Assembly (NCBI GenBank): GCA_029211065.1
Contig: JARGFK010000039.1
Location: 1 to 37,523, forward strand
Length of the DNA stretch: 37,523 nt
Source of the DNA: Desulfobacterales bacterium
GTDB taxonomy: Bacteria > Desulfobacterota > Desulfobacteria > Desulfobacterales > JARGFK01
Direction: 5' to 3'
The notes beneath the pieces are model-generated. The model had not been told where the DNA came from, did no database searches, and worked only from the letters and a program-made list of their open reading frames with translations. Shown here one piece after another: positions 1 through 37,523 of the stretch. Both the position numbers and the translations under genes were made by a program. Within the stretch, counting starts at the first letter, position 1. The number at the start of each line of letters is the position of its first letter.

Positions 1-150
1 GGGAATGTGGATAAAGTCAAGTACTCGATCCATGACGCAAGAACGCCGGCGATGCTGCACGTGCTGAAATTTTTGGACAAAGCACGCGCAAAGTCGAGGT
101 TCTGGCGACAAGGCAGTATTTGGCCTCAGCGTTTTGCGATCGCAACTTGA
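1..150 (+). CDS. Possible C-terminal end of a gene entering from the left edge
   Basis: The first frame is open from base 1 to a TGA at 148-150 and would give about 49 residues rich in Lys and Arg, including a stretch FLDKARAKSRFW. No family is recognised and no start lies in the window. It may be the end of a real gene or a chance open frame. A perfect short inverted repeat (GCAAGAA, 2-nt loop, TTCTTGC at 151-166) follows the stop directly, which is weakly consistent with a gene end, but no T-tract follows it. Confidence 0.2.
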   Translation, partial: GNVDKVKYSIHDARTPAMLHVLKFLDKARAKSRFWRQGSIWPQRFAIAT

Positions 151-310
151 GCAAGAATTTTCTTGCACGATTAAATTCTGATGAAAAATCATAAGCTTAT
201 TCGAATCGATATAATCATGAATACTTCTTAAAATACTTTTTTGTGGTAGAAATTGGAGATATCGAGGTAGAAAAGAGCAACTATCGGTATATGTAAAAAT
301 GTAAACCGAG
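151..310. other. AT-rich stretch without a recognisable gene
   Basis: Apart from the small inverted repeat at 151-166 (GCAAGAA-TT-TTCTTGC), this AT-rich stretch holds no convincing reading frame. The N-terminal lobe of the hipA-like protein that follows would be expected here, but it cannot be found in any frame. Confidence 0.4.
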
Positions 311-781
311 TTGACTCAAAAAGGGTTTTATGTGCAAAATTCAGGTGCCAATTCCATAAAAAAACATTCAAATGTTCCCGGGCTGGATCTTGTAAACCTT
401 TTTGAAAGAGCCCTGCTATTTTTTGTGCTGGGTAACGGCGATGCCCATTTAAAAAATTTCTCACTTCTTAAAAAGGAAGAAGTCGGTTACTCAGTGTCAC
501 CGGCCTATGACATCGTCAACTCCAGGCTGGTACTCCCTGAAGAGAAAGAAGAAATGTATCTCAGTCTTCAGGGGAAGCGAAATAATATTTCAAAAAAGGA
601 TTTCCATGGACTATCTGAACAGTTGGGTCTGAACAGTAAACAGGTCCATAACGCTCTGGAACGATTGAGCGGGCTCAGATCTCCCATAGAGATGATGATC
701 GAGGAAAGCTTCTTAGAGGAACGATTGAGGAGCAGGTTTCTTGAGATTTTTAAAGAGAGAATGAAAAGAATTTTTGAGTAA
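311..781 (+). pseudogene. HipA-like kinase, C-terminal remnant
   Basis: The 156-residue frame matches the C-terminal half of HipA-family Ser/Thr kinases. It has the motif GNGDAHLKNFSLL with the catalytic Asp and Asn, followed by AYDIVNS with the metal-binding Asp that plays the DFG role. HipA proteins are about 400-440 residues long (about 310 in the short-form families), so the nucleotide-binding N-lobe is missing. The frame opens at a TTG with no visible ribosome-binding site. No hipB-type antitoxin lies next to it. HipA phosphorylates glutamyl-tRNA synthetase in E. coli; this fragment keeps the active-site loop but lacks the ATP-binding lobe and is most likely inactive. It is more AT-rich than the genes that follow. 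I read it as a decayed toxin-antitoxin remnant. Some short proteins annotated as HipA domain proteins do exist, so expression cannot be excluded. Confidence 0.75.
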
Positions 782-855
782 AAAAGATAGTACCGGGTAT
801 CAGCCGGGCTCAAAAACCTGAGATGTCTGACATATGTGTAAAACTAAGTTTCTCA

Positions 856-1863
856 TCATAGCTTTTGAATTTCTTCTTTCAGCAGGCAGCAGGCAATTTT
901 GTATGCAGGAGACCCGTCCGTGTTGTAGCTTAGATTGTCGGGCTGGATGATTTTGTTCATGACGCACCCCTCGGGAATATCCAACTGGAAAAGATCGCAT
1001 TCATTGATCTTGTCTGTGGGGGTGAGGCGGTCGTTGACAAATGCCAGACTGTGAACGGGAAAATCTTCACACAGGGGGCAGCGGTAAACCCTGCCGTTGG
1101 GAAAGATGAAATAGTTGTCGGCCACCTGCCCGGCGCATTCAAATGGTTCTTCGGGCGAGAGATAGACCTTGGGATATGTTGCGGTGATGCCGAGGGCGGC
1201 GGCTGCCCGGGCCGCTGCCGGAACGATGCAAAGCCATTCATCCCGGCCGATCTGCATTTTTTGCTGTGCGGGATCGGCGGCTTTCCCTCTGATGCCGATG
1301 ACCTGTATAAAAAACCGGTCAATTCCCAGTTCTTTTAACAGGTGCGGCATTTTCACAAGTTCGGCGATGTTGTCCCGGCTGACGGTGTAGATCAGGCTTG
1401 TTTTGAATCCATTGTAAACCGCCTGGCTGATTCCGGTGAGACACTGTTTATAGGAACCCGTTCCCCGAATGCGGTCATTCATCTCCTCAGTCGCGCCGTC
1501 CAGGCTGAAGCTGAAATAGTCCACGTCTTGGGGGGTTACCTTTGCAAGGATATCGTTGAACAGGTATCCATTGGTGTCGACGGTGATGGAGCGGTATCCC
1601 AGGGCCCTGGCTTTTTTGATGCAGCGCGAAAGGTCGGGATGCAGGCTGGGTTCGCCGCCCAGAAAGACCACATTGATGTCCTTGCCGGCCGAGATAAAAG
1701 CGGTTACAGTGGTTAACCATTTTTCAATGGTTTTGTAGGACAGGGTGTTTTTGCCGTGCTGGGCAGGATTGATGTAACAGTGGCGGCACTTCAGGTTGCA
1801 ACGGGTCAGGATGTGAAAGAAAACGTTGGCGGCATTCTTCGCAAAGGAAACCGTTGAGTCCAT
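856..1863 (-). CDS. Radical SAM protein with SPASM-like C-terminal cysteines
   Basis: This 335-residue protein has the radical SAM cluster motif CNLKCRHC (Cys22, Cys26, Cys29), which binds a [4Fe-4S] cluster and S-adenosylmethionine. It also has the glycine-rich FLGGEPSLHPD motif of the TIM-barrel core. The C-terminal part carries further cysteines (FECAGQ, YRCPLC, EGCVMN, ACCLL), like the SPASM or twitch domains that bind auxiliary Fe-S clusters in peptide- and protein-modifying enzymes. The substrate cannot be told from sequence. Its ATG (1861-1863) directly follows the TAA of the cyclic-nucleotide-binding gene, so the two are surely co-transcribed and probably translationally coupled. This suggests that a cyclic-nucleotide-sensing partner works with the enzyme. 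No small precursor-peptide gene was seen nearby. Confidence 0.9.
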   Translation of the reverse strand: MDSTVSFAKNAANVFFHILTRCNLKCRHCYINPAQHGKNTLSYKTIEKWLTTVTAFISAGKDINVVFLGGEPSLHPDLSRCIKKARALGYRSITVDTNGYLFNDILAKVTPQDVDYFSFSLDGATEEMNDRIRGTGSYKQCLTGISQAVYNGFKTSLIYTVSRDNIAELVKMPHLLKELGIDRFFIQVIGIRGKAADPAQQKMQIGRDEWLCIVPAAARAAAALGITATYPKVYLSPEEPFECAGQVADNYFIFPNGRVYRCPLCEDFPVHSLAFVNDRLTPTDKINECDLFQLDIPEGCVMNKIIQPDNLSYNTDGSPAYKIACCLLKEEIQKL

Positions 1864-2352
1864 TTATTGCCTGCCGGTTTCCTTTTTGATTTGAGATAAT
1901 TCATCGTTGATGACCCGCAACCGGCCGGATAAAAATTCCGCAAACATTTTGTAAAGCAGCAGCAGAAACTTGGTTCTCTGGTCCGGTGACGACAGGCTGT
2001 CCTCGCCATAGGGGTCAAATGCCAGGCAAACGGTTTTGCCCTCGGCATAGACGGAGGCTGATCGCGCCAGGCCGTCCAGCATCCTCATTTCACCGAAAAT
2101 TTCGCCGATTTTATCAATGATGGCAAGTTCCATCCCCTTTTTTTCTATGCGCACTTTGCCGGACAGCAGAAAGTAAATCCAGGTATCCTGTCCGCCTTCT
2201 TTTATGATAGGTTCTCCGTGCTCATACTCCCGAATTTTGCTCAACCGGATCAACTGGCCCAGGTACTTTGTTTCGAATTTTCGCAAAGGCGCGATGGTCA
2301 TCAGTTTCTGGATATTCTGGACGCTGTCTTTTAAGTATTTTGATTCGATCAT
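1864..2352 (-). CDS. Cyclic nucleotide-binding domain protein
   Basis: The protein has 162 residues when started at the ATG at 2350-2352, which has a strong Shine-Dalgarno (GGAGGAAAT) just upstream; a longer frame from 2397 lacks one. The middle forms a cNMP-binding beta-barrel of the CAP/EPAC type: HGEPIIKEGGQDTWIYFLLSGKVRI, then a phosphate-binding-cassette-like stretch IGEIFGEMRMLDGLARSASVYA, in which the FGEM...RSASV pattern matches the FGE...R(S/T)A signature of cAMP binders. No helix-turn-helix follows; the C-terminus is helical (about residues 120-162). It is therefore more likely a sensor or adaptor than a CRP-type transcription factor. It sits immediately before a radical SAM gene and 73 bp after purF on the same strand. 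The adenylate cyclase at 30020-31090 is a possible source of its ligand. Confidence 0.85.
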   Translation of the reverse strand: MIESKYLKDSVQNIQKLMTIAPLRKFETKYLGQLIRLSKIREYEHGEPIIKEGGQDTWIYFLLSGKVRIEKKGMELAIIDKIGEIFGEMRMLDGLARSASVYAEGKTVCLAFDPYGEDSLSSPDQRTKFLLLLYKMFAEFLSGRLRVINDELSQIKKETGRQ

Positions 2353-2425
2353 ATTTCCTCCGGGTGATAGATAGTGCCGGCGATCTGAATCGCTCAAAGC
2401 AATTCAGTTGATTATAATAAAATTG

Positions 2426-3835
2426 CTAACATCTTTCAAGGCAATCCTTGGATAACAGTTCGTAAAATTCTACCGGATAACAGCCGTCAAAGCAAGCTTT
2501 ACAGAAGTTATATTCCGGATCTTCAACGCCGGTTGCCTGGAGAAGCCCGGGAAGGCTTAGATAATAGAGCGAATCCAGACCCAGAAAATCACGCAGTTCC
2601 TCAACCGACATGCGGGCGGCAATCAACTCTCCTTTCGTGGAAAAATCGATTCCGTAGTGACAGGGAAATCGGTGTGGGGGGCCGCTGACGCGCATATGGA
2701 CCCGTCCGATCCCCAGTTCACGCAAGGCTTTGACGCGTGTTTTGGCGGTGGTCCCCCGGATGATGGAGTCTTCAATGATGATGATGTCTTTACCTTTCAA
2801 CAATTCCTTAACCGGATTCAATTTGATGCGGACGCTGAAGTCCCGCATGCTCTGGGTCGGCTGGATAAACGTGCGCCCGACGTAATGATTTCGGATCATG
2901 CCCATTTCAAACGGAATCCCGGAAGCCTCGGAGTAACCGAGGGCGGCATATGTACCGGAGTCGGGAAACGGCATGACCAGGTCGGCCGATACCGGGGCTT
3001 CTTTGGCGAGCTGGCGACCGTGCTCTTTTCGGGTCAGGTAGACATTTTTGCCGAAAATGGTGCTGTCCGGGCGGGCAAAATAGATGTATTCAAAGATACA
3101 AAACGTTTTGCGGGAAGGGGTTTGCGGCCGGATGCTTTTTACGCCGTCTTTACCGATGATAACGATTTCGCCGGGATCGATTTCCCGCACGAATTCGGCC
3201 TGTACCAGGTCCAGGGCACAGGATTCCGAGGCCAGCACATAATGACCGTTCAGTTTTCCCAGGCACAGCGGCCTGAAAACGTGGGGATCCTTAATTCCGA
3301 TAACTTCGCCGTTGCTGGTCAGAACGACAAATGAGAAGGCGCCTTTTAATTTTGCGACACTCTCAACAACAGCCTGTTCAAACCCGAATTTTAAATTTTT
3401 GACAAAAAGGTGCAGAAAAATCTCGCTGTCCATGGTGGTCTGAAAGATGGAACCGGAGCTTTCCAGCTCATCTTTCAATGTGGGCGCATTGACTATATTG
3501 CCGTTATGGGCCACGGCGTATGACCGCTGACTGTGGTGCACCACAAACGGCTGGGCATTAAAAAGGAGCGAGCTTCCGGTGGTGGAATAGCGAACATGGC
3601 CGATGGCGCTCCCGCCTTTAAGTTGCGCCAGGTGGGCATCGTCAAAAACCTCCGGCACCAGCCCCATCCCTTTATGTGATGTCATATGTTTGTCCCGGGC
3701 AACGGCAATGCCGGCACTTTCCTGCCCCCTGTGCTGCAGGGCGTACAACCCGAAATAAGTCAGCCTGGCGGCTTCGGGGTGATCATAGATGCCGAACAGG
3801 CCGCAGGCCTCGCGCGGCTTTTCTGAAGATATCAT
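2426..3835 (-). CDS. purF: Amidophosphoribosyltransferase (PurF)
   Basis: PurF catalyses the first step of de novo purine synthesis, making 5-phosphoribosylamine from PRPP and glutamine in the cytoplasm. The protein has 469 residues. A ten-residue propeptide precedes Cys11 ([11 protein letters not shown]), the N-terminal nucleophile exposed by processing. The class II glutaminase domain (about 11-240) has LQHRGQES and VAHNGNI. The PRPP-binding loop [17 protein letters not shown] marks the phosphoribosyltransferase domain. Cysteines at [15 protein letters not shown] and FCKAC match the four ligands of the [4Fe-4S] cluster in Bacillus-type PurF, so this is the oxygen-sensitive, propeptide-bearing type. 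Its ATG overlaps the carB stop by four bases (ATGA). That places a purine gene directly in the pyrimidine/arginine carAB operon. Confidence 0.97.
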
Positions 3836-6800
3836 TGGACGTGATACTCCTGTATGGGTTTAACCGAAAGGCGCTGTTCCTTTAAAGCTGAAATTCCCTT
3901 GCACATGGCCATGGCGCCGGCAATGGTGGTGGTATAGGGGATGTTGAACTGGACGGCCGCGCGCCGGATCAGATAACCGTCACGCCGGGGCGTGTCGCCA
4001 AGGCCGGTGTTGATAACAAACTGAATTTTTCCGTTTTTAATGGCATCGACAACATGCGGCCGGCCCAGAGAAACCTTGTTGATGACGCTGTTGGGAATTC
4101 CCTGTGATTCCAGAAACGCGTGGGTCCCGTCGGTTGCGATGATATCGAAACCCATTTGATGAAACTGGGCCGCCACCGGCAGGGCCGATTTTTTGTCCGC
4201 TTCTTTGACGCTGATAAAAACCGTTCCGCTCAGGGGCAGATTCTGGCCGGCGCCGAGCTGGGCCTTGGCGTAGGCGGCCCCAAAGACCGTATCAATGCCC
4301 ATTACTTCTCCGGTCGATTTCATCTCCGGCCCCAGCAGGGTATCGACACCGGGAAAGCGGTTAAAGGGAAGCACCGCCTCCTTGACCGAAACATGGGCGG
4401 GGATGATTTCCTTGGTGAGGCCGAGCTGCCGGAGACTGCGGCCGAGCATGACCTTGGTTGCCAGCTTTGCAAAGGGCACGCCGGTTGCCTTGCTGACAAA
4501 GGGAATGGTTCGGGATGCCCGCGGATTAACCTCCAGGACGAACAGCCGGTTTCCTTTAATGGCGTATTGAACGTTCATGAGCCCCACCACTTGGAGTTCT
4601 GCCGCCATGGCTTTGGTAGCGGCAGCAATGGCAGCGAGCATCTCTTTGCCGATGCTGTATGGCGGGAGCACGCAGGCGGAATCTCCGGAATGGACACCGG
4701 CAGCTTCGATATGTTCCATGATTCCGGCGATGATGGTGGTGGTTCCATCCGAGATGGCATCAACGTCCACTTCCAGCGCGTCTTCAAGAAATTTGTCGAT
4801 CAGGACCGGGTGTTCCGGCGACGCCAGGATGGCCAGCCGGGTAAAATTTTCCAGCTCCTTGGGTTGGTAAACGATTTTCATGGCCCGGCCGCCCAGGACA
4901 TAGGAAGGCCGGACGATCACCGGGTAGCCGATTTTCTCAGCGACAGTGCAGGCCCCCGCCACATTCAGGGCCGTGCCGTTGGCCGGTTGGACCAGGCCCA
5001 GTTTTTTCAACATGGCTTGGAAGTGTTCCCGGTCTTCGGCCCGGTCAATGCTTTCCGGCTGCGTGCCTAGAATCGGCACGCCCGCCCTATACAGGGGGAC
5101 GGACAGGTTCAGCGGGGTCTGGCCGCCGAATTGCACGATGACCCCCAGGGGCTTTTCCATCTCAACGATATGCAGGACGTCTTCTTTGGTCAGCGGTTCA
5201 AAATAAAGCTTGTCGGAGGTGTCATAATCCGTGCTGACCGTCTCCGGATTGCTGTTTACCATGATGCTTTCGACGCCCTCTTCACGCAGGGCAAAGGAAG
5301 CGTGCACGCAGCAGTAGTCAAACTCGATGCCCTGGCCGATGCGGTTGGGACCGCCGCCCAGGATGATCACTTTTTTCTTGTGGGAAAGCCGGGCTTCGTT
5401 TTCAGTTTCATAGGTTGAGTAGTAATACGGCGTGGCCGCCCTAAATTCTGCGGCGCAGGTGTCCACCAGTTTGTAGGTGGGCGCTATGTTCTGCTCCCGG
5501 CGGAGTTTTTTGATGCTGTCTTCGGTCACCCCTTTAAGATACGCCAGTTGAATATCTGAAAAACCGAAAGTTTTGGCCTTTCTCAGGAGGGGCGTCGGCA
5601 GATCGCCGGTGGCTGCGGCGATTTGTTTTTCCAGTTCCAAGATCTGCTGAAGTTGATGGAGAAACCAGGGGTCGATGTGCGTCAGTTGATGGATCGATTC
5701 AATCGTCATTCCCTTCAACAGGGCGTAGCGCAGGAAAAAAATCCGCTGGGAGTTGGGGGTCGCCAGCTTTTGTTCGATCTCCGGAAGGGTCAGGCCGTTC
5801 TCGCCCGGCTGAGACAGGTCAACTTCCGGGGTAAGATCCTTTCCATCGCCGCCAAAACCAAATCGGCCGATTTCAAGGGAACGCAGCCCTTTTTGCATGG
5901 CCTCTTTAAAGGTCCGGCCGATGGCCATGGTTTCCCCCACGGATTTCATGGCGGTTGTCAGATAGTCTTTGGTTTCCGGGAATTTTTCAAAAGTCCAGCG
6001 CGGAATTTTGACGACGCAGTAATCGAGGGTCGGTTCAAAAGAAGCCAGGGTTTCACCGGTGATGTCATTGGGGATTTCATCCAGGGTATAGCCCACCGCC
6101 AGCTTGGCCGCGATTTTGGCAATGGGAAAACCGGTGGCCTTGGATGCCAGGGCGGAGCTGCGGGACACCCGGGGGTTCATTTCAATAACAATCATTTCCC
6201 CATTTTTAGGGTTGACGGCGAACTGTACATTGGATCCGCCGGTATCAACCCCGATTTCGCGCATAATGGCAATGGTGGCATCGCGCATGGCCTGGTATTC
6301 ACGGTCGCTGAGGGTCTGGGCCGGGGCCACGGTAATGCTGTCGCCGGTGTGAACCCCCATGGGGTCCATATTTTCAATGGAGCAGATGATGACCACGTTG
6401 TCATTGTGGTCCCGCATCACTTCCAGCTCATATTCTTTCCAGCCGATAACCGACTCCTCCAGCATGACCTGGTTGATGAGGCTGGCGTCCAGGCCGGACT
6501 TGGCGATTTCGAGCAATTCTTCGGGATTATAGGCGATCCCGCCGCCGGTGCCGCCCAGGGTGAAGCTCGGTCGTACGATGAGGGGGTAGCCGATCTCATC
6601 GGCAGCCGCCGGCGCGGCGTTCAGGTCCGTGACGATAACGCTGTGGGGAACCCGCAGACCGATTCTTGCCATGGCTGCGCGAAAAAGATCCCGGTCCTCG
6701 GCTTTCTGGATGGCGTCAAGGGAGGCACCGATCATTTCAACCCCGTATTTATCGAGAACCCCCATTTTTGCCACCTTCACGGCCGTGTTGAGACCGGTTT

Positions 6801-7077
6801 GGCCGCCCAGGGTGGGCAGCAGCGCGTCCGGCCGCTCCTTTTCGATAATCATGGCAACGGATTCGGGGGTTACGGGTTCGATATAGGTTCGATCCGCCAT
6901 TTCCGGGTCGGTCATGATGGTGGCGGGATTGCTGTTGAGCAGCACGACCTTGAAGCCTTCTTCGCGCAGGGCTTTACACGCCTGGGTGCCGGAATAGTCA
7001 AATTCGCAGGCTTGGCCGATGATGATGGGGCCGGCGCCGATGATCAGGATCTTATGTAAATCGGAACGTTTAGGCAT
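3832..7077 (-). CDS. carB: Carbamoyl-phosphate synthase large subunit (CarB)
   Basis: CarB makes carbamoyl phosphate from bicarbonate, ATP and ammonia channelled from CarA, feeding pyrimidine and arginine synthesis. At 1081 residues it has the normal length. The two homologous halves are both visible: the first begins [21 protein letters not shown] with an ATP-grasp domain around 128-400, and the second begins [21 protein letters not shown] with an ATP-grasp domain around 680-930. The C-terminal MGS-like allosteric domain (about 940-1070) contains [15 protein letters not shown] and [20 protein letters not shown]. The start codon lies inside the 3' end of carA (8-base overlap) and the stop overlaps the purF start by 4 bases. 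This indicates tight translational coupling in a carA-carB-purF operon. No frameshift or missing motif was seen. Confidence 0.98.
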
Positions 7078-8209
7078 TTTTATCCATCATTTTAGCAAAA
7101 TCATCAAACAGGTATTTGGCGTCATTGGGTCCGGGAGAAGCTTCCGGGTGGTATTGCACGGTGAAAATCGGAAGCGTGCGATGCCGGAATCCCTCCAGGG
7201 TGTTGTCATTCAGATTGATATGGGTGATCTCGATATCTTTTTCCGGAAGGCTGTTTTGATCAACGGCAAAACCATGGTTTTGAGAGGTTATCTCAACGCG
7301 GCCGGTGAGAAGGTTTTTGACCGGCTGGTTGGCGCCGCGATGCCCGAATTTTAGTTTATAAGTTGTGCCGCCCAGGGCAAGCCCCAGCAATTGAATCCCC
7401 AGACAGATGCCGAAAAGGGGGCGATAATCCAACAGGGCCTTAATGGTGTCGATGGCATAACCAATCGGTTCCGGGTCGCCGGGACCGTTTGACAGGAAGA
7501 TGCCGTCCGGCGCCATGGCCCTGATCGCCTCCGGGCCGGTGGCGGCCGGTACCACCACAATTTCACAGCCGACGGATTCCAGGGAGCGTAAAATGTTATA
7601 CTTGACGCCAAAATCAAATGCGGCCACCGCGTACTTTGCCTTGCGCCGGCGCCAGATGTTTTTGTCGAGGGGGGGTTGGGCGGTAATCGCAACGGGTTTT
7701 CCGTCCTCCCAATAGTAAGGCCCGGGGGTGGTCACCACGCTGGCGAGATCCTGCCCCGCCATTGCCGGGATTCTTTTGGCCCTGAGAACAAGGGATTCAG
7801 GATCCAGGTCCTGGGTTGATATAACCGCCCGCATGGCCCCTGCGGTACGAATATGCCGCGTCAAGGCCCGGGTGTCGAACGCTTCGACGCCCAGGATTTT
7901 CTGGGCGGCCAGGTAATCGGCCAGGGAAGCGGTCGCTCTGAAATTGCTGTAAAACGGCTGGTATTCCCGGACCAGAAAAGCGGATACCTGTATCCGGTCG
8001 GATTCAACATCTTCCGGGTTTACACCGTAATTGCCCACCAGGGGATAGGTCATGGTGACCATCTGTCCCCGGTAGGATGGGTCGGTGAGCACTTCCTGGT
8101 ATCCGGACATGCCGGTGTTGAATACGACCTCTCCGGAAGCCTCCCCGGGTCCGGTAAAGGACCGGCAGGGATAGGTGCGTCCATCTTCAAGGGCGAGTAG
8201 TGCATCCAT
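7070..8209 (-). CDS. carA: Carbamoyl-phosphate synthase small subunit (CarA)
   Basis: CarA is the glutamine amidotransferase subunit that supplies ammonia to CarB. I place the start at the ATG at 8207-8209 ([10 protein letters not shown]), giving 379 residues, the usual size. It has a GGAG about 11 bases upstream and fits the conserved N-terminus; a GTG at 8245 in the same frame has no ribosome-binding site. The class I glutaminase motif [11 protein letters not shown] holds the nucleophile at residue 269, the same number as in E. coli CarA. The His/Glu of the triad appear in [11 protein letters not shown] near the C-terminus. The residue after CLG is Ile rather than the common His, which the family tolerates. 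It is the first gene of the operon. The 270 bp upstream is filled with a degenerate inverted repeat, and no promoter was recognised there. Confidence 0.97.
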
Positions 8210-8261
8210 TGTTTTTAAAGCTCCAGGGCCGAAGAGACCAGTCACATTCTAAGCCTGTTGG

Positions 8262-8440
8262 GCAGAATTTGCGTAAAATTCGAAATCCGAATATCGAAAT
8301 TCGAAACAAATTTGAATACCAAATGCTCTAAAATAGTATTCGTGTTTTTCAGCTGCCTAATTGTTTGGACCATTTGAATTTTGGTTATTCGGTATTGTTT
8401 CGTACTTCGGATTTCGTGCTTCGGATTTCGCACCATTGCG
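8262..8440. repeat. Degenerate intergenic inverted repeat built on GAAATCCGAA-type units
   Basis: The left arm (about 8270-8325) reads as repeated CGAAATCCGAA / CGAAATTCGAA units ending in AAACAAATTTGAATACC. The right arm (about 8378-8432) carries the reverse complement of the same units (CTTCGGATTTCG twice, then GGTATTGTTTCG). The element fills the space between carA and the gltB-like fragment. Frames read through it give low-complexity peptides and are not genes. Similar, more diverged sequence lies at 16500-16660. Confidence 0.7.
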
Positions 8441-8478
8441 ATTCATGAGTCCAAATCTTTTGATTTCCAGGCATAACT

Positions 8479-10788
8479 TTAAAGGATTGACCTTAAGTCC
8501 ATATCTTCAAACTCTTCCTGCCAGTCCGTTCCGTATTCTTCGGAGGCCGTCGATTCCATTGCCAGAACATCCAGCTTGACGGCTTGTACTTTACGATAAA
8601 CGTCGCTATATTGCCGAATTTTGCCGGCGACTGTCAACAGATCATTTTGGATTGAAATGCCGAACAGTTTTTCATTTTCCTCTAAATAAGGCAGAATCAG
8701 GTTCCAGTCGGCGGGGGTTAAATTGACAATTTCGCCGCCGTTTAACTGGTTGTCCACCACCTTTCGATGGGGATCGCGGATATAAATAGCGCCCCCCGAA
8801 GCCAGTGAAAAAAGGTTGGATCCGGGATAGGGGGCTTGCTGCTCCCGCAGGGCGCCGTCTTCACTAAACTCCATGCCGTTTAAGATCACAAATCCGCCGC
8901 CTTTGAGGGGATCGCCGGCCATGAAGGATTCGGCCAGATAATCGAGGCAGGTACCGTTGATGACCACCCGCGGGCGGCCGACCGCATTGATCAGGGGGCG
9001 GCCGGCGGCATTTCCCATCACAAAAACCGTGCCGCCCTTGGCGCCGTACATGAACGTCTGGCCCACGTCGCCATAAACAACCAGTCGGCCGCTTTTCATG
9101 ATCTGCCCCAGCTGGTCCTGGCCGTTGCCATGAACCATTATTTGGGGTCCGTCGATTCCGGAAGCCAGGTAATCCCCGGAGCTGTCATAGACATCCATGC
9201 GGACGTCGTCTGCTTTTTCCCCCAGGCCGCAGCCGCAGAAGCGCTGCCCCCTGTAACCGTAAAGGATAAATTGTCGCCAGCCCAGCCCGTAAGCCGCACA
9301 AATCAGCCGGGAGTCGCATTCTTCCCCCTCCGGCGGGAATTTAGCTGCGTCAAGGACCAGGATTTTTTCAACTCCGCGAGGTGCGCGCAAGGTGTTGCGG
9401 GTCTTCCAGTCAATATGCCGATAGCTGCCCGCGCCGGTATCCTTCAGCGGGGGTGATGCATTGAAAATGGCGGTCAGGCTGTCCCGCAGGATTCGCAGAA
9501 CCGAGCTGCGTTTCAGGTTGCCGGTGGGGTATCGTCTGTCGTTGAGGAATGTGAGGGCGGCGATGGCTTTCGCTTTGTTTTCGTCGCTGATTTCGGCCTG
9601 TTTTTCCAGTTCCCGGCAGAAATATGTCAGCGTGTTAAAATCCCAGCCGGACAGCTGCCTGCTGCAATTCTGTATAAAAGCGGACAGGTCCGGGGCCGCA
9701 AAGCCGGCTTTAACCGAACCGGAGATTTCTTCGGCTTTATCGGGTGCGGAAATTTGGGGGGTATATTTATAAAACAGTTGGTCCTGCAGGGTCTCCACCG
9801 CTTCGCCGAATTTGTTGGTGCAGGTGAGCTTTTTAGAGCCGTCGCCCTTACCGGCATCTGCCACCGTGAACAAAAAGGCCCCGCCGTCTGCGGCACTGCC
9901 GCCCCGGGCGTTCCAGTATTTATCGGCAATGGGGCTGAAACGGGGGTCTTCCGCCGCCAGGTTTTGCAGGGTGGCATCGATGGCCTGCTTTTCGGAACAG
10001 ATCAGGCCGATCTGCACGCCGTCTCCTTCCTGCAAGGCAAACACCTGGGGCCTCAGCATGGCCGTATCGGTAATGCCGATGAGCTGAAAAAAGTTCTCAT
10101 AGGGATTGTTGCGGGCGATAATGAATAACCAGGGACCGTCAGGCGATCCATGGACGTGGTGGGACTGGATCTGCCGATAGACCTGCTGCCTGTCCGCCGG
10201 GAGCAGGTCAAAATCATGCTCGCTGGTGGGGGTCATGGCTTCAATGATGTATTCGATGGGGTATTCAAAGGTCCGGTTCAACAGGTCCAGCAGCAGGACC
10301 GACACTTCGGTGTCGGTGAGAAACTGGGGGAAAATATTATTTTGCTTCAGATATTCCGCAACCGCATGGTAGTTTGCAAAATCGCCGTTGTGGACCAGGG
10401 CTTCGTCCATTCCGATAAACGGATGGGCGCCGCCGGGATGCCAGACGCGTCCTTTGGTGGGATAGCGCTGGTGCGCAATCCAGCCGTGCGCTTTAAAATC
10501 TTCTAAAAGATAATACTGCGCCACCTGTTCGGCATAACCGACAATTTTAAGAATCATGATGTTGCGGCCGTGCGAAAGGACAAACGCTTTTTGGTCCCCC
10601 AGCGAGGCATAAAACTTCTGATTCAGCTTAAAGGAGTTCTGGTAGATGAATTCATCCTCAGCCTTGCGCGGGTCCATATCCGCCAGACCGTTTTCAGCGA
10701 TAAAGCGGTCCAGCACATCTTTTTTTACCCTGACAAAATAGCGCCAGACATCGGGGGGCTTGACCTCCAGTCCGTCAATGTCACGGTA
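8479..10788 (-). pseudogene. Glutamate-synthase-like protein: class II amidotransferase plus GXGXG domain, 5'-truncated
   Basis: The frame stays open for about 768 codons up to a TGA at 10789-10791 and matches a fused glutaminase/GXGXG glutamate synthase alpha-subunit-like protein. The amidotransferase part has WIAHQRYPTKG, HPFIGMDEALVHNGDFANY and TDTEV. The GXGXG beta-helix domain (about residues 500-670) has VHGNGQDQLGQIMKSG, VYGDVGQTFMYGAKGG and MGNAAGRPLINAVG. The N-terminal catalytic Cys and the first part of the glutaminase domain are absent. Codons upstream of the first internal start (10716, a GTG) still read like family sequence (DVWRYFVRVKKD), so that start is an artefact of truncation. 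At about 10788 the sequence switches directly into a 5'-truncated glutamine synthetase on the other strand. Without the nucleophile, glutaminase activity is not expected. The central FMN synthase domain of classical GltB is not part of this protein. Confidence 0.85.
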
Positions 10789-11387
10789 TCAGTATCTGGA
10801 AAAAGAACAAGCCGCTGTTTGCGGGCAACAAGTATGCCGGTATGTCCCAGGAAGCGCTCTATGGCATCGGCGGCATCCTGAAGCACTGCCGCGCCCTGTG
10901 CGCTTTTACCAATCCCACCACCAATTCCTACAAGCGATTGGTTCCCGGGTTTGAGGCGCCGGTGAATCTGGCCTATTCCGGCCGCAACCGTAGCGCTGCG
11001 GTCCGGCTGCCCATGTATTCCACCTCGCCCAAGGCAAAGCGGATCGAGTTCAGAACACCGGATCCTTCCTGCAACGGCTATATCGCATTTTCGGCTATAT
11101 TAATGGCGGTGCTGGATGGGATTGAAAATAAAATAGACCCGGGCGACTCTCTGGATAAGGACATCTACAATCTGCCGCCGGAGGAACTGGCACAGATCCC
11201 GTCTGCCCCCGGATCGCTGGAAGAGTCCCTAGCGGCCCTCAAAGATGACTGTGCATTTCTCAAAAAGGGGGATGTCTTTACCCAGGATGTGATCGATATG
11301 TGGATTGAATACAAAACTGAAAAAGAAATCAATGATGTCAAGCTTCGGCCGCATCCCCATGAATTTTTCCTCTATTACGATATATAA
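10787..11387 (+). pseudogene. glnA: Glutamine synthetase type I, C-terminal fragment
   Basis: From about 10791 the plus strand reads [17 protein letters not shown] and then [31 protein letters not shown] and [13 protein letters not shown]-like motifs. These are unmistakable for the C-terminal 200 residues of GS-I (E. coli GlnA is 469 residues). The conserved adenylylation-site region is present as [11 protein letters not shown]. Everything before the HxHxS segment is missing, including the N-terminal beta-grasp domain and the catalytic-site histidines near residue 270. No start codon precedes the homologous region; the first Met (10842) lies inside it. The frame ends normally at 11387, followed by a strong hairpin. 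The fragment abuts the truncated gltB-like gene head to head, so both seem to have been cut by the same event. Confidence 0.9.
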
Positions 11388-11407
11388 ATCACCTATCTGC
11401 CAATAGC

Positions 11408-11438
11408 AGGCAGCCCGTATCCAATATACGGGCTGCCT
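11408..11438 (+). terminator. Hairpin downstream of the glnA fragment
   Basis: A perfect 13-bp stem (AGGCAGCCCGTAT / ATACGGGCTGCCT) with a 5-nt loop begins 20 bases after the glnA stop. No T-tract follows, so it may be a processed 3' end or a weak terminator. Confidence 0.6.
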
Positions 11439-11952
11439 ATGACATTTGTGTGAAAAAATTCAAATTCCAACAAAGCAAATATACTCTGGGTAAACCAGGC
11501 CGGCCTCCATATGATCGTATATTTACCATTTGCATTAAATCCAAAAACACAGTAAATAATAATAATACTGATTACTGAAAGTGGTCATAACGCCCGTTGA
11601 GAAAATTTCCTTTGTTTTGTAGACAATCCAGTAGTTATAGCGATTGCCAAAAATACATTCCGATTCAGCCGCCGGATAATTCCGTTTCAATCGGCAAAAA
11701 CTCGCAAATAAAAGCGCGTAACAATTGAACCCGGCGAGGATATCAAGGCCATTTAAAGCGTATCAATTTTTGAATAAATTTAGACAAATGGATAATGTTC
11801 AATTGAACGCGCTCTAATTTGCTCAGACAGTTTGCCGACTAAAACAGAACCATCCGGCGGCTGGCGTAGCAGATATATGGAGATCATTCAACTGGAACAT
11901 ATTTGTGACAACAACTATAAATCCAGATGGCACATTTGACGGAGCCTTTATC
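11439..11952. other. Intergenic region with one small inverted-repeat element
   Basis: No gene is seen in these 514 bases. Apart from the element at 11713-11813 the region is AT-rich and has stops in all frames. It precedes the redox cluster and should contain that cluster's promoter, but no convincing -35/-10 pair was recognised. Confidence 0.5.
11713..11813. repeat. 101-bp element with terminal inverted repeats
   Basis: The left end AGCGCGTAACAATTGAAC (11713-11730) is matched by the right end GTTCAATTGAACGCGCT (11797-11813) as an inverted repeat with one small mismatch or indel. The right end also contains a perfect palindrome, GTTCAATTGAAC. The size and structure suit a small non-autonomous mobile element or a long RNA hairpin. 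Only one copy was seen. Confidence 0.5.
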
Positions 11953-12969
11953 TTGAAAAAGAGTTATCAGCCCACTCTCCTTGAAACCGGTCTGAGTCTG
12001 CTGGTGGTGGCCGCTCTCATCGGGATCGGTGCGGCTATTTATCGTACCCAATCTGATTTTAACCCGGCTGTCAGCGTCGGCCGGATGGCGCCTGGGAATA
12101 TTCTACTGCCAGTTGCAAGCGGCGGTACCCCCGCCGGGACAGGGTGGAGTGGGCTTTTACCGGCCATGGCGACACTTACGCCGCCGGAGGTTTTTGTGGC
12201 GGCCAATTTGTCCGATAAAATTAATGGAAAAGCGGATCTCTACCTGACGGCAGGGTTTCGTCAGCTCATGAGCCAGCGGTTTAAAATGGCCGGCGACGAA
12301 AATAACTGGCTGGAAATTTTTGTCTATGACATGGGCGGCTTGCAGAACGCGTTTTCAGTTTTCAGCCAGCAGCGCCGGGAAGATGCCGTTGCGGCTGGAT
12401 TCGGGCGATTTTCCTACCGAACGGAAAATGCCCTGTTCTTTTTACACGGCCCTTTTTATGTGGAAATCATCGGGTCCGGGGCAACGGAGTCGCTGTTAGA
12501 GCAGATGCGCATCTTTTCGCAGAATTTTATCCAAAGCACTCCGGTAAGCGCCGGGAAGCTGGAAGAGCTGGAACTGTTTCCGGCGGAAAACATGGAGCCC
12601 AACAGCCTGGTCCTGATTGCAGACGGCGGGTTCGGTTACGACCGCTTTAATCAAATTTTTACAGCCGGCTACAGTGACGGCGACCTCCGCATGACGGCCT
12701 TTCTTTCCCGGCGCAGCAGCCAGACGGAAGCGCAGCAGCTGGTCCAGGGGTATCACGATTTTTTAATCACATATGGCGGCAGGGTCGTAACAACAGCGCT
12801 GCCCCTAAAAGATATTCAGGTGGTGGATATCCTGGGAAATTATGAACTCTTTTTTGCCCGGGGGCACTATCTGGCGGGGGTGCATGAAGCTGCGGACAAA
12901 GAACAGGCCGAACAATTGGCGCTTTTATTGGACAAAAAGCTGAGGGAGGGGACCGGTGACCCCAAGTAA
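11953..12969 (+). CDS. DUF6599-type membrane-anchored protein
   Basis: I start this gene at a TTG (11953) preceded by GGAG eight bases upstream, giving 338 residues; a GTG at 11905 in frame is possible but lacks a Shine-Dalgarno. One hydrophobic helix near the N-terminus (LLETGLSLLVVAALIGIGAAIY) anchors or exports a mostly soluble domain. That domain has internal features such as FVAANLSDKINGKADLYL, EIFVYDMGGLQNAFSVFSQQRREDA and LGNYELFFARGHYLAGV. The pattern resembles DUF6599 proteins, of unknown function, often found beside DUF362 and ferredoxin-like genes. The 3' end overlaps the next gene by 14 bases, indicating translational coupling. No cofactor-binding motif is visible. The family assignment comes from memory of the pattern and is moderately sure. 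Confidence 0.75.
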   Translation: MKKSYQPTLLETGLSLLVVAALIGIGAAIYRTQSDFNPAVSVGRMAPGNILLPVASGGTPAGTGWSGLLPAMATLTPPEVFVAANLSDKINGKADLYLTAGFRQLMSQRFKMAGDENNWLEIFVYDMGGLQNAFSVFSQQRREDAVAAGFGRFSYRTENALFFLHGPFYVEIIGSGATESLLEQMRIFSQNFIQSTPVSAGKLEELELFPAENMEPNSLVLIADGGFGYDRFNQIFTAGYSDGDLRMTAFLSRRSSQTEAQQLVQGYHDFLITYGGRVVTTALPLKDIQVVDILGNYELFFARGHYLAGVHEAADKEQAEQLALLLDKKLREGTGDPK

Positions 12970-13954
12970 CGAACCAGACAAGCTGCTTGACCGGCGACGG
13001 TTTCTGATACGATCGGCCAAGGCAGGTGTGTCGGTAGCAGCAGCCTGTTCGGCCGGATATCTGTTTTATGACCGCGGCGGCGCTATCGAGCCGCAGGAAC
13101 CGGAACCGGTCCGGCTGCCGGACTTTGCCGTACCGACAATGAAAGGCCGGATGAGCGTTGCCCAGGGGCCGGACCGGGTGAAGTCCCTCCGGGCGGCATT
13201 AAACAACCTGGGGGGCATGGCCGCGTTTATCAAAAAAGGAGACCGGGTACTGCTCAAGGTGAATGCCGCCTTTGCTTCACCGCCGGCGCTGTCGGCCACA
13301 ACTCATCCGCAACTGATTAGCGAGACGGTGCGCCTGTGTTTTGCGGCCGGCGCGTCAACGGTTGCGGTAACGGACAACCCCATCAACGATCCCATGAGCT
13401 GCTTTCGTCTGACCGGCATTGAACAGGCCGTCCATGAAGCCGGGGCGGAGCTGTTCCTGCCCCGGGAACCGTATTTCAGGCCGACGACCCTCACCGGCGG
13501 CAAGCTCATTAAAGCCTGGCCGCTGCTGTATGAACCCTTTAAAGGGGTCACCAAGCTGATCGGGATGGCGCCGGTCAAGGATCACCACCGCAGCGGGGCA
13601 TCCCTGGGCATGAAGAACTGGTATGGTCTTCTGGGGGGGCGCCGTAATATTTTTCATCAGGATATTCACACCATTATCCAGGAGCTGGCGCTGATGGTCA
13701 GCCCGACCCTGGTGATTCTGGACGGCACCATCAGCATGATGACCAACGGCCCCACGGGCGGGTCCCTTTCGGATCTCAGGCGGACGGACACCATGATTGT
13801 CAGCACCGACCAGGTGGCCGCCGATGCGTTTGCAGCCAAACTGCTCAACAAGACCGCCGCCGACCTGCCGTTTATTGCCAGGGCTGCGGCAGCGGGGGCG
13901 GGAACGGTCGATTATGAGAGTCTGAGGCCGGTAATAATTCAGGCTGAAGGCTGA
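12956..13954 (+). CDS. DUF362 domain protein with Tat signal
   Basis: This 332-residue protein starts at a GTG overlapping the previous gene, with GGGAGGGG upstream. Residues 12-17 (DRRRFL), followed by a hydrophobic stretch ending near residue 38, form a twin-arginine signal, so it is predicted to be exported folded. The rest matches DUF362: KGDRVLLKVNAAFA, VAVTDNPINDP, KDHHRSGASLGMKNWYGLLGG and VILDGTISMMTNGPTGG. DUF362 proteins are widespread in anaerobes, often as part of iron-sulphur proteins, but no enzymatic role is firmly established. This one has no ferredoxin CxxCxxC motif of its own; the following membrane protein could provide the clusters. The stop runs into the short tandem repeats at 13936-13980. 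Confidence 0.88.
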   Translation: MTPSNEPDKLLDRRRFLIRSAKAGVSVAAACSAGYLFYDRGGAIEPQEPEPVRLPDFAVPTMKGRMSVAQGPDRVKSLRAALNNLGGMAAFIKKGDRVLLKVNAAFASPPALSATTHPQLISETVRLCFAAGASTVAVTDNPINDPMSCFRLTGIEQAVHEAGAELFLPREPYFRPTTLTGGKLIKAWPLLYEPFKGVTKLIGMAPVKDHHRSGASLGMKNWYGLLGGRRNIFHQDIHTIIQELALMVSPTLVILDGTISMMTNGPTGGSLSDLRRTDTMIVSTDQVAADAFAAKLLNKTAADLPFIARAAAAGAGTVDYESLRPVIIQAEG

Positions 13955-13980
13955 AGGCAAAAGGCTAAAGGCTAAAGGCA
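13936..13980 (+). repeat. Short tandem repeat GGCTGAA / GGCTAAA
   Basis: Five to six imperfect 7-8 bp units (GGCTGAAGGCTGAAGGCAAAAGG and similar) begin within the last codons of the DUF362 gene. A related but more degenerate run lies at 16467-16505. Confidence 0.7.
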
Positions 13981-14049
13981 AACAAACAGGTTGAGGCTGA
14001 GGTTGAGAAAAGGCTAAATTATGAATTTTGAATGATAAATTTTAATTTT

Positions 14050-14232
14050 TCTCTCACAGAGTCCACAGCGGCACAAAGTTTTTAATCAGAATCTTTGAGA
14101 AGGGAAGATTTTGATTAACCGCCAACGCGTTGCGTTTATTCCATGCCGAAGGCTGATGGGTTTGCCTGATTTTTCCATCTCAAGAAATCGGGCAAAGATT
14201 AATTTCAACCATCTGTGTCCTCTGTGAGCTTT
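14050..14232. repeat. Intergenic inverted repeat with CTCTCACAGAG ends, copy A
   Basis: The left end CTCTCACAGAGTCCACAG (from about 14051) is mirrored by CATCTGTGTCCTCTGTGAGCT at the right (about 14212-14231). Inside lies TTGAGAAGG(G)AAGATTTTGAT. A related copy lies at 25683-25848. It is followed directly by the 137-bp MITE-like element. Confidence 0.6.
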
Positions 14233-14282
14233 AGCGATCCCGCTTCTGCGGGAGAGCGGGCGAGTGGTTTATTATTTAAATT

Positions 14283-14419
14283 TTGATGAACTCGTAAAAA
14301 GTACTCCAATTGTCATGCCGGACTTGATCCGGCATCCAGAACCGTCTGAAATTCTTGGATTCCCGCCTTCGCGGGAATGACGAAAGAGGCGCATTTTCGA
14401 CTTTTTACAAGATCATCAA
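14283..14419. mobile_element. MITE-like 137-bp element, copy A
   Basis: The ends TTGATGAACTCGTAAAAAGT and ACTTTTTACAAGATCATCAA form 20-bp terminal inverted repeats with 18 matches. Inside are two perfect hairpins: ATGCCGGA...TCCGGCAT and ATTCCCGC...GCGGGAAT. Copy B at 25870-26006 is the same at all 137 positions. There is no coding capacity, so a transposase elsewhere would have to move it. The copy is flanked by TT on both sides. Confidence 0.85.
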
Positions 14420-14452
14420 TTTTGGTGTTTGAAATTTGGGATTTAAAAGGAC

Positions 14453-16411
14453 ATGCGAATCGTAACCGCCAGACGCATCAGCCAGATTTTCTTTTTAGTC
14501 GTTTTTTTGTGGTTTTGCGAGGTGGCCACTCTCGGCGAGGCCCCGTGGCAGCTGCGCGGCTGGCCGGTCAACCTGTTTCTATATTTGGATCCCCTTGCCG
14601 GGTTGGGCATGCTCCTGACGACCCATACGCTGTATGCCGGTCTGTTGTGGGGGGTGGTTACCGTGGTCTTGACGATCCTGTTGGGGCGGTTTTTCTGCGG
14701 CTGGCTGTGCCCCTTTGGGACGATTCATCAGTTTGTCGGGTTTGTGGGGAAGGGTAAAAAAAAGATTGCTGCAAAAATCGATTTAAATCGCTACCATCGC
14801 GGCCAGAGCGTCAAATACGGATTGTTGATATTTATCCTGACGGCTGCCATGGCCGATCTGGCCCGCTATCTGGTAAGTCTGCCCCAGGGAGAACCCCGGA
14901 TTTTCTGGCTGATATTTCTCATTTCTCTTGCGGCTGTCGCCGTTTTCGCGGCTTTAAAAATGGACATCCGCCCCAAAAGAACGGTTCTGTTGCTGGTCAT
15001 CATTTTCGGGAGCTGGTTGTTTATCGGTTCGGCCCTGCGGGGGGACCGACTGCTGGCCGCTTCACTGCAGTCCGGTCTGCTGGACCCTATTTCGCTGCTC
15101 TATCGCTCGGTAAATCTGGTTTTGCTGCCGCTTCTGGACGGAACGGTTTTTACGCTTTCAGCCAGTACTCGCTATTATCAGGGGGCATGGCTGCTCGGGG
15201 TTATTTTTCTGGCGGCGGTGCTTTTGAATCTGAAAAAACCCCGCTTCTATTGTCGCTATGTCTGCCCGCTGGGCGCTCTTTTCGGCGTTCTGGGCCGGTT
15301 TGCCCTGTGGCGCATCGGAAAAAGTGAGAATTCCTGCGGCCGTAGCTGCCATGTGTGTGAAACAAACTGTGAAGGGGCCTGCGCGCCGTCGCAACAAATT
15401 CGGATCAGCGAGTGCGTCCTTTGCTGCAACTGCCTGACGGACTGCTTTAAACAGGAGATTGGGTTTCGCACGGCACCGTCCGCATCCGGTGAGATTCTCA
15501 CACCGGATGTGTCGCGGCGGGCTTTTCTGGTTTCGGCCCTGTCCGGCGCTGCCGCCATCCCCATGATTCGACTGAGCGGCCAGGTCGCCGGTCCCAACTG
15601 GACCGCGGAACTTGTCCGGCCGCCGGGAGCACTGGATGAACAGGCGTTTCTTGACCGGTGTATCAAGTGCGGCCAGTGCATGCGGCTCTGTCCCACCAAT
15701 GTGATTCATCCGGCCGCCCTTGAGGGCGGCCTGGAAGGATTGTGGACGCCGATATTGAATTTTCGGGTCGGTACCAGCGGCTGCCAGCTCAACTGCATTG
15801 CCTGCGGCCATATCTGTCCCACCGGCGCTATTCGACCGATCACGTTGGATGAACGACTGGGGCGGAACCGGTTTGCCGAAAAGGGACCCATTAAAATCGG
15901 AACGGCTTTTATTGACCGGGGGCGCTGTCTGCCCTGGGCCATGGACAGGCCCTGCATCGTTTGTCAGGAGAACTGTCCGGTCAGCCCCAAGGCGATCACC
16001 ACCCGGAACCATTTCAGCCCGGTCGAGGGTCTTGGGGATCTGGCGGTTCAGGCCGCTGATATGGGGCAGATAACGATTGCCGGCGGCCGCCTTGAACCGG
16101 GTCGATATACATCCGGGGATTTTTACTGCCGCATACGCGGCTGGCCGGAAGCACCGCCGCGCGCGATTATTGAAAATGCCGAATCCAGCCTGACGCTTTC
16201 TTCCCGGCAGCCCGGGTCGGCATTACCGCCGTCCGGCAGCCGGATTGAAGTCGTGGTCCGCCTGCAACAGCCGTACGTGAATCCTCGGCACTGCATCGGG
16301 TGCGGGATATGCGAGCATGAGTGCCCTGTCAGGGGGAAGCGGGCCATCCGGGTAACCGCCGACAATGAAACCCGGACAAAAGAACATGCCTTGACACTGT
16401 CGCCGGCATAA
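14453..16411 (+). CDS. NapH/NapG-like fused membrane 4Fe-4S protein
   Basis: This 652-residue protein joins two modules. The N-terminal module (about 1-345) is a NapH/NosR-like membrane protein with several transmembrane helices, the motifs CGWLCPFG and CRYVCPLGALFG at helix ends, and a cysteine-rich segment (CGRSCHVCETNCEGAC, CVLCCNCLTDC). The C-terminal module (about 355-640) is NapG/MauM-like with ferredoxin motifs CIKCGQCMRLCP, CIACGHICP, CIVCQENCP and CIGCGICEHECP. A Tat-like motif SRRAFLVSALSG sits at the junction, as expected if a once separate Tat-exported NapG-type protein became fused. It probably moves electrons between the quinone pool or a cytoplasmic donor and exported partners. 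The neighbouring DUF362 protein and aldo/keto reductase, both with Tat signals, are candidates. The start ATG follows AAAGGAC. Confidence 0.9.
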   Translation: MRIVTARRISQIFFLVVFLWFCEVATLGEAPWQLRGWPVNLFLYLDPLAGLGMLLTTHTLYAGLLWGVVTVVLTILLGRFFCGWLCPFGTIHQFVGFVGKGKKKIAAKIDLNRYHRGQSVKYGLLIFILTAAMADLARYLVSLPQGEPRIFWLIFLISLAAVAVFAALKMDIRPKRTVLLLVIIFGSWLFIGSALRGDRLLAASLQSGLLDPISLLYRSVNLVLLPLLDGTVFTLSASTRYYQGAWLLGVIFLAAVLLNLKKPRFYCRYVCPLGALFGVLGRFALWRIGKSENSCGRSCHVCETNCEGACAPSQQIRISECVLCCNCLTDCFKQEIGFRTAPSASGEILTPDVSRRAFLVSALSGAAAIPMIRLSGQVAGPNWTAELVRPPGALDEQAFLDRCIKCGQCMRLCPTNVIHPAALEGGLEGLWTPILNFRVGTSGCQLNCIACGHICPTGAIRPITLDERLGRNRFAEKGPIKIGTAFIDRGRCLPWAMDRPCIVCQENCPVSPKAITTRNHFSPVEGLGDLAVQAADMGQITIAGGRLEPGRYTSGDFYCRIRGWPEAPPRAIIENAESSLTLSSRQPGSALPPSGSRIEVVVRLQQPYVNPRHCIGCGICEHECPVRGKRAIRVTADNETRTKEHALTLSPA

Positions 16412-16700
16412 AAAAGCTTGATATCGGAAAAGGAGGACTTATTTTCTACAAGTTTAAAAATAAACGGTTCAAGGTTCAAGGTTTAGGGCTGAAGGCAAAG
16501 GGTACAAGGAAAAGTTCCAAATACCAAATCGCAAATATCAAACAATGACCAATAATCAATGACCAAAATTAAAAAAATCGATTTTGTTTGGAATTTGGAG
16601 CTTGAGCTTTGGGATTTGTTTGTAATTTGATGCTTGGGTTTTGAGATTTAAGCCTTCAGCCTATACATTTTAAACTCAAGAAACTTAAGGAATCCTGTAT
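16412..16700. repeat. Low-complexity intergenic repeat between the membrane Fe-S protein and the aldo/keto reductase
   Basis: After a strong Shine-Dalgarno-like AAAGGAGGACT (16429-16439) with no usable start codon behind it, the stretch contains GGTTCAAGG and GGGCTGAAGGC units. It then holds an imperfect inverted repeat of AAATACCAAATCGCAAAT-type units (about 16505-16560) against GGAATTTGGAGC...TTGAGATTT (about 16590-16650). No gene was seen. Confidence 0.6.
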
Positions 16701-17918
16701 ATGACGATTGCAGAAAAAAAGTGGACCCGCCGGAATTTTTTAAAAACAGCCGGTGCTGCCGGGGTTGGGTCGGTTCTGACATCCCTGGGAGAAAAGCCCG
16801 GGGCACTGGCGGCAGAAGACATGAAACAGTCTACCGTGCCCCAGCGTCCTTTTGGCAAAAGCGGGATAAACGTTTCCATCCTTTCCCTCGGCGGGATGTT
16901 TAACACCTCATCAAATCAGCTCTTGCTGAAACAGGCCGTTAATTGGGGGGTGACTTACTGGGACACGGCCGACTGCTATGGGTGGAGCGGAAGCGAAAAA
17001 GGAATCGGCAAATACTTCAGCCGCTTTCCGGAAGACCGGCAGAAAATCTTTCTGGTAACCAAGTCCGATGACCGCGACCCGGAGGGGATGTCCCGGCTGC
17101 TGGCGCGTTCCCTGGAGCGCATGAATACCGACTTTGTGGACCTCTACTTTATCCACGGCATTTCCGGCATCGATGAACTGAACAACCGGACCCGGGCCTG
17201 GGCGGAAAAGGCCAAGGCAGACGGAAAAATCCGACTGTTTGGTTTCAGCACCCACGGCAACATGGAAGAATGCCTGCTGGATGCGGCTAAACTGGGCTGG
17301 ATCGACGGCATCATGATGACCTACAATTACCGCCTGATGCATTCCCCGGAAATGAAGCGGGCTGTGGACAGCTGTATAAATGCCGGCATCGGTCTGACGG
17401 CCATGAAGACGCAAGGGGGCGGTTCGGTCTATACAAGTTCGGAAGCCGAGTTGAAACTGGCCGGCCGGTTTGTGCAAAAGGGATTTACCGACGCCCAGGC
17501 CAAGCTCATGGCGGTTTGGGAAAACCGGCAAATCTCCAGCATCTGTTCGCAAATGCCGAACCTGGCGCTTCTGTCGGCCAACACGGCCGCAGCGCTGAAC
17601 CGAACGTCACTTTCCGCCAGCGACCGGAAGTTCTTGCGGCAGCATGCGAATGCGACCGCTTCGGCCTATTGCACCGGGTGTTCAAAGATTTGCGAAACGG
17701 CTTTGGGGGGCCGGGCGCCTGTGGGCGATGTCATGCGCTACCTGATGTACAGCCGCAGCTATGGAGACCGGGATTACGCTGCCGGTCGGTTTAATGAAAT
17801 TCCACAGAAAACCCGGAAAAAAATGCCGGGCCTCGATTATTCTCTGGCAGAAGCACGCTGTCCCCGTAAAGTTCCCATTGGAAAGCTGATGAGGGAGGCG
17901 ACTGAAGAATTCGCCTGA
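16701..17918 (+). CDS. Tat-exported aldo/keto reductase
   Basis: The 405-residue protein begins with a twin-arginine signal (W8-T-R-R-N-F-L-K, then AGAAGVGSVL) and continues with a complete aldo/keto reductase barrel. The catalytic tetrad is recognisable: Asp and Tyr in WDTADCYGW, Lys in FLVTKSDD and His in YFIHGIS. After the barrel, a C-terminal region of about 90 residues holds YCTGCSKICE and a late ARCPRK cysteine, which could form a small metal or Fe-S site. Similar Tat-AKR-cysteine proteins occur in anaerobes, with unknown substrates. Most AKRs use NADPH, which is absent from the periplasm, so an exported form must bind its cofactor before export or use another donor. It lies downstream of the membrane Fe-S protein on the same strand. 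Confidence 0.88.
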   Translation: MTIAEKKWTRRNFLKTAGAAGVGSVLTSLGEKPGALAAEDMKQSTVPQRPFGKSGINVSILSLGGMFNTSSNQLLLKQAVNWGVTYWDTADCYGWSGSEKGIGKYFSRFPEDRQKIFLVTKSDDRDPEGMSRLLARSLERMNTDFVDLYFIHGISGIDELNNRTRAWAEKAKADGKIRLFGFSTHGNMEECLLDAAKLGWIDGIMMTYNYRLMHSPEMKRAVDSCINAGIGLTAMKTQGGGSVYTSSEAELKLAGRFVQKGFTDAQAKLMAVWENRQISSICSQMPNLALLSANTAAALNRTSLSASDRKFLRQHANATASAYCTGCSKICETALGGRAPVGDVMRYLMYSRSYGDRDYAAGRFNEIPQKTRKKMPGLDYSLAEARCPRKVPIGKLMREATEEFA

Positions 17919-17970
17919 ACATATGTGTCCGCCTTCTATAAAAAAAACTTAAATGGCGAGGAAAGAAGCG

Positions 17971-18492
17971 ATGAGTACCAAACTGGATTTTCGCGTGTTA
18001 AGTGATTTGAGTTATGGATTGTATATCGTTACCTCCAAGGATGAGGACCGTCTGAATGGCCAGATCATTAATACCGCCATCCAGGTGACGGCTGAACCGC
18101 CGCGGGTTGCGGTGATCATCAACAAAAAGAATCTAACCCATGAATTTATCCTGAAGAGCGGCGTATTCGCCGTATCGGTTCTGGATAAATCGGCGCCGTT
18201 AAAATTTTTCGGGCCCTTCGGGTTCCGCTCCGGTCGCGAAATCGACAAGCTGGACGGCATTCACTTTAAAAAGGGAATCACCGGATGTCCGCTCCTGATT
18301 GAACATTGTCTCTCGGTTATGGAGGCCAAAGTCTATGATAAAATTGATCTGGGGACCCATACGATTTTCGTGGGTGATGTTTTAACAACAGAAATGTTAA
18401 AGCAGGGAACCCCTCTTACGTATCATTTCTACCGGGAAGAATTGAAGGGAAAATCATCTAAAAATGCGCCGACTTTCGCTCCCGTGAAATAA
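17971..18492 (+). CDS. Flavin reductase domain protein (Hrb/FlRd-like)
   Basis: I start at the ATG at 17971 (MSTKLDFRVL), with GAGGAAAG just upstream, giving 173 residues; an ATG at 17953 is in frame but lacks a good site. The sequence matches the FMN-binding flavin reductase-like split-barrel found in high-molecular-weight rubredoxin (Hrb) and NADH:rubredoxin systems. Key segments are LSYGLYIVTSKDEDRLNGQIINTAIQVT, PPRVAVIINKKNLTHEFI and GVFAVSVLDKSAPLKFFGPFGFRSGREIDK. The rubredoxin domain fused to Hrb in other species is instead encoded separately 111 bp downstream. It likely passes electrons from NAD(P)H to that rubredoxin and on to the rubrerythrin, forming a peroxide-reducing chain in the cytoplasm. 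Confidence 0.9.
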   Translation: MSTKLDFRVLSDLSYGLYIVTSKDEDRLNGQIINTAIQVTAEPPRVAVIINKKNLTHEFILKSGVFAVSVLDKSAPLKFFGPFGFRSGREIDKLDGIHFKKGITGCPLLIEHCLSVMEAKVYDKIDLGTHTIFVGDVLTTEMLKQGTPLTYHFYREELKGKSSKNAPTFAPVK

Positions 18493-18603
18493 TAATTATT
18501 AACCTGAACCTCAGCCTCAACCTGTGATGCTTCTCAATTAAAACAGCCAGGTGGTGCGAAACGAGGATGAGTTAAATTGTCTTGATTGCAAATGGAGGTG
18601 ATT

Positions 18604-18813
18604 ATGGCAAAACCCGAAGAGATGTATCAATGCCAGACGGTCAATTGCGGGTGTATTTACGATCCGGACCGCGGGGACCGCAGAGGCAAAATTGCCAAAG
18701 GGACCCGTTTTGAAGAAACCCCTGAAACCTGGTGTTGTCCGGTTTGCGGGGCCGGCAAAAAGTGCTTCAGGCCGCTTGCAGGGCCGGGGTCCACTTTGGA
18801 AGAAAGCAAATAA
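18604..18813 (+). CDS. Rubredoxin with CX4C first knuckle
   Basis: Start at the ATG at 18604, with an excellent GGAGGTGATT in front, giving 69 residues. The fold signature YDPDRGDRRGKIAKGTRFEETPETWCCPVCGAGKKCF is that of rubredoxin, whose single iron is held by four Cys. The first cysteine pair is spaced CQTVNC (four residues between) rather than CxxC. That spacing is known from the type 2 rubredoxin of Desulfovibrio desulfuricans and alters redox behaviour. The second pair is the normal CPVC, preceded by an extra Cys; a further Cys follows the NC in GCIYDP. It sits between the flavin reductase and the rubrerythrin, so it most likely shuttles electrons between them. Confidence 0.92.
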   Translation: MAKPEEMYQCQTVNCGCIYDPDRGDRRGKIAKGTRFEETPETWCCPVCGAGKKCFRPLAGPGSTLEESK

Positions 18814-18887
18814 AACCTGCAGCATTAATGTAAAAACCCGAACGTTAGGTTCAATTATTTAAACCAGCAACCGAAAGGAGAAAATTA

Positions 18888-19382
18888 ATGAGTCAGTCAG
18901 AAAAGAATTTAAAGGAAGCATTTGCCGGGGAGTCACAGGCCAACCGTAAGTATCTTGCGTTTGCAAAACAGGCTGAAAAAGATGGATATCTCCAGGCCGC
19001 CAAACTGTTCCGCGCTGCCGCGGAGGCGGAAACCGTACATGCCCATGCGCACCTGCGGACCCTGGGAGAGGTCAAAAGCACGGCCGACAATCTGAAAGGG
19101 GCCATCTCCGGTGAAACCTTTGAATTTAAAACCATGTATCCGGACATGATCAAAACAGCCGAAGCGGAAGGAAACAAGGCGGCCCTTCGCAGCTTCACCT
19201 TTGCCAATGAGGTTGAAAAAATCCATGCCAAATTATACCAGAATGCGTTGGACAACCTGAGTTCCCTGCCGGAAGCGGATTATTATGTCTGCTCGGTTTG
19301 CGGCTATACCTGCGAAAACGAAGCGCCCGATACCTGTCCGGTCTGCAGTGCCAAGAAAAAGGCGTTCTTCAAGGTGGATTAA
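18888..19382 (+). CDS. rbr: Rubrerythrin
   Basis: The 164-residue protein has the complete rubrerythrin layout. An N-terminal ferritin-like four-helix bundle contains EAFAGESQANRKYLAFA, EAETVHAHAHL and FANEVEKIHAKLYQNAL, which carry the Glu and His ligands of the di-iron site. A C-terminal rubredoxin-like domain follows with CSVCGY and CPVC. Rubrerythrin reduces hydrogen peroxide to water in anaerobes, taking electrons from rubredoxin. The start has AAAGGAG upstream. A strong T-tract terminator follows directly, closing the flavin reductase-rubredoxin-rubrerythrin unit. No Per-box-like palindrome was found in the 74 bp upstream. Confidence 0.97.
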   Translation: MSQSEKNLKEAFAGESQANRKYLAFAKQAEKDGYLQAAKLFRAAAEAETVHAHAHLRTLGEVKSTADNLKGAISGETFEFKTMYPDMIKTAEAEGNKAALRSFTFANEVEKIHAKLYQNALDNLSSLPEADYYVCSVCGYTCENEAPDTCPVCSAKKKAFFKVD

Positions 19383-19411
19383 TTTAAGCAGCACTGTAAT
19401 CTAAAAAAAGC

Positions 19412-19442
19412 AAAAACCCCGTCCGGTGGCGGGGTTTTTTTG
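19412..19442 (+). terminator. Intrinsic terminator after rubrerythrin
   Basis: The stem AAAAACCCCG / CGGGGTTTTT with an 8-nt loop is followed by a run of T, starting 29 bases after the stop codon. The A-rich left side could also serve transcription on the opposite strand. Confidence 0.92.
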
Positions 19443-19649
19443 TTTGGCAACACCGGAAATTTTTACATGCCGGCACGCACCCTGACGATATCCCCTGATG
19501 CAAATATCGGTTAAATATTTGATTTTTCCGCAAAATCAGTGTATATTCAAACCCTTGATCTGTGAAAATGCAAAGCGTTCCCATCCTTTCAGACAACATG
19601 AGTCGGTAGAAGCAAAGATGGATCTTTTGGGCCTATAAGGGATAATAAG

Positions 19650-19736
19650 ATGAAGCAGATACTGGTAGTGGACAACGATCCTATCCTGTCGGAATTAATG
19701 AAGTATACCCGCGCGGCATTACGGAGGAACTGCTGA
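19650..19736 (+). pseudogene. N-terminal stub of a receiver domain, remnant of the hybrid kinase start
   Basis: The ATG at 19650, with AAGGGATAATAAG upstream, opens MKQILVVDNDPILSELMK, a textbook receiver-domain beginning with the acidic pair of the phosphorylation pocket. It then goes out of frame and stops at 19734-19736. In another frame the downstream sequence reads [21 protein letters not shown] and runs straight into the PAS domain of the kinase at 19757. Receiver-linker-PAS kinases with this linker are familiar in Desulfobacterota. I infer that about 115 codons of receiver were lost, with a frameshift at the joint (about 19700-19708). Confidence 0.75.
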
Positions 19737-19756
19737 TCGCCAACAGACATTTAGAA

Positions 19757-21595
19757 ATGATAATAGAGAAAATGTCTGAAGGCGTCGTCGGCATTAATAC
19801 TGATGGTAGAATTATTTACGCCAATCCATCGTTTTTTTCCCTGCTGGCCTTAACCGGGCATGAAATCTATGGCTCATATTTTGTAGACCTCTTCTCCGGT
19901 ACGGACCGTATTCGGGTCAATAAACTCATCAAAAAAAAAGAGGGTAAATCACATACCATATCTGAAGAATCGCCGTTGTGTCTGAAAGAACATCTGGTGA
20001 CTTTAGATTTTTTGCCTTTCAAGGAACAGGGCTTTTCAAGAATCATCGTTAATGACATCACCGAACGCAAACGAGCGGAAGGGGAGTTGCGGCGAGAGAA
20101 GGAAAATTTTCGTATCCTTGTGGAAGAATCTCCATTGGGAACATCATTCATTGAAAAAAACGGCCGTTACAAATACATTAACCCCAGATTCACCGATATA
20201 TTCGGATATACACTGGCAGATATACCGACAGGTGCGGAATGGTTCGCCCGGGCGTATCCCTCTCAACCTTATAAGGATCAGGTAATTTCAGATTGGGTCA
20301 ATGATCTTAAACAGGCAAGACCGGGGGAGTCCCGGCATCGAACCTATACCGTAAGATGTCAAGACGGATCCGAAAAGTTGATTCTCTTCAGGCCCACTAA
20401 ACTGGAAAACGGCGACCAGTTTGTGATTTATGAAGACATCACCGAGCAAAACCGGCTCGAAGCGCAGCTCCAGCAGGCGCAGAAAATGGAAGCCATCGGC
20501 ACACTGGCCGGTGGGATCGCCCATGATTTTAACAACCTGATGACGGCTATTCTTGGAAATGCGTCTTTAATGCTCTCAACAACCGATTCCACCCATCCGA
20601 ACTATAATAGGCTCAAAACCATTGAAAATCAGGTTAAAAGCGGCACAAAACTCACCGAACAGCTTCTCGGATACGCCCGCAAGGGGAAGTACTACGTTAA
20701 AGCGATAAATATAAACCGGCTCTTGAAAGACGCCCTGGACACATTCAGCCGGACCCGAAAAGAGATCAGGCTTAACTTCGAACTTGCCGAGGACTTGTTT
20801 TCCATCGAAGCGGATGAAGGTCAGATCGAGCAGGTTCTGCTGAATTTGTATGTGAATGCGGCCGATGCCATGCCGCGAGGCGGCGACCTTTATTTAAAAA
20901 CAAAGAATATTACCCATCGGGAAATAAAGCGTAAACCCTTTAACCCGTTGCCCGGCAAGTATGTCTTAATGCAATTTATCGATACCGGTGTGGGGATTGA
21001 TGCGGAAACGCAAAAACGCATTTTCGACCCTTTTTTCACGACCAAGGAAATGGGCAGGGGTACAGGCCTTGGGCTGGCCTCAGTGTACGGCATCATCAAG
21101 GGACATGGCGGATACATTGATGTTGAATCCGAAGTGCACCAGGGAACGGCATTCAATATATACCTGCCCGCCTCGGACAAAAAGATTGAAAAAAAGGCGG
21201 CGGCAACAGCGAAAATCCTGGTAGGGGGCGAAACCATTCTGCTGGTAGATGATGAAGAATTCGTTTTGAAGGTGAATATTGAGATTCTTCAAAGTTTTGG
21301 CTATTCGGTACTTGCGGCCAAAGGCGGTGACGAGGCCATTAAAATTTTTAGAGAAAATAAAAATATAATTGATCTAATTGTCCTTGATATGATTCTGCCC
21401 GGCATGAGCGGCGGTGAAGTTTTTGATAAAATCAAGGAGATCAACCCGGACGTTAAGGTTCTTCTTTCAAGTGGATACAGTATTGATGGCCAAGCCGAGA
21501 AAATATTGGAACGAGGCTGTGATGGCTTTATCCAGAAGCCCTATAAGTTAAAGGACCTGTCACTAAAAATAAGAACGCTTTTAGACAAACCATAA
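19757..21595 (+). CDS. Hybrid sensor histidine kinase: PAS-PAS-HisKA-HATPase-REC
   Basis: The 612-residue protein has two PAS domains (about 1-100 and 115-235), then a HisKA domain with phospho-acceptor His256 in GGIAHDFNN. The ATPase domain has the N box [16 protein letters not shown]1 DTGVGI, F box [11 protein letters not shown] and G2 [13 protein letters not shown]-terminal receiver begins ILLVDDEE and has phospho-acceptor Asp544 in VLDMILPGM and Lys in FIQKPYK. No membrane segment is present, so it senses a cytoplasmic signal. The start at 19757 has no Shine-Dalgarno. The natural start was probably the receiver ATG at 19650, now out of frame. Whether the remaining kinase is translated, for example by reinitiation after the stub, is open. 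No separate DNA-binding partner lies next to it. Confidence 0.88.
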
Positions 21596-21638
21596 ACTTC
21601 CTGCAATGTTTTCAACTTCGGCACTGGATTTTAGTCTT

Positions 21639-22235
21639 TTATGCAGACTGCGTCCCCTTTGATCGCCGATGAAGGCCCCAGGCCGCCCCTGCCATGAGAA
21701 GTAAAAGCACGCCTTCGGCAACAATGATTTTACGAACCCCGAGCAGGGTAATCAGATAAAATGAGGTCAACAGGGTTCCAAAGATACTGCCGAGTGAAGA
21801 GAGGGCATACAGGTTGCCGACCCCGCTGCCCAACCGGTTGATATTCTTTACCTGCAATTTTACAGCAAACGGACTGACGGCCCCCATGAAAATGGTCGGT
21901 GGAAAAAAAAGTGCAACGGAAGCCAGCAGCGGTTCAATGCGCAGGCCGTATCCCCGGTCGAAAATCCAGATATTTATGGAGTCGCTGTAAAGCGGCAGCA
22001 GGCAGAGGTTCAATCCGGGAAAAAACAGCAGCAGGGCGAAGCAGCGAAGATCGGGAATTACATCCGCCAACTTGCCGCCGCCCCAGTACCCCAGGGTCAA
22101 CCCGCTTAGAAAAACTCCGATCAGGCTGCCCCAGACAAATATATCGTTTCCAAAATGGGGGGCCAGGATGCGGCTTCCTAATATTTCAACGGACATGATG
22201 ATACAGCCGGAGAGAAAAACAATAAATGGGATCAT
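21639..22235 (-). CDS. Membrane half of a spermidine-synthase-like (fused MFS-type) protein
   Basis: This 198-residue, strongly hydrophobic protein has about five to six membrane helices. It matches the N-terminal transmembrane module of fused MFS/spermidine synthase-like proteins: GCIIMSVEILGSRILAPHFGNDIFVWGSLIG, FFPPTIFMGAVSPFAVKL and LGSGVGNLYALSSLGSIFGTLLTSFYLI are typical. In many bacteria this module and a polyamine-synthase-like methyltransferase-fold domain are one protein. Here they are separate, and the soluble half (22236-23084) comes first. The ATG (22233-22235) directly follows the TAA of that gene. The role is unknown. It may export or channel the product of the soluble half. 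Confidence 0.88.
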   Translation of the reverse strand: MIPFIVFLSGCIIMSVEILGSRILAPHFGNDIFVWGSLIGVFLSGLTLGYWGGGKLADVIPDLRCFALLLFFPGLNLCLLPLYSDSINIWIFDRGYGLRIEPLLASVALFFPPTIFMGAVSPFAVKLQVKNINRLGSGVGNLYALSSLGSIFGTLLTSFYLITLLGVRKIIVAEGVLLLLMAGAAWGLHRRSKGTQSA

Positions 22236-23084
22236 TTAGAATAAGGCCTTTCTTGAACGTAAAATTTCAACAGGTGCAAAATCATCAAGGAGCACTTTCG
22301 CGTCAAGCGGGGTAGCGGTCACATCTTCAAAAGTGTCGGCATAGGGCATCAATTGAAAGTTAAATCCAAACCATTTTTGAAAAGCCGGTATGCGTTCCTG
22401 CAAAATAGGCTTGGTCATCACCCTGTTGTGGGAATGCGCAATGAAAATATAGCTGCTGGAGGTGATGCAGTCGATCACATAAACATGGGGAAAGACTTGC
22501 TGATAGGTTTTGAGTTCGGAGAGATAGAACCCATCGGTTCGCGGCCCCCAGACGTTTGCAGCGACTACGCCGGTGGGCGTCAAGCGCTGTTTGACAATCT
22601 CAAAAAACTCTTTGGTGGTGAGATGAAAAGGGATGGACTGATCGTCATAAGCGTCCAGAAAAATGATGTCATAACGGTCCCGGCTGCTGCGCAGAAAGCG
22701 GCGGCCGTCCATGGATATCACCTTCATCATCTGGGTGGGTTCAAATAAAAAAAACCGTCTGGCAATCGTGATAACGTCCGGATCGATCTCAACGACATCG
22801 ATGGGGATGTCGGGATAATATTTTGCCATCACCCTTGGGATTGTCCCGCCGCCCAACCCAATGATAAGGATTCTCCCGGGCATTTGCTCCAGAAAGGCGG
22901 GCACGGCAAAGGCTGCCTGGGTGTAAGCAAACTTCAGTTCATAGGGGTCATTCATATTGACCACGCTCTGGCTGCCGCGGGCGCGGTTAAAGGAAAGATA
23001 GCGGTCCGTCCGCCTCGGAAACGTGGATGTGGTGGTATAATGAATCCCCTTCGTATAGAACCTTGTCCATTTCCGCACGGACAA
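22236..23084 (-). CDS. Spermidine synthase-like aminopropyltransferase-fold protein
   Basis: The 282-residue protein has the Rossmann-like fold of polyamine synthases: ILIIGLGGGTIPRVMAKYYPDIPIDVVEIDPDVITIARRFF binds the nucleoside cosubstrate, and YDIIFLDAYDDQSIPFHLTTKEFFEIVKQRL matches the catalytic-loop region (DAYD in place of DSTD). This DAYD version is usual in the fused, membrane-associated family, where true spermidine synthase activity is unproven. The start is uncertain: the frame can open at a TTG at 23084 or a GTG at 23078, neither with a clear ribosome-binding site, after a TAG further upstream. It is followed without a gap by its membrane partner. Confidence 0.85.
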   Translation of the reverse strand: MSVRKWTRFYTKGIHYTTTSTFPRRTDRYLSFNRARGSQSVVNMNDPYELKFAYTQAAFAVPAFLEQMPGRILIIGLGGGTIPRVMAKYYPDIPIDVVEIDPDVITIARRFFLFEPTQMMKVISMDGRRFLRSSRDRYDIIFLDAYDDQSIPFHLTTKEFFEIVKQRLTPTGVVAANVWGPRTDGFYLSELKTYQQVFPHVYVIDCITSSSYIFIAHSHNRVMTKPILQERIPAFQKWFGFNFQLMPYADTFEDVTATPLDAKVLLDDFAPVEILRSRKALF

Positions 23085-23145
23085 AGGGAGACAGCCATAA
23101 ACACCCTATTGAAAAAAAAGTGAAACGAGAAATTTTTTCATATTT

Positions 23146-24669
23146 TTAGCGGTACTTACGGTAATCAACGCCGGAGCGCTGGGCCTTGTAGGAAAATTTT
23201 CGAACGGTTGTCTTCAGAACCTTTGCGGCCATGGATATATTCCCCCGGGTGTTTTTAAGGGCGTCGATAATCATTTCCTTTTCAAGGGTTGCCACGGCAT
23301 CTTCCAGGGAAACGGCCGGCAGGGTTCCGGACTCGGCGCCGGTCTGCAGGGTGGGGGGCAGATGGTAGCTGTGGATGACCTTGCCCTCGCACAGCAGGAT
23401 GGCGCGCTCAATGCAATTTTCAAGCTCCCGGACATTTCCCGGCCAGTGATAATCCATGAGCATGTCAATGGCCGGGGTGGAAAGCCGCACCACTTCCTTG
23501 CTGTTTTCCCGGGAGTATTTTTCAAGAAAATAGTCGGCCAGGAGCAGAATATCGGTCTTGCGCTCCCTTAGGGGCGGCAGATAAATCGGAAAGACATTGA
23601 GACGGTAATAGAGATCGCCCCGGAAGGTCTCGTCCTCCACGGCGTCTTCAAGGTTTTTGTTGGTGGCGGCAATGACGCGCACATCGGTTTTAATGGTCTT
23701 ATGCCCGCCGACCCGTTCAAACTCTTTTTCCTGCAAAACCCGTAGCAGGGATACCTGGACGTCCAGGCCGATGGACCCGATTTCATCCAGAAAAATGGAG
23801 CCTTTGTGAGCCATCTCGAACTTGCCCATCTTTTGCTTGATGGCGCCGGTAAAGGCGCCTTTTTCATGTCCGAAGAGTTCGCTTTCAATCAGATTGACAG
23901 GAAGGGCCGCACAGTTTACCTTCACCAGGGGGTTTTTGGCCCGAAGGCTGTTGTAATGAATGGAATTGGCTACCAGTTCCTTGCCGGTTCCGCTTTCCCC
24001 CCGGATCAGAACGGTGGCGGTGCTTTTAGAAACCTGTGAGATCATCTGAAAGACTTCCCGCATTTTATTGCTGTTGCCGATAATGTCGGTGATGCGGTAC
24101 TTGTTCTCAAGTTCCGTCCGCAGGCGCAGGTTTTCCTCCCGCAGCTGATCTTTTTCAAGGCGGATGGTTTCCAGATTGATCACCTGCCGGGCCACCATGG
24201 TGGCGATGACCGACAGCAGCTTCTCACCGTCGGCGAGGGCATAGGATGCGTCATAGGGCCGGTCGACGCTGAAAGCCCCGATGACCTGGTTCCCCTTTTT
24301 GATGGGGACGCAGAAGAACGACAGCTCCTGATCCTGCTTGGTTTTGCGGGAGGAGGTGCGGTTTAAAAAAAGCGGCTCCTTGCTGATTTTGGGGATGGTC
24401 ACGGCCTTGCCGGACTGGATCACCCGGCCGGTGATGCCATCGCCCAATTTATATTTTCCTTTTTCCATGGCGCCCTTGGTCAATCCATGGGCGACCTCGA
24501 TGTTGATTTCATCCCTCAGGGGATTTAATATGGTAACGGTCCCCCGCACCATATCCATGGAGTTGGACAGGATATTCAAAACCTTGTATAGGGATTTTTT
24601 TAAATCAAGGTTTTCATTCAGCGTCTTGCTGATTTCATAAAGCAGGGTGATTTCTTCGATTTGTTTCAT
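23146..24669 (-). CDS. Sigma-54-dependent activator with GAF domain (NifA-like)
   Basis: The 507-residue regulator has an N-terminal GAF domain (about 15-165). An AAA+ domain follows with Walker A GESGTGKE (224-231), the sigma-54-contacting loop GAFTGA (271-276), Walker B SIFLDEIG and the arginine-finger region [14 protein letters not shown] Fis-type helix-turn-helix at the C-terminus contains [22 protein letters not shown]. The architecture is that of NifA and related activators that open sigma-54 promoters of nitrogen-metabolism genes. The GAF ligand is unknown and no Cys-rich NifA linker is present. The gene is divergent from endonuclease IV. The 97-bp gap between them carries two TTACAA/TTGTAA palindromes that look like operators. 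No -24/-12 promoter was identified near its likely targets in this window. Confidence 0.93.
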
Positions 24670-24688
24670 GGGCGTTGGTCTCTTTTCG

Positions 24689-24727
24689 TTACAATTGTAA
24701 ATGGATATGGTTACAACAAAATTGTAA
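24689..24727. promoter_or_regulatory. Two TTACAA/TTGTAA palindromes between the sigma-54 activator and nfo
   Basis: A perfect 12-bp palindrome TTACAATTGTAA (24689-24700) is followed 10 bases later by TTACAA-N5-TTGTAA (24711-24727). Both use the same half-site and lie in the divergent promoter region. A closely related palindrome, TACAATATTGTA, overlaps a candidate promoter at 27537-27548. These are candidate operators for an unidentified repressor or activator. Confidence 0.55.
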
Positions 24728-24766
24728 TAAATTGCAAGAAGCGATTTTAAAAATCGGAAAAACAGA

Positions 24767-25681
24767 ATGCGGCTCTATATCCAAAATAAAAAATCAAAAC
24801 CGGCGGCAGCGCCGCCTTTACTGGGCGCCCATTTTTCCATTGCCAAGGGCCTCCACAATGCACTGCTGGAAGCGGCCGCTTATGACTGCAACGCCCTGCA
24901 GCTGTTTACTAAAAATGCCAGCACCTGGAAGGAACGGACCCTTTCGGGGGATGAAATCAAGCAGTTTGAGGCGGCCAGGGCAACCACCGGGATCCATTGC
25001 ATCGCGTCGCATGCCAGCTACCTGATTAACCTGGCGGGTCCGGATAAAAAGAAGCAGGAAATGTCCGTTGGGGCCCTCAGCGGGGAGTTGATCCGGTCCT
25101 CACAGCTCCGGATCCCCTATGTGGTGCTGCATCCCGGTTCGCACATGGGAGCGGGCGAGCAGGCGGGCATCGCCCGGGTTGCGGATGGCGTCAACCGGAT
25201 TTTTAGCGATACTTCCGGGATAGCGGCCCGCCTGCTGTTTGAAACCACCGCCGGCCAGGGCGCCAGCGTGGGGCATCGCTTTGAACAGCTGGCGCAGTTG
25301 CTCCACAAGGTTGAAAACAAAAAGGGCATCGGGATCTGCCTGGATACCAGCCATATTTTTGCTGCCGGATATGACCTCCGGACCCAACGGATGTACCGGC
25401 AGACAATGGCGGTCTTTGACGCCGTCGTCGGGCGACGGCACCTTTATGTGATCCATTTAAATGATTCCAAAAAAGGGCTGGGGTCTAAAATCGACCGGCA
25501 TGAACATATCGGCCGGGGCGAAATCGGAATGCCGGCCTTTGGCTTTGTCATGAACGATGCCGCGCTGGCGGATGTCCCCAAAATTATCGAGACCCCCAAA
25601 GCGGCGCAGGGAAAAGATTGGGATGCCGCCAATCTGAAGTGTTTGCGGGGGTTGGTGAAGGGTGCAAGGCTAAGGGCTTGA
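24767..25681 (+). CDS. nfo: Endonuclease IV
   Basis: Endonuclease IV cleaves DNA 5' of abasic sites and removes damaged 3' ends during base-excision repair. The 304-residue protein is slightly longer than the usual 280, owing to N- and C-terminal extensions. The trinuclear-zinc ligands are recognisable: His in GAHFSIAKG, His in [10 protein letters not shown], Glu in [12 protein letters not shown], Asp and His in [13 protein letters not shown], His in VIHLNDSK, Asp and His in DRHEHIGRG, and Glu in IIETPK. The ATG follows a weak GGAAAAAC. It is transcribed away from the sigma-54 activator. Its place among peroxide-defence genes fits a role in oxidative DNA damage. Confidence 0.96.
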
Positions 25682-25682
25682 A

Positions 25683-25848
25683 CTCTCACCTGCTGCGCTT
25701 GAGTTCACAGAGATCGCAGAGAGTTGAAATTATTTATTTTCTGATTTCTTGAGAAGGAAAATCAGGCAAAACAATCAGCATTTTCCTTCTCAAAAGTTTG
25801 GAAAAAAAGAAACTCTGTGACGCTGTGCCCTCTGTGAGAGCAGCCCTT
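25683..25848. repeat. Intergenic inverted repeat with CTCTGTGAG ends, copy B
   Basis: The left end holds TTCACAGAGATCGCAGAGAG, and the right end CTGTGACGCTGTGCCCTCTG followed by TGAGAGC. The inside has CTTGAGAAGGAAAATCAGGC and its near mirror TTTTCCTTCTCAA. It is diverged from copy A (14050-14232) but has the same plan, and it is again followed within about 25 bases by the 137-bp element. Confidence 0.6.
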
Positions 25849-25869
25849 CTCTTTTTTGATAGTTGAATA

Positions 25870-26006
25870 TTGATGAACTCGTAAAAAGTACTCCAATTGT
25901 CATGCCGGACTTGATCCGGCATCCAGAACCGTCTGAAATTCTTGGATTCCCGCCTTCGCGGGAATGACGAAAGAGGCGCATTTTCGACTTTTTACAAGAT
26001 CATCAA
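25870..26006. mobile_element. MITE-like 137-bp element, copy B
   Basis: The same sequence as copy A (14283-14419) across all 137 bases and in the same orientation, with 20-bp imperfect terminal inverted repeats and two internal hairpins. Here the flanks are TA on both sides. That would fit a TA target-site duplication of the Tc1/mariner-IS630 type, but copy A is flanked by TT, so the target rule is unproven. Confidence 0.85.
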
Positions 26007-26132
26007 TATTGGAATTTATTTGATCTTTGATGCGTGAGATTTGGCATTTATTCTTTGTTTTTGGTTCATTCTGGTGATAATGCAATCGGAACATGTTTTT
26101 GATAATCACGACAAGATACAAAGGAGCATTTA

Positions 26133-26831
26133 TTGTTAGGTACGATCGTCAACACACTGGCCATTATCGCCGGCAGCCTCATCGGTGTCGTCCTCAAGGG
26201 CGGAATTCCGAAAAAATATAACATCACCGTGATGCAGGCCGTCAGCCTGGCCGTTATTCTGATCGGGCTGAAGGCGGCCCTTAAAACGGATGAATTGTTG
26301 CTGGTCATCTTCAGCCTGGCCATCGGCAGCTTGGCCGGGGAATTCTTAAGAATCGAAGAGCGCCTGGAACAGTTGGGGCAATGGCTCCAGCGCCGGTTTT
26401 CAAAGGGGGGCAATGATATCGGCAAAGGGTTTGTTACGGCCAGCCTGATTTATTGCGTCGGCTCCATGGCCATCGTGGGTTCTCTGGAAAGCGGACTGGC
26501 CGGCAATCATCAGACCCTGTTTGCCAAATCGGTCCTGGACGGAATTGCCTCGATCATCCTGGCGTCTACTCTGGGGATCGGGGTGGCTTTTTCGGCCATA
26601 TCCGTATTTGTTTACCAGGGTGTCATCACCGTAACGGCCGCTCTCATGAAAACCGCCCTGGTTCCATCCGTGGTCAGTCAGATGTCGGCTGTCGGCGGGC
26701 TGCTGATCATGGGAATCGGTTTTAACTTGATGGAGATCAAGAAAGTAAAGGTGGGGAACATGCTGCCGGCCATAGCATTGCCGCTGGTGTACTACCTGGT
26801 GAAGAAGCTGCTAGCGGGTGAAACATTTTAA
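26133..26831 (+). CDS. DUF554 family membrane protein
   Basis: The 232-residue protein starts at a TTG with AAGGAG seven bases upstream. It is a typical DUF554 protein: LGTIVNTLAIIAGSLIGVVLKGGIP at the N-terminus, LIYCVGSMAIVGSLESGL in the middle, DGIASIILASTLGIGVAFSA, and QMSAVGGLLIMGIGFNLMEIKKVKVGNMLPAI near the end. Seven or so membrane helices are expected. The family is common in bacteria and is regarded as a possible transporter, but its substrate is not known. Upstream lie the two repeat elements, so it likely has its own promoter between 26007 and 26120, which I could not pinpoint. Confidence 0.93.
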   Translation: MLGTIVNTLAIIAGSLIGVVLKGGIPKKYNITVMQAVSLAVILIGLKAALKTDELLLVIFSLAIGSLAGEFLRIEERLEQLGQWLQRRFSKGGNDIGKGFVTASLIYCVGSMAIVGSLESGLAGNHQTLFAKSVLDGIASIILASTLGIGVAFSAISVFVYQGVITVTAALMKTALVPSVVSQMSAVGGLLIMGIGFNLMEIKKVKVGNMLPAIALPLVYYLVKKLLAGETF

Positions 26832-26835
26832 AAAT

Positions 26836-26965
26836 GAAGCTCCCTGCAGCCAGCTGCGGGGTATCAAAGCGGAATTGCACCGAAGCTTTAACCCGCCTAC
26901 GCTCAGTTGAGCTTCGGCGCGGTTCGCCTCGCCTTTCATCCCTGCTGCAAGCAGCGGAGTATTCA
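26836..26965. repeat. Intergenic element of three GC-rich hairpins
   Basis: Three hairpins follow one another: CCCTGCAGC / GCTGCGGGG (26842-26861), CCGAAGCT / AGCTTCGG (26880-26917) and CTGCTGCAAGCAG (26942-26954). They lie between the convergent DUF554 and cold-shock genes. The first and third could also pair with each other. It is probably a dispersed palindromic repeat; only this copy was seen. Confidence 0.5.
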
Positions 26966-26976
26966 GGCGAAGGCGA

Positions 26977-27014
26977 ATAAAAAAAGGCACCCTGCCGGGA
27001 GCTGACAGGGTGCC
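26977..27014 (-). terminator. Intrinsic terminator of the cold-shock gene
   Basis: Read on the minus strand, the stem GGCACCCTG / CAGGGTGCC (26986-27014) is followed by seven or more T residues. It lies 23 bases beyond the stop of the cold-shock gene. Confidence 0.93.
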
Positions 27015-27037
27015 CATGGGTGTCGGCACCGGACCGG

Positions 27038-27238
27038 TTAAGCTCTTTTAACGTTTTTTGCTTCGGGTCCCCGGTCGCTTTCGTTTACTTCGAAACTGAC
27101 CTTGTCTCCTTCCGCCAGTGTCCTGAAGCCGGTCATATCAATGGATGAATGGTGAACAAACAAGTCTTTGCCATCTTCCCATTCAATAAATCCATACCCT
27201 TTTCTGTCGTTAAACCATTTTACGATTCCTTCCGCCAT
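27038..27238 (-). CDS. Cold-shock domain protein
   Basis: The 66-residue protein is a single cold-shock (OB-fold) domain that binds single-stranded RNA and DNA. It has the RNP1 motif KGYGFIEW and the RNP2 motif DLFVHHS, plus the usual beginning [14 protein letters not shown]. The conserved Phe of RNP1 is kept, but the position after the Ile is Glu-Trp, a variant often seen outside enterobacteria. AAGGAGG sits eight bases before the ATG. It is monocistronic, with its own terminator. A hairpin with a T8 tract upstream on the same strand (27313-27340) separates it from any transcript starting further right. Confidence 0.96.
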
Positions 27239-27309
27239 AACGCTGACCTCCTTCGTAAATTAACCATCAGTTATCAGTTTTCCGTTTCCGGGGCGCCATA
27301 ACCCCCTGG

Positions 27310-27531
27310 CCGAAAAAAAACCCGACCAATTGGACGGGTTCGTATTTAACATAAATGAATGGGCCCAGCAGTGCGGGAAAAGGCCCCATACAATCTATCA
27401 ACGATTCAAAGTGTATAACGGATGCAGGCGGTGTCAGTCTTTTAGCCGGAATATGTGTCAATGGGTAAGCCAAACTTTAAATAATACCTGGGTAAGTCCG
27501 ATGCTGTTCCAACCAGTAAAATTTATTATAA
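27310..27531 (-). ncRNA. Candidate small RNA, about 220 nt, with promoter and terminator
   Basis: On the minus strand, TTGACT (27561-27566), a 17-bp spacer and TATTGT (27538-27543) form a good sigma-70-type promoter. A hairpin (AACCCG-CC / GG-CGGGTT, 27319-27340) with eight T residues (27313-27320) ends the transcript about 220 nt later, well before the cold-shock gene. A TTG-initiated frame (27473 to 27267) crosses the terminator, so it would not be contained in this RNA. The RNA does not resemble 6S, tmRNA or SRP RNA. It could instead be an attenuated leader of the cold-shock gene. Confidence 0.4.
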
Positions 27532-27536
27532 TGTAC

Positions 27537-27566
27537 TACAATATTGTAAGATTTTGCATCAGTCAA
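27537..27566 (-). promoter_or_regulatory. Promoter for the candidate small RNA with an overlapping palindrome
   Basis: The -35 TTGACT and -10 TATTGT are 17 bp apart on the minus strand. The -10 overlaps a perfect palindrome TACAATATTGTA (27537-27548), which has the same half-site as the two palindromes at 24689-24727 and would be well placed for repression. Confidence 0.45.
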
Positions 27567-27738
27567 GAAAAAAATATACAACGTCCAAATACCCGGGCAT
27601 CCGGCCGGTTGAAGATACAACGCCCTTCAGGCGCTTTTCCCAAAATATATTCAGGCCTTTATTAAAATTGAATTCCGCTCTATAATGAAACATTTTTTTA
27701 AAGGCCTCATCATTACGGACGGCCGCTGGAGTTCATCC
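27567..27738. other. Intergenic region upstream of the small hypothetical gene
   Basis: No further gene or clear promoter was seen. A frame from 27685 that adds 18 residues to the next gene has no ribosome-binding site. Confidence 0.4.
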
Positions 27739-28008
27739 ATGCAGATCCGCGTTGATTGCTATGCCGGTTATCGCGGCGAAGAGACGCCGCGCAGATTTTG
27801 GCTGGGATCACGAAAGATTGTAGTGAGAGAAATTCAAGATCGCTGGATTGCCCCGGACCACCGGTACTATAAGCTGGTGGGTGAGGATGATGCCGTGTAT
27901 ATTATCCGGCACGATATGGTATCCTTGGACTGGGAACTGATATTTTATCAAAAAGCCGGGGTTCCCTTTGTTGTGCGAGGCCCGTCAGGAAAATTAGGCG
28001 ATTCCTGA
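27739..28008 (+). CDS. Conserved hypothetical protein, 89 residues
   Basis: The preferred start is the ATG at 27739 (MQIRVDCYAGYRGEE), preceded by GGAG at seven bases; an ATG at 27685 in the same frame has no such site. The protein is small, soluble and strand-rich, with CYAGYRGEETPRRFWLG, then a middle segment DRWIAPDHRYYKLVGEDDAVYIIRHD. The last part, DWELIFYQKAG, looks like the end of a small barrel. I associate this pattern with an uncharacterised family in Desulfobacterota and cannot give a function. The stop TGA shares its last base with an ATG of the next frame, so coupling with the permease gene is possible. Confidence 0.75.
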   Translation: MQIRVDCYAGYRGEETPRRFWLGSRKIVVREIQDRWIAPDHRYYKLVGEDDAVYIIRHDMVSLDWELIFYQKAGVPFVVRGPSGKLGDS

Positions 28009-28046
28009 TGCAGGCCGGGACCAGCCGGATAGATGGGTGCGATTCC

Positions 28047-28385
28047 ATGTTGACTTACATTGCTGTTGGGTTTGTTCTGTTTCTGGCCGGCTTTATCCAG
28101 GGACTTTCCGGGTTTGGCGCGATCCTTATGTCGCTTCCGCTGCTGGCGGTCTTCCTGGATATTAAAACCGTTATTCCCCTGGCGGCCCTGGCGGCCCAGG
28201 CCATCACGCTGATGATATTAAACCAGTTAAAGCATCATCTTGATTGGAAAAAAATTCTGCCGCTGCTGTTTTTAGGAACGTATATCGGCGGCCGTTTCTA
28301 CGGCAGGATCGATGAGATCCTCTACCGTCGCATCATGATGGTTTTGCTGGCCGGCCTGGGTGTTTTAATGATCGTCCGGGCATAG
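28047..28385 (+). pseudogene. TauE/SafE (TSUP) family permease with internal deletion
   Basis: The frame gives only 112 residues from the ATG at 28047 (or 125 from 28008), against about 240-260 for the family. The first part is a normal TSUP N-terminus: FVLFLAGFIQGLSGFGAILMSLPLLAVFLDIKTVIPLAALAAQ, then LKHHLDWKKILPLL. It then continues directly with LGTYIGGRFYGRIDEILYRRIMMVLLAGLGVLMIV, which belongs to the C-terminal repeat. The middle of about 130 residues, including the second conserved G-x-G-A-S-G-P segment, is absent while the frame is kept. The joint lies at CTGCTG (28263-28268). The product would have about four helices and is unlikely to work as the usual sulphur-compound or anion exporter. 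A natural half-size protein is possible but less likely. Confidence 0.7.
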
Positions 28386-28416
28386 TTCGCTTCGCCGTTA
28401 TAGAATTAAAGAGTTA

Positions 28417-28445
28417 TTGACAATTCCCGGCAAAAAGAATAGAAA
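28417..28445 (+). promoter_or_regulatory. Weak promoter candidate upstream of the UspA-like gene
   Basis: TTGACA (28417-28422), a 17-bp spacer and TAGAAA (28440-28445) lie 150 bp before the UspA-like start. The -35 is perfect, but the -10 is poor. Confidence 0.3.
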
Positions 28446-28596
28446 AATAAATATCAGTTTTCCTTCACCAGAGCTGCCGTCTCTCAACATGCTCCTGTTT
28501 TTTTGTGACGCCGACTTCTTGCGCTGATCTCTTCCGATCGTTCACATCGTAATGACAACCGTTTATTAGTCAGGGGTGATTGGAAAGGAGGGCATC

Positions 28597-29061
28597 ATGG
28601 CGAATCAAAAGATTTTGCTGCCGTACAATTTTATGGATATGGACAAAAAGGCCGTAGAATTTGCGGTAAAAACATTCGGGAGTGCTAAGGACTGCAACAT
28701 CACCTTGTTTCATATCTATACACCGCTTCCCAAAGTCGAAACCGATTCAAGCACTGTAATGGGCCGGCTGTCGGCCAGCATGCAGTTTTTGTCCCGACAG
28801 CAACGCGAAAAAGAAGACTCCCTTATAGAGGTCATGGCGAATCTGCAGGATAGGGGGTTTGCCGAGGAGCAGTTGGCCTATATTTTCAAGTCTCGCTCCA
28901 GGCCTCTGGCAGATGAAATCATCGATACGGCGACTGGGGGAAGATTTGATGTCGTCATCCTGAGCTGCCGGCCGTATCGCATTACGCGGCTGTTCATCCA
29001 GAGCGTTCATAATAAGGTTGTCACCGCCTTAAAGGATGTTGCCGTATGTATCGTCACCTGA
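28597..29061 (+). CDS. Universal stress protein (UspA-like) without ATP-binding motif
   Basis: The start at 28597 has an excellent AAAGGAGGGC upstream, giving 154 residues. The N-terminus KILLPYNFMDMDKKAVEFAVKTFGSAKDCNITLFHIYTP and the strand DVVILSC match the Usp alpha/beta fold. In ATP-binding Usp proteins the last part has G-x2-G-x9-G-(S/T). Here the same region reads CRPYRITRLFIQSVHNKVVTAL with the glycines absent, so it should belong to the non-ATP-binding group like E. coli UspA. It precedes a GAF protein and a receiver-cyclase on the same strand. The spacing (70 bp to the GAF gene) allows co-transcription. Confidence 0.88.
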   Translation: MANQKILLPYNFMDMDKKAVEFAVKTFGSAKDCNITLFHIYTPLPKVETDSSTVMGRLSASMQFLSRQQREKEDSLIEVMANLQDRGFAEEQLAYIFKSRSRPLADEIIDTATGGRFDVVILSCRPYRITRLFIQSVHNKVVTALKDVAVCIVT

Positions 29062-29131
29062 ACGGGCGTGGGCTTTACGCCCAACAAATAACCGCTTAAC
29101 CAAGGAATACAATTTCCACAAGGAGGAAAAA

Positions 29132-29686
29132 ATGAACAAAGAAGACAGGATCGATGTGGAAATTTTTAAAATTGTCAGCAAATCAATTGCAGCGTCCGAC
29201 AACCTGGAACTGATGACCGGTCATTTAAGCCAGTTGCTGGTGGCGGCGCTGGAAATAAAGGGGTGCGCCATATTTGCCCTCAATCCCGTGACCAAGGAGC
29301 TGGAAACGCTTGCCAGTTTCGGTTTGAGTGCGGGGTATCTTTCAAAAGGACCCCTGTTGGCGGATAAAAGTATTGCCGCCGCACTTGAGGGAAAACCGGT
29401 CATTATCGGGGACACCCGCGCGGACAATCGCCTGCAGTACCCCAAGGAAGCAGCCAAAGAAGGTGTTTCCGCCATCCTGTCGATCCCGATTATGTTTTCA
29501 GGGGAGATCTTGGGGGTATTGAGGCTGTACCATCATGCGGTGTGGGCAATTTCAGAGCGGGATATCGATTCACTGCTTGTGCTGGCCGAACATATCGGTC
29601 TTTCCCTAAGATATACCCGGCTGTTAAATTCACTGCAAACCATCAAGGAAGTCATCAGGGACCTGCCGCTGGAACTCCCGGTTTAG
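29132..29686 (+). CDS. GAF domain protein
   Basis: Start at 29132 (MNKEDRIDVEIFKIV), with AGGAGGAAAAA directly before; a frame from 29036 would overlap the previous gene and lacks a site. The 184 residues are one GAF domain (about 20-165) with ALEIKGCAIFALNPVTKELETLASFGLS, GDTRADNRLQYPKEAAKEGVSAILSIPI and GEILGVLRLYHH. There is no output domain, so it probably acts by binding a partner, perhaps the receiver-cyclase encoded next or the Usp-like protein. The ligand is unknown; the single Cys in GCAIFA is not enough to argue for NO or heme binding. Confidence 0.9.
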   Translation: MNKEDRIDVEIFKIVSKSIAASDNLELMTGHLSQLLVAALEIKGCAIFALNPVTKELETLASFGLSAGYLSKGPLLADKSIAAALEGKPVIIGDTRADNRLQYPKEAAKEGVSAILSIPIMFSGEILGVLRLYHHAVWAISERDIDSLLVLAEHIGLSLRYTRLLNSLQTIKEVIRDLPLELPV

Positions 29687-30019
29687 TCCTTCGGTAAATA
29701 AATACAATACGGATTTAATTAGGGGCGGGGAGTTTTTCAAATGTTGTCTTGTCCGCCCGGGGAGAGCCCCCTGCCCATGGACGCCTTCGCCATGCTGTTC
29801 GGGTGGAAAATCCAACATAATAACGGCCCAAGCCTGCCGATGACATTTCATCGGCATTTTATTTGACAATCGGGCCATTAAATTTTATAACGCGTATGAA
29901 TTTATTAAATATACCGGTTTAACTGGTGCATTTAAACGGAGAGCAACACCGATGCGAGTGATGATGAAATAAGGGCCGGTGGCTGTGTCTCGTCGTATCC
30001 AAGAAACGGTTTGCCTGCC
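29687..30019. other. Intergenic region with a terminator-like hairpin
   Basis: No gene is evident. A GC-rich patch (29722-29800) holds small inverted segments. A 41-codon ATG frame from 29740 has no ribosome-binding site. The one clear structure is the hairpin at 29835-29864. Confidence 0.5.
29835..29864 (+). terminator. Intrinsic terminator-like hairpin after the GAF gene
   Basis: The stem TGCCGATG / CATCGGCA with a 6-nt loop is followed by TTTTATTT. It lies about 150 bases after the GAF stop codon and separates that gene from the receiver-cyclase. Confidence 0.75.
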
Positions 30020-31090
30020 ATGGGAAATAAACCCAATCCATTTTCAATCCTGGTGGTTGATGACGTCAATGTCGACCGCGAAATTCTCAAGGGGCTGTTG
30101 ACTCGGGAAAATTATCAGGTCCATCTGGCCGAAGACGGTCTTAAGGCCCTTGAAGTGTTGCTGTGGGAGAAGGTTGATCTGGTCTTGCTGGACATCCTGA
30201 TGCCGCGTCTGGATGGTTACCAGTTCCTGGAAAAGATTAAATCCGATGCGAATCTGAAGCACATTCCCGTGATCATGATTTCATCGGTGGAAGAGATCAA
30301 CAGCGTTATCCGCTGTATTAAGCTGGGGGCAGAGGACTACCTGACAAAACCCTTCAATCGGGTGCTTTTAAAAGTCCGCATTGAAAAATGCCTGGAGAAA
30401 AAACAGCAGCGGGACCAGGAGCAACGCGTCTTGGCGGTATTGCAGAAAGATCAGGAACAATCAGAAAATCTTCTGCTGAATATTTTCCCTAAATCCATTG
30501 CGGAGCGGTTGAAAAAGGGCCAGCGGATCATTGTTGAGCATTTTACCGATGTAACCGTAATGTTTGCCGATATCGTTGGGTTTACCCAACTGTCCGCCCA
30601 GATGGACCCCCAGGAACTGATTGAATTTCTCAATGAAATCTTTTCCAAATTTGACCAGTTGGCCCATACCCATGGTCTGGAAAAAATCAAAACCATCGGC
30701 GATTCTTACATGGTCGTGGGCGGAATTCCCGATCCGGACGAAAACCACGCTCTGTCCATTGCTGAAATGGCACTGGATATCATGGAGGTCATGGGCAGGG
30801 TAAAAACTAAAATCGGCGACACGGCAACTGTAAGGATCGGCATCAATACCGGTCCGGTGAGGGTCGGTGTGATCGGCACCAGCAAATTCAGTTATGACCT
30901 GTGGGGGGATACCGTGAACATTGCCAGCCGCATGGAATCCCAGGGGCTGCCCGGCGTCATCCAGGTAAGCGAATCCACCTACGACCATTTGCGGGAGCAC
31001 TATTTGTTTGAAGAGCGTAAGGATCAGCCGCATTTTAAGGGTAAAGGTAAAATGTCGACGTACCTGCTGACCGGCCGAAAGGAAGTTTAG
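30020..31090 (+). CDS. Receiver domain-class III adenylate cyclase
   Basis: The 356-residue protein (start ATG at 30020) has an N-terminal receiver: ILVVDDVNVDREI, phospho-acceptor Asp in LVLLDILMPRLDGY and Lys in YLTKPFN. A helical linker rich in Gln and Glu (about 130-165) leads to a class III nucleotide cyclase domain. The two metal-binding Asp are in VTVMFADIVGFTQLS and TIGDSYMVVGG. The Lys of LEKIKTIGDSY and the Asp of DLWGDTVNIASRM correspond to the adenine-specifying residues, and the Asn/Arg of VNIASRM are the transition-state residues. It is therefore a phosphorylation-controlled adenylate cyclase without a membrane anchor. Its cognate kinase is unknown; the hybrid kinase at 19757 is one candidate. 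The cyclic-nucleotide-binding protein at 1864-2352 is a possible reader. Confidence 0.93.
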   Translation: MGNKPNPFSILVVDDVNVDREILKGLLTRENYQVHLAEDGLKALEVLLWEKVDLVLLDILMPRLDGYQFLEKIKSDANLKHIPVIMISSVEEINSVIRCIKLGAEDYLTKPFNRVLLKVRIEKCLEKKQQRDQEQRVLAVLQKDQEQSENLLLNIFPKSIAERLKKGQRIIVEHFTDVTVMFADIVGFTQLSAQMDPQELIEFLNEIFSKFDQLAHTHGLEKIKTIGDSYMVVGGIPDPDENHALSIAEMALDIMEVMGRVKTKIGDTATVRIGINTGPVRVGVIGTSKFSYDLWGDTVNIASRMESQGLPGVIQVSESTYDHLREHYLFEERKDQPHFKGKGKMSTYLLTGRKEV

Positions 31091-31242
31091 ACCCCATCTC
31101 AAAAACAGATCCGGCGTCCGATGACTGCGGTATTCCGCTTATAAGCGGGATGCATTGCCGAGCCTGGCTGCGTTACAAACAGATGCGACGTCCCGTCGAA
31201 GGCGGTGCCCCCGGACCCCGTCTGTATATTTTAGATGGGGCC
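31090..31242. repeat. 153-bp intergenic palindromic element
   Basis: The arms GACCCCATCTCAAAAACAGA (31090-31109) and TCTGTATATTTTAGATGGGG (31221-31240, followed by CC) are imperfect inverted repeats. A perfect inner palindrome CCGCTTATAAGCGG lies at 31135-31148. The left arm begins on the last base of the cyclase stop codon. The whole may fold into one long hairpin; it looks like a dispersed repeat or a MITE. Confidence 0.6.
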
Positions 31243-31274
31243 TGTCATTACCCAATCGTTTTCCGTGCTTATCC

Positions 31275-31766
31275 ATGAAGTTATATGACTGGCTTAAAAG
31301 ATACGCCCCGGTTTTAACCGGTATCGCCATTACCCTGCTGGTACTGAAGGGATGTGCCGGATTGGGAAAGCGGTTGGAGCCTCCCCGCATCAGCCTTGTC
31401 CGAATTCAGGTGCAGCAGGCGACCCTGTTTGAAACAGTCTTAAAAATAGACCTTCGGGTTTACAATGCCAATGATGTGCCGCTGACGGTCAGGGGGGTAG
31501 ACTGCCAATTAAAACTGCAGGGAAAAGACTTTGCAACCGGCGTTTCAAATGAAAGGACCATTGTTCCGGCGTTTGGAACGGGGGTTATCCCCATGATGGT
31601 GTATTCATCCGTTCTGGATGTCGTTAAGGGGTTGCTGACGCTTCCCATGGACGAGAAGCTTGAATATGCCCTCACCGGCCGGGTCCATCTTGAGGGAGGG
31701 ACGCTCATGCCCGCATCCGTTTCATTCAAATCCGAAGGCAGACTGTCGTTGAAAGCGTTAAATTGA
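31275..31766 (+). CDS. LEA14/WHy-like lipoprotein
   Basis: Start at the ATG at 31275 (MKLYDWLKRY); the longer frame from 31155 runs through the repeat element and is not coding. The 163 residues begin with a basic, then hydrophobic signal (PVLTGIAITLLVLKGC) whose Cys at residue 25 would be lipidated, although Lys before Gly-Cys is unusual for a lipobox. The rest is a LEA2/WHy-type beta-sandwich: PPRISLVRIQVQQATLFETVLKIDLRVYNANDVPLTVRGVDCQLKLQGKDFATGVS. The stretch VFNP-like at VYNANDVPL is the diagnostic part. Such proteins are linked to desiccation or envelope stress, with no defined biochemical activity. Confidence 0.85.
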   Translation: MKLYDWLKRYAPVLTGIAITLLVLKGCAGLGKRLEPPRISLVRIQVQQATLFETVLKIDLRVYNANDVPLTVRGVDCQLKLQGKDFATGVSNERTIVPAFGTGVIPMMVYSSVLDVVKGLLTLPMDEKLEYALTGRVHLEGGTLMPASVSFKSEGRLSLKALN

Positions 31767-31805
31767 ACTTAGAAAACCTGGTTTAATATGATGCGGAAAG
31801 GCAGG

Positions 31806-32081
31806 CTAATCCGTTTCTTCGGTTTCCTCGCTTTCATCGCTCTGTTCTTCCGTGCCTTCTTTGAGGGCTTCATCCTCGAGGGTTTTGTCAAAAAGGGTGA
31901 GTTTTTCAGGAAATGGTTTCAGATAGGTTTCGATGTGGTGGCGTGCCAGTGTTTCACCGCCAAGGGCCAGAAACATCAGGGTCGTTTTTTTGAAATCCGG
32001 ATCATTTTGGTTTTCAACCGGCGCAGACTTTGAAATGCGTTCAAAGGTTTTTTCAAATTCTTCAGGGGTCGGCCGTTTCAT
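31806..32081 (-). CDS. Small acidic hypothetical protein
   Basis: The 91-residue product MKRPTPEEFEKTFERISK... ends in a strongly acidic tail (EGTEEQSDESEETEETD). The middle KKTTLMFLALGGETLARHHIETYLKPFP could form two helices. It is convergent with the lipoprotein gene (39 bp between stops). AGGAG lies about 12 bases before the ATG, a rather long distance. No family is recognised. The amphipathic composition and the clean frame make it more likely real than not. Confidence 0.6.
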   Translation of the reverse strand: MKRPTPEEFEKTFERISKSAPVENQNDPDFKKTTLMFLALGGETLARHHIETYLKPFPEKLTLFDKTLEDEALKEGTEEQSDESEETEETD

Positions 32082-32213
32082 GAATGATATTGTCTCCTAT
32101 TTTTTAGTCTTGATTGAGCGGGAACATGTTAAGTATTCAATGATAAATGTAAAGGGTTTGGTCAAGCAAAATCTTTAAAAAAGTTTAATTCCATTATCCC
32201 GAGGGAGGAAGCC

Positions 32214-33184
32214 ATGCAGGAATTTGAACTGATGCAGTCCGCCGAAAAACTGGTCCGGGACGTGATCGGGGTCGTTCGCACAGACCACGTGCTGGTGGTA
32301 ACGGATGCGGCCAAATACCCGGTGGGTAAAGTGTTTGCGCTGGTGTGCCGGGCGCTGGGGGCTGAAACCGTGGTCGCCCTGATGCCGATGACGGGGGAGC
32401 ACGGCAGCGAACCCCCGCGGACGATCGGAGCGGCCATGAAGACGGCCGATGTTGTTTTTGCGCCCACCACCCATGCCATTACCCATACCCAGGCCCGGCT
32501 GGATGCTTTTGCCGCCGGCGCCAAAGTGGTCATTCTAAGGGGCGTTACCGAGGACATGATGATCAAGGGGGCCATGACGGTCGATTTTAAAGCCCTGAAG
32601 GTGCGGACGGAAAAACTAAAGGAAAAATTGACCCGGGCCGACCAGGTTACGGTAACCTCAACCACGGGGACCGATATCACTTTCAGTGTCGCCGGCGCAA
32701 AGCCTTTTCGCTGGACGGTTATTATCATGACGACTACGGGTTTGCCGCCCTCCCCCCGGGCGAGGCGCCGACATGCCCGGTAGAGGGCAGCGCCAACGGA
32801 ACCCTGGTGTTTGACTATTCCATGGATGGCATCGGGCGTTTGAGCGAACCCCTCAAGCTGCTGGTCAAGAACGGGCAGGTGGTGTCCCTCAGCGGCGGCA
32901 GCGAGGAAGTCCATTTTATCGAACAGATATTTAAAAGAGATCCCTCCGCCCGGAACCTGGCCGAATTTGCCATCGGCACCAACCCCAACGCCCGGTTGAT
33001 CGGCAATCTGGCCGAGGATAAAAAGCTGATGGGCACGGTGCATTTTGCCATTGGCGACAACAAGTCCCTGGGGGGCGTTGTGGAAAGCAGCGTGCATCTG
33101 GACGGGTTGATGCTGAAGCCGACGGTGACGGCGGATAAGGAGATTCTGGTAAAAGCGGGGGAGATTACAGCTGAATCATCTTAA
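32214..33184 (+). pseudogene. M29/NicX-like aminopeptidase, frameshifted
   Basis: The gene starts at 32214 with GGGAGGAAGCC upstream. Its first 170 codons match the leucyl-aminopeptidase-like M29 / NicX family (VLVVTDAAKYPVGKVFALVCRALGAETVVALMP, ADVVFAPTTHAITHTQARLDAFAAGAKV). Near the TTTT at 32705-32708 the frame breaks. In the next frame the protein continues SLDGYYHDDYGFAALPPGEAP, then GTLVFDYSMDGIGRL, and reaches the motifs LAEFAIGTNPNARLIGNLAEDKKLMGTVHFAIGDNKSLGGVVESSVHLDG, where the metal ligands of this family lie, to a stop at 33184. One missing base explains it, either a real mutation or a homopolymer error. The first reading frame alone ends at a TAG at 32781-32783. The substrate is unknown; members hydrolyse peptides or oxidise hydroxypyridines. 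Confidence 0.85.
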
Positions 33185-33211
33185 GAACAGTTGATGACCG
33201 GAAAGAAAAAT

Positions 33212-34447
33212 ATGTATCAACGCTGGATCATATTCATTATCTCAACGAGCCTGTTTCTGGTGTCCCAGTTCTACCGGGCGTCCAACGCGGTAATCGCCCC
33301 CCTGTTGATCCGGGATTTGTCTCTTGATACCGAAGAGCTGGGCCTGATGACCGCCTCTTTTTTTTATGCCTTTGCATTGACCCAGATCCCCGTGGGCATC
33401 CTGCTGGACCGGGTCGGCCCCCGGCGCACAATGACCGTTCTTTCGCTGGTCGCCGTTCTAGGGGCGGTCATCTTCGCCTGGGCGGAGTCGTTTTCCGCCG
33501 GCATCATCGGGCGGGTATTGCTGGGAATCGGCATGGCCTGCAATCTCATGGGAACATTAAAGCTGCTGACCACATGGTTCGGGCCGGCCACCTTCGCCAC
33601 CCTCTCCGGCATCGTGATTTCAATCGGGACCCTGGGAAACATGGTGGCCGCCACCCCGCTGGTTCTGCTGGTTCAGCAAATGGGCTGGCGCATGACTTTT
33701 ACGCTGATCGCCGGCATGAATTTGATTCAGGTTGTCATATTTTACGCGGTGGTACGGGACAAGCCCTCTGAGGGCACCATCCCCTCCCGGTCGTCCGGTT
33801 CGGTGCGAAACTTTCAGGATGTCCTTGCCGGCCTGCGGTTCCTTTTGGCTAAAAAGGACTACTGGTTCATTTCCTGCGGGGCCTTTTTTCGATACGGGGT
33901 GTTTGCCGCCGTCCAGACGCTGTGGGCCGGACCCTATCTCATCAATGCCATGGGTCTTTCGCCGCTGGCAGCCGGCAATCTGATTTTTCTGATTAATATC
34001 GCCCTGGTTATCGGCGGCCCCACCTGGGGGAGCTTGTCGGACCGGGTTTTAAAAACCCGCAAAGGCGTTATGACGGGGAGTTTGGTGCTTCTTTCCGGAT
34101 CGATTCTGGCCATTGCCCTGCTGCCCAAAGGGGCCGGTCTGCCGATTCTGGCCTTTTTGTTTTTCTGCTTTGGTTTTTCCGCTGCGACCGCCAACGTTAT
34201 GTTTGCCCACATCAAGGACCTCATGCCCCTGGAACTGGCCGGGGTGGCCCTGACCAGCATCAACTTTTTTACCATGCTGGGGGCGGCGGTTTTTTCCCAC
34301 GGCATCGGCAGTCTCATGCTGCGCTTCTACCCGGGGGCGGCCCTGGGAATCAGCGCCTTTAGAAGCGCTTTCCTGCTGTGCGCTGCAACGCTTCTGGTGG
34401 CCGCTTTTTTATATCACTTTACCCGGGATGCAGGCAGCGGCAAATAG
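33212..34447 (+). CDS. Major facilitator superfamily transporter
   Basis: The frame opens at 33191 (TTG) and 33194 (ATG). I prefer the ATG at 33212 (MYQRWIIF), with GGAAAG upstream, giving 411 residues. Twelve membrane helices are expected. The loop after helix 2 carries the MFS motif A (GILLDRVGPRRTM), with a second version GSLSDRVLKTRKGV between helices 8 and 9. Other parts resemble nitrate/phthalate or oxalate-type MFS members (FYRASNAVIAPLLIRDLSLDTEELGLMTASFFYAFALTQIPVG), but the substrate cannot be given. It begins shortly after the aminopeptidase and could share a transcript with it. Confidence 0.93.
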   Translation: MYQRWIIFIISTSLFLVSQFYRASNAVIAPLLIRDLSLDTEELGLMTASFFYAFALTQIPVGILLDRVGPRRTMTVLSLVAVLGAVIFAWAESFSAGIIGRVLLGIGMACNLMGTLKLLTTWFGPATFATLSGIVISIGTLGNMVAATPLVLLVQQMGWRMTFTLIAGMNLIQVVIFYAVVRDKPSEGTIPSRSSGSVRNFQDVLAGLRFLLAKKDYWFISCGAFFRYGVFAAVQTLWAGPYLINAMGLSPLAAGNLIFLINIALVIGGPTWGSLSDRVLKTRKGVMTGSLVLLSGSILAIALLPKGAGLPILAFLFFCFGFSAATANVMFAHIKDLMPLELAGVALTSINFFTMLGAAVFSHGIGSLMLRFYPGAALGISAFRSAFLLCAATLLVAAFLYHFTRDAGSGK

Positions 34448-34451
34448 CAAA

Positions 34452-34479
34452 AAGGGAGAACCGCTTTCGGTCCTCCCTT
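34452..34479. terminator. Hairpin between the MFS transporter and the catalase
   Basis: The stem AAGGGAG-ACCG / CGGT-CTCCCTT with a 4-nt loop lies just after the MFS stop. Read on the minus strand it is followed by TTTTTGC, so it may act for the catalase transcript, or in both directions as both genes converge here. Confidence 0.7.
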
Positions 34480-34486
34480 CTTAGGT

Positions 34487-34546
34487 GGAAATCCCTCCGC
34501 CCCTCTTTGAAAAAGGGAGGCGGAGGGGGGATTTTGATAATAGCAA
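34487..34546. repeat. Palindromic GC-rich repeat
   Basis: AAATCCCTCCGCCCCTCTTT, a GAA loop, and AAAGGGAGGCGGAGGGGGGATTTT form a long imperfect hairpin. Repeats of this CCCTCCGCC type are widely dispersed in bacterial intergenic regions. It lies 8 bases beyond the catalase stop and could also serve as its terminator. Confidence 0.65.
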
Positions 34547-34553
34547 GAGAGTT

Positions 34554-36071
34554 TTACTTATAACTTCCTTCCGCTGTGGCCTTGGCACGTTCATCCTGTG
34601 ACAGACCGGCCAGGCGCTTTACTTCCTTGATATCCAGTCCCAGACCTTTGGCAATCCGGGTTCCATAATCAATATCCGCTTTGAAGAAAATGGCGGTCTG
34701 TCGCATCTGGAGGCGTTTTTTGGCATTGCCCAGATGGCCGACGATGTTCCCCACCAGGTTCTTGCGATCCGTTTCGGTCATGACTTTGCGATACAGGTTG
34801 CCGGCCTGGACAAAATCGTCATTGGGATGTTTGAAGGGATGTCGGCCCGCTTTTCCGCTCAGATCAAAGGCCGGCTCGGCCGCTTTCGCATCCGGCCCGG
34901 GGCCGTCGAAACTGTTGGGCCAGTAGTTGGGTCCGCCGCCGCCGTTGTTGTCCGTCCGCATGAACGCATCCCGCTGGTAGCTGTTTTCCGGGGCCGCCTT
35001 GGGGGCGTTGACCGGAATGAGATGATAGTTGGGTCCGAGACGGTGAATATGGGTGTCGTGATAGGAGAAGAGGCGGCCCTGCAGCATTTTATCCGGGGAT
35101 GCCGCAATGCCGGGTACGAAATTGCCGGGACAAAAGGCCGCCTGCTCCACTTCGGCAAAATAATTGACCGCGTTGCGGTTCAGCACCAGTTTGCCGATCT
35201 TGATGGGTTTTACTTCGGCATGGGGCCAGACCTTGGTGATGTCCAGGATATCCCACTTGAAATCCTTGGCCTGTTCAGGGGTAAGGATCTGCATTTCAAG
35301 GGTCCAGGAAGGATATTCCTTGCGCGCAATGGCTTCATAAAGGTCCCGGGTGGCATGGTCGGGGTCCGAGCTGCAAAGCTTTCCGGCTTCCTCGCGGGTC
35401 AGGTTTTTGATTCCCTGGTCGGTCTTGAAATGATACTGCACCCAGAAATACTCGCCCTTGGCGTTATACCATTTAAAGGTATGGCTGCTGTAGCCGTTCA
35501 GGTGGCGGTAGCTGGCGGGTGTGCCCCGGTCGGAAAAAAGAATGGTGACCTGGTGGATCGATTCGGGCGTCAGGGACAGAAAGTCCCAGAACATGTTGGG
35601 GTCCGGCAGGTTGGTGGCCGGGTTGCGTTTCTGGGTGTGGATGAAGTCGGGAAACTTTAAGGGGTCGCGGATAAAAAAGACCGGGGTATTGTTGCCGACC
35701 AAATCATAATTGCCTTCTTCGGTATAAAACTTCAGGGCAAAGCCGCGCGGGTCCCGGGCAGCGTCGGGCGATCCTTTTTCGCCGCCCACGGTTGAAAAGC
35801 GCAGAAAAACGTCCGTGCGCTTGCCGACTTTGGACAGAAACTTGGCCTTGGTGTATGGGGTGACATCCGCCGTGACTTCAAAGTAGCCGTAGGCGCCGGC
35901 GCCTTTGGCATGCACCACCCGCTCGGGGATGCGCTCGCGGTCGAAATGGGCGAGCTTTTCCAGCAGATGCACATCCTGCATCAATACCGGCCCGCGTTCG
36001 CCGGCCGTGACACTGTTCAGGTCGTCGGCGACCGGGGCGCCGAATGCCGTGGTTAGTCGTTTTTTAGCCAT
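34554..36071 (-). CDS. katA: Monofunctional haem catalase (KatA-like)
   Basis: Catalase converts hydrogen peroxide to water and oxygen. The 505-residue protein is a small-subunit clade 3 type. Catalytic His54 lies in RVVHAKGAGA, Asn127 in VGNNTPVFFIRDP, and the haem-ligand Tyr (about 334) in RLFSYHDTHIHRLGPNY. The start has AAGGAGG five bases upstream. Upstream, on the minus strand, a TATAAT (36180-36185) is adjacent to a Per-box-like sequence (36186-36200). The next gene upstream encodes a PerR-type regulator on the same strand, 156 bp away. The gene is intact and probably peroxide-inducible. Confidence 0.98.
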   Translation of the reverse strand: MAKKRLTTAFGAPVADDLNSVTAGERGPVLMQDVHLLEKLAHFDRERIPERVVHAKGAGAYGYFEVTADVTPYTKAKFLSKVGKRTDVFLRFSTVGGEKGSPDAARDPRGFALKFYTEEGNYDLVGNNTPVFFIRDPLKFPDFIHTQKRNPATNLPDPNMFWDFLSLTPESIHQVTILFSDRGTPASYRHLNGYSSHTFKWYNAKGEYFWVQYHFKTDQGIKNLTREEAGKLCSSDPDHATRDLYEAIARKEYPSWTLEMQILTPEQAKDFKWDILDITKVWPHAEVKPIKIGKLVLNRNAVNYFAEVEQAAFCPGNFVPGIAASPDKMLQGRLFSYHDTHIHRLGPNYHLIPVNAPKAAPENSYQRDAFMRTDNNGGGGPNYWPNSFDGPGPDAKAAEPAFDLSGKAGRHPFKHPNDDFVQAGNLYRKVMTETDRKNLVGNIVGHLGNAKKRLQMRQTAIFFKADIDYGTRIAKGLGLDIKEVKRLAGLSQDERAKATAEGSYK

Positions 36072-36179
36072 GCTGACCTCCTTTGTTTGTTATGGGTTTT
36101 AGAAAGAGTTGATAACGCCTTGTAAAAACATATTTACAGAGAAGAATGATTAAGTAAGATCTGCTATTAAATAATATTA

Positions 36180-36200
36180 ATTATATGAGAATTATTATCC
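36180..36200 (-). promoter_or_regulatory. Per-box-like operator at the catalase promoter
   Basis: The sequence GGATAATAATTCTCA on the minus strand (36186-36200) matches the perR-upstream palindrome GGATAATGATTATCC in 11 of 15 positions. It directly precedes TATAAT (36180-36185). A repressor bound here would block the promoter. Confidence 0.6.
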
Positions 36201-36226
36201 TTTAAATGGCAAAAAAATTTAGTCTG

Positions 36227-36673
36227 CTACGCTTGGGCCCCTTCCTGGCATGCCGGGCACAGCCCGAAAAAATCCAGTCGGTGATTGAGAATCTTAAAAC
36301 CGGTTTCTTCAATCAATTCCCGGGTGACATCATTTAAACTTTCCAGATCCGGATCGATGATTTTTTTGCAGCCGGTGCAAACCAGATGCGGATGGGGGTG
36401 CGGATTGTTGCCGTCATAGCGGCTGCTGTCGTGGCTGAAACCCAGCTCCAGGACCTCTCCCAAATCTCTCAGGGTTGAAACATTTTTATAGACCGTTGCC
36501 AAACTGGTGGTGGGAAACGTTTGCCGGACCTGCTCATAGATCTTTTCAACGCTGGGGTGCCCCTCGCTGGCGGCTAAAACCTTGAGTATGGCCAGCCGCT
36601 GGGGCGTGATCCGGCAATTGTTATCACGCAGCTTGTTGATCATTGTATTCAGACGTTTTTCAGAATCAGCCAT
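36227..36673 (-). CDS. perR: Fur-family peroxide regulator (PerR-like)
   Basis: The 148-residue protein has the winged-helix DNA-binding domain of the Fur family (CRITPQRLAILKVLAASEGHPSVEKIY, TTSLATVYKNVSTLRDLG). The C-terminal metal-binding domain has two zinc knuckles, CTGC and CPAC. The residue after the first knuckle is Asp (CKKIIDPD) where Fur proteins have Glu, and the end reads HRLDFFGLC like PerR (HRLEIYGVC). This supports a hydrogen-peroxide sensor using metal-catalysed His oxidation, not an iron sensor. Its neighbour is catalase, and palindromes of the ATAATnATTAT type lie upstream of both genes, which suggests autoregulation and control of katA. An alternative start at residue 11 exists; neither has a strong ribosome-binding site. 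Confidence 0.9.
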   Translation of the reverse strand: MADSEKRLNTMINKLRDNNCRITPQRLAILKVLAASEGHPSVEKIYEQVRQTFPTTSLATVYKNVSTLRDLGEVLELGFSHDSSRYDGNNPHPHPHLVCTGCKKIIDPDLESLNDVTRELIEETGFKILNHRLDFFGLCPACQEGAQA

Positions 36674-36726
36674 GAAGGGATAGTTCCCGAAAGATCGTTG
36701 TTGTCAGCAAGAAAATATTTCTTAAA

Positions 36727-36771
36727 GGATAATGATTATCCATACTATATAGCAACGGAATCGATTGTCAA
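36727..36771 (-). promoter_or_regulatory. perR promoter with Per box
   Basis: On the minus strand TTGACA (36766-36771), a 16-bp spacer and TATAGT (36744-36749) form a strong promoter. The perfect 15-bp palindrome GGATAATGATTATCC (36727-36741) overlaps the expected transcription start. It matches the core ATAATnATTAT of the PerR consensus. Confidence 0.8.
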
Positions 36772-37523
36772 CCCAAAATTTGGGCTATCCCGGATATTTC
36801 ACGAACCGCTTTTGTTCATTGTCGGAAATATCAGAAGTGCACATAAAATTGTGCATGTAATGCACAGAAAAATGTGCAAAATAGGGCTGCCTGCGGCCAG
36901 GCCGCTATTTTAATCTTTCAGACAAACTATCAAAACGCCTGCGGCTAATATCCTTATATATAAATAAAACAAATTCTTACAGGGCTAATCAATTGGGCTG
37001 GCCTGGGCTAATTTTTATTATCGTAATTATCTTGGTTCCGGCATGAATTTTGAATTAAATAGATATTGAGTCGATTCTTCTCTTTGAGCTGTTACGCTCC
37101 TGTTGATTTGTATTCCGCCAGCTTGATTAAGATTTCATATACCCCATCCGCTTGCGGTGGAGTTTCCACTAGTTCCCTCTCCTTGGGGAGAGGGGAAGGA
37201 GCCATAACACCTTAAACCTGTCTTTCTATCATGAAAAAGGGGAGAGACAGGGGGCACGGGTTGAGATGAGTCAAGCCGGGAGAAACCGCTGTGCAGTTAA
37301 TTATTGACAATTCATTTTAGATAAGTGAAGTTTTTTGAAAACAGACGATTAATATTTTTACCTCGCTCCATTAACACACATTTCATTCAAAAATAAAACG
37401 GGTTTGGTCTCAAAACGAGATCTTTGAAAAATATTCGCTTTCGTTCAAGTTCAAGGAAGGCGAAAATTTTAACCAGAGGAATACATGGTGTATTTCGAGG
37501 ATTAAAATTTGAGCCTGACGCCG
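36772..37523. other. Right-edge region without a recognised gene
   Basis: No plausible coding frame was found in about 750 bases. The stretch holds a hairpin TTCCCTCTCC / GGGAGAGGGGAA (37173-37197) next to CCGCTTGCGG (37148-37157), both typical of dispersed palindromes. From about 37407 (GAGATCTTTGAAAAATATTCG) the sequence looks like the beginning of another intergenic repeat that continues past the window edge; this last point is an impression, not demonstrated. Confidence 0.45.

What the first reader, a model, noticed from the sequence alone, without database searches (positions are those of the whole stretch)
10700..10880. Truncated GOGAT-like and glutamine synthetase genes fused head to head
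The minus strand reads family sequence of a gltB-like protein up to about 10788, and the plus strand reads glutamine synthetase from about 10791. Both lack their 5' ends and no sequence lies between them. The simplest explanation is one deletion of a divergent promoter region plus both N-termini (at least 800 bp of glnA alone). It would remove the GS active site and the amidotransferase nucleophile. Such loss of the GS/GOGAT pair would be severe unless second copies exist, so it is either a strain-specific event or an assembly fault.
Basis: partly seen in the sequence, partly recalled or inferred. Interest (0 to 1): 0.7.

Follow-up and report, generated by a model that had tools for sequence, protein, structure and literature searches.

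The report
Collapsed nitrogen-assimilation gene cluster joint
Two ammonia-assimilation genes in an uncultured bacterium are cut off and butted head to head, most simply because a stretch like the 13-16 kb that lies between them in some relatives is missing, either by a recent deletion or by an assembly fault.

Summary
The joint is real in the sequence. The minus strand reads a GATase/GXGXG glutamate-synthase subunit up to 10788; the plus strand reads the C-terminal 199 residues of a type I glutamine synthetase from 10787/10788. About 126-130 and 272 N-terminal residues are missing.

In 65 of 66 relatives with enough flank, a ferredoxin/FMN glutamate-synthase gene lies directly 5' of the amidotransferase. 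In three relatives from two other families both genes stand in the window's orientation 13.2, 14.2 and 16.2 kb apart, with glutamate-synthase core genes, glnE, glnD, amtB and a PII gene between. The window is collinear with that layout minus the interval.

Both N-termini and both core genes were not found in the own genome, whose contigs under 3 kb are unreadable. An intact second glutamine synthetase and a glutamate dehydrogenase exist elsewhere. Neither remnant shows decay, so the event is recent or artefactual. I favour one interval deletion, real in the sampled DNA (0.6), over an assembly fault (0.3). Interest is low to moderate.

The parts
8479..10788 (-). 5'-truncated amidotransferase/GXGXG subunit of a split glutamate synthase (about 126-130 N-terminal residues missing)
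10787..10788 (.). the joint; at most about 2 bases (TA) fit both genes
10788..11387 (+). 5'-truncated glnA (type I glutamine synthetase), last 199 codons plus stop
7070..8245 (-). carA, downstream neighbour of the amidotransferase as in several relatives
3832..7077 (-). carB, same block
2426..3835 (-). purF, same block
23146..24669 (-). GAF/sigma-54/Fis regulator; convergent neighbour of glnA at 96-940 bp in 5 relatives, here 11.8 kb away

Best explanation
The joint is what remains after one stretch was lost from a cluster laid out, left to right in the window's orientation: purF, carB, carA, amidotransferase, two glutamate-synthase core genes and an FlpD-like gene (minus), then glnE, glnD/amtB, PII gene and glnA (plus), then a sigma-54 regulator (minus). 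The ends were rejoined with about 2 bases in common, as illegitimate end joining would do. The loss is recent and I judge it more likely present in the sampled DNA than made by the assembler. Shown: the joint, collinearity of its flanks with three relatives, absence of both N-termini and both core genes from readable contigs, lack of decay. Inferred: that this genome's parent had the divergent layout, that glnE, glnD, amtB and PII were lost too, and that the deletion is biological. If real, the cells would assimilate ammonium with glutamate dehydrogenase plus the second glutamine synthetase.
For: Three relatives of two other families have both genes on one contig in the window's orientation, 13.2, 14.2 and 16.2 kb apart, with p517, p479, FlpD-like, glnE, glnD, amtB and PII genes between. 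The convergent sigma-54 regulator beyond glnA is kept (5 of 14 relatives with at least 600 bases of 3' flank). Own-genome searches found neither N-terminus nor the core genes p517 and p479. Conserved columns intact: 1 of 226 and 4 of 125 differ. Tetranucleotide make-up of the two sides differs less (0.141) than the mean pair of 25 own contigs (0.190), so both sides fit one genome. A second glutamine synthetase and a glutamate dehydrogenase make the loss survivable.
Against: No read data. Contigs under 3 kb read N (30 of 30 fetched), so pieces could hide there, or be unbinned. glnE, glnD, amtB and PII were sought only in 0.64 Mb of readable own sequence, not in most of C1-C129. The divergent layout is rare: 3 of the 27 relatives with both halves listed (22 have them on different contigs, which says little on drafts; one is same-strand, one convergent), and those three are not the closest by the amidotransferase (60-70% against 78%). 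The regulator is 11.8 kb from glnA here, and absent from the held flank in 9 of 14. Intact remnants also fit an artefact.
Confidence: 0.6

Rival explanations
1. Assembly or amplification fault: the genome has the interval, but the assembler, or an in-cis amplification chimera, skipped it, and its own contigs were left unbinned or fell under 3 kb.
For: No decay in either remnant. Draft of 269 contigs. Assemblers make local joins without support by even one read (PMC7111523, passages), and amplification chimeras can join fragments up to 10 kb apart (PMC3642703, passages citing Lasken and Stockwell). Contigs under 3 kb cannot be read here. A frameshift elsewhere in the contig hints at base errors.
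Against: A skipped 13 kb of unique sequence should have assembled on its own, yet no readable contig holds the N-termini or core genes. No repeat at the joint would lead an assembler astray.
Confidence: 0.3
2. Chance chimera: two unlinked loci joined by an assembly or library accident.
For: In most relatives with both genes they lie on different contigs (22 of 27 listed), and none of 46 loci with at least 5 kb upstream had glnA facing away within the held flank (mostly under 10 kb).
Against: A chance join would not be expected to pick two linked nitrogen genes in the orientation, and with the outer neighbours, seen in three relatives.
Confidence: 0.05
3. The truncated genes have a new role as they stand (for example a shortened GXGXG protein or an antisense pair).
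For: Both remnants stay open and conserved.
Against: The missing parts hold the presumed catalytic cysteine and much of the glutamine synthetase active site (roles recalled), and neither gene keeps its own upstream region; lack of decay is equally expected if the event is recent.
Confidence: 0.03

Closest known systems
Divergent gln/glutamate-synthase cluster of G106 (L125), G064 (L124) and G055 (L123), same order
   Same: Amidotransferase (then carA or purF where the flank is held) on one side and glnA on the other, in the same relative orientation; convergent sigma-54 regulator beyond glnA in G064 and G106 (G055 flank too short to tell).
   Different: There 13.2-16.2 kb with core glutamate-synthase genes, glnE, glnD, amtB and PII lie between; in the window nothing does.
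Type I glutamine synthetase (TIGR00653/PF00120)
   Same: C-terminal 199 residues, about 81-87% identical to full-length relatives.
   Different: Lacks the N-terminal domain and the first 153 positions of the 344-position catalytic profile.
Split glutamate synthase with separate amidotransferase/GXGXG subunit (Desulfobacterales, ANME archaea and others)
   Same: 759 residues alignable at up to 78% identity; carA, carB, purF downstream.
   Different: Lacks the N-terminal 126-130 residues and the partner core genes upstream.

Membership tests
Type I glutamine synthetase (functional member) | C-terminal catalytic profile | tested here: met
   PF00120 positions 154-343, E 3.6e-70
Type I glutamine synthetase (functional member) | N-terminal beta-grasp domain and first half of the catalytic domain | tested here: not met
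   Absent at the joint; PF03951 in the own genome only on C15; N-terminal 272 residues not found
Glutamate synthase amidotransferase/GXGXG subunit (functional member) | GXGXG domain | tested here: met
   PF01493, E 2.3e-12
Glutamate synthase amidotransferase/GXGXG subunit (functional member) | N-terminal segment with the presumed nucleophile cysteine | tested here: not met
   EEGGCGVTGF segment of 8 of 8 printed relatives is missing; N-terminal query finds only the overlap at the joint
Glutamate synthase amidotransferase/GXGXG subunit (functional member) | FMN/ferredoxin core partner gene in the genome | tested here: not met
   p517 and p479 not found in readable contigs; PF01645 gives two weak short matches
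Genomic deletion (rather than assembly fault) | Flanks collinear with an intact relative | tested here: met
Genomic deletion (rather than assembly fault) | Missing interval absent from the rest of the genome | tested here: inconclusive
   Edge and core genes absent from readable contigs; contigs under 3 kb unreadable; glnE, glnD, amtB, PII sought in 0.64 Mb only
Genomic deletion (rather than assembly fault) | Reads spanning the joint at flank coverage | not testable with these tools
   No reads are held

The most novel reading that the evidence does not exclude
A natural population has recently shed its whole ammonium-assimilation module (glutamate synthase, type I glutamine synthetase, PII and its uridylyl- and adenylyl-transferases, ammonium transporter) in one deletion of roughly 13-16 kb, and lives on glutamate dehydrogenase plus a second glutamine synthetase.
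Probability: 0.35. Interest if true: 0.45.

Novelty: new member of a known kind. Interest (0 to 1): 0.27.

Why it matters
If real, it is a clean natural case of losing glutamate synthase, and probably the PII cascade, at one stroke, with the surviving route visible in the same genome. If artefactual, it warns that a draft rated 100% complete can lack a central nitrogen module and be read wrongly as an organism without glutamate synthase.

Tried and rejected
Chance chimera of unlinked loci was the first working idea, because within the held flanks (mostly under 10 kb) none of 46 loci showed glnA facing away from the amidotransferase. It was set aside when the wider survey showed three relatives with the head-to-head layout at 13-16 kb.

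That contig C202 (MTHFR C-terminal protein, metF) is a piece of the missing interval: G055 and G064 do have metF and the MTHFR C-terminal gene in the interval, G106 has no match. C202's copies are 62% and 42-46% identical to the operon copies of L030/L031/L036, against 73-79% and 70-78% for the copies in G055 and G064, and in C202 metF is followed by an unrelated minus-strand gene. I read it as a separate locus, not proven. C177 carries an FlpD-like match near its end (34-39%); not followed.

That interval pieces sit on small contigs: C130-C221 were read in full and hold no match to glnE, glnD, amtB or PII and only weak FlpD-, FMN- or metF-like matches; C222-C251 read N; C252-C269 were not fetched.

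No repeat at the joint. No match of 10300-11400 among phages. PF00310 proved a poor probe, since a full-length relative does not list it either. Paper searches (listings and starts of abstracts only) showed nothing on this cluster or its loss; two searches were for assembly faults and chimeras. PMC7111523 and PMC3642703 were seen as passages only.

Searches were added to name the interval genes in G055 and G064.

Full report
What is there. The window is G000:C39, 37,523 bases, in a genome of 4,938,964 bases in 269 contigs, completeness 100, contamination 4.29. From 10788 down to 8479 the minus strand reads 769 residues of a protein with a GXGXG domain and a sub-threshold amidotransferase match. 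From 10788 the plus strand reads the last 199 residues of glutamine synthetase. Just past the joint the first frame meets TGA. Per-base comparison puts the two homologies end to end with at most about 2 shared bases.

What is missing. Full-length relatives of the first protein are about 885 residues, those of the second about 471. The window lacks about 126-130 and 272 residues at the N-termini, including the segments EEGGCGVTGF and, in glutamine synthetase, GPEAEFFIFD and GMHTH (catalytic roles recalled). The own-genome search with the amidotransferase N-terminal piece found only the overlap at the joint and two chance-level matches; the search with the glnA N-terminal piece found only the other glutamine synthetase on C15. 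PF03951 agrees. PF00310 also found nothing, but it is a poor probe for this subunit.

Normal layout on the left. A scan of named genomes gave 196 loci encoding a relative, of which the best 80 were kept. With seven more from the genome search, 87 loci were examined; an eighth, L018, was dropped as identical to L026. Eighty-three have a near-complete gene. In 65 of the 66 of these with at least 1.7 kb upstream, a ferredoxin/FMN glutamate-synthase gene (p517) lies directly upstream on the same strand (L095 is the exception); in 50 of 50 with at least 3.5 kb a second Glu_synthase-domain gene (p479) is there too. carA, carB or purF follow downstream in several relatives as in the window. Neither p517 nor p479 has a counterpart in the readable own genome beyond weak ferredoxin- or FMN-domain matches. 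One search had no positive control in its own run; the same gene is recognised in relatives locally.

Normal layout across the joint. In 146 genomes of the order, 122 match the 1101-base query; in the listing, which was cut, only the own genome matches it in one piece. Of the relatives listed there I count 33 with the amidotransferase half, 27 of them with the glnA half too; 5 of the 27 have both on one contig. G055, G064 and G106 have them in the window's relative orientation, with 16.2, 14.2 and 13.2 kb between the equivalent breakpoints; G003 has them on the same strand and G102 convergent. Between them lie, in all three, p517, p479 and an FlpD-like gene on the amidotransferase side and glnE, glnD, an ammonium transporter and a PII gene on the glnA side. 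These four were named with NCBIfam in G106 and G064; in G055 three were and PII rests on an 84% match. Beyond glnA a GAF/sigma-54/Fis regulator lies convergent within 96-940 bases in 5 of 14 relatives with at least 600 bases of 3' flank. The window has it at 23146-24669, convergent but 11.8 kb away. So both flanks of the joint keep the order and orientation seen in those relatives, and only the interval is gone. The three are not the closest relatives by the amidotransferase (60-70% identity against 78% for G036).

Age and consequence. The amidotransferase remnant differs at 1 of 226 columns conserved in 85 relatives (relatives left out one by one: median 1, maximum 7). The glutamine synthetase remnant differs at 4 of 125 columns conserved in only 10 relatives (median 2 and maximum 9, over 143-150 columns that include some before the joint). 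There is no sign of decay, so the event is young or artefactual. The genome keeps a complete second glutamine synthetase on C15, 82-83% identical to a copy that lies upstream of the glutamate-synthase genes in L030, L031 and L036, and a glutamate dehydrogenase on C160. Ammonium assimilation without glutamate synthase is therefore feasible (inference).

Real or artefact. Collinearity argues strongly against a chance join. Tetranucleotide make-up is alike on both sides (0.141 against a mean of 0.190 between 25 own contigs). Absence of the edge and core genes from readable contigs argues for loss from the sampled DNA, since a skipped interval should have assembled elsewhere. Published experience is that assemblers make local joins that not one read supports (PMC7111523, passages). 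I put a real deletion at 0.6, a fault at 0.3, a chance chimera at 0.05 and a new role for the remnants at 0.03.

Noticed in passing
window 32214-33170, + strand: An ORF of 189 residues is continued in another frame from about 32700 to about 33170, so a frameshift (sequencing error or real) lies there. It resembles an M29-type aminopeptidase by recall only; Pfam gave no match to the first part.
   Followed up: partly
window 21639-23084, - strand: A spermidine-synthase-domain ORF is directly followed by a membrane-type ORF without a Pfam match; in the fused proteins I recall, the membrane part comes first.
   Followed up: partly
window 11388-23145: About 11.8 kb (DUF6599, DUF362, polyferredoxin, aldo-keto reductase, rubrerythrin-like and histidine-kinase ORFs among others) separates glnA from the sigma-54 regulator that lies next to it in 5 relatives; it may be an insertion or rearrangement.
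   Followed up: partly
L106 8649-9986 (contig C15): The second glutamine synthetase is 82-83% identical to one that sits upstream of the glutamate-synthase genes in L030, L031 and L036, but here stands in other surroundings.
   Followed up: partly
L124 11307-13652 and L125 10987-13959: Single open frames that match metF plus p479 (G064) and p479 plus p517 (G106): possible gene fusions within the glutamate-synthase operon, or read-through of the stop-to-stop frames.
   Followed up: no
contigs C222-C251 of the own genome: All 30 fetched contigs under 3 kb read N, so own-genome searches are blind to them.
   Followed up: no
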